A stretch of DNA of 64,000 nt from Tetracentron sinense (lineage: Eukaryota; Streptophyta; Magnoliopsida; Trochodendrales; Trochodendraceae): NCBI GenBank assembly GCA_015143295.1, contig CM026562.1, positions 13,792,041 through 13,856,040 on the forward strand. The letters run 5' to 3'. Under the pieces are notes generated by a model. The model did not search any database, was not told the origin of the DNA, and saw only the letters and a program-made list of their open reading frames with translations. Position 1 is the stretch's first letter. Every line of letters starts with the position of its first letter. This document shows positions 1 to 64,000 of this stretch, piece by piece. Made by a program: the position numbers and the translations under genes.

Positions 1-1299
1 AGTTAGTCCTTGGGGTGAATTTTAAAAATTTTCATTCAAAACATTGTTTTCCTTTTCAAGTATGATTTTCTCATTGAGTAAATTATTTTTCTCTTTTAGT
101 AAAAAATCATTTGAGTTTGAAAGAGAAATGTTGTCCTTTTTAAGTTGTTTGTTCTTTGATGTTAATTTAAGAAATTCTACATAGAGTTTATCAAATGCCT
201 CTCTAATTTCTTCATATGATAGAGATTCACTAGGTGAAGAATTTACCTAGTTATCAAGAGCCATGAGGCAAAGGTTGGCAACTTCTTCCTCACTCGAGTT
301 GTCATCTGAACCACTTCCTTCGGAGTCATCCCAAGTGACTTTCATTGCCTTTTTCTTGAATCTTTGACCTTTCTTCAGTTGAGGACACTCGGTCTTGATG
401 TGTCCTGGCTTCTTACACTCATAGCAAATGATTTGCTCTTTTTTGCTTGATTCTCCATTGACTACCTCCTTGGAGAATTCTCTCTTGTAAGGCTTTTTCT
501 TGAAGTTCTTCTTGTGCTTCAAGAATTTCTTGAACTTTCTTGCCATTAAAGCGATGTCATCATCTTCATCACTTTTTTCTTCCTCACTTTCTTGAGTAGT
601 CTTCAATGCAAGTCCCCTTTTTGCTTTTGGTTCATCTTTTTGATCTTTCATTATGACTTCCTGAGTCATGAGAGATCCAAGAAGCTCGTCCATTTGAAGC
701 TTGGTCAAATCCTTTGCTTCTTGAATGACAGTGACTTTGGGACCCCAACTTTTTGGAAGTGAGCGAAGGACTTTTCTAACATTTTTTGCATTAGAGTATA
801 CCTTACCCAGAGATTTCAGTTCATTCAAGATATTTGTAAAGCGAGTAAACATATCTCTAATGGATTCTTCCTTTTCCATTTTAAAGAGTTCATACTTATG
901 AACTAACATACTTATTTTTTCTTCTTTTACTTGATTTGTACCTTCATATGTGACTTGAAGTTTGTCCCATATTTCCTTGGCTGAGTCACATCCAGAGATT
1001 CTATTGAACTCTTGTGGACTTAAGGCACAATACAAATTAGTAATAGCCTTAGCATTTGTTTGAATGAGTTTGATGTCTGCTTTATTCCATTCATCTTCAG
1101 TTTTAGGGATTCTAATACCATCAACAACTTTATGAGGTAGATGAGGTCCTTTGACAATGACTTTCCAACAGTCATAGTCAAGAGCTTATAAATAGACCAT
1201 CATTCTAGTTTTCCAATAATTGTAGTTTTCCCCATTGAACAATGGAGGTCAGGTGGTCGATTGGCCCTCTCCTAAGGTAGTAGCAAAAATGTTTGCCAT
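1..1299 (-). pseudogene. Ty1/copia gag (SIRE/Maximus-like), partial and broken
   Basis: This is the capsid/nucleocapsid part of a copia polyprotein, which would package element RNA in cytoplasmic particles. I start it at the ATG at 1299, because the same start context is seen in the related gag at 30590. The order is an N-terminal DUF4219-like segment, a UBN2-type gag domain, a lysine-rich stretch, and a zinc knuckle CYECKKPGHIKTEC (CX2CX4HX4C). A coiled-coil-like region then runs off the left edge. Three in-frame stops break it: 1249-1251, 1186-1188 and 247-249. The longest open stretch is 247-1035. The primer site and LTR lie just upstream on the same strand. Family assignment is firm for copia; the SIRE/Maximus lineage is inferred from gag layout and from relatives in this window. 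Confidence 0.88.
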
Positions 1300-1348
1300 A
1301 GGGAATCTTTAACTCAAGATGGTTAGATCTAAAAAAAAGAGAACACAA

Positions 1349-1363
1349 GGCTCTAATACTAAT
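1349..1363 (-). other. Degenerate primer binding site of the minus-strand copia element
   Basis: Read on the minus strand this is a decayed form of TGGTATCAGAGCC, the site complementary to the initiator tRNA-Met 3' end. It lies directly between the LTR edge and gag, as expected. Two or three positions differ from the consensus. Confidence 0.75.
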
Positions 1364-2425
1364 TGATGCCCAGACAATGGACCCTAGAGTGGGGGGCTGA
1401 ATAGGGTTTATGGCAAATTTAAAAATTGTTCTAAGTGATATTAGCGGAAATTAAAAACTTATCACAATAACTACCAACTAAAATCAGAGATGAAAAGAAA
1501 AGAGAGGAATAGAGATACCAGACACCAGATATGTTATCGGGGTTCAGCAACTTGCCTACATCCAAGCCTTTCAGCTTTCCTGCTTCAAGGATTTCCACAC
1601 GATTCACTAATCGTACTCTTCTTTTCAGCAGAGAGCAAGTCTTACACTCCTTTTACAGGATCAGGTAGAACCTTTGACTATCCTTTTACAGGCTAAGGAC
1701 TAACCTCTTCAAGAGAGACTCTCTCTTGGATACAAGAAGACTTTCTCCTTATCAGGGTGCAAGAATCCCTGATTCTTGGCTTTCAAGAACAATAGAAATT
1801 TATGGATTTTCAATCCGAATTGGAAGCTCCTAGTTTGAGCTATATAAGAGTTGAATACAAGGCTCAAAATCTCTCAAGATAGAATGGAATTGATTGCTCA
1901 AAAAGAAAGAGATTTGGATTCTAAGTATTTAGTGAAAAACAGAGTATTGATTGCTAGGAATTTATGAGTGATAAAAATCAATGAAACAGTGTTAGATCTA
2001 TGTTTAAATCATCATAAATTTGATTTATTTATAGTTGGGCAATCAATATAGCCGTTGGGAGTAGCATTGAATGCAAAATAGCCGTTTAAAAATAGCCATT
2101 ATAGGTTTTCCCCGCAGGCACTCGTCGACAAGTGGGAGAGAATCAGGCTTGATTCGTCGCCGAGTGGAGACAGAAGCAATTGCTTCAGTTTTCTGTCACC
2201 CACTCGTCGACGAGTAAACTCATCTTTATGAGACCAAAAAGGTGGGAAACATATTAGGACCCTTAGGCAATGGATTTAATATTATTTTAATCTTTTTAGG
2301 GCCTTAGAAAGATGTTCATGTTGTACTAGGTCTCCTAGGGTCATTCTAGATAATCTTTGAGCAATCATTTTCCAATGTCTTGAGAGCTTTTTATAAGGTC
2401 CTAGATATTTTTAACTTTAGACACC
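1364..2425 (-). mobile_element. Copia 5' LTR, truncated at its outer end
   Basis: On the minus strand this ends with a C-rich tract (around 1380-1400) and a terminal CA next to the primer site, the same end seen at 29642 and 33488. A TATA box (minus strand, about 2026-2036) lies downstream of short palindromes at 2115-2215 of the type CTCGTCGACGAG. Against the complete relative at 28299-29642, roughly the first 350 bp of the LTR are missing at the right, where it abuts a gypsy LTR. No target duplication is visible. Confidence 0.8.
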
Positions 2426-2429
2426 AATC

Positions 2430-4166
2430 TTCATGTGCTTGACTTGACTTGAAGTACTCCTTTCGTGTCTGAAAACTTGTCTCTTCATGTTCTGCCTTGT
2501 TCATTTTGTCGTGTCATGCCATGTCTTGCTTGTCGTGTCATATCATGTATTTCTTGTCTGGTCGTATCATGCATGCCATGTCATGTCTTGCTTGCTTGGA
2601 ATTTAAACATGCTCATGCTAGTTGTGAGGGAGGGTGGCTTAGAACCCCCTCTTCTTAAATGAGATACAACTTGTGAGGGAGGGGAAACCCCTCTTTAGCG
2701 AAAATGCATTGAAAGTAAACATGCATGCTTAGAGTCTTGCTTGGCGTATTCTTGTTCTTGTCAAAAAGCGAGGCAAAACATATCTTAAGATATGCCCTAC
2801 CTCTATTTACCAACCCTTATGTTTGGCCTTGTCATGGTGTTCGTGAATCGAGAATATAAACCCTAGTCTTGTAAAACATCAGTAAACCATATCGTGCATG
2901 CCGTGCTCGTGAAGTTGTGTACATGCTTTAACTTGGAATTAAACGTGACAATTGGAGTTCAATAATACATGGAATTAGCATTCATTCAACATATAAGAAT
3001 ATTCATGCCATTATGGAAAGCAATTAAATTTATACATGCATTTCTAGAGCTAATTATTCACCTTGGCATTTCATCAAACACTTGGTGTGTACATTATGGT
3101 TAAGGCCTATATCATGATTTTCTAGATGGGTTAATGTTCACAACACACATGTGTGTTCATTATTAATACAATGCCCTTCCCCCTTCGTTCATCACATCAC
3201 ATACACATGGCATCCTTCACCCAACATCCATCTCCATTCATGCATCCCAACTCATAACATATTTATAATTTAGGGAAAACAAAGAATAAGGAAGGGAAAG
3301 GGAAAAACATGACTAGGAGGGTAGCAAAAGGTACCGACCTTCAATAGGATGAGGGAAAAACCTCCAAAATGTGGGCGGAGACGTTACCGAGCTTGGAGGA
3401 GGCGTTTCTCACGAACCTTGCCTTGGATTGGAAGAATCCAAGCCTTTGAGTGATCTAGGTCACCCACTAGCTTAATCTCTCCTCAAAGATGAAAACCCCT
3501 CTTGGAAACCCTCTTCTTCTCTCAATCTCTCTTAGGCTCTCTTTAGGTTTAGGGTAAACCAAAACCCTCAAATACCATCCCCTATTTATAGGCAAGGAGG
3601 AGAAACCCTAAAAAATTCCGAATAAAAATTCTGGGTTCGCGATCTACGATCGATCATAATTTTGCTACGAGTGCTCGTAGTTTCCTACTATCGATTGTAA
3701 CCGTTACAGAGATATTTGTCCATTCCTGAGATTCTACGATCGATCGTAAATTTCTAAGATCGATCGTAGCTCACCTACAATCGTTCGTAGGGTTTGGACG
3801 ATCATTCGTAACTCTTGTAGAAATTTCCGGATTTTCCCATTTTCGTATTTCGGCTATAACTTTTGACTTGTTCATCGGATTTTGACGATTCAACTTGCGT
3901 TGGATTCGTTATTTGGAAAGGAACATTTTTGAGATTTTAGAATTTTTAATTTTCTCTTTATTTATTGACCAAATTGGCCTTAAAGTTAACTGATCCGCAA
4001 TTGAAGTTCAGTAAACCGGATTTTTAACATATCCGACTTAGAAATCCCACTTCTTAACACTTAAGGTTCTTTAAAATTGCTCATTTCATAGAAATGGAAG
4101 ATTAAAAAGGCCTAAAGCCTTGGCATGGGTTCCAATACATGGGCAAAAGTTCCGGGGTTCTACAGA
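2430..4166 (-). mobile_element. Reversed gypsy LTR remnant (LTR A)
   Basis: The right end, CCGGGGTTCTACA, is the reverse complement of the LTR start seen at 42360. The body repeats landmarks of that LTR: the GTGAGGGAGGG stretches, an ATATC..GATATGCCC block, and a block at 3850-3910 matching the conserved segment near the LTR start. A minus-strand TATA box lies at 3582-3593, with CGATCGATCG palindromes upstream of it at 3645-3810. The part corresponding to the LTR 3' end is missing at the left, where the copia LTR begins. No internal gypsy sequence is attached. Confidence 0.8.
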
Positions 4167-4292
4167 TTAGGGATTATTGGAGCCACTGTTGATGCGCCCC
4201 CTCAAGTGCTACAACAACAAGCAGCGTCCACCGAATCCAGTGATGACGAACTTCAATCGGACTACAATGATGAAACTGACACAAACAAATAA
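4167..4292 (+). pseudogene. C-terminal tail of CACTA transposase gene (TNP2-like), truncated
   Basis: An open frame enters at the element edge and ends at a TAA at 4290-4292. It encodes a glutamine- then acidic-rich tail ending ...NDETDTNK. It is followed by an A/T-rich region with AATAAA-like signals around 4430 and then, from 4732, the second CACTA gene. Acidic tails at this position are common in TNP2-type transposases, but the catalytic domain is not in the window. The assignment therefore rests mainly on gene order. Confidence 0.5.
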
Positions 4293-6305
4293 TATTTGTC
4301 AACTTATTGATGAAATACATTGTAGTTTATGTGTTCAAGCCGGTTGCTTACCACTTAGCACACCTTTTGTATATGTATAGGGTCAATGATACCATTGTAA
4401 TACATTTGTGGTGTAAATATAAAATATGAAATAAAATGAAATATTTTATTTGGGTATTGGAGTTTCATGGCCTTTGAATATTATTCCTTCATTGTTATTG
4501 TTATTCGGATACTGTTGTAATGCTGTTATTCTTTGATTGAATTTTATCTATTTTGGGCATTTGAATGTGTTAAAAGTAGGTCAAATTTGATAAATATGCG
4601 TTAAAATGGGACAAGTATGAAAAATATGTTGTGGTTTGTATATTTGCATATTAGTGATCAAACAGACATTTATGTGTTTAAACTCTCTCTATAAGTATGA
4701 AAAATATGATATGTGTTCATTTATTTTGCAGATGGAGCCTACAGTAGGTGATGACACCCCCACAGCCGCCACATCAGGGGCTGCCACCCATGTACAGCCT
4801 CCTCCTATTCCAGGCCCTATCAGGCGGGGCCGAGGCAAGAACAAGTGCCTTAGTTTACACAAACTACCTCTAGGCGAAAAAAAGCAGGTAGTTTGTGATG
4901 ATCATGCTCAGCCAGTAGAGCAGCCAGCCCAGACTTTGGCAGGTTTTCTTGGTACTCTTGCCCGGGATGGGCATTTGTTTCGCCTTGACGTTCCTAGTTG
5001 GATTCACATCCCTAGGAAACGCAAGGAACGTGCGGTATAGATGGTGCGGGTAAGAAAACAAAAAGTCTGATAACCGGACAATTAGTAGTGTTGAGTTACG
5101 TATATTTTTGTTAATTATTTGAAATACTAATCATTTCAAATCGTGTTCCTGGAAAAATTTAATATCCCACCTGAGATAGAGGCATTCTTGGACGACTCCC
5201 TCGTGCATAAATACAGGGACTGGAAGCATAAGCTGAGAAAAAAATACATGACTCCAGAGGCCTCACCGACTGATCTTTATGGTGCGTGTCCCGTGGATGT
5301 GGTGGCGGACCAATGGCGTACACTGGTTGATTTTTGGTTCTTTGAGGAGGGGCAGGTATATTTTATTTCTTTTTCATCATTCTAAATGGTAACAAAAATA
5401 CAACCTGTCACTCTAACCATAATTTAAATTTTATGCAGAAGAGGAGTGCCACAAATCGGGCTAATCGGGCAAAACAGAAGACCCTCCATACAACCGGCAC
5501 GAAGAGCTTCGCTCAGTTGAGACATGAGATGGTAAGTGTGCAATCTTTTTTTAAAAATTATGTTAGTTATTTATAGGGCAGTGATTGGGTTTATGTTGTC
5601 CTATTGTGACTGCCACAGCGAGTTGTGAGCCCCTCTCAAACCTACCCTGGTCGTGCTGATGTGTACATCACAGCGCATACTAGTAGGGATGACAGGCCAG
5701 TGACCGCTGAGGCGGAAGAGAATATGGTCGGTAACTTCATGCTTATGTCATTATAGTTTAATTTCGTCCCCTTCTAACTGCGACATATTAACTATTTGGT
5801 GGAGGTTTGCAGCGCGAGATGCAAGAGCGTATGCATCTCAGCCGGAGGGCTAGCAGGACACCACGAGCCGATATGATATATACGCCCTGGTAATGGGGCC
5901 CGAGCATGGTGGCCGTATAAACACATGTGGATTAGCTGTGACCCCCACCCAGTTATGGGGTGGTCGATCTGCGAGCAGTGCTGGTACCTCTTCTGTTGAT
6001 CCTCAGACTACTGAGAGGCTAAGAGCTCTTGAGGAGTCGAATGCAGCGAAAGATGCGTTACTGGCGGCCCAGGATTTACGGTTGGCGACCATGGAGTGTG
6101 TTATGCAGGAGATTTTATCGAGACAGGTCTATTGAATAAGAAACATTACTTGGTACTTCAAAATATTTAAATATTCATTCATTTATTTACTATCCAAATT
6201 TTGCATGCCAGGGTGCAACTCATCCTTCTACAACACCATGCGCGCCTCCGGAGGTAAATGCTAATGTTATAAGATTTTACTTATAAAATTTAATTACCAT
6301 AAATA

Positions 6306-6600
6306 ATATGGTGGTGGTGCTAGTGGTGGTGGATGGGTGGTGGTGTGCTAGTGGTGGTAGTGGTGGTCCTAGTGGTGGTGGATGGGTGGTGGTGTGTTAG
6401 TGGTGGTTGGGTGGTGCTAGTGGTGGTGGATGGGTGGTGGTAGTGGTGGTGCTAGTGGTGGTGGATGGGTGGTGGTGTGTTAGTGGTGGTTGGGTGGTGC
6501 TAGTGGTGGTGGATGGGTGGTGGTGTGTTAGTGGTGGTGGATGGGTGGTGGTAGTGGTGGTGGATGGGTGATGTTAGTGGTGTGGTGATGGTAGTGGTCT
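6306..6600 (+). repeat. GGT-rich minisatellite in the CACTA intron
   Basis: Irregular GGTGGT/GATGGGTGGTGG units with recurring GTGCTAGTGGTGGTG blocks fill the start of the large intron. It codes for nothing recognisable. Similar GTG arrays occur at 18648-18875 and 19384-19425, outside this element. Confidence 0.9.
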
Positions 6601-6639
6601 AGTTCGACTACCTCGTATTCTGCAAAATATGAAATGAGA

Positions 6640-6990
6640 TTAGGTTGGTTAGCATATTAGTAATGGAAATACCTCATTCTCATAAGTTGGAACACTCTAC
6701 TCTGCAAATTTGAATCTTAGACCTATTTAGTTAGTATGTTAGTAATGGAAATACCTCATTCTCATAAGTTGGAATACTTTACTCTGCAAATTTGAATCTT
6801 AGACCTATTTAGTTAGTATGTTAGTAATGGAAATACCTCATTCTCATAAGTTGGAACACTATATGTAGTTAGCATGTTAGTGATAAAGATACCTCACTTT
6901 CGTGAGTTGGAACACTATACTCTACAAATCTAAAATTAGAGTATACTTAGTTAGCATTTTAGTGATGGATGAATCTCACGTTTATGAGTT
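6640..6990 (+). repeat. 82-bp tandem repeat, about 4 copies
   Basis: The marker ACCTCATTCTCATAAGTTGG occurs at 6671, 6753 and 6835, exactly 82 bp apart. Degenerate copies follow at 6891 (after an internal deletion) and about 6973. The unit is A/T-rich and non-coding. Confidence 0.9.
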
Positions 6991-7251
6991 AAAACTTTAT
7001 GCGTTGAAATTAATTAGGTTGGTTAGCATGATAGGGTTTCTTTATCCCGAACCCACATTCGCCGGGGGTTAAAACGCTATTTGTTTACAATACCACCGAG
7101 ATTTACTCAGATTAATTGGACATTTACTAAGGTTAAAACTTAAGGGTTAGTTTCCAGACCGGGAATTTGGCTTTGACGGTGCCCAAATTGGGCATCGAAA
7201 TCCGAATATTGTTGCTCCAACATTAGATAACACTAAATTTAGAACAAGGAT

Positions 7252-7605
7252 AAAATTTGACCTGCAGATTGCATGTTATGCTTTGATGTACCACCCGGTT
7301 CCTGCACTGCTTATTACAACCGCATTTATGGAAGAAGAAATTTGATAAATTTTCTTACTAAATGACCCTTGCAAGGGTCAGGAATGTCCTCATTCTTAGA
7401 CTGCTCTTGTGGGTACTCTTTACAGTAAAAAGTCCGGTGATGTTGAGGTTCATGATTTATCGATATACATTCTTTTAGAACCTCTTCCTTGACCAGACCT
7501 TCACGTGCGCATACACACAGAATGGATGATGATGACATACAATGACCAAAACAACGTGAACAACAATTTTCACCTTTGGTTATGTCGTTAACATCGTGGA
7601 GGGTT
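7252..7605 (-). pseudogene. Captured SUVR-type histone methyltransferase fragment (pre-SET region), left copy
   Basis: Read on the minus strand this encodes a pre-SET segment typical of the plant SUVR1/2/4 group of SET-domain proteins. Its blocks in order are HDVNDITKGENCC, a cysteine cluster CFGHCMSSSSILCVCA, KNEDIPDPCKGHLVRKFIK, and, after a small frame change, KCGCNKQCRNRVV. The SET catalytic core is not present. Intact SUVR proteins act in the nucleus on H3K9 methylation and transcriptional silencing; this copy is a broken fragment inside a CACTA intron. It faces a second copy at 7985-8304 to form an inverted repeat. Identity rests on recognising the spacing of cysteines and the CKGHLVRKFIK and KCGC..QC.NRVV signatures. 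A related SUVH/SUVR protein is the main alternative. Confidence 0.78.
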
Positions 7606-8304
7606 CTATGTTACTGAATAACCACCAAACTACGTGAATTTGAATAACATGAACTTTGTCATTTCGTTCTCTTCTTATCCCTATCACCATTACTGTTCCT
7701 GATAACTTCCTTTTTGGGATGAAGGTCATCTAAACCATTCAAAGATAGAAGAAATGACATCTCGATGCCCAAATCGGGCTGATTTCAAAATACCTAGTCT
7801 AAATCCAGGTATAAAATTAGTGGAAGACATAGTCGCTCAAATTGGAAATTTTTGCTTTCGAGGTAGTTCTTCGAATGGATAGCCAAATGAAGTTGTCGCA
7901 AACGGTACTAGTGAAAGGAATAAGTCGAGAAATGAATCAAAATTTTAAGCCTATTCAAATTCAGGTATTTTGGTGGTCCTTCAGTAGCACGGATTCCTCC
8001 ACGATGTTAATGACCTAAATCAAAGGTGAATAATGTTGTTCATGTTGTTTTGGTCATTGCATGTTATCATCATCGATTACGTGTGCATGCTGACGTGAAT
8101 GCCTGGTCCAGGAAGAGGTTCTAAACGAATGTATATCTATGAATCACGAGCCTCAACATCATCGGACCTTTTATTGCAAAAAGTGCCCGCATGAGCGACC
8201 CAAGAATGAGGATATTCTTGACCCTTGCAAGGGTCAGTTAGTAAGAACATTTATGAAGTATGTTCTTCCATAAATGCGGTCGTAATAAGCAGTGCAGGAT
8301 TTGG
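7297..8304. repeat. Large inverted repeat: arms 7297-7645 and 7951-8304
   Basis: The arms are reverse complements over about 350 bp with scattered mismatches and small indels, around a spacer of about 305 bp. Both arms contain the SUVR-type fragment plus a little flanking sequence. The spacer contains a GCCCAAATCGGGC motif also found in the neighbouring satellite. A transcript of the host CACTA gene would contain left arm (antisense) then right arm (sense) and could fold back on itself. Confidence 0.88.
7985..8304 (+). pseudogene. Captured SUVR-type fragment, right copy (opposite orientation)
   Basis: This is the same pre-SET region as the left copy but on the plus strand. It encodes HDVND, then a frameshift and stop, CCFGHCMLSSSITCAC, a stop, then EEVLNECISMNHEPQHH, YCKKCPHERPKNEDILDPCK, GQLVRTFMK and a KCGRNKQCR remnant. 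It ends where the 179-bp satellite begins. Its damage differs from the left copy (different stops and substitutions), so the two arms have decayed independently since duplication. It is not a functional gene. Its interest is as one arm of a potential hairpin. Confidence 0.76.
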
Positions 8305-11300
8305 TGAGTTTAGGCCATAGTATAGTATCCAAGTATAGATTTCGGCCGTCTTAGCTCCCAAATCGGGCATACGGCCTCGGATTCGCTCGAAACCAACTTT
8401 AACACTTAGGATATGTTGAAATACAAGCGTTAGAAGAAACGACATTTCAATTCGACCTCCGGTTTGGAAATTGTGGGACGAAGTAGGTTTAGGCCAAAGT
8501 ATAGTATACAAGTATGGATTTCGACCGTCTCGGCACCGAAATCGGGCATACGGCTTTGGATTCGCTCGAAACCAACACCAACACTTAAGATGTAATGAAA
8601 TACACACGTTAAAAGAAACGAGATTGAAATCCGACCCCCGGTTTGGAAATGGTGGGATGATGTGAGTTTAGGCCAAAGTATACTATCTAAGTATGGATTC
8701 CGGCCGTCTCGGCGCCCAAATCGGGCATACGGCCTCGGATTCACTCGATTAGGATATGTTGAAATACATGTGTTAGAAGAAACGACATCTTAATCCGACC
8801 TCTGGTTTGAAAATGGTAGGACGATGTAGATTTAGGCCAAAGTATAGTATCCAAGTATGGATTTCGGTCGTCTTGGCGTCCAAATCGGGCATACGGCATC
8901 GGATTCGCTCAAAATCAACTCCAACACTTAGGATATGTTAAAATACACGTGTTAGAAGAAATGACATCTCAATCTGACCTCTGATTTGAAAATGGTGGGA
9001 CGATGTAGGTTTACGCCAAAGTATAGTATCCAAGTATGGATTCCTGCCATCACGGCGCCCAAATCGGGCATACGGTCTCGGATTTGGTTGAAACCAAATC
9101 CAATACTTCGGATGTATTGAAATACACACATTAGAGGAAATGAGATCGAAATCCGATCCCCGGTTTGGAAATGATGGGACGATGTGGGTTTAGGCCAAAA
9201 TATACTATCTAAGTATGGATTCCGGCCGTCTCGGTGCACAAATCGGGTATACGGCCTCCGATTCGCTTGAAACCAATTCCAACACTTAGGATGTATTAAA
9301 ATACACGTGTTAAAAGAAACGAGATCGAAATCTGACCACCGGTTTGGAAATGGTGGGATGATGTGGGTTTAGGCCAAAGTATACTATCTAAGTATGGATT
9401 CCAGCCATCTCGATGCCCAAATCGGGCATATGGCCTCAGATTCGCCCGAAACCAACTCCAAAAATTAAGATGTATTGAAATACATGCATTAGAAGAAATG
9501 AGATCGAAATCCGACCCCTGGTTTGGAAATGGTGGGACGAAGTAGGTTCAGCGCCCAAATCAGGCATACGGCATTAGATTCGCTCGAAACCAAATCCAAC
9601 ACTTGGGATGTATTGAAATAGGTACGTTAGAAGAAACGGGATCGAAATCCGACCCCCGGTTTGAAAATGGTGGGACGATATGGGTTTGGGCCAAAATATA
9701 CTATTTAAGTATGGATTCCGGCTGTCTCAGTACCCAAATTGGGCATATGGCCTTGGATTTATTCGAAACCAACTCCAACACTTAGGATGTATTAAAATAC
9801 ACGTATCAGAAGAAATGAGATCAAAATCCAGCTCCTGGTTTGGAAATGGTGGGACGATGTAGGTTTAGGCTGAAGTATACTATCCAACTACGGATTTCGG
9901 CAGTCTCATCGCCCAAATCAGGCATAAGGCCTCGGATTCGCTCGAAACCAACTCCAAAACTTAGGATGTATTGAAATAGACACGTTAGAAGAAACATGAT
10001 CAAAATCTGACCCCCGGTTTGGAAATGGTGGGACGATGTGGGTTTAGGCCAAAGTATACTATCTAAGTATGGATTCCGGCTGTCTCGGTTCTTAAATTGG
10101 GCATACAGCCTCAGATTCGTTTGAAACCAATTCCAACACTTAGGATGTATTGAAACACATGCATTAGAAGAAACAGGATCGAAATCCAGCCCCCAGTTTG
10201 GAAATGGTGGGACGATGTAGGTTTAAGCCGAAGTATACTATCCAACTACGGATTTCGACCGTCTCGTCGCCCAAATCAGGCATAAGGCCTTGGATTCGCT
10301 TGAAACCAACTCCAACACTTAGGATGTATTGAAATAGATGCGTTAAAAGAAACATGATCAAAATCTGACCCCCGGTTTAGAAATGGTGGGACGATGTGGG
10401 TTTAGGCCAAAGTATACTATCTAAGTATGGATTACGGCAATTTCGGTGCCCAAATCGGGCATACGGCGTCGGATTCACTCAAAACCAACTCCAACACTTA
10501 GGATGTATTGAAATACACGTGTTAGAAGAAACAAGATCGAAATCTGATCCCCGGTTTGGAAATGGTGGGATGATGTAAGTTTAGGCCATAGTATAGTATC
10601 CAAGTATGGATTTCGACCGTCTTGACGCCCAAACCGGGCATATGGCATTTGATTCAATCGAAACCAACTCCAACACTTAGGATTTATTGAAATACACGTG
10701 TTAAATGAAACGGGATCGAAATCCTATCCCCGTTTTGGAAATGGTGGGACGATGTAGGTTTAGGCTATAGTATAATATCAAAGTATGGATTTCGACCGTC
10801 TCGGCGGATTCCAACTCCAACACTTAGGATGTATTGAAATACACGCGTCAGAAGAAATGTGATCGAAATCCAACCGCCGCTTTAGAAATGGTGAGACGAT
10901 GTAAGTTTAGGCCGAAGTATACTATCCAACTATGGATTTCGGCCGTCTCGTCGCCCAAATCGGGCATAAGGCCTCGTATTCGCTCGAAACCAACTCCAAC
11001 ACTTAGGATGTATTGAAATACACACATTAGAAGAAACGAGATCAAAATCCAACCCCGGTTTGAAAATGGTGGGATGATATGGGTTTAGGCCAAAGTATAC
11101 TATCTAAGTATGGATTCTGACCGTCTCGGTGCCCAAATCGGGCATACGGCTTCAGATTCACTCGAAACCAACTCCAACACTTAGGATTTATTGAAATACA
11201 CGCGTTAGAATAAATGGGATCAAAATCCGAACCCCGGTTTGGAAATGGAGGGACGATGTAGGGTTAGGCCATAATATAGTATCCAAGTATGGATTTCGAC

Positions 11301-12345
11301 CGTCTCGACCCCCAAATCGGGCATACGGCATCGGATTCACTCGAAACCAACTCCAACACTTAGGATGTATTGAAATACACGCGTTAGAAGTAACAGGATC
11401 GAAATCCAACCCCCGGTTTGAAATGGTGGGATGATGTAGGTTTAGGCCGAAGTATACTATCCAACTATGGATTTCGGCCATCTCGTCGCCCAAATCGGGC
11501 ATAAGGCCTCAGATTCACTCGAAACCAACTGCAACACTTAGGATGTATTGAAATAAACATGTTAGAAGAAACGGGATAAAAATTCAACCCCCGGTTTGGA
11601 ATTGGTGGGACGATGTGGGTTTAGGCCAAAGTATACTATCTAAGTATGGATTCCGACCGTCTTGGTACCCAAATCGGGCATACGGCGTTGGATTCGCTCG
11701 AAATCAACTCCAACACTTAGGATATATTGATATACACATGTTACAAGAAACATGATTGAAATCCGATCCCCGGTTTGGAAATGGTGGGATGATGTAGGTT
11801 TAGGCCATAGTATAGTATCCAAATATGGATTCCTGCCGTATTGACGCCCAAATCGGGCATACAACATCGGATTCGCTTGAAACCAACTCCAACACTTAGG
11901 ATGTATTGAAAGACACGCGTTAGAAGAAATTGGATCAAAATCCAACCCTCGGTTTGGAAATGGTGGAACGATGTAGGTTTAGGCTGAAGTATACTATCCA
12001 AGTATGAATTACGGCTGTCTCAGTGCCCAAATCGGGCATACAGCATCGAATTCGCTCGAAACCAACTCCAACACTTAGGATGTATTGAAATAGACGCGTT
12101 AGAAGAAACTGGATCGAAATCTGACCTCCATTTTGGAAATGGTGGGACGATGTGTGATTTAGGCAAAAGTATACTATCTAAGTATGGATTTCGGCCATCT
12201 CGGTGCACATATCGGGCATACGACCTCGGATTCGCTTGTAACCAACTCCAACACTTACGATATGTTGAAATACACGCGTTAGAAGAAACGACATCTCAAT
12301 CCGACCCCCGGTGTGGATTTGGTGTGCATTTGTAGGTTTAGGCCA
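8305..12345 (+). repeat. 179-bp satellite array, about 22-23 monomers
   Basis: The marker GTGGGACGATGT (and variants) recurs at 8475, 8654, 8998, 9176, 9355, 9534, 9851, 10030, 10209, 10388, 10567 and 10746, then on to 12323. Spacing is 178-180 bp almost throughout. A few shorter steps (about 138, 147 and 164 bp) reflect internal deletions in single monomers. Each unit carries an interrupted palindrome, GCCCAAATCGGGC. Monomers are diverged from one another but keep strict length. The array starts at the end of the right SUVR arm and ends about 140 bp before the final exon of the TNP1-like gene. Short open frames here are repeats of the same monomer and are not genes. Confidence 0.95.
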
Positions 12346-12561
12346 ATGAACTAAACATGTATGTGTTAATCTCAATAAGTATGAAAAATCAGAGATTAGT
12401 TTTTTAATTTGCATATTAGTGATGACATCCTTAAATTTTTTCATTTTTATATTCTAATAATGAATTATATTTTCTTATTTTTGTAGGAGGGAGTCGGTAG
12501 CACTCATCTCTCGGGTTTGGGTGGAACAGGAGACCGGGACATAGCTAGAGGGAGCTGCTAG

Positions 12562-12828
12562 GTAGCTTTTGGATATATGATTTTTTTTTTACTTTTCAGA
12601 CATTTTATGGCATGTATATATTTTATGATTTTGGATGACAGATTTGCATATATTATGATTTTGATGGAGTATGTGGATGAATTTGGATGTATTATATTAT
12701 TTTCTTTTCAATTAGAACTATTTGGATATAATATGAATGATTTTATATTGCTGACAGGTACAAATAATACAAGTAAGAAAAATCCACATTTTTATAAATT
12801 AAATTTATATTTTTTAAATTCAAACTGA
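12562..12828 (+). other. A/T-rich 3' untranslated region of the CACTA second gene
   Basis: This stretch lies between the stop codon of the last exon and the subterminal repeats. It is T-rich, with no recognisable gene. The 83-codon open frame here is of low complexity. Confidence 0.5.
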
Positions 12829-13252
12829 TAGCGGTGGTTTTTACCGCAGTTATTTTATTTATTATAACGGCGGTTTTGACTGCCGTAAACGATTGAATAA
12901 GTAACGATGGTTTCGGAAACCCTCGTTATATCCAGAAATTTATTTACGATATTGCCCTTCAATGAACATCGTTATAAGTATAATTTACCGCCATTAAAAT
13001 GTCATATACAACGACGGTTTTTAGCACCGTCGTTATATCTAAAAATTTATTTACAATATTGCCCTTGAATAACAGTCGTTACAAGTGTAAATTACCGTCG
13101 TTGATAATGTACTAAATAGCCGCGGTTATAAAAACCGCCGTTAAAATCATTTGCGACAACATGTCCACCGACGGTCTATATAACCGCCGTTATATTAAAT
13201 AATGGCGGTTTTTCATCTTTCAGCGTCGGTTCTTGACCGCCGCTGAAAACCT
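12829..13252 (+). promoter_or_regulatory. CACTA 3' subterminal repeat region
   Basis: About a dozen copies of a motif like AACGGCGGTTTT and its complement (CCGCCGTTAT, ACCGCCG, GCGGCGGT) occur in both orientations. In CACTA elements such clustered subterminal motifs are bound by the TNP1-type protein. The 3' terminal inverted repeat follows immediately. Confidence 0.85.
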
Positions 13253-13266
13253 TGAATTTTGTAGTG
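13253..13266 (-). repeat. CACTA 3' terminal inverted repeat
   Basis: The end AATTTTGTAGTG is the reverse complement of CACTACAAAATT. The next bases, CTT, would be the 3-bp target duplication, but its partner cannot be checked because the left end of the element is not in the window. Confidence 0.85.
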
Positions 13267-15165
13267 CTTGTTCTTGGAAATAGTCTTTCGTATTTTTCAA
13301 AACTTGCTTGTCGTGTTAAAACTTGTTCTTGTCTCGTGGGAATCATATGTATCTTGTCTTGCTTGAAATCACTTGTCTTGCTTGCCATGACTTGACTTGT
13401 CTACTTGTGAGCTAGATGTTAGTTCCATTGTAGCGACTTGTGAGCCGGGAATGTAAATTCCCTTCAGCGAATATATATATATATATATATAGAAAATGGA
13501 TACCAACATCTTTGACCGATCCTCTGTCCAGCTTGATCAACTTGTTTTCTTGTGAACCAGGTGTGACATATCTTGCGATATGTCCTACCCTTGACCGGCC
13601 CGATGTCCAACTTTATCAACTTGTTTTTTTGTGAGCCAGGTATGACATATCCGGGGGATATGCTCTATCCTTGACTGGCCCGATGTCCGGCTTTATCAAC
13701 TTGTTTTCTTGTGAGTCAGGTATGACATATCCGGGGGATATGCCCTACTCTTGACTGGCCCGATGTCCGGCCTTATCATTCGTTTCGTGAATCACATTTC
13801 TTGTTCTTGTTGTTTCTTACATACATATACTTGACAACCTCGGTTCATGAATGCATGCATGTGTACTTGTGTGTGGTAATTCATGGTATAATAATGACAT
13901 GAAAAGATTGAGGACATCATATGCTATTTCAACAATTATGGTCACATGAGAGTTTAAAGAAACACCTAAGCATATTATCATAATTACCAAGTTTTGGGGA
14001 AAAATCTCTAGTTCGCATATCATAGCTTGGGTTCCACATTTCACACATGCATTACATCAAACACCTTGCATGCAATATCTCTTTAAACCTTTATTCATAT
14101 TTCCTTAGTCTTGGTGTTCAAAGTTATTCATGCATTTTATCAAACATGTGGGGTTCACATTCTTGTAGCCATTTATTTCATATTTTTCATTCACACATTT
14201 CATCAAACACATGAGGTGAAATCATTATATAATGCCCTTCCACCATTTTCAATCACACATATACATACATCCATACGGCATCCAATCGCCTCTACCCATC
14301 CACCATTCATACATCCAACATCATTTCCTTATCTTGATTATTTTTGGGAATTTAAAGCATTTCAAGAGAGGAGTTATCTAAGATCAACCAACAAGCATTC
14401 TTTTAAAGAAACCTAGGTTATTACCAAGTTAGTTAGTAAGGGTGTACTAACCTTGAAGATCAAAGCTTGATCTTAAAGAAAATCCCTTGATTGGAATCCC
14501 AAGCTTGGTAGAGGAGAACCTAACCTTGAAGATGAAAAATCCTTGCTTGATTGGGGAAGATCTTGATCTCCTCTTGATCTTGGATGCAACATTCTTTGGA
14601 GATTTTCCCAAATCTCTCTTCTATTCTTTCTCTCCTTTCCTCTCCCTTAGGTTTAGGTTAAATCCCAAAAGCTCCAAATGCTTTCTATTTATAGGTCTAA
14701 GGGTTAAAACCCTTGATTTCGTGTGTTTTTTTAAAAACAGAGTTACGCGATGACGATCGATCGTCAGTCTTGGGACGATCGATCGTCAGTCTTGGGACGA
14801 TCGATCGTCCACATTCTAGTATGCTTGACCAGATTTTCAGTCTACGGGCAATCGATTGTCGGTTTTTGGACGATTGATCGTCCATGATCCCGTGAGTTGC
14901 CCAGGTTTCTGGGCTCATGACGATCGATCGTCGCCATGTGGCGATCTATCGTCAAATCCCAGTTTTCATCCTGTTATCCTGTAGACCCCTTCGTGGTTTT
15001 TTCCAACCTTGCTCCCATGCTTTTTAGGGTCTTAATCCCCCGTTCATACCCCACACATAGTTCCTTCCCATCCTTGTTCTCATAATTCACGGTTTAATTA
15101 CATGGAAGGTTCTTGGGCTAAGAAAATATTGTTCATGAGGCATTGAAAAGTTTTGGGGCGCTACA
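13267..15165 (-). mobile_element. Reversed gypsy LTR remnant (LTR B)
   Basis: It ends with GGGGCGCTACA, the inverse of the gypsy LTR start. It contains the family landmarks in reverse order, including repeated ATATCCGGGGGATATGC blocks near 13650-13745 and a minus-strand TATA box at 14685-14695. Upstream of that box, at 14748-14960, lie repeated GACGATCGATCGTC palindromes. The portion corresponding to the last roughly 600 bp of a full LTR is missing, and the CACTA terminus abuts it. It differs clearly from LTR A, so the two are separate copies. Confidence 0.8.
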
Positions 15166-15713
15166 TCTCTAAATTCACTTTAGACAATTGAAAACTAAGT
15201 TAAAATTTCTAATTTAATCAGGCTATTAAAGAATTATGCTATAAAGAAACATGGTAAAAGGATAAGCATCAAATTGAAAATATTCCAAAATTAAGCAAGC
15301 ATGTAAAAGGAAAAAAATATTTTTTTTCATTGGGTTGCATCCGTAAGGGTTGCCTACAATGTTTTAATAACCAAATTAGATGGCAAACCGATTAAATTAC
15401 CAGTTCCTAGTTCGACCAGTTCGATTGTGAACCCCTCCCTATATAAAATCTATTCCTTGCTTCAAACACTATGTTTGATTGAAACTTCTCTTTAATTATA
15501 TCACAAGCCACTATTTGATTTAGCAAGAAAGTTAATTCAGTCAAACACTTAAAGCCCCACTTGATTTAGACATGCAAGTACAGATAAATGTCGGATTCCA
15601 TCAATCAAGATATCCCACCGAGTTGATCAAACAAAGTTACAAAACATAGCATAAGTATATATAGAGAGAGCATATCGTCATCCATCTTGCGAACGCTCGG
15701 ACGCACATCCAAC
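15166..15713 (+). repeat. Dispersed direct repeat, copy 1
   Basis: This matches 21337-21872 nearly end to end with scattered substitutions and small indels, both in plus orientation. It is A/T-rich with no long open frame. A GTTCGATT stretch near 15420 resembles a tRNA B box. Copy 1 is tightly bounded by LTR B on the left and an LTR fragment on the right. Confidence 0.88.
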
Positions 15714-15714
15714 T

Positions 15715-16620
15715 TGTGACGCCCCGAACCTGCGCCTATGGAATTAAGTTCCGAGATGCGCGCCTGTTCATCATTATCATGCAAGCAGAAGACTTTACCC
15801 GCGCAATTGCGGGAAATTTCAAACTTTTATCAGATGCTTTCAACAAAGCAATATCGATCCTGTCATCACAATAACTATCATACCAAACCACCATGTATTA
15901 TATTTACAAAACAAGTATGTTTACAAAAGAAGGTGTGTTTCTACGCCATATAAAGTCTATACAAGTATCCAAAATAAACAAAACATTCCTTCCTAGTTCA
16001 TTGGTTAGCAGCTTCGATATCTGCCAACATAAAAAGTTAGTGAGCTATGAAGCCCAATAAAATACTCTAGTCATCTCCACTATTTCACATAATAACATGC
16101 TTTAATATGGAATAACAATATCTTTCAATGTTGTGATACAAATAGTAAAGTATTAATAAATGTCAACGCTTTTTCATCCTATCCGAGATTACCAAATTTC
16201 GTAACTTTATTCAATTATGAAATTTACATACTTAACCGTGTTTGCATCATCAAAATACATCTTAAATAGTTCATCATACTTTACATCGATTCCTTGAAAT
16301 CTAACAACAGGCCATAGGCCCATGCTCAATATTTATTCTGAAGACTGAAGTCTTAACACATACATGGGTGTTCATACATATTTTCTAATCATAACTTGAG
16401 TCGAGTAAACTCACACATACTTCGGGTCTTAACTCGATGACAGATAAACCTTGGTTATTCTAAACCAACAACTTAGAATTTGACAAAGACTCACCACTCC
16501 TGAGTATACCTACTCAGACACCCTAGAATCTGAAGACTCTAACCATAAACCCGAGCATTCACCCGTTAAGACATTCTTCTCTAATGTCTTGACTGACAAC
16601 ACCTACCATGTATTCGCCGC
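15715..16620 (+). mobile_element. Fragment of another LTR (probably Ty3/gypsy)
   Basis: It starts with TGTGACGCCCCGAACC, a start typical of several plant gypsy LTRs, and contains AAGTTAGTGAGCTATGAAGC and short related blocks. There is no primer site or coding region, and the right limit is uncertain. Assignment is from the terminal motif and composition only. Confidence 0.5.
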
Positions 16621-16691
16621 CATCTCCCTAGGTATCAGTCATGAAGAAACCCCGACCATCCTGTCTACGGCATCTCCTGGCTAGTCAAAAC

Positions 16692-16910
16692 TGAGCTAGC
16701 ACTCTTCTAAAAAATAAGGATTTTGCTAGCCCCAGTCACATGCTTCCCTAGATGCAAGGTGTTGGCTACAAATGTCAACTCACTCCTAATTTTTATTTTT
16801 TTATTATGTTAAAATAACATAAAACTCCACGTTTTGCTCCTAGTCTTGCATCTGTGGAAATTTCTGGAGTTATTGTGACTGGTGCTACCGTGCTAGCATT
16901 CTTAAAAAAA
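16692..16910. mobile_element. Imperfect hairpin, MITE-like
   Basis: The two ends are roughly inverted: GCTAGCACTCTT and GCTAGCCCCAGTCACA on the left, against TGTGACTGGTGCTACCGTGC then TAGCATTCTT on the right. ATGCAAG-type blocks lie further in. The centre is A/T-rich. There is no coding capacity and no clear target duplication. Confidence 0.5.
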
Positions 16911-17008
16911 GAAAATGTAAAAATTAAATTCTCATCTCATTGTTCCATTTAGAAACCAAGTGGTACAGCAGCTCATATTAATCGAGTTCGGATGGGCAAC
17001 AGTGCAAT

Positions 17009-17149
17009 AGTGTCTTACAAAGGAGGGCCCCACGTTGAATGAGGGTAGCCTGGGAATCAAAAAAAGATGGGCTGTGCACTGTGCCCTTTGTGTCTTATAA
17101 AGGAGGGCCCCACGTTGAACAAGGGTAGACTGGGAATCAAAAAAGATGG
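17009..17149 (+). repeat. Direct repeat of about 59 bp, two copies
   Basis: The block around AAAGGAGGGCCCCACGTTGA occurs at about 17010-17070 and again at about 17090-17148 with few differences, separated by a short unique stretch. Confidence 0.85.
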
Positions 17150-17178
17150 CCCCATTTTTTTGTAAGACACAATGGTCT

Positions 17179-17463
17179 CTAGATTGTCTTTGGTGAAGCC
17201 CCACTGCCCCTCAAGGGCATCCATACATTGTGTGCCATGTTGTGGGACAAGTTAAATCATTGTCCCCTTGATTTTTGATTTTTTTACACATGTTTACATA
17301 TGATGATAAGTTGTTAGAAAAATGGGAGAAAGATATCGAGTGGGGAGAAGTCAAAAATCAAGGGAGAAATTGAAATGACTTCTCCCTTTTTTTAATGCCA
17401 CATGACACAGTGAATGGATGCCTTGAAGGGGGCATTCGGGCTTCGCCAAAGACAATCCGAGGC
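17179..17463. mobile_element. MITE with long inverted ends
   Basis: The left end GATTGTCTTTGGTGAAGCCC is matched by the inverse of GGGCTTCGCCAAAGACAATC at the right. The similarity extends inward through CATCCATACATTGTG against the inverse of CACAGTGAATGGATG. The centre is A/T-rich. No open frame of note. The superfamily is not determined. Confidence 0.75.
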
Positions 17464-17792
17464 CGACAGAAAGTGCGTGATCCGCGGATATAAAATACAT
17501 TTCACAAAATACCCCTGCCTTCACTCCAAATGACAGAAAGAATTAGAACATGAACTCCTGTACAATGGAGGGCAGTTCGGTCATTCAGAAACACGTAGAC
17601 GTCGGGTTCACGTATCCCCAACCAGAGACGTTTTTATTGGAGCTCTGAGAGCCTGTGGAGTGAGGACATGCAAAGCATGTGCTTTGAATAACACGTGGCA
17701 TATGTGCCAGTAACTAGTGACATTCAACTTTACGAAATTATGTGCAGCTTATCACCGACAGAAGAAAAGTTGATTGCTAGCCATTTGGAATT

Positions 17793-18183
17793 GGCATCAA
17801 ATCCTCTCCGGTGATAACCGGATTTTGCAAATCCGGTTATCACCCCTAGAGGTCACCACGTGTCTCCTTTGACACCCCTTAACCATGGGTAAGGTTCACC
17901 CAACCCTAGGGTTCACCCACCTATTTTTGTTTTTTTTTTAAAAATAATAATTCTTTTTTTAAAATTAAAAAACTGTTTTTAGAGTTTTTTTAATATTAAA
18001 AACAGTTTTTTAATTTTAAAAAAAGAATTATTATTTAAAAAAAAAAACCAAAAATAGGTGGGTGAACCCTAGGGTTGGGTGAACCTGACCCATGGTTAAT
18101 GGGTGTCAAAGGAGACACGTGGTGACCTCTAGGGGTGATAACCGGATTTGCAATCCGGTTATCACCGGAGAGGATTTGCTGCC
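17793..18183. mobile_element. Near-perfect foldback MITE, about 390 bp
   Basis: The whole stretch is one palindrome. CAAATCCTCTCCGGTGATAA at the left (17798) pairs with the inverse at the right end (18178), and the pairing continues through ACACGTG, CCATGG, CCCTAGGG and ATAATTATTTT-like blocks to a tiny centre near 17985. Within each arm is a smaller stem made of ATAACCGGAT and ATCCGGTTAT. No coding capacity. A clear target duplication was not found. Confidence 0.88.
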
Positions 18184-18492
18184 GATGGGATTTGGAAACA
18201 CTGTCCGCTTATCTTGTTAAAAAAGAAAGGGAGCAGGAAATACATCTCTAACTATTACTTATTGTGTGTGTCATTATTAAAAAAAAAAAAAACACAAAAC
18301 AGCAGTGTTGACGTGTGCTGCAAAAAAGGTGAGTTTGGTGCCCATTTATCCCATTTCAGTGAACGACTGTGAGTGCAGGGTCCTTCTCCTTAAGTATTCC
18401 CACCTTACTTTTCTTTTTTTGAGGGATGTGTGTGGTTATAGGTTTGAGTTGAGATTGAGGTTATGTGCCTATGGTGTGCGTGAGTGTGTTGG

Positions 18493-18500
18493 TTAAAAAA

Positions 18501-18560
<60 letters not shown>
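18493..18560. repeat. Poly-A run followed by AT dinucleotide microsatellite
   Basis: About 24 A residues run into an (AT)n tract. Confidence 0.95.
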
Positions 18561-18565
<5 letters not shown>

Positions 18566-18647
18566 TACATATTTTAAAAAATAGAAATCATGTTTGATAA
18601 ATATTATGATGAATATAATAATTTAGATAAACCATTCTACTTCAATG

Positions 18648-18875
18648 TAGGTGGTGGGTGATAGGTAGTGGTTTTGGTGGTGGTGGGAGTGATGGTGAGT
18701 GGTGGTGTGGTAGTGATGGGTGGTGGTTGATGGCGGTGGTGGGTGGTGACAGTGGTGGTGGTGGTAGCTGGTTGGTTGTGGTTGATGGTGGTGGTGGTGG
18801 GTGGTGGCGGTTGTGGTGGTGGTGTGGTTGATGGTGGTGGTGGTGGCGTGGCGGGTGGTGGTGGTTGGTGGGTGA
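18648..18875 (+). repeat. GTG/GGT microsatellite-like array
   Basis: GTGGTG repeats with GATGGTG and GTGGCGG variants. All six frames are open for long stretches because of the repeat, so the apparent His- or Gly-rich frames are not genes. The array resumes at 19384 after an inserted foldback element. Confidence 0.9.
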
Positions 18876-18879
18876 TTAT

Positions 18880-19383
18880 CAAGGGTGGAGCCACATGGAG
18901 CCCAGGGGCTGAAGCCCCTCCTAAATTTTTGCGAAAAAAAAGACCTATAGTAATAATAGGGGTGTAGCATGGGAGAGGGGCAGAACTGAGGCGATGGGGG
19001 AATCTAGCCCCTAACTTCCGAAAAAAAATATATTCTTTATAGACGAACACAAACAAATGTAATAGTTGAACTTTGCCGTAAAAAAAAATCAGATGCTATG
19101 CCCCGAACCCAATGTTAGCCCTAGCAAGAGAATCTTGTCTTCACTCGATGGTGGTGATAGGGGTGGAGCAAGGATTCTCTTGCAGGGGCTAACAAGATTT
19201 TTTTTTCAAGAGTAAGTTCATGGGTTATCCCGTTTGTTTATGTTCATTGGTAAGGAATATATATTTTTTTTAAGAAGTTTAGGAGGGCTAGAGCCCTGTC
19301 CTCCCAGGCTACGCACCTATTAATACTGTATTTTTTTTTCAAAAATTCGGATGGGCTTTAGCCCCCATGTGGCTTTGCTCCTG
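18880..19383. mobile_element. hAT-like foldback element inserted into the GTG array
   Basis: The ends CAAGGGTGGAGCC and the inverse of GGCTTTGCTCCTG resemble the CAGGGGCGGAGCC terminus of hAT-type elements. Three nested stems are visible: outer (18880-18945 with about 19335-19383), middle (18953-19035 with 19256-19325) and inner (19108-19140 with 19160-19187). Flanking 8-mers GTGATTAT and GTGGTTGT match at 6 of 8 positions, consistent with a decayed 8-bp duplication. Non-coding. Confidence 0.65.
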
Positions 19384-19425
19384 GGTGGTTGTAGGTGGTA
19401 GTGGTGGTGGTGGTGGTGGTGGTCC
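19384..19425 (+). repeat. GTG microsatellite, continuation
   Basis: Short (GTG)n tract on the right side of the foldback element. Confidence 0.85.
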
Positions 19426-20007
19426 GGAGCACTCATTTTTTTTCTATTTTCAAAAACAGAAGGAACAAAAATTTTATGTAACCAAATAATAAAAAATTCT
19501 TATATATTCTTAAAAAAGGGAAGTCCTTGCAAATGGGACCTTAATTTGTTAGGTCATAGGATGTATACGTACAAGAGGACCAGATCCACATGATGTGTGG
19601 TAAAAATCGGGCCTTACAAGGTTGGGTTGTTTATTAATAAGTAACCGTTTCATCACCCTAATAAATGAAAAATAACACGTAAAAGGGCATGTTTTAAAAA
19701 CGTACGTATTCTATTATTATCCTTGTTAGTGTTGAGTTTTATATGCATAAATAAGGGGTAAATATGTCAAAAGCATACTCTATTAGATAATAAAAATGCA
19801 AAACATGCCATTTTTGATAAATATGTCAAAAGCATGCCTTTTGACAATATTAGGACATGTAGTCTTGTTATTTAAAGAAAAAAGGAAATTTGTTATAAGG
19901 AGAGGTCACTAATAGGGTACAATTTTTTTTCAAGAAATTGGGACTGGGATGTTAAAATTAAGGGAAATGCTATTTTTAAAAATTGGAACTTGGGATGTTA
20001 AAAATAA
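19426..20007. other. A/T-rich intergenic stretch
   Basis: No gene recognised. It contains short duplications such as AATATGTCAAAAGCAT (about 19767 and 19819). A TGGGATGTTAAAA block occurs twice just before the next MITE. Confidence 0.4.
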
Positions 20008-20172
20008 GGAAAATGCTAGTGAGACCACAAAGGGCCGAGACCACACCGAGACCGTGCATGGGACGCACAAATCTCAAATGTTCAAAAACGGATTTAATGA
20101 AATTTTGAGATATGTGCATCACATGCACAGTTGGTGTGGTCTCGACCCTTTGCGGTCTCAGTAGCAAAGTCC
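20008..20172. mobile_element. Short MITE, Mutator-like
   Basis: The ends GGAAAATGCTAGTGAGACCA and the inverse of TGCGGTCTCAGTAGCAAAGT match well, and the arms continue through GAGACCACACC. Flanking 9-mers TAAAAATAA and AAAAAATAA agree at 8 of 9 positions, compatible with a 9-bp Mutator-type duplication in an A/T-rich target. Confidence 0.7.
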
Positions 20173-20327
20173 AAAAAATAATTAAGGCTCAGGGTTCTGA
20201 AATTGAATGTAACATACAAATCTATGAGGTCCTTATAGAACGATATTTTTATTTCCAAGTTGCAACATATAAAATAATTACATGGGGCATGTAAAATAAA
20301 CTACTTCTAACTAATTGAATTTATTGA

Positions 20328-20514
20328 TCCTGGGATTAGCCCAGTGGTAGGTGCATCCCTTCCTTAGGAAGGAGGTTCCGGTTCCATTCCCCAGAGGGTG
20401 AGAGTGGGTTACACTCTCCACCCGCCTTAACTTAGAACAGATACCAACTTGCTAACCAGGGTTGTGGCCTAACCGTGTGTCTCATACTGAAAAAAAAAAA
20501 AAAAAAAAAAAAAA
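20328..20514 (+). mobile_element. tRNA-derived SINE with poly-A tail
   Basis: The head contains an RNA polymerase III A box (TTAGCCCAGTGG at about 20336) and a B box (GGTTCCATTCC at about 20380) at tRNA-like spacing. A tRNA-unrelated body and a terminal run of about 25 A (20490-20514) follow. SINEs are copied by LINE machinery and need no coding region. Target duplications were not identified with confidence. Confidence 0.85.
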
Positions 20515-21336
20515 TCTAAGACAATGTTTCAGTTAACCCTAAGATGCACTAGGACTGTGTGGTCCTCTTCCAGTAAAGTCCAGTATGATTTTAGTTTTGC
20601 CTGGCTTAGCAAAATGCTTCTATGACTACAATCATGGTCTTAGGGCTAAGAACTCTCCTTAGAACAATCTAATTTAGGACATGAAAAAGGTCTAGCGTTT
20701 TGAAATTGTAAGCAGACAATAATTTTATAAGATTTTTATAAAATTTCAAACCCTGACATTTTATATGCAACCTATAAAATATCATAGGTATTTGATAAAA
20801 TACTTGCTATTAAAAATAACTGTGATTTGTTGTAAGCCAAGAGTAAAGATGAAATTTAGCATTATTCCAAATAAGAAAAACTCTAATTAAAATAACAAAA
20901 AATTTTAAAAAAATAGAGTCCACTTATTCTAATTTGAGGGGAGATTATGAAGCCTAATCAAATAGAAAAATAATCACTTCCTTACTGGTGGAGTGAAGGA
21001 AGGCGTCTAGTCCCACTTTTCTTGCCATGTGTCCTCTTTGTAACTTTCTTTAACTGTGGTTAAGATTCACTAACCCTTAGGATAATCAAATTTATTACTT
21101 TTTTTGAGAAAAATTTATTTTTTAATCACATTAGTTAAAACTTTTTAATCATAGTTTAAGAACATGAGTTAAAGGATGAGGGCAAGGAGCAATATTTTGC
21201 TCCTCGTCCAAGAAGAGGATTATTGCTCAATCAATCAATGGAGAGTCGATGGTCTATATCAAATATATAGGTAACAGATTCAGTTGAGTTAATACAAAGT
21301 GTTAGGCACCTTAGACTCGCACCAACGACTACCTAC
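20515..21336. other. A/T-rich stretch without a gene; one MITE-family relic
   Basis: No coding region is recognised. Around 21030-21090, CATGTGTCCTC then TGTGGTTAAGATTCACTAAC resemble half an arm of the foldback family at 17793 and the relics at 37446-37680. Confidence 0.45.
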
Positions 21337-21872
21337 TCTCTAAATTCACTTTAGACAATTGAAAACTAAGTTAAAATTTCTAATTTAATCAGGCTATTAA
21401 AAAATTAAAAAATTATGCTATAAAGAAACATGATAAGTGGATAAGCATCAAATTGAAAATATTCCAAATTTAACAAGCATGTAAAGGAAAAAAAAGATTA
21501 TTTTTGAATGGGTTGCATCCGTAAGGGTTGCCTACAATGTGATTGGATGGCTAACCAATTAAGTTACCAGTTCCCGGTTCGATTCTGAGCCCCTCCCTAT
21601 ATAAAATCTATTCCTTGCTTCAAATACTAATGTCGATTGAAACTTCTCTTTAATTATATCACAAGCCGCCATTTGATTTTAGCAAGCAAGTTAATTCAGT
21701 CAAACACTTAAACTCCACTTGATTTAGACATGTAGGTACATATAAATGTCAGATTCCATCTATCAAGATATCCCACCAATTTAATCAAAAAAAGTTACAA
21801 AACATAGCATAAGTATACATAGAGAGAATACATCGTCATCCATCTTGCGAACGCTCATATGCACATCCAACC
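21337..21872 (+). repeat. Dispersed direct repeat, copy 2
   Basis: Partner of 15166-15713 in the same orientation. It differs by substitutions and by a small insertion near 21405. Here the B-box-like GGTTCGATTCTG is better kept (about 21577). The flanks on both sides are not LTRs. Confidence 0.88.
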
Positions 21873-21904
21873 CCTTCCTAACAACATCAACTCTCTCGAT
21901 CCCA

Positions 21905-22110
21905 CTGTTCTTAGGGCTGTCAATGGATTGGATGTGGGCTAGATTTGGCTATATCTGAATCCAATCCGATTATCCGAATCCAATTTGAGATATATCGGAT
22001 TCTAAATTACCAAAATCGAATTTGAATCCGATTATTTTTAAGATTCAAATCAGATTCGAATACGGTCCGATTAATGTTTATTTCTTAAAAAAATTATTTT
22101 AACGAGAAAT
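21905..22110 (+). mobile_element. hAT-type terminal fragment, tentative
   Basis: GGGCTGTCAATGGATTGGAT followed by repeated AATCCGAT/GATTCGAAT words resembles a common terminal sequence of plant non-autonomous hAT elements. The opposite terminus was not found. Weakly supported. Confidence 0.35.
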
Positions 22111-22299
22111 TACATGATTAGGTTGTACTTTTATTCATATTACATCCAAGTAATTAGAATCATTATATTTTTAAAAATAAGTTACATATATAGTTAATAA
22201 TCTTTAGATATCACATCAACTTTTTTTTCACATATTATCACATCAACTTTTTTACATGATTTAAAAAATTATAATAATTTTATTTTTATTTTTTATTTG

Positions 22300-23215
22300 G
22301 AGTTGTACAGTAGGGGTTGCTACCAATTTCTCCCCATAGAAGGAGAATGGGGCTAACATTTTCGATTTGATTTGATTTGTAGATTTTCAGATTTATATTT
22401 GATTATGAGAATCGATACTGTTTCAGTGTTCGGGCCATAACTCTATGACCGTAACTCCGATTTTGGTTTGTAAGTATATCGTTTCGAAACCGTTAAAAAG
22501 ATCTACAACTTTCATAGAGAAAGTTTTTCCAGAATCAATCGTTTTGAAGGTCAAAATCTCAGTCGAAAATCCAAAGCAGGATAATCATAATAGAAAGTGG
22601 AGTTTATCTCTAACTTAATATGCAAGAAAGAAGATTCTAATTGGATTAAAATTTAAAAAGAGGACTTGATCTACAAGTTAGCAATCAAGGGGTGTATAAA
22701 TAGACCCCATAGGGTGGAACGTCCACCACAAGAGAACCTCTCTCTCTCTCTCTCTCTCTCACGTTTTTCTCTCCCTCTCTCCAAAAGTGTACGACCACCT
22801 TTAGTTCATCTCTCTTGGTTTTTGGTTTTGATCTTAAATAATATCAGAACCAATCTTTAAACATAAAGATTCACTCTTTATTGATCAAGAAATGATCTTA
22901 CATTCAAGAAAGGATCTTGCATTCAAGAAAAGAATAAAAGATCATATAACTTGAATTGGAAGGACCATTAACTTCCATTAGAGAAAAACTTTAGAGGATT
23001 AAAGAAGGTTCGTGTGAATCGCGAATGAGACTTTTTACTTATGAAGTTTTGCGGGTAGCATTCTATCATTCAAATCATGGAATAGACTTATCAATTTCAT
23101 AGTCGCAAAGGCGATTGTTATTTTATCATTCATTGAATAAAATCAATTAGAACTATAGTCAGATCTTGGGATTCAATGTTTGCCCCCCAAGAACTATTTT
23201 TCTAAAATTAAGAAG
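22300..23215 (+). mobile_element. LTR-like promoter segment, unclassified
   Basis: A TATA box (GTGTATAAATAGACCC at about 22692) is followed by a CT microsatellite at 22738-22760, a layout seen in LTR promoters and leader regions. No primer site or coding sequence is seen, and the limits are uncertain. It merges at the right into the copia LTR piece. Confidence 0.4.
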
Positions 23216-23819
23216 AGACATATTTTCATGAAAAATAACTATTGATCAATCTATAAACAATCATCATTCACTAGAAGCTGAATTTCTCACATCTTTAGTG
23301 AAAAACCCAAAATCCCCAATCCTTTGTTATTGAGTTATTCAACTCCAACTGTTGAGTGATTTTATTAGAGCTTGAAAGAGATCTTATCCAGCTCATCTAA
23401 GGAGCATTTCTCAAGATTGTAAACTCCTCATACTTATTGTACTGAGAAAGTCAAGAATCGGTGGATTCTTGCATTGAAGCAGGAAGCTTCGGAAAATGTT
23501 AAGAGAGAGTGTTCTCTTGCAAAATAAGGTGTGACCCGGAAAAGAATTGTAAAGATTTGGGTTTCACCCGAAAGAAGTCTGTGCGATTAGTGAAATCGTG
23601 GTGAATTCTCTAGCGGGGCGTAAGCAGATTACTGAACTTTGTGAAGAAACTCTTTGTGTTTGCCTACTCTAACTCTCTCTTTATTTTTCTTTATTGCTAT
23701 AATTTAGAATTGTAGTTGCATTCCCTTGTTAATTTAATTCCGCAAAAAAAGACTCAATAGAAATTTAAATTTTTCAAGAACTTATTCACCCCCCCCTTTA
23801 GGATCAATACTTAGGCAAT
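23216..23819 (+). mobile_element. Copia LTR, 3' part
   Basis: It matches the last 550 bp or so of the LTR at 28299-29642: the AGGAGCATTT block, a GTGTTCTCTTGCA block, a C-rich tract (TTCACCCCCCC) and the final GGCA. The left part is missing. It is followed directly by the extra ORF, without primer site, gag or pol, so a large internal deletion is inferred. Confidence 0.75.
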
Positions 23820-23820
23820 A

Positions 23821-24090
23821 CTTTTCATTCTTAAAATCAACGAAGGCAGAGGAAAAATTCTTGGAGATTTTCTCTAAGCGTGTTCCAGTATATGGTAAGG
23901 TCGTAAATTTTTCCGTATTCAAAGATAATGGATTAGATTTTATTGCTGATCTTTTCAAATCCTTGCATTGGACTTCTTTTTTAGAATCCAAAGAACCCAT
24001 GTATCCTGACCTTATTCGCCAATTTTACTCACTTTAAATTTGATCAGGCCACCTCTACTGTCACCTCTCGTGTCCATGGGAAGGACATAT
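23821..24090 (+). pseudogene. Extra copia ORF (plant transposon protein domain), first part
   Basis: It encodes a segment homologous to residues of the 60235 ORF: FKSLHWTSFLES and YPDLIRQFY correspond to FKSLQWTSFLES and HPDLMRQFY. One frameshift lies near 24030. The ORF continues at 26442 after removal of an inserted gypsy LTR. In SIRE/Maximus-type copia elements an ORF of unknown or envelope-like role sits between pol and the 3' LTR, and this fits that position. I do not assign a function. Confidence 0.7.
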
Positions 24091-26441
24091 TGTCACGCAC
24101 CAAAATACCACCTGAGAGTTATAATACTTTGGCGACGTGACTTATTCTTAAAACCATCATCCAAGGAGTATACAAGGCATGCCAAATAGTGAAACTGAAA
24201 ATTTCTTCTATATAAATGTTCTTCCAAGTGTTATCATAAACAAACAACTGAATAAAGACTACAATAAGTACAAAAGGGTACAACACTTGAGTTACCAACT
24301 CAAGCCCACATGAAAATTCCCCAAAAGAAAATCCCAAATTACATGTCTCTCACTCAACCCAACCCTAAGGCCACATGCCAAGACTCCTAACATTTGGATG
24401 ACAATCCTAAGCAAACTCCTACTCTCCATGAACCGCCTCGATCCAAGGAACCAGAGTACATATATCGTATGGTGTACCTACCGACATCAATAGGTACGGC
24501 TGAGTATGGAATACTCAGCGAGTACAAACTACTAGCCAATAATAGTAATAACAATACTATGTCATGCGTGGTACAGTTCATCATCACATATATATAATCA
24601 GAGTGTGGAAGCTCTAGATAAAACAACAAATGTAATTCTCGAACATCATATTTAAATCATACTTTATGTTCATGCTTTAACCAAAACGTATTTCAATTAC
24701 CTTGTGAGTCTTGTGAGTTCCTTGTGCATCTTATGAAATTATTCTTTTCACTTATCTTATTTGGCTAGTACCCAAACTATGAAATGGACGGACATACTAG
24801 GATCTTGTCATGTTTAACTAGTACCTGAACTATGAAATGGATGGACATACTAGCGGCTTATCTTGGTTAATTAGTACCTGAACTATGAAATGGACAGACA
24901 TACTAGTGGCTTGTCTTGCTTTACTAATGCTCGAACTATAATGAGACGGAACACATTAGCATCTTGTCTTGACTTGACTAGTGCCCGGATTATGGTGGAA
25001 CATAACACACTAGCATCCTTGTACTTACTTTACTAATGCCCGAACTATAATGGAATGGAACACATTAGCAAATTAACTTGCTTTACTAATGCCCGGACTA
25101 TGGTGGAACAGAACACATTAGCATCTTGTCTTGTTTTTCTTGTGAGCCAGATATGACATATCCTTGGATATGCCCTATCCTTGAGCGACCCAAAGTTCGG
25201 CTTTATCATTCGTGTTATAATCACTTGTCTTATTCTTGATTTTAGTTCATATACTTATAATAGAAAAATCGGTTCGTTTATGCTTGCGTGCTCGTGCATA
25301 ACAATTGGTGACATCGTGGTGACATGAAACTAAAACATCATATAGCATTTCAACATTTATATAAACATGTGAGACTTGATAGGGAATACATAGAGCATTT
25401 TATCAAAGTACTAAATTGGGAAAAACTCCTTAAATCATATTTGCATAATCTTAGTTTAAGTCTCATACAAGCATTTCCTCAAACATGTGATACTCAACTT
25501 TTCCTTGGGTCTTTTAACTCATGTTTTCATAACCAACATTTCATCAAACACCTTGTGTGCATTCATTATGCGTACATTGCCCTTTCCCATTTTCCATCAC
25601 ACAACAACATCCAATTCCTACATGGCATCCAATCGCCTCAACTATCCATCCATTCCACACATTATCACCACTTATTTAAATCTTCACATTTTAGGGAACA
25701 TGATATATTTCAAGAAAAAGGAAAGTACAATATCAAACCACAATCATTTTTAAGGAAAACTTAGGTTATTACTAAGCTAACTAGGAGAGTGTACTAACCT
25801 TGAGGATTAACTCATAATCTTGAAGAAAAACCCTCCTTGATTTGGAATCTAGGCTTGAAGAAGAAGCACTACCTCGGAATGGAAGATCTTTGCTTGATGG
25901 GGGAAGATCCAACCTTGATTTGGGCTTCACCCTCTTCAATCCACAAACCCTCCTTGAAGATCTCCCTAATCTTTCTTCTCCTATCAATCCCTCTTAGGTT
26001 TAGGAAATCCCCAAAAATCCCCAAATGAAGCCCCATTTATAGGCAAAGGGTTTAAGACCCTCAATTCTGAAATCGCCACCCGCGTGCGATTGATCGAACA
26101 CCAATTGCGATCGATCGCAGATCCCAGTGTGAGCGATCGTACCTGGGGACGATTTGTTGCACTTGAACCAGAGAGTTTCTGTACCAATTTCCCCTGTATG
26201 CGATTAATTGCACACCACCTACTATCAATTGCACTTGCACCCGAAAGTTTTTCCTAATTTTTCTCTGACTGCGATCGCACCTTACCTGCGATCGATCGTA
26301 CATCCCATTTTCTGAATTTTTTCACCTTAGACCCCTTGGGGTGTTTCCAAACGTGTACCCATCATCCTTAGGGCACTAACCCCCTCCATATACCACCACT
26401 AGTTTATCTCTAACCATGTACAAAAGTTCTGGGGTTCTACA
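24091..26441 (-). mobile_element. Solo gypsy LTR (LTR C), complete, antisense in the extra ORF
   Basis: The complete LTR is about 2.35 kb. It begins TGTCACGCACC (inverse of the LTR 3' end) and ends GGGGTTCTACA (inverse of the LTR start). Flanking pentamers CATAT and CAAAT differ by one base, consistent with an aged 5-bp duplication. Removing it rejoins the extra ORF in frame. It carries a minus-strand TATA box (26033-26043) and, upstream, GCGATCGATCGC-type palindromes (26083-26305). No internal gypsy sequence remains, so internal sequence was probably lost by LTR-LTR recombination. Confidence 0.85.
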
Positions 26442-27890
26442 CAAATCCTCTACTAAACAACAACTTCAACATACTTTTCATATTTCCAGTGGTGAATTCC
26501 AAATCTACATGACCAACCAATGGGCTGTCCACCCAATTTTCAATGAAATTAATGCATTGAAACTCATTTGCACAAACAAGGACATCCCTAAATCCTTTCA
26601 ACCCAGAATCAAGGACCTCACCCTAGAAGCTAGGTTGATTCACCACATAATCACCTATAACCTCATTCCTAGAGCAGGGGGTAGAGACTTTGTGACTCTC
26701 TATGATGTATTCTTGATGTGGTGCACCCTCACGACTAAGCATGTTGACTTAGATTTCATCGTTGTGCATGTCATGTTGGATGCTTCTAAGAGGAACTCAA
26801 GTTGCCTACCTTTTGGGCAAGCCCTTACCTCGAGTCTTCAAATCCTTCAAAGTTCCCTTATCAAATTATGGCGATAGAGTGGATGTCTCAGATTCTGATT
26901 TTTACTCCAGGGCTACCATCATGAGGATGGGCTATGTATGGGTTGAAGAACACTATGTATGGGTACCCAAGCTCATTCCTTCAGTCATTCCGGCTCCTAT
27001 TTCAGCTCCAGTCTTAGATCCTACTCCTGTCATTCCAACTCCCTCTGCACCTGGACCATCTGCTTTAGCTCTAGGACCTTCTGAGATTCCCTCCTTGTAA
27101 GCAATAGCAACAGAGACATAGACACTAGAGCCAGAGATTCTTGAGTCATCATATCGGAGGGAGGACTCACCTCATTTTGAGGATGCTGGACCATTCATGT
27201 ACCATGAGTCCCCGAAGAGACCTGATATGTCAGCTGATCAGATGAGCCTATTGATGGGCCAGATTGCTTCTGTTAGGACTAACATGGAGAGTTTGCTAAG
27301 TTTTTAGTTTGTGATAAGGGAAAGCATGATGAGTTTTCAGACTAAGATTAGAGACAGTTTGCTGGGCTTTCAGGCAGAGACTAGAGATAGGTTGACTTCT
27401 CTTGAGTCTAGTATTGCCAGTCTCCACATAGATTCGAGACATATCATTGAGGCTTTGGATACTGTTGTGGGGCCTGTGAGTGCAGACATGGATATATTGA
27501 AGAATAGAGTGGATACTACCTCTGAGTTTGTTCAGAAGAAGGCACAACTTGCCTCTGAGGAGTTTATCACTATAGGTAAACCTTTGTCTATTCTAGAAGG
27601 GAAGTCAGACTTTGTTGGGCATAAGCTCCGATCTCAGGCTCCTATCATTCATGAGTTAGCTTCTCAAGTGACTCAGGTAGCCATTGAGTTGATGGCTATC
27701 AGGACTCGCTTGGCTCACATTCGAGTACCATTGGATGTAGAGGTATCTGTGAGATCCCAGGAGACCCCAAGAGAGACCCCAGAAGCAGGTTATTTCTAGT
27801 GATAGCTCTCCAAGTGATCCCAAGGGAAAGAAGAAGGTGCCTTTGTCTAAAGAGCATAAGAAGAGGAAGAGAGAAGAAGACAAATGAAGA
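26442..27890 (+). pseudogene. Extra copia ORF, second part
   Basis: This continues the ORF begun at 23821. The first segment (to about 26875) contains a well-kept domain with the block FQIYMTNQWAVHP and matches the 60640-60960 region of the other copy. A proline-rich linker follows, then a C-terminal coiled-coil-like region (27311-27799) with heptad-like SFQTKIRDSLLGFQAETRDR. A lysine-rich end (KKKVPLSKEHKKRK type) is reached after a frame change. A frameshift near 26870 and a stop near 27307 break it. Role unknown; the position is that of the envelope-like ORF of SIRE-type elements. Confidence 0.65.
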
Positions 27891-28298
27891 TTTTTTAGCT
27901 GTTTGTGCTTATTTTTTTTATGATGCCAAGGGGGAGAAAACTATGAATGGAAATGTGATTTTTTTTGTGAATGAATGAATGTGAATGAAATATTTTGGCA
28001 TGCTTTTTGTAATTGACATGATATGTCTCAACTTTGATATACTTGTAAATGTCAATATTCTAATATGAATGGATCTTTATTTCTTAATATTCTTGATTGG
28101 ATGTTGGATGATTGAAAGTGAATGTCTTTGAATGATTATCAATGATCTAAAATATACATACAAATTGAAAAATGACAATATATATGAATGCATATGTTTA
28201 GGAGGAGCCAACCTAAATTTTTTTTATCGAAAATATATATTAGGGGAGCTTATTCCCATTTTATTGCATTAATTTGTCATCATAAAAAAGGAGGAGAT
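27891..28298 (+). other. Region between extra ORF and 3' LTR with two polypurine tracts
   Basis: A purine run AAGGGGGAGAAAA at about 27927 follows the ORF, and a second, AAAAAAGGAGGAGA, abuts the LTR at 28299. The second is in the position of the plus-strand primer. The same two-tract arrangement recurs at 63516 and 63869. Confidence 0.65.
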
Positions 28299-29642
28299 TG
28301 TTAGCCTAAAGGTTACAACCCTGTGTACCCCTAATAATTTTGATGATAACATAATAATGAAATGATGATTTTTGTACTAATGGTTCTATGAAGTTTATGT
28401 AAAATTCAGATTACAAGAACATTAACCCAACACTCAAAGCATGATGTATGGAAAAGACTCCACATATCCAAGATGAACCAATCAAGAAGAATCATCCATA
28501 TTCAAAGTTAAAAGTCAAGATCAATCCCAAAGTCTTAGTTGGATCATCAACAACAACAAAGATCATGAAGACCTATTTAAGTTGGAAGATCCAAGATCAA
28601 GTTGAAGACTATCTTTCAAGAAGATTCAAAGTAATTTTTATTTATTTGAAAGATTTTAGGACTTATGTAAAAAGTCTTCAATAGTTTGGAAAGTTGAAAT
28701 ATTCAAAGCCTAGATTGGCCTTAGGAAGCCATGACTAAAATGCAAATCATTCCAAGGCCCTAGGACATATTAAAATATTGATAAAATCATGTTAATGGGA
28801 TATAAAAGACCTAGGAATTCATTCCCATCTCATTGGTCTTAAAAAGATGAGTTTTCTGTTGAAAAATAGAGGATTCGTTGACGAGTGGAAGAAACAGTAT
28901 CTGAATTTCAATTAAGAAGTTTCACTCGTCAATGACTAGAGAGTGCACCAATGCACTCGTCGACGACTGCTTGCGGGAACACTCCAACGGCTAAAACCGC
29001 ATTAAATAAGTTCTCAACAGCTATATCGAATCAACAACTATAAATTGAGTTCATTCATGAACATCAAACATTACTTGAACAACAATTGATCAAATCATTA
29101 AGTTGCATAGAAATCCCAAACTCTCATTATAAGAGCTTTCAACTCCCATTCTTTTGAGATATTTTTAGAGTATTGACTTCAATCTTATTCAGCTCATTAA
29201 GGAGCATTTTATCAGGATTCAAATCCAAACACTCATTTGTATTAAAGAAAATCAAGAATCGAGGTTTCTTGTCCGTGAAGCCGGATAGCTTTGTAAAGAA
29301 AAGAGAGGGTGTTCTCTTGCATTGAAGGTGGTAATCCTCGCCTGCAAAAGGAATGTAAAGGTTTGAACTTCACCCGGGAAGAAGCTTGTGCGATAGTGGA
29401 TCGTGTTGAAACCTATGAGCCAGAGAGCTTGAGGCGGGGACATAGGCTGGAATTGCCGAACCTCGATATCAAATCTTGGTGTTTGTTTTCCTTATCTTTT
29501 ATCTCTCTTTCATCTTTTCATTACTAGAATCTATATCTTGTTAAATTAGCTTAATCTTAAATTTCGCAATAATTGACTAAGGTAGAAATTTAAATTTTCC
29601 ATTGACCCTAATCACCCCCCTCTAGGGTCATTTTACTGGGCA
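28299..29642 (+). mobile_element. Copia 3' LTR, complete
   Basis: It starts TGTTAGCCTAAAGG next to a polypurine tract and ends with a C-rich tract and GGGCA. A TATA box (ACTATAAATTG at 29037) lies about 70 bp downstream of palindrome-like CTCGTCGACGA motifs (28868-28970). It serves as the 3' LTR of the gag-pol-deleted element to its left. It is followed at once by a second, truncated LTR of the same family. Confidence 0.85.
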
Positions 29643-30524
29643 ATATGATCATTTTGGTACTAATGTTTCTATGAAGTTTATGTAAAATTCAGATTATAAG
29701 AGCATTAGCCTAACATTCGAAGCATAATCTATGGAAAGCACTCCACATGTCCAAAATGAACCATCAAGAAAAAGCCTTCGTATTAAAAGTTGAATTCAAG
29801 TCATAAAAGCAAATCAACAAGAAGACAAAGTCCTACTTTCAAGTGCACCAGAACACTTGAAAGATCATGAAGGCATATTCAAGTTGGAAGATCCAAGATC
29901 AAGTTAAAGACTATCTTTCAATAAGGTTTAAAGTCTTTATTTATTTATTTGAAAGAGTCTACGATCTTTGAAAAAAATCCTCAAAAGTATGGAAAGTTGA
30001 AATGCTCAAAGCCTAGATTGACCTTAGGAATTCATGACTTAATTGTATATCATTCTAAGTCCTTAGGAAATCTTAAAATATGATTAAAATCATATTAAAG
30101 GGGAGCCAAAAGACCAAGGAAATTATTTCCATCATATTTGTTTTTATAAGATGAGTTTTTTGTAGAAATATAGAGGACTCGTCGACGAGTGGGACTGTGG
30201 TCTAAGCACTCGTTGACGAGTGAAGAAATAGTAGTTGCGGATTGAATTTGGCAGCTTCACTTGTTAATGACTGAGCAGTGCTCTGGTGCACTCATCGATG
30301 ACTGCTTGTAGGAACCAACTCCAACGACTAGTTTTTAAACGACTATTTTTGCATTAAATGATCCCCCAACGACACTATTTATCATTCACCTATAAATTGA
30401 GTTCATTTATGGATATCAAACAACTATTGAACTACCATTGATCAAATCATTAAATTGTATTCAATTCTCATCAAGTTCATTTATGGAAAACCTAGAAATC
30501 CCCAATCTCTGTATACGAGCTATT
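29643..30524 (+). mobile_element. Copia 5' LTR of the large nested element, truncated at both ends
   Basis: It matches the LTR at 28299-29642 from about position 65 onward, so it lacks the TG terminus. It also lacks the last roughly 450 bp, joining directly to the primer site. CTCGTCGACGAG-type palindromes lie at 30177-30305 and a TATA box (CCTATAAATTG) at about 30389. Confidence 0.75.
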
Positions 30525-30536
30525 TGGTATCAGAGC
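30525..30536 (+). other. Primer binding site, copia
   Basis: TGGTATCAGAGC, a perfect match to the initiator tRNA-Met-complementary site used by many plant LTR elements. Confidence 0.9.
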
Positions 30537-30589
30537 CTAGTCCTTATAGAATTTCTGGTTTAACAACCTTAGAGAAAAGATCAATATAT

Positions 30590-31702
30590 ATGGCAAACAA
30601 TACTTTTGCAACTAGCTTAGGAGAGGGCCAATCGACCACTAGGCCTCCACTGTTCAATAGGGAAAATTACAACTAATAGAAAACCCGGATGATGTACTAC
30701 ATCCAAGCCCTTGACTATCAATGCTGAAAAGTGATAGTCAATGGCCCATTCCTTCCAACAAAAATTGTTAATGAGGTAGAAATACCTAAAGTTGAGAAAG
30801 AATGGATCGAGGCCGACATTAAACTCATTCAAATAAATGTTAGGGCAATTAGCAACTTGTATTGTGGTTTAAGCCCACAAGAGTTTAATAGATTGTCAGG
30901 ATGTGACACAACCAAGGCGATTTGGGATAAACTCCAAGTCACCTATGAGGGCACTAATCAAGTAAAGGAAGAAAAGATTAGTATGATAGTTCATAAGTAT
31001 GAACTTCTTAAAATGGAAAAAGGATGAATCCATTGGTAGTATGTTTACTAGATTTACAAACATTATTAATGGCTTAAAAGCCCTTGGGAATGTGTACTCT
31101 AATACAGAAAATGTGAGGAAAGTTCTTCGTTCACTACCAAAGAGTTGGGCTCCCAAAGTAACAGCTATTCAAGAAGCTAAGGATCTCACAAAATTGGCTA
31201 TGGATGAGCTACTAGGATCCTTAATGACACATGAGATAATTATGAAGGATCAACAAGAAGAAGAGCCCAAAGCCAAAAGGGACTTGCCTTGAAGTCCACA
31301 CAAGAGAGTGAGGATGAAGAAAGTAATGAGAAGAATGATGATATTGCCCTCATGACAAGAAAGTTCAAGAAATTCCTCAAGCATAAGAAGAATTTCAAGA
31401 AGAGGCCATTCAAGAAGAATTTCTCCAAAGAAGTAGCTAAAGGGGAATCAAGCAAGAAGGATCTCATCATATGTTTTGAGTGCAAGAAATTGGGACACAT
31501 CAAGATTGAATGTCCTCAACTCAAGAAGAGCCAAAGATATAGAAAAAGGTCTATGAAGGCAACTTGGGATGATTCCGAAGAAAGCGGATCCGATTGCTCA
31601 AGTGATGAGGAGGTAGCCAACCTATGTCTCATGACAAATGAGGATGAGGTAATTCCTTCTCAAAATGAATCTCTTACTTATGATGAAATTAGAGATGCAT
31701 TT
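30590..31702 (+). pseudogene. Copia gag (SIRE/Maximus-like), broken
   Basis: It starts MANNTFATSLGEG and has the same domain order as the minus-strand gag at 1-1299: DUF4219-like, UBN2-type, basic stretch, and zinc knuckle CFECKKLGHIKIEC. Stops near 30676 and 30721 and frameshifts near 31020 and 31290 inactivate it. The frame is split exactly at 31702 by a solo LTR and continues at 33489-33494. Nucleocapsid role in the element particle. Confidence 0.88.
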
Positions 31703-33488
31703 TGTTAGCCTTAAGGTTACAATCATATGACCCTTATTAGTTTAATAATGACATAGATAATGAAATGACTCTTGTAATACTAATGTCCTTCATGAGCAAT
31801 TTAATCTACAATATTCAAGAATTAGAGAAGGGATTTCAAGCAAATTTAAGAACCTTCAATGATAAAAACCAAGTCAAGGCATGATGAAAATTCTAAATCA
31901 AAGCTTCAAGAAGATGTTCAACTATAAGCAAAAAAGAATTTTGGAAGATTGTCTTGAAGACACTGCTGCTGACGACCATTGAAGCCAAAGGATCATCCTC
32001 ATCAAGGTCTTAGTCTAGGTAGCAAGTGTGGTCTGTCTAGGATTTCTTGTAAAAATCCTCAAGTGGTTGATTTGTTGAAAAAACTCAAAATACCTTAGAT
32101 TGACCATAGGTCCATTGAACAAATATTAAAATATGATTAAGGACCTTAAAACATGTTCATCATACTCATAAATGTTAAGTACAAAACCTTGGAGTCAAAT
32201 CATATCTTAAAGGTTTTGAAAATGGATTTTGCAAACAAATTTTGCCTATCCAGCCGATCAGATAGGCAATCCAGCTGATTAGGCAGACCATCCAGTCGAT
32301 TAGGCAAGCCCTGTGATCTAATGGATAGAACACATTTTTCTGCATGTTCTGATCGAGTTGATTCTCTTTGCAAATCTATTTTAGATCATTCTAAAGATCA
32401 TTATGAGTTGTTAATCATGTTTTACTAACATATTAAAAGACTTTGGAATTCGTGCAAATCATTAAAATCAAAGAAAAATCATTAAAAATAAGAAAAACCA
32501 AAAATTGGAAACTTTTTGGTCTATCCAGCCGATCAGGTGGACCATTCAGCCAATTAGATGGCCATCCAGCCAATCACTCCTTCCTCTAATAGACTGGATA
32601 GAACAAAACTTCATAAAACCTGTTTTTGTGATTCAGCTGATCAGGAAACTGATCCAGGCGATCAGGCAGCCATCCAGTCGATCAGGAGGCTCCTCTAATC
32701 GATGAGATAATTAAGAAAAATTCTGAAAACCCGTATTTAATGCCAACGACTATATTTACAACGGGTATTTCGCATTCAATGCTCATCGAACTGTAATAAA
32801 TTTCAGATCACTATAAATATAAGTGACCTTTGACTAATCTAAGAAGAGTACACTCACTCTTACACTGTTTCATTGAAATCATTCACTTGAGCTAAAAATC
32901 CCAAAAATCTGAAAAACGATACTCTGTTTTTCTCTTTGAGCTAAATTCCAATCTTCCACTTGAGAGATTTATTAGAGCTTGCTATTCCATTCCAATCCAA
33001 CTCTTAAAGGAGTTTTTTTTTTCGGATTTAATATCCAAAGTCTTTTATTGTATCCATTCAAGAACCTGCGTGTTCTGCTTGTGAAGCTGCTGCTTCAGTA
33101 TAACAGAGAGGGTTGTGCTCTGTTGGTTGATGGTTCAGCTCTGACCGAAAGAGGGGTTGTTGAAGGTTCCATCTCGACCGAAAGAGAGATTGTAAAAGGG
33201 TTTAGGCTTCACTAGATTAAGAAGTCTGTACAGTCATGGATTGTAGTGGAATCCTCTAAGCGGGTGCTGCTTGAGGTGGGGAGTAGGCTGGGTTTACCGA
33301 ACTTCCAAAACAAATCTGATTTGCATTCCTTATCTCTTTCTCTTCTTCTTGTGCTTTACTTTTCATAATTTAAGTTTAGCTAAGCTACATTTCCCTCTGT
33401 TTTTTTAATTTCAACATTTAAAGGGAAATTTTTTTTAACTGCCATTGACCCTATTCACCCCCCCTCTAGGGTCCTTATCTGGGCAACA
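31703..33488 (+). mobile_element. Solo copia-type LTR inserted in gag
   Basis: It runs from TGTTAGCCTTAAGG to the C-rich tract and GGGCAACA. Flanking pentamers CATTT and CCTTT differ at one base, and removing the LTR plus one copy restores the gag frame (...DAF then DDLY...). It has a TATA box (ACTATAAATAT at 32810). Upstream, at 32240-32700, lies a cluster of CCAGCCGATCAGG-like repeats. It is a relative, not a close copy, of the LTR at 28299. Confidence 0.88.
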
Positions 33489-35485
33489 CCTTTGATGACT
33501 TGTATAATGATTTTATAAAAATTGCCTTAATGAACAAATCATTTAAAAGGGAAATCCTTACTCTTACAAACACTTGTGAAAACTTGCAAAAAGAGAAGGA
33601 TATCCTACAAAATAAGAATGAGGTGTTGAATGTAAAAATGAAAGAAATTCAATCTCTACCTCATGACTCATCAAGTGAATGTGATGAGCTTAAAGCTAAA
33701 GTCAAAGACTTGACTTGCACTATTCTCACATTCACTGATGGCTAAAAGAATTTAGAAAGACTATTAGGCCAACAAAGATGTGTGTTTTGTAAAGCTGGAC
33801 TTGGCTATAACCCTTCATTAAAACAAAAGGATTATCAAAATTTATTTTCTAAATCAAATAGTAACTTAACTCCACCCTCTATTGCTTTTTATAATGGAAA
33901 GAAAATAGTTAAGAAAATTTGGGTTCCAAAGGGAACATTCACTCCCAAGACTAACTATAAAGGACCAAAGATGGTTTGGGTTCCAAAGGGAACTTATCCT
34001 CCCAAGAACAACCATAAGTCAATTTGGGTACCAATCAAAATGGTTTGGGTACCGGGGGGAACATATCTTAGAGTTACTTGAATTTATCGTATAGGTATGT
34101 CTCAAGTTAAGCTCCTTCAAGACAACTTGGTTCTTGGATAGTGGATGCTCAAGGCACATGATAGGAAACAAAGAGCTTTTCATCTCACTCACCCCTAAGG
34201 ATGAAGGACATGTGACATTCGAAGACAATGCAAAGAGAAAGATCATCGGGATAGGTAATATAGGTAAATAAAACACTACTTTCATTGAAAATGAATTATA
34301 TGTTGATGGTTTGAAGTATAAGCTTATTAGTATAAGTCAATTATGCGATAAAGGACTTAATGTTTCATTTAAATCAAATATATGCATCATAAAAGACAAA
34401 GATAATGTTAATACTATGTTTATTGTCCTTAGAAATGAAAATGTTTATACCATTGATTTTAATGAACTAACTTCTCAAAATATGGTATGCTTTTCAGTTT
34501 TAAATGAAGCAAGTTGGTTATGGTATAGAAGACTAGGTCATACAAGTATGGATTTATTATCAAAAATATCTACAAATGTTCTAGTCAAAGGATTGCCTAA
34601 AACCAAGTTTTCTAAAGATAAAATATGTGATGCATGTCAATTGAGAAAATAAATATATCTTTTAAAAAGAAGAAAGAAATCTCCACTTCAAGACCATTGG
34701 ACCTATTGTATCTGGATTTATTTGGTCCTAATGATGTTGCTAGCCTAGGAGAAAAAAATATATGCTTTTGTAATTGTTGATGATTATTCTAGATATATAT
34801 GAGTATAATTTTTATTTTATAAAAGTGAAACACATATTTTATTTGCTAAATTTTGTAAAATAGTTCAAAATAAAAAATGCTACTCAATTCACAACATTAG
34901 AAGTGATAGAGGTGAAGAATTTAAAAATAAAAAATTAGAATTGTTTTGTGAAGAAAATAACTTCAATCATAACTTCTCCGCACTATGAACACCTCAACAA
35001 AACGGAGTTGTTGAATGCAAAAATAGATCTCTTCAAGAAATGGGTAGAACAATGCTTAATGAACATAAATTGTCAAATTATTTTTGGGCTGAAGCTATAA
35101 ACACATCTTGCTATGTAATAAATAGGATAGTTATAAGAAACAAACTAAATAAAATACCCAATGAGCTTTGGAAAGGAAAATCACCTAACATAGGCTATTT
35201 CAAAGTGTTTGGTTGCAAATGTTTTATATTTAATGACAAACACCATCTAAAGAAATTTGACCCTAAATCAAATTAACTAAGGACATCTCTAATATTGAAT
35301 TAAATGAAGAAAAAGAAGATTCTAACCAAGAAAATCCTATTGAAAATGAAAATGATGAAGGAGATGACAATAAAAATGGTTATCAACTCCCTAAAGCATG
35401 AAAAATAGTAAAAGATCATCCTAAAGAACTTGTTTTAGGAGATATGGAAAAAGGTATAAGAACAAGAAGAAATCTTTATAATAAC
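33489..35485 (+). pseudogene. Copia gag C-terminus, protease and integrase, broken
   Basis: Order: a coiled-coil-like segment (to 33745); repeated KIWVPKGTF/MVWVPKGTYPPK units (33910-34060); an aspartic protease with WFLDSGCSRHM at about 34127; a GAG-pre-integrase zinc region with RLGHTSMDLL and ICDACQ (34311-34652); and an integrase core with SDRGEEF and TPQQNGVVE blocks (34700-35275). Then comes an acidic linker ending near GIRTRRNLYNN. Numerous stops and frameshifts occur, especially between 34650 and 35040. The reading continues at about 40716 on the far side of an insertion. Confidence 0.85.
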
Positions 35486-38400
35486 CATTACAAAAATAAT
35501 GGCCTATAGCGGCGGATTTTTGGAGGCGGTTACAAATATTTGCCGCAGCATAGTATATACAACGGCGGGTTTATAATACCGCCGTCCATGACTGTTTTCA
35601 GAACTATTGTAATGGCGGTAAATTAATAACAGCCGTTGAATATACTATGTGGCAGAGGGTTTATAAATAATCATTGTGAATAGTGTTTTAAGGGTGGCAG
35701 ATTTAATATAATGGCTGTTGGTTATGTCTATATGACGGCGGTATTTTGAAACCGCCTTTTAATTTCTTTAATAGGACCCAATAGTTCCTCCTTTCTTCCT
35801 CCCATGCTCTCTTGCTCTCTACTCTCTTGCTCTCTGATCTCCCCTCTCTAGCTCTCTGGCGACTCCACCACCTCCGACCACCTCATCTCTTACTACTTTT
35901 CCATCTCCGACGACCTCGTACCAGCACCGGCGACCTGCGATTTTCTCTTCGGTCACCTGCTCTCCCTCAAAGGCCACCTTCGGCCACATCTGGAACCTCC
36001 AACCACTTGATCTCCCCTCTCCACGCTCAGGTAACCCCTCAAAACCGACATGCAAGCCATGGTTTTTTGGTTTTAGCTTTGTCTCTCTTAACTCTCTCTC
36101 TCCCACCTCCGGCAGCTCAACACCTCCACGGTAATCTCTCTCTCTCTCTGCAATTTCGCCGCACCCTCACCTCTCTTTCTCTATAATTTTGCAGCACCAC
36201 CCTTTAGCTCATAGCACCCTCCACCTCCGACCACATTTTTTTTCTGGCCATTGGTAATTTAACTACTTGTTAATCCGAATTGCCAAAACCTAGAATTTTG
36301 TAGGATTCATTGCAATGGATGGATTTGATTATGGCGTTCTGCTTTTTCTTTGCTTTTAGTTCACTTCTCCCTCTCTTCTCTTTTGTGTGTATATGAAGAT
36401 ATAAAATCATAAAGAGAAAGTAGCTGCAAAAATTCCAACTTTTTCTCATTTTTATACAGTGATTGTAAGTAAGTTATTGTATGTAATGTTATAGGTTTTG
36501 CATAAACCATCACTACAGTAGTCACTATGCCTATCAATTGAAATTGCTTAAATATCTGGAAATCTGACAGTGGTAGTAATTTTAAGTTTTCAGTTGATTT
36601 GGGTGATGAAATTCACAGAGAGAAGTTCAAACTTTTAAAAGGCAGGATCACAGAAGAGGTTGGAATTGTTGGTTGTCTTGGATTTTCTAAAAATTATTCC
36701 AACTTATAGTATCAATGCAGATGCCTCAAAAATAGAATGCTTAGCATTCCTTTGGGAGTTTATGAGAGATGTATAGATAGATTTGTATTTCTTTCCTTGA
36801 TTGCTTATAATTGTTTAATCATTCTAATAAGGTTTTTCCTAAGACCTCTAATGGTGATGTTAAAGTCAAATAACTTGATTTGTTGCGCACGAGAAAAAGG
36901 GATTGGACCATTGATTTTTTTTTCCTTTGTAGCCTGTAGGTAAAGATATATTTTTTTAATTTCTTTAATTTAATTAAGTTAATTAACTTTGGGATGAGGG
37001 CTGGTTTGAAAGGGATGAGGCCATGAAGATGTGAAGGGTTGGATTTGGGTGTATGCTGATTGTAGAGCTGTAGTGAGGGTGATACTATAAAGTGACTGTG
37101 AGAGGGGTAAATTTCTTATTGAGGGAGTTGATTCGGGCCTCCAAATATGTCTCTCTAATTCAAATTATTCTTTTCCAACAATTCATTATTTAATTATGTT
37201 TTTTTCCAGTAACTAGAACTATTCACTCATGTGCATTCTGCTAGCAGGGATTTATTAGGGTGAAAAAATATGATTTTTTAATTTTTGTTTGGATAAATTT
37301 GGTGATTTAGAAAGCAAAAAACTTAGGGGCATTATGTCGTTGTTAGATATATTTGGTGATTTTAGATATGATATTTTGTAAATTTGGTGATTTTTGTTTG
37401 AATGAAAAGATATTTCAGATATGATATTTTCTCTCTGTTAGATTCACGCGTGTCCCCTTTAACACCCACTAATTGTGGTTAAGATTCACTTATCCTTAAG
37501 ATCCATCTAACCTTGGTTTTTAGGAAAAAAACTTAGTCTAATTATGCTTAACCACAATTAAAAGGCGCTACAAGCCGACATGTGTTCCCTTTAACACCCA
37601 CAAGAACAGTGGTTAAGAGTGACTTACCACTAGGATTCATCCATCTAACCTTACCCAAATAATGAAATTTCTTAATCTGTTGTTTTTTCTATGGTATATA
37701 TGCCCAGTAAGATCTCTAGTTCAATTGTATCTTGTGCTTACTTAATTGTTAACACCCTTGTTCCCGCTCTGCTATACTTTGTATAGTGCATGACTGAACC
37801 CTGTGGTCTATGTTAACTGTTTGGGTGGTTATATGATATTTTCTTATGATCTCTATGTTATATGTCAATGTTGGAGCTAATAATATACATATTACTCTAT
37901 TTAGTACATTATTAGTGACTAAATGGAAATTTAAGTTCATAGGTTCATACTCATCCATGCATTGAACCTTAGATTTCCCGTTTAGTAATCATTGCATGAC
38001 AAGTGCATTTCTTGTATCACCTATTTGAACAGATTAGTTGTAAACTATGACATTTAGTTCTCTTGTGGGGCTAAATGCAGGTTAACAACTTTTCGGTCTT
38101 ATTTGTGATAAAGTGTATTTGTCTGTATATGATTCTTGAATTGTCCAGCTGGACAGTTTCGGAATACATAATCTCCAATATATTCAGTTGCTCATTGTTT
38201 GTCTAGATTGAGAAAAATTTTGGTAGTTGTTAATTTCTTTTGTTCTCTAGGTACATATTTAGACAATGTGGCATGCTTGCCCTTAGTCTAAGTCCTGTAC
38301 TTGGAGAGCCATAGGAAAATGCTGCTGGAATTTTTTTGAAATGGAACAAAGCACTTGAGCTATTGACTTTTGGGGATTATGCATTCCTGAATGGGATAAG

Positions 38401-40715
38401 AACACCCCACCTGTTAGAAGAGAAGTTGATAATGATAAGAAGCATGCATGCATACATATTGTGTATGTTAGACATGATGCCTAGAAAAGTCATTTAGATT
38501 GTTAGATTCTTATTAATTTGATTAATAAAGACTTTTTCTTTATCTATTGTGTATTCATTATGGGTAATTGACCATAATCATGAGATGATCTATACGATAT
38601 GAGATATCGATAAAGGTCTTTAGGATATATTGTAGGAAAATTATGTGATTGGATTATCACAGGCAGGTATAGCTTTCCAGTTCCTTATACCCTATATAGT
38701 CACAGCTAAGAGTGAAGCTGGGCACTTCACTTCACTTCACTTATATGGCTGCCACAATGCTAAGATGTTCTCAATAGTTGAGATGCAGTTCTATCTAGAA
38801 CTATTATAGTGGAGACTACAAATCAGCATATGGATGCTTAAATGTACACTGACTGATTGCATGCAATGAGAGACCTCTTAAATAAACATACTATCAGATA
38901 GTTGGTCTTTCATTCACATTGAATAGTTTCAATGATCCTTAAATCTGATGAGTTCATTTATAACTGAGCAGTAATCTGACTGTTTTGATTCCACCAAAGT
39001 ATTCTCTACCTTAGGGGATACAATACAGTGACAGTTGGATAGTTAGAAAGCTGTTCGAGTCATAATGAATTTCAAACAACAAATCCATACTCATTAATTT
39101 GAGAGATTATCTAAGCTCCGGGTATGACAATCGATTAAGCTTAAATCCTACGTAGGTGATTTTGAAACAAAACAAGTTTGAAATATATTTTTTTAAAAAA
39201 TATTATACTTATAAAAATGTTTTCTCAAAATGTTTTACATGAAAAAATGTTTCTCATGGCTTAATCAAATGTCTTGGAAACCCGGATGATGTGCAATGGG
39301 CTATGAGTTAGATAGTATATAAAAATTTCAAAGGCCCATTAGGGATAATGTATTTGGAAGGATCAATTGAATTAAAAAGTTCATGTGGAGAGATCCGTAT
39401 TGGTTAATGTTCATACACTGGGATTCAATTGCAACATGGATATACCACGACACTTGCAATCCTGATGAAATTCCTGTTTAGGGTCAATGGAATAACATTG
39501 GGTAAACCAGGGTAAGAATGCCCCAGAGCAATCTGTGGTGATGCTCACATAAGAAATACAAACTCATAAATTGATTAAAAGTTAATCAATTATTTATTTG
39601 ATTAAATGTTAATAATTGATTAAATAGATTAAAAGTTAATCTATGGTTTAAATTAATTGTTAATTTAAATCTAGGGATTATATTAATAATTATTTAATTA
39701 ACCTAATTAAAGGAGAAATGGGTTTGACCCATATCATAAACCCATAAAGATGGACCTTTAATATGGGCCCAAGCCCATGGATTAAAACCCTAAGGTTGGG
39801 CGCCCACTATAGCAATCCTAATTGGATTAGGACTTGGTTACTTGAATAATTATTGAATAATAACTCTATTTATTATGGAATTAAATTCCAATGGTTGGAA
39901 TACAAGAAAGATTAAGATGAGTTGTAATTAGATTACAACTAGGAGTGTTAAACTAACCAAAGCTCACGCCCCCCTCTTGGCTCACGCCCCCCTTTGGTTG
40001 TGGTCTCCTAGTTTGACTAGGATTCCTACATTTTGTTGGTTGTTGACTAATCCCTTTATTTAAGGAATCCCTTTTGAAAAATGACTCTTTAATTATTAGG
40101 ATTACTATAATTAAAAGTAGTTATAGATAAACTACGAGTTTAATTAATTAATAGTAAGAGTTATTATTAATTAATAATTCTTAAGGGATAAGGTGTAATT
40201 GGATTAGGATTAGGATATGATCTAAATCCTATAAATACCCCAACACCCCTTGACCATAAAGAAAGATTCTCCAGAATTTTTTTCTCTCCCTCTCCTCCTC
40301 TCCAAACCGTGAGCACCTAGGGAGTGTCCCTAGGATTTTCATGAGCTTCAAGGGTGCTTTAAGTTAGGTTTTCAACTTTAGGGTTTTGAACTTTAGAGTT
40401 TTTGGGTGATATAAAGTCTATACCAACATCCATCTTCTTCTTCTTGCTTCTTCAATTCTAAAGAGATATTCTAAAGTTTCGTGGGGTTAGCGATGAACAA
40501 GGATTGAGCTTCGAGTATTTCTTCGAGAAATCTCTACAAAAAGTTCTGATGGTTTGAGTGGATTTAGCTTCACCAGTGAACATTATTCTCCGAGGTAATA
40601 TGATTAAAACTCTTAGATAATTTTAGTTGCTTTCTATGGTGTAAAGATCATCGGGATCCAGTTTTTGCATAAATTTTTATCCGGATCCCCCTTTCGTGTA
40701 GATGGTGAAGTCATT
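35486..40715 (+). mobile_element. CACTA-ended insertion in copia pol, with a solo LTR inside
   Basis: The left edge CATTACAAAAATAATGG is a decayed CACTA terminus. It is followed by subterminal GCGGCGGA, GGCGGTTAC, ACCGCCGTC and AACGGCGGG motifs to about 35760, as in the element ending at 13266. Next comes a CT-rich stretch (35780-36200) that looks like a leader or first exon but encodes nothing I recognise. A/T-rich sequence follows, with two copies of a MITE-arm relic at 37446-37680. The right terminus is not recognisable, so it may be a deletion derivative. A solo LTR occupies 38466-40695. The copia frame resumes near 40720. Confidence 0.6.
38466..40695 (+). mobile_element. Solo LTR with 5-bp target duplication
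   Basis: It starts TGTTAGACATGATGCC and ends near GGATCCCCCTTTC. The pentamer GTGTA flanks both sides perfectly (38461-38465 and 40696-40700). A TATA box (CTATAAATACC at 40230) precedes a CT-rich leader-like stretch. The final dinucleotide is not a clear CA, so one end may be mutated. It is unrelated to the other LTRs in the window by eye. Confidence 0.7.
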
Positions 40716-42231
40716 TGACAGCTGTTTTATTGCAATTGAATGATGAATCATGGGCAATTGCTATGCAAGAAGAACTCAATCAATTTGAAAGAAATCAAGT
40801 TTGAGATTTAGTTCATAAACCAAATGATAAATCAACTATTGGAACTAAATGAGTATTTAGAAATAAAAAAGATATAAACGGTAATAACATTAAAAATAAA
40901 GCAAGATTGGTAACCCAAGGTTACAACCAAGAGGAAGGAATTGATTATGAAGAAATCTTTGCTCCGGTTGCTAGACTTGAGGCAATAAGATTGTTACTTG
41001 CATTTGCTAGCTATAAAGATTTTAAACTATTCCAAATGGATGTTAAAAATGCTTTTTTAAATTGATATATTTCGAAGGAAGTTTATGTTGAACAACCTCC
41101 ATGTTTTGAAAATCATAAAAATCCTAATTATGTGTTTAAATTGACTAAGGCTTTATATGAATTGAAACAAGTTCCTAGAGCTTGGTATGATAGACTTAGT
41201 GGATTTTTACTTGAAAATGACTTTATTAGAGAAAATTGATACAACTTTGTTTGTAAAGACCAAAAATAAAGATATGCTTATTGTGCAAATCTATGTTGAA
41301 ATTATTTTTGGGTCCGCTAATGAAATTTTATATCAAGAGTTCTCTAAGACTATGCATGATGAGTTCGAAATGAGTATGATGAGAAAACTAAAATTCTTTC
41401 TTGGACGTTAAATAAAGCAAATCAAGGAAGGAACCTTCATTAACCAAGCCAAGTACACAAAGAAACTTCTCAAGAAATTTGGGATTGACAACTCTAAAGA
41501 AAGTGACACTCTAATGAGTCCATCCACAATGCTTGACAAGGTTGAAAAATGAATAAGTGTTGAAGAAAAGAAATACAAAGGTATGATTGGCAACTTGCTT
41601 TAATTGACTGCTAGTAGACCAGATATAATGTTTAGTGTATGTATTTGTAATAGATTTCAGTCATATCCTAAAGAATCTCATATGGTTGCTGTTAAAAGCA
41701 TTCTTAAATATCTATTAGGCACCATTGATTTAGGATTGTGGTATCCAAAGAACATTTCACTAGAATTAGTTAGTTACTCCGATGTTGACTTTGCCGGATG
41801 CAAAATTGATCGGAAAAGCATAAGTGGTACTAAGGGACTCCCTTGTTTCATGGTTTAGTAAGAAACAAAACTCTATAGCTTTGTTTACAGCCGAGGCTGA
41901 GTATGTAGCTGCTGGAAGTTGTTGTGCTCAAACTCTTTAGATGAAACAACAATTAGAGGATTTCAAACTGTATTATAATAAAATCTCTATCAAATGTAAT
42001 AACACTAGTGCAATATGTATGACTAAAAATCTCATTCAACATTCTAGAACAAAGCACATTGAAATAAGATATCATTTCATAAGAGACTATGTTCAAAATG
42101 GTGATGTAGTATTAGAATTTGTTGATAAAAACAATCAATTAGCTGACATCTTCACAAAACCTCTTCAATATGAAAGATTTAGTATACTAAGAAGAGAATT
42201 AGGCATGACTAAGCAAAGTGAATTAAAATGA
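40716..42231 (+). pseudogene. Copia reverse transcriptase and RNase H, broken
   Basis: The reverse transcriptase begins at NDESWAIAMQEEL and contains [20 protein letters not shown] and QMDVKNAFL. The catalytic YVDD box is lost: at 41292-41300 the frame reads YVE then IIFGS, with one codon missing. RNase H follows (41600-42231) with RPDIMFSV, TAEAEYVAAG and LADIFTKPL. Stops lie near 40802, 41064, 41238 and 41940. This completes the protease-integrase-reverse transcriptase order of copia pol. The next 128 bp lead to the gypsy array. Confidence 0.88.
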
Positions 42232-42359
42232 TCTTATGAGAAAAATGATTAAATAGAGTATCAATGAAATCTTTGCTCAAAATTAAATTGAATGTTTGAA
42301 ATGTTTGTACAAAGATTTGATGCTTAAATTATTGATTTGAATGATTAAAGGAATGTTTC

Positions 42360-44755
42360 TGTAGAGCCCCGGACCTTTTCACATTTTAGGCATGACACTT
42401 TCGTTGCCATTTTGCCTTTAAAGAGGTATAATAAATAAATAAGGAAGAAATTGGAAATTTCAAAATATCAGAAATGTTCCTTTTCGAAGTACGAACCCAA
42501 CACAAGTTGAATCGTCAAAATCGGATGAACGAGTCAAAAGATATGGCCAAAATAGTCTGGACCTGCAAGCAATCGTAGCTCGGTTATGCACTAAGGACGT
42601 AGCTCGGAAGGCACTAAGGACGTGCTCCGATAACGTAGCTCTAGCTCTGATAACGTATTCGTTGTGCATCCGTTGTGCAACAGACAACGGGTACGTTGTA
42701 CAGCAACAATGGGTACGTTGTACAGCAACAACGGGCACGTTGTACAGCAACAACGGGCACGTTGTACAGCGACAATGGGCACGTTGTACATAAGACAACG
42801 GACAACGAGCTCAGCACTATGCACAACACACAGCACAACATGTTCAGCACTGTTCACTGCACAACGTGTTCGGCACTGTTCACAGCACAACGTGTTCAGC
42901 ACTGTTCACAGCACAACGTGTTCAGCACTGTTCACAGCACAACGTGTTTGGCACTGTTCACAGCACAACGTGTTGGGCGTTCGTGTGTTTGCAGAAACTT
43001 CAGTAAAGGTATTATGGTCTTTTGGTCGGTTCACTCTTACCTTAAGAGTTTAACCCGAGCCTTTAGGGCTCATTCTCAACACTTAGAGAGATTGGGAGAT
43101 AAGAAGAGAGGAGAGGGCGATTCCTAAACCTAGGGTTTCCATTTTTGGAGAGAAATCAAAGGGTTTTGAGACCCTAGATCACTTCCAGTCCGGGTTTTCT
43201 CCAAGATCTCGGCTCAAGCACTCGTGGAGAGCGTTCTCCAAGCTAGGGCAGAAGCTACACAGTCGTTTTGGAAAGGGGATTTCTTCCTCACTTGATCAAG
43301 GTCGGTACTTCTTGCTACCCTCCTAGTTATAGTTCCTCTTTCCCCTTTATTTCTCTTTATTTTCCTTTATTTACACATGTGCTATGAGATAGAGGGTTGT
43401 GAATGGTGAATGGAGATGGTATGGGCGACTGGATGCCAATGGTTGTGTTGTGATGATTATAATGGGGAGGGCATTGTTCCAATAATGAACATACATGTAT
43501 GATTTGAGTAAAACCCATCTAGAAAAGCATGTTGTAGGGTAAATCGATAATGAACACACCATGTTTGATGAAATGCCAAGGTTAATAAAGTGAGTTTTAA
43601 TTTAGGAAATGCATGCCTAATAAATTATGGATATTGCTAGGGCCTATGATAGTGTGTTTTCTTGCTTTCCCTAAATGACATGAATATTACATTGCTCAAT
43701 CATTGATGTTATATGTGTTGTGAAATCACCTAAATGTCATATTTAAATTTAAATGCAAGTATGTACACGATTCCCACGAGCACGGCATGCATGACATGAT
43801 TTATCGAGGTTTTCAAGAACATGGTTAGAGGTGGGACATATCCTACGATATGTTTTACCTCGCTTTTCACAAGAAGACAAGAACCAACATTACACGAGGG
43901 GTCTCCCCTCACTCACAAGTGCATATCATGAAGAAGGGTCTCCCTTCCCTCGCAAGTGCATTGCATAAAGAAGGGTCTCCCTTCCCTCTCAAGGCATCTC
44001 TCAAGTGCATCTCACAAGGATATCTCACAAGTGTATCTCACAAGTTACATGATCACAAGCAAGCACGCATGACATGCATGACATGACACGTACGACGCGC
44101 TCGACAAGATCAAGTAAGACAAACACGACAAGCTTTCAAGTACGAAAAGATATTTCAAGCCAAGTCAAGTGCACGATGTTTTCAAGAGGTTTTATCGGAT
44201 TTCTACAAAATACAAGCATGATTATAAATTGTTTTACTTCCTTGTATGATATGAATTGTTTCCTGCTTTATGTATGCTATCTGTATGCTATGACTGTTGG
44301 TTAGTGCTTAGTACCTGCTGAGTATTCCATGCTCAGCCGTACTTCTTATGTCGGCAGGTGATGGCGGAGCAGCTGCTCCTTTTGATGTCTGGGCTCCGAG
44401 CCCTTGGGTGGAGGAGGAGTACATCGAGGAACCTTTGGAGGAACCTCCAGTAGAGGGTTACCATTAGGTGGTTGTAGATTCTGAGTGAATAGCTGTGGGT
44501 GAGATGAGAGATATACATTCATGTATTTTGGCGGGTCTGCCCGCACTTTCTTTTGGTTACTTTTGTATAAACTTGGATTACCATGTGTATATACTTAGAG
44601 GTTGTTAGACTTCCGCTGTGTTTTATAGTTATGTTTCCGCTGTCATCCTCTATTGTATATGCTCTATGGGTTTTGCAGGTTGGTTGCCAAGCAAGTCATG
44701 ATTAGTCGTCCAAAGTTCACTCTAACTCTCCTAGGGTGGGTTTTGGGTCGCGACA
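42360..44755 (+). repeat. Gypsy LTR 1
   Basis: It runs TGTAGAGCCCCGG...GGGTCGCGACA, 2396 bp. Compared with LTR 2 it has two more 22-bp units of the ACAACGGGCACGTTGTACAG type, accounting for the 44-bp length difference. The 3' half contains GAAGGGTCTCCCTTCCCTC repeats and an ATATCCTACGATATG inverted pair. Confidence 0.95.
42690..42978 (+). repeat. 22-bp and 26-bp tandem repeats in LTR 1
   Basis: First about five units of a 22-bp CAGCAACAACGGGCACGTTG-type repeat, then about six units of a 26-bp TTCAGCACTGTTCACAGCAC-type repeat. Both are built around AACGT/ACGTT. They are open in several frames because of their periodicity and are not coding. Shorter versions occur in LTR 2 (about 50260-50510) and LTR 3 (about 57795-58042). 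Confidence 0.9.
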
Positions 44756-44759
44756 GAAG

Positions 44760-44771
44760 TGGTATCAAAGC
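44760..44771 (+). other. Gypsy primer binding site, copy 1
   Basis: TGGTATCAAAGC, one base from the tRNA-Met-type consensus, four bases after LTR 1. Confidence 0.85.
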
Positions 44772-45115
44772 TTAGGCTTTAGGTCTCTAGGGTCACTTAG
44801 AATCTTATACCACGGCTTGACAAGAGCATATGTTAGGAAACAAGTTAGGAAGGAAGTGAGTCGGAAACGAGTCTGGTTCCAAGTTTAAGACTAAACTTTA
44901 GTCTTAGTCTAAAATGGTTGCTTTAACCAAGTACGGTCCTAGATACACCAGAACACTAAAGTATAAGTATAATGTGATGAATACTCTGATGACTTGATGT
45001 GATGTATATTAGTATTATACAGCTAATACAAATTGAATTATTGTGAAACGACATTGAAATAAGCTGTGGTTTCAAGTGAGACTCATGTGGTGCTATTGTT
45101 CTCAGGACTTTAGTC

Positions 45116-46364
45116 ATGAGGCGGGGCACACGGGGTCGTGGACCACACACCAGAGCTTCATCTTCTTCCAGAGATGAGGATGAGCAGCCGGACCTCTCCC
45201 AGGTCTTAGGCTCTATTGCTGAGACACTCGCCATACTGGCGGCTCGGCAAGCTATACCATCGTCGGCGGCACCTACTCCACTGCCCGCAGCTCCAGTACA
45301 TCGTACAGCTGGAGTTGAGGCATTCAGGAGATTGCGGCCTCCACCATTCCATGGGAGTGTGGACCCTCTTGCTGCGGAGGCATGGATCCTCCAGATGGAG
45401 AAGATCTTTGCGGTCCTCTCGCCTACAGAGGAGGATAGAGTAGCATGGGCAGTTTTCATGCTAGAGAGCGAAGCCCACCATTGGTGGTTGTCCGCATTGA
45501 GGATGCGAGATTTGACCATGCAGGGTCAACCTTGGACTTGGGAGGAGTTCAAGGACACTTTTTATAAGAAGTACTTTCCGATCGGAGCACGGGAAAGGAA
45601 AGAGAGAGAATTCATCAACCTTGAGCAAGGTTCGATGTCAGTAGCATAATATGAAGCTAAGTTCTCGGAGCTCTCTAGATTTATGCCTCACATGGTGGCT
45701 ACTGAGGCAAGGAAGGCGAGGAGATTTGAGCAAGGGCTCAAGGATGTTATCATGGAGAAGGTTTCGGTTTTCAGACATGCTACCTACCCTGAGGTAGTAG
45801 ACAAGGCCTTATTGGTCGAGGCCAATTCAGAGACAGTGTCCAAGAAGAGGGAGTTGGCAAGAGGCCAAGCCAGTAGTTCAGCACCTCCAGAGAGGCGGGC
45901 TCGTACCTGCCCTTATCAGTATGCGTGGCCAGCACCACCGATGAGGCCATCTTATGCGCCTCTAGCTCCACGGCAGTATGTGCCTCAGGCACCACGACCT
46001 CAGGCTCTTCCAGCTCCACGGCCAGTTGCACCTCAGACGTTGAGGTATGCTCCACCTCCGGCCCCTCTGACCTATACACACGAGGTCTGCACTTCGTGCG
46101 GCCGAAGGCATCCGGCAGGAGATTGCCGAAGGGCATCGGGTAGATGCTTTCATTGTGGTCGCCAGGGCCATATGATCAGGGATTGCCCCAGTCGGCATTT
46201 ACCAGGCCAGTCTCAGGGGATTAGGCCCCCAGCACACCCAACAGGATCATATCAGGCGTCATCCCAGACTACCCGGGCTACACCTCCGCCTCGCCAGGCG
46301 AACCAGGGGCGAGTTTTTACCTTAATAGAGGGTGATGCACTTGCATCTGACGATGTGGTGCAAG
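45116..46364 (+). pseudogene. Gypsy gag, copy 1, one in-frame stop
   Basis: It starts MRRGTRGRG. A retrotransposon gag domain follows with AWILQMEKIF and WEEFKDTFYKKYFP, then an Ala/Pro-rich region and two zinc knuckles, CTSCGRRHPAGDC and CFHCGRQGHMIRDC. The frame is cut once by TAA at 45647-45649, where the family would have a Gln codon. The open frame then resumes to 46364. Reading on without splicing adds a short tail and stops at about 46490; splicing at 46365 would join it to protease. Capsid/nucleocapsid role. Confidence 0.9.
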
Positions 46365-46508
46365 GTACGCGTTTGGAGTTATTTTCTTTATTCGTGATTG
46401 TTATGTTATGTTTTATTCATTGTGTACGTACTTGGTATGCTATATATATATATACCTATGTGTATACACTGTTGATGCTTGAATTGACGTAACTAGCTAA
46501 AATTTCAG
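46365..46508 (+). other. Putative intron between gag and pol, copy 1
   Basis: 144 bp with a GTACGC donor and a pyrimidine-containing ...AAATTTCAG acceptor. It is A/T-rich, unlike the flanking coding DNA. Joining the flanks restores a continuous frame (..DVVQ then GTLLV..). It contains a stop codon in the gag frame. A TAACTAG-like branch region lies just upstream of the acceptor. Splicing is inferred, not shown. Confidence 0.7.
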
Positions 46509-49500
46509 GAACCCTACTAGTCAATGAGTGTTTGGCTCGAGTGTTGATTGATACCGGGTCTACTCATTCGTTTGTCTCGCCGAGTTTTTCAGAAGGCTTT
46601 TCTGTGGAGCCTACTCAGCTAGAACCGGAGTTAGCCATTTCGACTCCTCTAGGCAAAACAGTATTGGCAGATAAAGTGTATAGAAATAGCGTGGTCCAAG
46701 TTGGAAGCCACGAGTTGGCGGTTGATCTCATTGTCCTTGGATTCCAAGACTTTGATTTTATATTGGGAATGGATTGGTTAGCGGCACATCACGGGCATGT
46801 AGCTTGCTTTGAGAAAATGGTACTCTTCAAGCTAGTAGAAGGGAAACCATTCCACTTTCGTGGGTTGAAAAGTAGAGATATTGCTCGTTTTACGGCATTG
46901 AGCTTAGCTAACCCCGAGGCAAAGGACTCATCGACTATTCCGGTTGTGAGTAAATTCTTGGATGTGTTTCCAGAGGAGTTGCCGGGATTGCCTCCAGATA
47001 GGGAGATTGAGTTTGTGATCGAGCTTGCACCAGGCACAGCTCCTGTTTTCAGGGCTCCATATAGAATGGCCCCTATTGAACTCAAGGAGTTGAAGACTCA
47101 GTTGGAGGAATTGCAAGGCCTTGGTTTCATTCGACCAAGTGTCTCACCGTGGGGTGCCCCGGTGTTGTTTGTTAAGAAGAAAGATGGTTCGATGCGGATG
47201 TGCGTCGATTACAGGCAATTGAACAAAGTCACTATAAAGAATAGGTATCCCTTGCCTAGGATTGATGACTTGTTCGATTAGTTGAAGGGAGCGAGATTTT
47301 TCTCAAAGATAGATCTTCGATCGGGCTATCACCAGTTGAAGATTAAGGTGGAAGATATTCCCAAAACGGCTTTCCGGACTCGATACGGACACTACGAGTT
47401 CTTGGTAATGCCTTTTGGTCTCACAAACGCGCTGGCAGCTTTTAAGGATTTAATGAATCGGGTGTTTCGGCCATATCTAGATCGATGCGTAATAGTGTTT
47501 GTCGACGATATCTTGGTGTATTCCCAGACACGGGAAGATCACATGCGAGACCTTCGCCTTGCTTTGGAAATGCTGAGAGAGCACAAGCTATACGCTAAAC
47601 TCAGTAAGTGTGAGTTTTGGTTGGAAGAGGTGGCATTCTTAGGCCACGTTGTTTCTGTGGAAGGCATCTCGGTTGATCCAAAGAAGATAGATGCAGTCAT
47701 GAGTTGGGCGAGGCCCAAGAGTGTCACAGAGATACGTAGTTTCCTTGGATTGGCAGGCTACTACAGGAGATTTGTAGAGGGTTTCTCTAGCCTTGCGGCA
47801 CTGCTCACTTACCTGACAAGGAAGAACGCCAGGTTTGTATGGAGTGATAAGTGCGAAATCAGTTTCACGGAACTGAAGAAGAGGCTTACTACAGCCCCTG
47901 TCCTTACTGTGCCATCCGGACCTTATGGGTATGAGGTGTATAGTGATGCCTCACACGTTGGACTTGGGTGTGTACTCATGCAGCACAAGAAATTCATTGC
48001 CTATGCATCAAGGCAGTTGAAGGAGCATGAGAAGAATTATCCCACGCACGACTTGGAGCTTGCGGCGGTCGTGTTTGCACTTAAGATTTGGCGTCATTAC
48101 CTTTATGGGGTGGAGTTCTATGTGTTCACTGATCACAAGAGTCTCAAGTATCTCTTTTCCCAAAAGGAGCTGAATCTAAGGCAACGGCGTTGGATGAAAT
48201 TTTTGAAAGACTATGATTATACCATTCAATACCACCCGGGTAAAGCAAATGTAGTGGCTGATGCTTTGAGTAGAAGACCTCCAGGGTTATTAGCATGCAT
48301 GTTAGTACAGGAATGGAAGCTACTTGAAGACTTGGCAAATCTGGACATTAGTGTGAATGACTCTGTCCATAGTCCTATCTTGGCAAATGTCACGGTTCGG
48401 CCATACATTATAGATTTGATCCAAGAATACCAAGCCACGGATGCTGAATTGTTGGATTATCGGGACAAGGAAGTTGCTAAGGGTAGTGAGGACTTCTCTC
48501 TCACTAGCCGAGGTGCTATCACATTCAAGGGAAGGCTGTGTGTTCCAGCCAATGCAAATCTTCGGAGAGAGATTATGGATGAAGCCCACCGGGTAAAGTA
48601 CACTGTGCATCCAGGGGGTACGAAGATGTACCGGAACCTCAAGAGTCACTTTTGATGGCGGAATATGAAGAGGGAGGTTGCGGAATATGTAGCACGGTGC
48701 TTGGTGTGCCAACAGGTGGAAGCAGAACACATGCGGCCCGCAGGTCTATTACAGTCCCTTCCGATTCCAGAGTGGAAATGGGAGAACATATCCATGGATT
48801 TCATAATTGGCTTGCCAAAGACGGCAAGGGGCTCAGATGCGATATGGGTAGTAGTGGATCGTTTGACGAAGTCCACTCACTTCTTACCTTACCGAACTAC
48901 CTTCAACTCTAGTCAGTTAGCCGCTTTGTACATCAAGGAAGTGGTGAGGTTGCACGGAGTGCCCGTTAGTATTGTGTCAGATCGGGATCCAAGATTCACA
49001 TCACGATTCTGGAAAAGCTTCCAGGAGGCTATGGGTTCCCAACTGGATTTCAGCACCGCTTTTCATCCACAGACGGATGGACAAACCGAGAGAGTGAACC
49101 AAGTCATTGAAGACATGCTTCGGGCTTGTATGTTGGATTTCAGAGGCAGTTGGGAAGAGCACTTGCCTTTGGTTGAATTCGCCTATAATAACAGCTATCA
49201 GGCGAGTATCCAAATGGCACCATTTGAGGCCTTGTATGGGCGAAGTTGTAGGTCTCCTCTCTATTGGGATGAGGTAGGAGAAAGGAAAGTACTTGGTCCG
49301 GAGTTGATTGAGCAAACTGCAGGCACAGTTAAGATCATTCGGGATCGATTGAAAGCCGCTCAAAATCGCCAGAAAAGTTATGCGGACATGCGCCGTAGGG
49401 GCTTGGAATTTCAAGTAGGGGATCAAGTTTTTGTGAAAGTATCTCCTAGCAAAGGGATCATGAGATTTGGAAAGCGAGACAAGCTCAGTCCTCGGTATGT

Positions 49501-49834
49501 TGGGCCTTTTGAGATTATCACACGAGTGGGTGAGGTTGCTTACAGGGTAGCTCTCCCACCTCACATGGCCGCAGTTCACAACGTCTTCCATGTGTCTATG
49601 CTTCGGAAGTACATTGCGGATCCTTCGCATGTCATAGACTTGGAACTGTTGGAGATTCGAGAGGACCTCACCTTGATTGAAAAGCCGGTTCAGATTTTGG
49701 ATCGAAGAGATCAGGTGCTTCGCAACAAGACAATCCCTTTGGTTCTTGTGCAATGGCAACACCATGCTCGGGAAGAAGCTACATGGGAGCGTGAAGCCGA
49801 AGTCAAAGCAAAGTACCCAGAATTAATTGAATGA
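46509..49834 (+). pseudogene. Gypsy pol, copy 1: protease, RT, RNase H, integrase, chromodomain
   Basis: Protease has [13 protein letters not shown]. Reverse transcriptase has [20 protein letters not shown] and the catalytic FVDDIL box (about 47498). RNase H has [10 protein letters not shown]. The integrase zinc region has [10 protein letters not shown] and CLVCQQVE. The integrase core shows its acidic triad in MDFIIG, VSDRDPRF and GQTERVNQ. The C-terminus has a chromodomain-like fold segment (VLVQWQHHAREEATWE) that in this lineage targets heterochromatin. Two in-frame stops, TAG at 47279-47281 (Gln position) and TGA at 48653-48655 (Trp position), disable it; otherwise the frame is intact over 3.3 kb. 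The TGA falls in the zinc region, separating the 47282-48655 and 48665-49834 open frames. Confidence 0.92.
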
Positions 49835-49920
49835 GTTTTTGTATAAGTCTGTATAAGACTTGTAATTTTCTGTTTGGTTTGTAATGCAAGTAGCGTCTAA
49901 ATTTCGAGGACGAAATTTTT

Positions 49921-49935
49921 GTAAGGGGGGGAGGA
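49921..49935 (+). other. Gypsy polypurine tract, copy 1
   Basis: GTAAGGGGGGGAGGA immediately before LTR 2; plus-strand priming site. Confidence 0.85.
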
Positions 49936-52287
49936 TGTAGAGCCCCGGACCTTTTCACATTTTAGGCATAACACTTTCGTTGCCATTTTGCCTTTAAAGA
50001 GGTATAATAAATAAATAAGGAAGAAATTGGAAATTTCAAAATGTTAGAAATGTTCCTTTTCGAAGTACGAACCCAACACAAGTTGAATCGTCAAAATCGG
50101 ACGAACGAGTCAAAAGATATAGCAAAAGCAGTCTGGACCTGCAAGAAATCGTAGCTCGGTTATGCACTAAGGACGTAGCTCGGAAGGCACTAAGGACGTG
50201 CTCCGATAACGTAGCTCTAGCTCTGATAACGTATTCGTTGTGCATCCGTTGTGCAACAGACAACGGGTACGTTGTACAGCAACAACGGGCACATTGTACA
50301 GCGACAACGGGCACGTTGTACATAAGACAACGGACAACGAGCTCAGCACTATGCACAACACACAGCACAACGTGTTCAGCACTGTTCACTGTACAACGTG
50401 TCCGGCACTGTTCATAGCACAACGTGTTCAGTACTGTTCACAGCACAACGTGTTCAGCACTGTTCACAGCACAACGTGTTTGGCACTGTTCACATCACAA
50501 CGTGTTGGGCGTTCGTGTGTTTGCAGAAACTTCAGTAAAGGTATTATGGTCTTTTGGTCGGTTCACTCTTACCTTAAGAGTTTAACCCGAGCCTTTAGGG
50601 CTCATTCTCAACACTTAGAGAGATTAGGAGATAAGAAGAGAGGAGAGGGCGATTCCTAAACCTAGGGTTTCCATTTTTGGAGAGAAATCAAAGGGTTTTG
50701 AGACCCTAGATCACTTCCAGTCCGGGTTTTCTCCAAGATCTCGGCTCAAGCACTCGTGGAGAGCGTTCTCCAAGCTAGGGCAGAAGCTACACAGTCGTTT
50801 TGGAAAGGGGATTTCTTCCTCACTTGATCAAGGTCGGTACTTCTTGCTACCCTCCTAGTTATAGTTCCTCTTTCCCCTTTATTTCTCTTTATTTTCCTTT
50901 ATTTACACATGTGCTATGAGATAGAGGGTTGTGAATGGTGAATGGAGATGGTATGGGCGACTGGATGCCAATGGTTGTGTTGTGATGATTATAATGGGGA
51001 GGGCATTGTTCCAATAATGAACATACATGTATGATTTGAGTAAAACCCATCTAGAAAAGCATGTTGTAGGGTAAATCGATAATGAACACACCATGTTTGA
51101 TGAAATGCCAAGGTTAATAAAGTGAGTTTTAATTTAGGAAATGCATGCCTAATAAATTATGGATATTGCTAGGGCCTATGATAGTGTGTTTTCTTGCTTT
51201 CCCTAAATGACATGAATATTACATTGCTCAATCATTGATGTTATATGTGTTGTGAAATCACCTAAATGTCATATTTAAATTTAAATGCAAGTATGTACAC
51301 GGTTCCCACGAGCACGGCATGCATGACATGATTTATCGAGGTTTTCAAGAACATGGTTAGAGGTGGGACATATCCTACGATATGTTTTACCTCGCTTTTC
51401 ACAAGAAGACAAGAACCAACATTACACGAGGGGTCTCCCCTCACTCACAAGTGCATATCATGAAGAAGGGTCTCCCTTCCCTCGCAAGTGCATTGCATAA
51501 AGAAGGGTCTCCCTTCCCTCTCAAGGCATCTCTCAAGTGCATCTCACAAGGATATCTCACAAGTGTATCTCACAAGTTACATGATCACAAGCAAGCACGC
51601 ATGACATGCATGACATGACACGTACGACGCGCTCGACAAGATCAAGTAAGACAAACACGACAAGCTTTCAAGTACGAAAAGATATTTCAAGCCAAGTCAA
51701 GTGCACGATGTTTTCAAGAGGTTTTATCGGCTTTCTACAAAATACAAGCATGATTATAAATTGTTTTACTTCCTTGTATGATATGAATTGTTTCCTGCTT
51801 TATGTATGCTATCTGTATGCTATGACTGTTGGTTAGTGCTTAGTACCTGCTGAGTATTCCATGCTCAGCCGTACTTCTTATGTCGGCAGGTGATGGCGGA
51901 GCAGCTGCTCCTTTTGATGTCTGGGCTCCGAGCCCTTGGGTGGAGGAGGAGTACATCGAGGAACCTTTGGAGGAACCTCCAGTAGAGGGTTACCATTAGG
52001 TGGTTGTAGATTCTGAGTGAATAGCTGTGGGTGAGATGAGAGATATACATTCATGTATTTTGGCGGGTCTGCCCGCACTTTCTTTTGGTTACTTTTGTAT
52101 AAACTTGGATTACCATGTGTATATACTTAGAGGTTGTTAGACTTCCGCTGTGTTTTATAGTTATGTTTCCGCTGTCATCCTCTATTGTATATGCTCTATG
52201 GGTTTTGCAGGTTGGTTGCCAAGCAAGTCATGATTAGTCGTCCAAAGTTCACTCTAACTCTCCTAGGGTGGGTTTTGGGTCGCGACA
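49936..52287 (+). repeat. Gypsy LTR 2 (middle, chimeric)
   Basis: 2352 bp. Its first part shares variants with LTR 3 (GGCATAACAC, AATGTTAG, AGATTAGGAG, the shorter repeat array). Its last part shares variants with LTR 1 (GGTTAATAAAG, CTATGATAGTG, GTACCTGCTG). The switch lies between about 50625 and 51115. Confidence 0.92.
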
Positions 52288-52291
52288 GAAG

Positions 52292-52303
52292 TGGTATCAA
52301 AGC
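52292..52303 (+). other. Gypsy primer binding site, copy 2
   Basis: Same 12-base site as copy 1, after LTR 2. Confidence 0.85.
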
Positions 52304-52647
52304 TTAGGCTTTAGGTCTCTAGGGTCACTTAGAATCTTATACCACGGCTTGACAAGAGCATATGTTAGGAAACAAGTTAGGAAGGAAGTGAGTCGGAAAC
52401 GAGTCTGGTTCCAAGTTTAAGACTAAACTTTAGTCTTAGTCTAAAATGGTTGCTTTAACCAAGTACGGTCCTAGATACACCAGAACACTAAAGTATAAGT
52501 ATAATGTGATGAATACTCTGATGACTTGATGTGATGTATATTAGTATTATACAGCTAATACAAATTGAATTATTGTGAAACGACATTGAAATAAGCTGTG
52601 GTTTCAAGTGAGACTCATGTGGTGCTATTGTTCTCAGGACTTTAGTC

Positions 52648-53896
52648 ATGAGGCGGGGCACACGGGGTCGTGGACCACACACCAGAGCTTCATCTTCTTC
52701 CAGAGATGAGGATGAGCAGCCGGACCTCTCCTAGGTCTTAGGCTCTATTGCTGAGACACTCGCCATACTGGCGGCTCGGCAAGCTATACCATCGTCGGCG
52801 GCACCTACTCCACTGCCCGCAGCTCCAGTACATCGTACAGCTGGAGTTGAGGCATTCAGGAGATTGCGGCCTCCACCATTCCATGGGAGTGTGGACCCTC
52901 TTGCTGCGGAGGCATGGATCCTCCAGATGGAGAAGATCTTTGCGGTCCTCTCGCCTACAGAGGAGGATAGAGTAGCATGGGCAGTTTTCATGCTAGAGAG
53001 CGAAGCCCACCATTGGTGGTTGTCCGCATTGAGGATGCGAGATTTGACCATGCAGGGTCAACCTTGGACTTGGGAGGAGTTCAAGGACACTTTTTATAAG
53101 AAGTACTTTCCGATCGGAGCACGGGAAAGGAAAGAGAGAGAATTCATCAACCTTGAGCAAGGTTCGATGTCAGTAGCATAATATGAAGCTAAGTTCTCGG
53201 AGCTCTCTAGATTTATGCCTCACATGGTGGCTACTGAGGCAAGGAAGGCGAGGAGATTTGAGCAAGGGCTCAAGGATGTTATCATGGAGAAGGTTTCGGT
53301 TTTCAGACATGCTACCTACCCTGAGGTAGTAGACAAGGCCTTATTGGTCGAGGCCAATTCAGAGACAGTGTCCAAGAAGAGGGAGTTGGCAAGAGGCCAA
53401 GCCAGTAGTTCAGCACCTCCAGAGAGGCGGGCTCGTACCTGCCCTTATCAGTATGCGTGGCCAGCACCACCGATGAGGCCATCTTATGCGCCTCTAGCTC
53501 CACGGCAGTATGTGCCTCAGGCACCACGACCTCAGGCTCTTCCAGCTCCACGGCCAGTTGCACCTCAGACGTTGAGGTATGCTCCACCTCCGGCCCCTCT
53601 GACCTATACACACGAGGTCTGCACTTCGTGCGGCCGAAGGCATCCGGCAGGAGATTGCCGAAGGGCATCGGGTAGATGCTTTCATTGTGGTCGCCAGGGC
53701 CATATGATCAGGGATTGCCCCAGTCGGCATTTACCAGGCCAGTCTCAGGGGATTAGGCCCCCAGCACACCCAACAGGATCATATCAGGCGTCATCCCAGA
53801 CTACCCGGGCTACACCTCCGCCTCGCCAGGCGAACCAGGGGCGAGTTTTTACCTTAATAGAGGGTGATGCACTTGCATCTGACGATGTGGTGCAAG
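52648..53896 (+). pseudogene. Gypsy gag, copy 2, two in-frame stops
   Basis: Colinear with copy 1. It keeps the shared TAA (53179-53181) and has one private nonsense change, CAG to TAG at 52732, within the N-terminal part. Zinc knuckles and gag domain are as in copy 1. The private change shows that some mutation followed the duplication. Confidence 0.9.
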
Positions 53897-54040
53897 GTAC
53901 GCGTTTGGAGTTATTTTCTTTATTCGTGATTGTTATGTTATGTTTTATTCATTGTGTACGTACTTGGTATGCTATATATATATATACCTATGTGTATACA
54001 CTGTTGATGCTTGAATTGACGTAACTAGCTAAAATTTCAG
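53897..54040 (+). other. Putative intron between gag and pol, copy 2
   Basis: Identical in position and, by eye, in sequence to the copy-1 intron; GT and AG conserved. Confidence 0.7.
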
Positions 54041-57000
54041 GAACCCTACTAGTCAATGAGTGTTTGGCTCGAGTGTTGATTGATACCGGGTCTACTCATT
54101 CGTTTGTCTCGCCGAGTTTTTCAGAAGGCTTTTCTGTGGAGCCTACTCAGCTAGAACCGGAGTTAGCCATTTCGACTCCTCTAGGCAAAACAGTATTGGC
54201 AGATAAAGTGTATAGAAATAGCGTGGTCCAAGTTGGAAGCCACGAGTTGGCGGTTGATCTCATTGTCCTTGGATTCCAAGACTTTGATTTTATATTGGGA
54301 ATGGATTGGTTAGCGGCACATCACGGGCATGTAGCTTGCTTTGAGAAAATGGTACTCTTCAAGCTAGTAGAAGGGAAACCATTCCACTTTCGTGGGTTGA
54401 AAAGTAGAGATATTGCTCGTTTTACGGCATTGAGCTTAGCTAACCCCGAGGCAAAGGACTCATCGACTATTCCGGTTGTGAGTAAATTCTTGGATGTGTT
54501 TCCAGAGGAGTTGCCGGGATTGCCTCCAGATAGGGAGATTGAGTTTGTGATCGAGCTTGCACCAGGCACAGCTCCTGTTTTCAGGGCTCCATATAGAATG
54601 GCCCCTATTGAACTCAAGGAGTTGAAGACTCAGTTGGAGGAATTGCAAGGCCTTGGTTTCATTCGACCAAGTGTCTCACCGTGGGGTGCCCCGGTGTTGT
54701 TTGTTAAGAAGAAAGATGGTTCGATGCGGATGTGCGTCGATTACAGGCAATTGAACAAAGTCACTATAAAGAATAGGTATCCCTTGCCTAGGATTGATGA
54801 CTTGTTCGATTAGTTGAAGGGAGCGAGATTTTTCTCAAAGATAGATCTTCGATCGGGCTATCACCAGTTGAAGATTAAGGTGGAAGATATTCCCAAAACG
54901 GCTTTCCGGACTCGATACGGACACTACGAGTTCTTGGTAATGCCTTTTGGTCTCACAAACGCGCTGGCAGCTTTTAAGGATTTAATGAATCGGGTGTTTC
55001 GGCCATATCTAGATCGATGCGTAATAGTGTTTGTCGACGATATCTTGGTGTATTCCCAGACACGGGAAGATCACATGCGAGACCTTCGCCTTGCTTTGGA
55101 AATGCTGAGAGAGCACAAGCTATACGCTAAACTCAGTAAGTGTGAGTTTTGGTTGGAAGAGGTGGCATTCTTAGGCCACGTTGTTTCTGTGGAAGGCATC
55201 TCGGTTGATCCAAAGAAGATAGATGCAGTCATGAGTTGGGCGAGGCCCAAGAGTGTCACAGAGATACGTAGTTTCCTTGGATTGGCAGGCTACTACAGGA
55301 GATTTGTAGAGGGTTTCTCTAGCCTTGCGGCACTGCTCACTTACCTGACAAGGAAGAACGCCAGGTTTGTATGGAGTGATAAGTGCGAAATCAGTTTCAC
55401 GGAACTGAAGAAGAGGCTTACTACAGCCCCTGTCCTTACTGTGCCATCCGGACCTTATGGGTATGAGGTGTATAGTGATGCCTCACACGTTGGACTTGGG
55501 TGTGTACTCATGCAGCACAAGAAATTCATTGCCTATGCATCAAGGCAGTTGAAGGAGCATGAGAAGAATTATCCCACGCACGACTTGGAGCTTGCGGCGG
55601 TCGTGTTTGCACTTAAGATTTGGCGTCATTACCTTTATGGGGTGGAGTTCTATGTGTTCACTGATCACAAGAGTCTCAAGTATCTCTTTTCCCAAAAGGA
55701 GCTGAATCTAAGGCAACGGCGTTGGATGAAATTTTTGAAAGACTATGATTATACCATTCAATACCACCCGGGTAAAGCAAATGTAGTGGCTGATGCTTTG
55801 AGTAGAAGACCTCCAGGGTTATTAGCATGCATGTTAGTACAGGAATGGAAGCTACTTGAAGACTTGGCAAATCTGGACATTAGTGTGAATGACTCTGTCC
55901 ATAGTCCTATCTTGGCAAATGTCACGGTTCGGCCATACATTATAGATTTGATCCAAGAATACCAAGCCACGGATGCTGAATTGTTGGATTATCGGGACAA
56001 GGAAGTTGCTAAGGGTAGTGAGGACTTCTCTCTCACTAGCCGAGGTGCTATCACATTCAAGGGAAGGCTGTGTGTTCCAGCCAATGCAAATCTTCGGAGA
56101 GAGATTATGGATGAAGCCCACCGGGTAAAGTACACTGTGCATCCAGGGGGTACGAAGATGTACCGGAACCTCAAGAGTCACTTTTGATGGCGGAATATGA
56201 AGAGGGAGGTTGCGGAATATGTAGCACGGTGCTTGGTGTGCCAACAGGTGGAAGCAGAACACATGCGGCCCGCAGGTCTATTACAGTCCCTTCCGATTCC
56301 AGAGTGGAAATGGGAGAACATATCCATGGATTTCATAATTGGCTTGCCAAAGACGGCAAGGGGCTCAGATGCGATATGGGTAGTAGTGGATCGTTTGACG
56401 AAGTCCACTCACTTCTTACCTTACCGAACTACCTTCAACTCTAGTCAGTTAGCCGCTTTGTACATCAAGGAAGTGGTGAGGTTGCACGGAGTGCCCGTTA
56501 GTATTGTGTCAGATCGGGATCCAAGATTCACATCACGATTCTGGAAAAGCTTCCAGGAGGCTATGGGTTCCCAACTGGATTTCAGCACCGCTTTTCATCC
56601 ACAGACGGATGGACAAACCGAGAGAGTGAACCAAGTCATTGAAGACATGCTTCGGGCTTGTATGTTGGATTTCAGAGGCAGTTGGGAAGAGCACTTGCCT
56701 TTGGTTGAATTCGCCTATAATAACAGCTATCAGGCGAGTATCCAAATGGCACCATTTGAGGCCTTGTATGGGCGAAGTTGTAGGTCTCCTCTCTATTGGG
56801 ATGAGGTAGGAGAAAGGAAAGTACTTGGTCCGGAGTTGATTGAGCAAACTGCAGGCACAGTTAAGATCATTCGGGATCGATTGAAAGCCGCTCAAAATCG
56901 CCAGAAAAGTTATGCGGACATGCGCCGTAGGGGCTTGGAATTTCAAGTAGGGGATCAAGTTTTTGTGAAAGTATCTCCTAGCAAAGGGATCATGAGATTT

Positions 57001-57366
57001 GGAAAGCGAGACAAGCTCAGTCCTCGGTATGTTGGGCCTTTTGAGATTATCACACGAGTGGGTGAGGTTGCTTACAGGGTAGCTCTCCCACCTCACATGG
57101 CCGCAGTTCACAACGTCTTCCATGTGTCTATGCTTCGGAAGTACATTGCGGATCCTTCGCATGTCATAGACTTGGAACTGTTGGAGATTCGAGAGGACCT
57201 CACCTTGATTGAAAAGCCGGTTCAGATTTTGGATCGAAGAGATCAGGTGCTTCGCAACAAGACAATCCCTTTGGTTCTTGTGCAATGGCAACACCATGCT
57301 CGGGAAGAAGCTACATGGGAGCGTGAAGCCGAAGTCAAAGCAAAGTACCCAGAATTAATTGAATGA
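54041..57366 (+). pseudogene. Gypsy pol, copy 2
   Basis: Same domains and the same two stops (54811-54813 and 56185-56187) as copy 1, with no indel relative to it. I saw no difference from copy 1 by eye across the sampled stretches. Identical inherited defects show that this copy was made by DNA duplication of an already defective element, not by a fresh transposition of an active one. Confidence 0.92.
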
Positions 57367-57452
57367 GTTTTTGTATAAGTCTGTATAAGACTTGTAATTT
57401 TCTGTTTGGTTTGTAATGCAAGTAGCGTCTAAATTTCGAGGACGAAATTTTT

Positions 57453-57467
57453 GTAAGGGGGGGAGGA
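57453..57467 (+). other. Gypsy polypurine tract, copy 2
   Basis: Same purine run as copy 1, immediately before LTR 3. Confidence 0.85.
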
Positions 57468-59817
57468 TGTAGAGCCCCGGACCTTTTCACATTTTAGGCA
57501 TAACACTTTCGTTGCCATTTTGCCTTTAAAGAGGTATAATAAATAAATAAGGAAGAAATTGGAAATTTCAAAATGTTAGAAATGTTCCTTTTCGAAGTAC
57601 GAACCCAACACAAGTTGAATCGTCAAAATCGGACGAACGAGTCAAAAGATATAGCAAAAGCAGTCTGGACCTGCAAGCAATCGTAGCTCGGTTATGCACT
57701 AAGGACGTAGCTCGGAAGGCACTAAGGACGTGCTCCGATAACGTAGCTCTAGCTCTGATAACGTATTCGTTGTGCATCCGTTGTGCAACAGACAACGGGT
57801 ACGTTGTACAGCAACAACGGGCACATTGTACAGCGACAACGGGCACGTTGTACATAAGACAACGGACAACGAGCTCAGCACTATGCACAACACACAGCAC
57901 AACGTGTTCAGCACTGTTCACTGTACAACGTGTCCGGCACTGTTCATAGCACAACGTGTTCAGTACTGTTCACAGCACAACGTGTTCAGCACTGTTCACA
58001 GCACAACGTGTTTGGCACTGTTCACATCACAACGTGTTGGGCGTTCGTGTGTTTGCAGAAACTTCAGTAAAGGTATTATGGTCTTTTGGTCGGTTCACTC
58101 TTACCTTAAGAGTTTAACCCGAGCCTTTAGGGCTCATTCTCAACACTTAGAGAGATTAGGAGATAAGAAGAGAGGAGAGGGCGATTCCTAAACCTAGGGT
58201 TTCCATTTTTGGAGAGAAATCAAAGGGTTTTGAGACCCTAGATCACTTCCAGTCCGGGTTTTCTCCAAGATCTCGGCTCAAGCACTCGTGGAGAGCGTTC
58301 TCCAAGCTAGGGCAGAAGCTACACAGTCGTTTTGGAAAGGGGATTTCTTCCTCACTTGATCAAGGTCGGTACTTCTTGCTACCCTCCTAGTTATAGTTCC
58401 TCTTTCCCCTTTATTTCTCTTTATTTTCCTTTATTTACACATGTGCTATGAGATAGAGGGTTGTGAATGGTGAATGGAGATGGTATGGGCGACTGGATGC
58501 CAATGGTTGTGTTGTGATGATTATAATGGGGAGGGCATTGTTCCAATAATGAACATACATGTATGATTTGAGTAAAACCCATCTAGAAAAGCATGTTGTA
58601 GGGTAAATCGATAATGAACACACCATGTTTGATGAAATGCCAAGGTGAATAAAGTGAGTTGTAATTTAGGAAATGCATGCCTAATAAATTATGGATATTG
58701 CTAGGGCCTATTATAATGTGTTTTCTTGCTTTCCCTAAATGACATGAATATTACATTGCTCAATCATTGATATTATATGTGTTGTGAAATCACCCAAATG
58801 TCATATTTAAATTTAAATGCAAGTATGTACACGGTTCCCACGAGCACGGCATGCATGACATGATTTATCGAGGTTTTCAAAAACATGGTTAGAGGTGGGA
58901 CATATCCTACGATATGTTTTACCTCGCTTTTCACAAGAAGACAAGAACCAACATTACACGAGGGGTCTCTCCTCACTCACAAGTGCATATCATGAAGAAG
59001 GGTCTCCCTTCCCTCGCAAGTGCATTGCATAAAGAAGGGTCTCCCTTCCCTCTCAAGGCATCTCTCAAGCGCATCTCACAAGGATATCTCACAAGTGTAT
59101 CTCACAAGTTACATGATCACAAGCAAGCACGCATGACATGCATGACATGACACGTACGACGCGCTCGACAAGATCAAGTAAGACAAACACGACAAGCTTT
59201 CAAGTACGAAAAGATATTTCAAGCCAAGTCAAGTGCACGATGTTTTCAAGAGGTTTTATCGGATTTCTACGAAATACAAGCATGATTATAAATTGTTTTA
59301 CTTCCTTGTATGATATGAATTGTTTCCTGCTTTATGTATGCTATCTGTATGCTATGACTGTTGGTTAGTGCTTAGTACCCGCTGAGTATTCCATGCTCAA
59401 CCGTACTTCTTATGTCGGCAGGTGATGGCGGAGCAGCTGCTCCTTTTGATGTCTGTGCTCCGAGCCCTTGGGTGGAGGAGGAGTACATCGAGGAACCTTT
59501 GGAGGAACCTCCAGTAGAGGGTTACCATTAGGTGGTTGTAGATTCTTAGTGAATAGCTGTGGGTGAGATGAGAGATATACATTCATGTATTTTGGCGGGT
59601 CTGTCCGCACTTTCTTTTGGTTACTTTTGTATAAACTTGGATTACCATGTGTATATACTTAGAGGTTGTTAGACTTCCGTTGTGTTTTATAGTTATGTTT
59701 CCGCTGTCATCCTCTATTGTATATGCTCTGTGGGTTTTGCAGGTTGGTTGCCAAGCAAGTCATGATTAGTCGTCCAAAGTTCACTCTAACTCCTAGGGTT
59801 GGTTTTGGGTCGCGACA
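57468..59817 (+). repeat. Gypsy LTR 3
   Basis: 2350 bp, ending GGGTCGCGACA. Its 3' part carries private variants absent from LTRs 1 and 2 (GGTGAATAAAG, CTATTATAATG, GTCTCTCCTC, GTACCCGCTG, GTCTGTGCTCC). The target duplication GTTTC follows. Confidence 0.95.
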
Positions 59818-59882
59818 GTTTCAATCTAAGAAAAATTGAATGTAAAATGAAAAATCAAGTTTCTCAGATTTTTAGCTTAAAA

Positions 59883-60060
59883 CGCTGACGTAGGGACCCC
59901 AAACGTCGACGTCTCAAGGTTATTTATGTTTTAGACAGAATCCGTAACATGCCAAACTTCGATGTCCTCTCTTCAGGATTTGTAAACGTCGACGTAGGCT
60001 GTTTAATAAAATCCAAACGTCGACATCTAGACTCATAAGTATAAATAACCCTAAAACTAA
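59883..60060 (+). promoter_or_regulatory. Promoter-like region of the extra copia ORF
   Basis: Three copies of AAACGTCGACGT or a close variant (59901, 59983, 60015), plus degenerate ones, lie just upstream of a TATA box, AGTATAAATAAC (about 60038). A CT-rich leader-like stretch and the ATG at 60235 follow. The layout mirrors the LTR promoters in this window. Promoter activity is inferred from motif order only. Confidence 0.6.
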
Positions 60061-60234
60061 TTTTATCTTTTTAAAACCCCTTTTCGTGCCCGACTCCTTC
60101 TCTTCCCTCCAAACCCTCTTCAAATTTTCATTCTCCTTCAAAATCATTCCAAAATCTCTTCAATCTCATTCCATTGATTTCCAAAACCTTCTATTTATCT
60201 TAAAATCCTTTTCCCCCAAATCATTTAGAGAAAA

Positions 60235-61671
60235 ATGCCTCCAAGAATGAATATGCCCTCAAAAAGCAGTGTAAAGGAGAAGAAGAAGACAACCAAAGGA
60301 AAAGAAGTAGCCACTTCATCAAATCCAGCTCCAGTTTACTTTGAATCTGAGAAGCATGCCATCAGATTCAACAAGATTTCTGTCAAACTCAGACCATTCC
60401 CTGGTAAGATCGGGAACTTCAATTTCTTCTCAAAAAATGGACTTAGTCTTATCTCAGATCGTTTTAAATCCCTTCAATGGACCTCTTTTTTAGAATCCCA
60501 TGAGGCTATGCATCCAGACCTAATGCGTCAGTTTTACCTTCATTTAAAATTCGATGAAAAATTCAAAGTCATTTCATATCTTATCAATGGGAAGGAAATC
60601 TCCTTTCCTAAAATGGTCTTAGAATAAATTTTCAAACTTCCCAGTGGTGATTTTCAAATCTACACCACTATCCAGTGGGTTGTACACCCTGGTTTTGATG
60701 TAATTACTGCCTTGAAACTCATTTGCATAAACAAAAACATTTCCATAGAGTTTCAACCTGGAGTTAAAGACCTCACTCTAGAAGCCTAATAATCTAGTCC
60801 CTAGGGGAGGTGGTAGGGATCATGTTTCTTATTTTGATGTATTCTTGATGTAGTGCATTCTCACCACAAAGCATATCGACCTAACATTCATTGTTCTTCA
60901 TGTCATGCTTGATGCATCCAAGAAGAATAAAGGCCATTTACCTTTCGGACAGTCCTCACTCATCTTTTCAAATTCTTTAGATGTCCTTTCCATTTCTACA
61001 AAGATCAGATAGATGCCACTGACACTAACCATTACTCAATTGGTACTCTTAAGAGAATTTGATATGTATAGGTAGCAGACCAACATATTTGGGTCTCTAA
61101 ACCCACTTCTTCAGATCGTCCTTCGGTTCCTATCTCTATTCCTACTCCTGCTCCCGACTCTATTCCAGTCATTCCTCCCTCCTCAGCACCAGAGGTAGGC
61201 CAAAGACAGAGTCAGAGCTAGAGGCAGAGCCAGAGCTAGAGCCAGAGGTAGAGGCAGAGGCAAAGCCAGAGGCCTAGGTTGCGCCAGAGTGGCCTGAGAT
61301 TATGATTGAGGCTGAGTTCTCGGAGTCTTCTCACCAAAGATAGGACTCACCTCATTTTGAGGATTCAAGACCCTTCTTTGAGCCCTCTAGTAGACCTGAG
61401 ATAAGTGCTGACCAGATGAGCTTGATGTCAGGGTGCCTCCATGGCATCTAGTATGGAGCAATTTCAGTTAGAGATGAGGGAGAGTCAGTTGTGCTTTCAG
61501 GCTGCCATGAGAGATAGTCTGATGAGCTTCCAGTCCAAGACTAGAGATAGATTGACCTCTCTAGAGTCCAGGATGGCCAGTATTCAGGATGAGATACTTA
61601 AGAGAGCTGAGTTAGTGGAACCTCGTCTAGAGGAGATTGAGATAGCAGGAGAGGTAATTAAAGACCGATAA
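60235..61671 (+). pseudogene. Extra (envelope-position) copia ORF, broken
   Basis: It starts MPPRMNMPSKSS after a leader, followed by a lysine-rich head and then a conserved block with FKSLQWTSFLES and HPDLMRQFYLH. The first open frame stops at 60627. Homology to the ORF at 23821-27890 continues through stops and frameshifts to about 61000. A Pro/Glu-rich region and a coiled-coil-like segment (61441-61671) with SFQSKTRDRLTSLESRMAS follow. It resembles the putative plant transposon protein domain found downstream of pol in SIRE/Maximus elements. Function unknown: no signal peptide, and no clear membrane segment is visible. It is cut at the right by LTR D. Confidence 0.68.
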
Positions 61672-63433
61672 GTGTGAGATGTACTTGCGAGGGAAGGGAA
61701 ACCCTTCTTATGATATGTATGTACTTGCGAGGGAAGGGAGACCCTTCTTATGATAATGCATGATTGACTTGTCCTTGCCAAGAGCGAGGTAAAACATATC
61801 GTCGGATATGCCCCACCTCTAAATCCCATGCTTGAAAACCTCGGTAAATCATGTCATGCATGACGTGCTCGTGGGAACCATGTACATACTTGCATTTAAA
61901 TTTAAATATGACATTTGGGTAATTTCACAACACATATAACATCAATGATGGAGCAATGTAATATTCATATCATTTAGGGAAAGCAAGAAAACACACTATC
62001 ATAGGCCCTAGCAATATTCATGAGTTATTAGGCATGCATTTCCTAATTTACAACTCATTTTATTCACCTTGGCATTTCATCAAACATGGTGTGTTCATTA
62101 TTCATTATTCATTTAAACTTAAATCATGCTTTTCTAGGTGAGTTTACTCACATCATAAAGGTGTGTTTATTATGGATACAATGCCCTCCCCATTTTAATC
62201 ATCACAACACAACCCTTGGCATCCAATCGCCCGTTCCATCTCCATTCACCATTCACAACCATCCATCTCATAGCACATGTGTAAATGAAAGAAAATCAAA
62301 AGAAATAAAGGGAAAAGAGGAACTATAACTAGGAGGGTAGTAAGAAGTACCGACCTTGATCAAGTGAGGAAGAAATCCCCTTTCCAAAACGACTGTGTAG
62401 CTGCTGCCCTAGCTTGGAGAACGCTCTCCACGAGTGCTTGAGCCGAGATCTTGGAAAAGAGCCGAGCTTGAAGTGATCTAGGGTCTCAAACCCCTTTGAT
62501 TTCTCTTCCAAAGACAAGCCCTAGGTTGGAATCGCCTTCTCCCCTTTCTCCTTTTCTCTCAAACTCTCTATTTGTTGAATGATGCCCTAAAGGCTCGGGT
62601 TAAACTCTTAAGGTAAGAGTGAACCGACCAAAAGACCATAATACCCTTACTGAAATTTCTGCAAAAGCACAAGTGCCGAACACGTTGTGCTGTGAACAGT
62701 GCTGAACACGTGGTGCTGTGAACAGTGCCGAACACGTTGTGCTGTGAATAGTGCTGAACACGTTGTGCTATGAACAGTGCCAAACACGTTGTGCTGTGAA
62801 CAGTGCTGAACACGTTGTGCTGTGAACAATGCCGAACACGTTGTGCTGTGAACAGTGCTGAACACGTTGTGCTGTGAACAGTGCCAAACACGTTGTGCTG
62901 TGAACAGTGCCGAACACGTTGTGCTGTGCTCGTTGTCCGTTGTGTTGTGCATAGTGCTGAGCTCGTTGTCCGTTGTCTTAGGCACGACGTACCAGTTGTG
63001 AGCTATACAACGTTACACGTTGTTTGCTGTACAATGTACACGTTGTCTGCGGCACGACGTACCCGTTGTCTGTTGCACAACGGATGCACAACGTATACGT
63101 TATCAGAGTACGTTGTCTATGCGTAGTCTGTGCCTTATCAGAGCACGTTGTCAGAGCACGTTATCAGAACTACGTCCTTAGTGCCTTCCGAGCTACGTCC
63201 TTAGCGCCTTCCGAGCTACGATTGCCTTAGGTCCAGACTGTTTTGGCCATATCTTTTGACTCATTCGTCCGATTTTGACGATTCAACTTGCGTTGGGTTC
63301 GTACTTCGAAAAGGAACATTTCTGACGTTTCGAAATTTCCAATTTCTTCCTTATTTATTAATTATACCTCTTTAAAGGCAAAATGGTAACAAAAGTGTCA
63401 TGCATTAAATGTGAAAAGGTCCGGGGCTCTACA
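61672..63433 (-). mobile_element. Reversed gypsy LTR remnant (LTR D)
   Basis: It ends CCGGGGCTCTACA, the exact inverse of the LTR 1 start. It carries the same GGGAGACCCTTCTT repeats and the 26-bp repeat array, and is the closest relative of LTRs 1-3 among the reversed copies. The portion equivalent to the LTR 3' end is missing. About 400 bp of the extra ORF appear to be lost at this junction. Confidence 0.88.
62655..62935 (-). repeat. 26-bp tandem repeat in LTR D, about 10 copies
   Basis: Units of GTTGTGCTGTGAACAGTGCC type, the reverse complement of the 26-bp repeats in LTRs 1-3 but with more copies. They account for the long overlapping open frames on both strands here, which are not genes. 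Confidence 0.92.
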
Positions 63434-63879
63434 AAACATGTATCTAACTGTTTGATATGTATGATCTTTTATAGTCTCCTTGATTTTTTTTCATATTCAC
63501 TTATTTTTTGATGAAGCCAAGGGGGAGAAAAATGAATATGAACATGACTTGTAAGGCTTGAATATGTTTAAATTTATACTTGAATGATGGAATAATGGAG
63601 AGAAATTCTAAAATTCTTTGTGGAACTTCTCTTGGTTCATTTCTTTGTGGAACTTCTCTTGGTTTTCTTATGATTAATCTTGTTTTGACTAATGTACCTG
63701 TGAAAATAAATATCTCTTGAAATGTCTAAAATATGCATATAAGTTAAACTTTGTTCAAATCTAAATGAATGCATATGTTTAGGGGGAGCCACCTCAAAGA
63801 TTTTATTTAAATCATATATTGAGAGAGAGCTTTCTCCTAAGTCATTTCATTATTATGTCATCATCAAAAAGGGGGAGAT
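63434..63879 (+). other. Region between extra ORF and 3' LTR with two polypurine tracts
   Basis: It matches 27891-28298. The first tract is AAGGGGGAGAAAA at about 63516; the second, AAAAAGGGGGAGA, abuts the LTR. No gene. Confidence 0.65.
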
Positions 63880-64000
63880 TGTCAACCTAAAGGTTACAAC
63901 CCTGTGTACCCCTAATAATTTTGATTATGACACAATAATGCAATGAGCATTTTGGGACTAATTGTTTTATAAAGTGTATGTCAATTTCATATTTAAGGAA
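63880..64000 (+). mobile_element. Start of the copia 3' LTR, runs off the window
   Basis: It begins TGTCAACCTAAAGG and continues as the LTR at 28299 does (ACAACCCTGTGTACCCCTAA). Its later part matches the start of the truncated 5' LTR at 29643, as expected for the two ends of one element. Confidence 0.85.

Follow-up and report, generated by a model that had tools for sequence, protein, structure and literature searches.

A SUVR-derived inverted repeat carried by CACTA transposons of Tetracentron sinense: a candidate counter-silencing hairpin

Young MIRNA genes can arise through inverted duplication of their target gene, and in maize the transposon-related inverted repeat Mu killer silences MuDR. 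Host-gene pieces are also borne by CACTA elements, known as Pack-CACTA and discussed together with other transduplicated gene fragments of plants in a review (PMC13317346). The closest precedent for the locus described here is miR820 of rice. According to the report on it (PMC3459959), miR820 lies in CACTA elements, with five copies in Nipponbare rice, resembles both exon and intron of OsDRM2, which encodes a DNA methyltransferase, and directs cleavage of the OsDRM2 mRNA; lowered OsDRM2 accompanies higher transposon expression. In related species, miR820 and its target site are reported to have changed in step with each other. The first-pass annotation of the DNA studied here, which left this precedent unnamed, proposed that an inverted repeat of a captured SUVR-type silencing gene, inside a CACTA intron, might act as a counter-silencing device. 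Among the open-licence papers searched, miR820 was the only small RNA of a plant transposon directed against a host silencing gene, and no published SUVR hairpin in a transposon was found.

We analysed a window of 64,000 nucleotides from Tetracentron sinense, and searched the genome to which it belongs (1.16 Gb) for the source of the repeat and for its copies. Within the window, the two arms of the inverted repeat are 81.7% identical over 415 columns with one gap (E 3e-114) and are separated by a loop of 171 nt (Table 1). The local score of the repeat is 534, against a maximum of 79 among 200 shuffles, and the predicted RNA fold of positions 7300-8299 reaches -556 kcal/mol (z -38.9 relative to 20 shuffles). 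The inverted repeat is real and far exceeds chance. Its two head-to-head arms had been put at about 350 bp; at about 414 nt each, they are slightly longer. Searches of positions 6900-8700 with Rfam models gave no match to a curated miRNA family up to an E of 1, and Pfam and PDB searches with the arm fragments themselves returned no match.

The origin of the arms can be read from the host genome. A search for the WIYLD domain, which we take to be the mark of SUVR1/2/4 proteins and hence of a source gene of this type, resulted in 8 matches at 5 places, and the C14 match is adjacent to two exons, one for pre-SET (3.8e-13) and one for SET (4.4e-10). The arms align with this C14 SUVR gene at the protein level (tblastn 3e-49, 71% identity in a 114-column alignment). 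At the nucleotide level, the left arm of the window copy is 77-78% and the right arm 74-75% identical to it, and the consensus arms of the copies share 76-80% of its bases. The C20 paralogue, which shares 74.8% identity with the C14 gene, is a poorer match to the hairpin. It is well supported by these comparisons that the hairpin derives from a host gene with WIYLD, pre-SET, and SET domains, of SUVR1/2/4 type (L029/L037), so that the captured SUVR-type pre-SET segments proposed from the letters alone find their counterpart in a gene of the same genome.

The alignments also indicate how the fragment was captured. The left-side match runs 47 bases beyond the end of the SUVR exon, into the intron. 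Because it enters the intron past the 5' splice site, the captured DNA was genomic (exon and part of an intron), and the intron sequence beside the left arm rules out capture from a spliced mRNA. Relative to the SUVR gene, identical exon pieces are missing from both arms and the same frameshift is found in both. These common deletions and frameshift imply that one already broken fragment was inverted, i.e., that decay or rearrangement came first and inversion second, and they rule out a chance double insertion or two separate captures. The loop pieces match other parts of the same SUVR exon, and copy L054 has this region as a single 537-column stretch.

Table 1. Positions in the window of the hairpin, its parts, and the CACTA element around it.
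Feature	Position	Strand	Basis or remark
Predicted upstream exons of the TNP1-type gene, stop present in the window copy	4733..6253	+	joined reading frames match PF03004
Predicted last intron of the TNP1-type gene	6254..12486	+	sequence reading; recurring splice-like sequences
Left-arm continuation beyond the SUVR 5' splice site, intron sequence (L037 2198-2244)	7215..7261	-	
SUVR-derived hairpin cassette	7252..8304	.	self-comparison, RNA fold; same unit recurs in other copies
Left arm, SUVR exon pieces in antisense orientation (L037 1541-1735 and from 1861 onward)	7300..7713	-	
Candidate guide segment, exact complement of C14 SUVR mRNA	7341..7366	+	
Loop, further SUVR exon pieces at 7779-7827 and 7847-7888	7714..7884	+	copy L054 has contiguous exon sequence
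Right arm, SUVR exon pieces in sense orientation (L037 1596-1738 and 1861-2159)	7885..8299	+	
Right-arm partner of the candidate segment	8233..8257	+	own conservation not significant, p 0.23
179-bp satellite array, about 22 units, directly adjoining the hairpin	8304..12346	+	
Predicted last exon of the TNP1-type gene	12487..12561	+	sequence reading, inference
CACTA 3' terminus	13251..13266	-	exact in the window

The gene upstream of the hairpin is of the TNP1 type, as its joined reading frames in the window copy match Pfam Transposase_24 (PF03004, 1.2e-26). Its predicted last intron extends over 6,233 bp, from a donor GT at 6254-6255 to an acceptor AG at 12485-12486, and the earlier placement of the hairpin in a 6.2-kb last intron of a CACTA TNP1-like gene stands as a prediction. 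Of 21 copies, 16 have a donor-like sequence upstream of the hairpin and at least 11 have an acceptor-like sequence downstream. The CACTA 3' terminus was matched by pattern in 7 of 21 copies, from the three lineages A, B, and C defined below, fetched stretches of others stopping near or before the terminus; a matching 5' terminus was looked for within the 64-kb window and not found.

Several other features were recorded in these elements and in the window. CACTA elements with the same hairpin have different terminal sequences, CACTACAAAAYTTGAGC and CACTACAAAATTCAAGG (L023, L024, and L025 versus L016, L017, and L022), and the 179-bp satellite of the predicted CACTA intron also occurs in most fetched copies. 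The stretch 4164-4300 is probably the end of a putative TNP2, and 8 of 20 copies also have it upstream of TNP1; a repeat at 2859-4163 ends just before it and has relatives at 42.4-43.8, 50-51.4, 57.5-58.9, and 62-63.4 kb. A unit of about 7.5 kb is repeated in tandem at 42360-59818, where 42360-52288 shares 99.1% identity with 49936-59818; this is either a recent large duplication or an assembly feature. A Copia-type gag open reading frame (312 aa, with a zinc knuckle; Pfam 8e-33) lies at 247-1185 on the minus strand, and an inverted copy of 193-1300, 77% identical, at 30589-31702.

The search of the genome with the hairpin gave 233 candidates, and all 40 scored matches (window included) span both arms; the 39 other than the window have 86-92% identity. 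Both arms are also present at 15 of 16 fetched places from outside the first match list, the remaining one (L043) having one arm. Counting both arms together, a left-arm 27-mer occurs 211 times within 3 mismatches (control, 0), and markers with a single place in the hairpin occur, at the same tolerance, 114 times for the loop and 135 times for the right arm (controls, 0 and 1). The hairpin is thus shown to be in more than 100 places of this genome. When elements were selected by TNP1 instead, at least 30 of 39 had a hairpin marker within 4.5 kb downstream, these being the 39 scored, i.e., best, of 2155 candidates found with the TNP1 of a hairpin-bearing copy as query, a choice that may favour bearers. 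Two of the nine elements without the marker were read: they lack the hairpin and their junctions differ, which suggests deletion. That the hairpin is a family-wide cassette is well supported by these counts, and the first-pass annotation's own doubt, that relatives might lack the repeat and this copy be a chance double insertion, finds no support in them. The copies in hand number 37 (the window, L009-L028, and L040-L055). The alignment used below has 32 rows, omitting L028 (a near-duplicate of L027), L043 (one arm), and L048, L051, and L054 (more diverged or cut by the fetch).

For the comparison of lineages we used 20 copies fetched with about 4 kb on each side. Their TNP1 regions form at least three groups: A (the window and L011), B (L012 and others), and C (L023-L025, L027, and others). 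The TNP1 of A and B are about 68-69% alike across most of the gene, and can be aligned with C only in short parts; the hairpins average 91% likeness across all 21 copies. Similarity profiles show the likeness climbing inside the last intron, and beyond the hairpin L009 and L010 have little in common with the window across the 600 bases that precede it. In five A-B pairs the transversion distance is 0.156-0.176 for TNP1 and 0.020-0.031 for the hairpin, about six times smaller, whereas in six within-lineage pairs the two are alike (TNP1, 0.016-0.030; hairpin, 0.015-0.029). The cross-lineage likeness is therefore not the result of a slowly evolving hairpin: within groups the hairpin is no slower than TNP1, constraint cannot explain the likeness, and the hairpin was exchanged between lineages. 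Exchange between the diverged lineages A and B, via recombination or gene conversion, is well supported by these distances. It is firmest for this pair, because the comparison of B with C is thin for TNP1 (0.138 over only 116 bases and 0.048 over 475 bases, with 0.035 and 0.027 for the hairpin).

The arms themselves give a relative date for the inversion. The consensus arms differ at 51 of 414 pairs (about 13%), 6.5% by transversion, and the transversion value between copies is 3.1%. Since the former is about twice the latter and below the A-B distance of TNP1, the inversion is older than the spread of the hairpin and postdates the A-B split, barring gene conversion between the two arms. The arm differences that predate the spread comprise 24 transitions and 27 transversions, compared with a ratio of about 2:1 between copies; the ancestral lineage may long have been free of methylation.

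These data bear on the view that the hairpin is inert: an accidental inversion, harmless in an intron, would have multiplied with the elements and passed between lineages by ordinary recombination, SUVR never being affected. Evolution at the TNP1 rate within lineages is what such a passenger would show, and elements without the hairpin do exist (the two that were read), but the finding of a single hairpin across diverged lineages argues in the other direction. More evidence comes from the pattern of decay. Changes among copies are mostly C-to-T and G-to-A (per-copy rates in 20 copies: CG 15%, CHG 12%, CHH 7%, A or T 2%), and the tree of the copies is star-like, with 91% of its length in terminal branches. 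C-to-T and G-to-A decay in such contexts is a sign of methylated DNA, and the studied copies look methylated and decaying. In the alignment of 32 copies, both members of a pair have changed in 47 cases, with 51.7 expected. On the TNP1-sense strand, 344 transitions preserve pairing as G:U and 395 produce A:C. Neither compensatory nor wobble-keeping changes are in excess, and no selection on pairing across the entire hairpin was found. The loop does not evolve faster than the arms (rate ratios of 0.92 for the loop and 0.98 and 1.05 for the arms). The neutral-looking rates of arms and loop and the absence of compensatory changes are consistent with a passenger.

The same decay could be taken as the trace of a self-silencing trigger, in which 24-nt small RNAs from the hairpin would methylate the transposon itself, the match to SUVR being a by-product. 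The strength of the hairpin and the C-to-T decay at CG, CHG, and CHH are in agreement with this. Yet the arms bear no methylation footprint of their own at CHH (0.066 and 0.082, not above the 0.076 of the loop), and a trigger of this kind would be expected to be lost, whereas the hairpin is common and exchanged between lineages. We consider it improbable.

The longest exact run to the host exon lies at the same position in both consensus arms (30 nt in one and 35 nt in the other, with runners-up of 21 and 20 nt). All 32 aligned copies have 21-mers identical to the host SUVR exon (3-31 per copy), and 30 of the 32 have a perfect 21-mer at the place of the longest match. Such matches would also follow from camouflage, a possibility set out in the review PMC13317346: strong silencing would come at a cost to the host when the element bears part of a gene that the host needs, as small RNAs against the transposon would hit SUVR too. 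Camouflage requires neither an inverted repeat nor a special segment, however, and the copies look methylated nonetheless; we give it very little credence, even less than self-silencing.

Within this place, the 26 nt at 7341-7366 have the lowest observed/expected ratio of 1032 windows after the spread of the copies (5 changes versus 27.7 expected), and are exact in 24 of 32 copies, the highest count among all windows, two of the 32 rows (L045 and L050) being deleted there. Outside the alignment, L043 is exact, L048 and L051 have 1 mismatch, and L054 has 2. Scan p values by ratio are 0.001-0.015 across several window lengths, two context models, and parsimony counts; by z-score they are weaker (0.013-0.136), and with parsimony counts the minimum z falls elsewhere, in the loop, at a satellite-like motif. 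The conservation of the partner strand in the right arm is not significant alone (Table 1). The loop also contains a 22-mer (7758-7779) identical to part of a satellite unit (9406-9427), and its surroundings are the other slow region of the hairpin.

Exact copies of the segment number 92 genome-wide, one in the SUVR gene and the other 91 outside it, and 362 copies occur within 3 mismatches when both arms are counted (control, 1). The segment is a perfect complement of the C14 SUVR mRNA and has 4 mismatches to the C20 paralogue. In an out-of-sample set of 73 previously unused copies, selected by the loop marker, it is exact in 44, against 30 for the loop marker itself (McNemar p 0.020) and 29 for a right-arm control (p 0.017); the share expected from context rates is about 0.42 (p 0.0013). 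Two other selections of copies gave 24/45 and 43/76. The effect thus holds out of sample more weakly, at well below its size in the discovery set, and a slow segment of this kind could also arise from a mutational cold spot that escaped the context model. The slow segment, which lies at the longest host match of both arms and is partly replicated, counts against an inert hairpin.

The reading that we favour, at a probability of roughly 45%, is counter-silencing of the miR820 kind, in which the SUVR-derived CACTA hairpin would yield small RNAs that lower SUVR mRNA. A genomic fragment of the host SUVR gene was captured by a CACTA element, rearranged, and then inverted, downstream of the TNP1 exons and beside the satellite array. 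During the active life of the elements, transcription of TNP1 on the plus strand would have produced the hairpin as part of an intron, with the SUVR-antisense left arm on its 5' side. Dicer enzymes would cut this intronic hairpin; the resulting small RNAs, for the most part from 7341-7366 and without mismatch to the C14 SUVR mRNA, would lower that mRNA, and less SUVR protein could favour transposons. Counter-silencing is thus viable as a hypothesis, with a single modest signal from sequence evolution in its favour, and an inert passenger is nearly as likely. A fuller scenario, in which the hairpin was traded among diverged CACTA lineages about when each amplified and the 26-nt antisense segment was kept as a miRNA-like guide against C14 SUVR, seems rather unlikely on the sequences at hand. 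The counter-silencing device of the first-pass annotation is supported in its direction, by the SUVR-identical 21-mers of all 32 copies and the one conserved stretch; the lack of compensatory or wobble-keeping excess, the loop that is no faster than the arms, and the methylation-type decay speak against a hairpin kept whole.

Set beside the known systems, the locus resembles young MIRNA genes in its long arms and in a similarity to the target gene that extends over both sides, and differs from them in being transposon-borne, present in many copies, and already about 13% different between consensus arms. Like Mu killer, it is a transposon-related inverted repeat able to form a hairpin RNA; Mu killer silences a transposon, whereas the arms of the SUVR hairpin match a host gene. 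With Pack-CACTA, as presented in PMC13317346, it shares host-gene pieces inside CACTA, and it departs from them in being inverted, in originating from a silencing gene, in its presence in most tested copies of the family, and in its exchange between lineages. This exchange is of interest even without a function, as it shows that a captured gene module can move from one transposon family to another, and lineages with and without the hairpin offer a natural comparison. The likeness is closest to rice miR820, which, according to PMC3459959, is also a fold-back in CACTA, similar to exon and intron of a silencing gene and multiplied with the transposon. An antisense small RNA against the silencing gene is demonstrated for miR820 and only predicted for the SUVR hairpin. 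The latter further differs from miR820 in its SUVR-type source, its arms of about 414 nt, its position in a predicted TNP1 intron, its occurrence in diverged CACTA lineages, and its number (more than 100 places versus five copies in Nipponbare rice). If the fuller scenario of a traded hairpin with a conserved guide is true, the hairpin would be a second, independent weapon of the miR820 type, directed at a different branch of silencing and passed from transposon to transposon by exchange. Counter-silencing by the SUVR hairpin, in a plant other than rice, against a different gene, and from more than 100 copies, would make miR820 part of a pattern.
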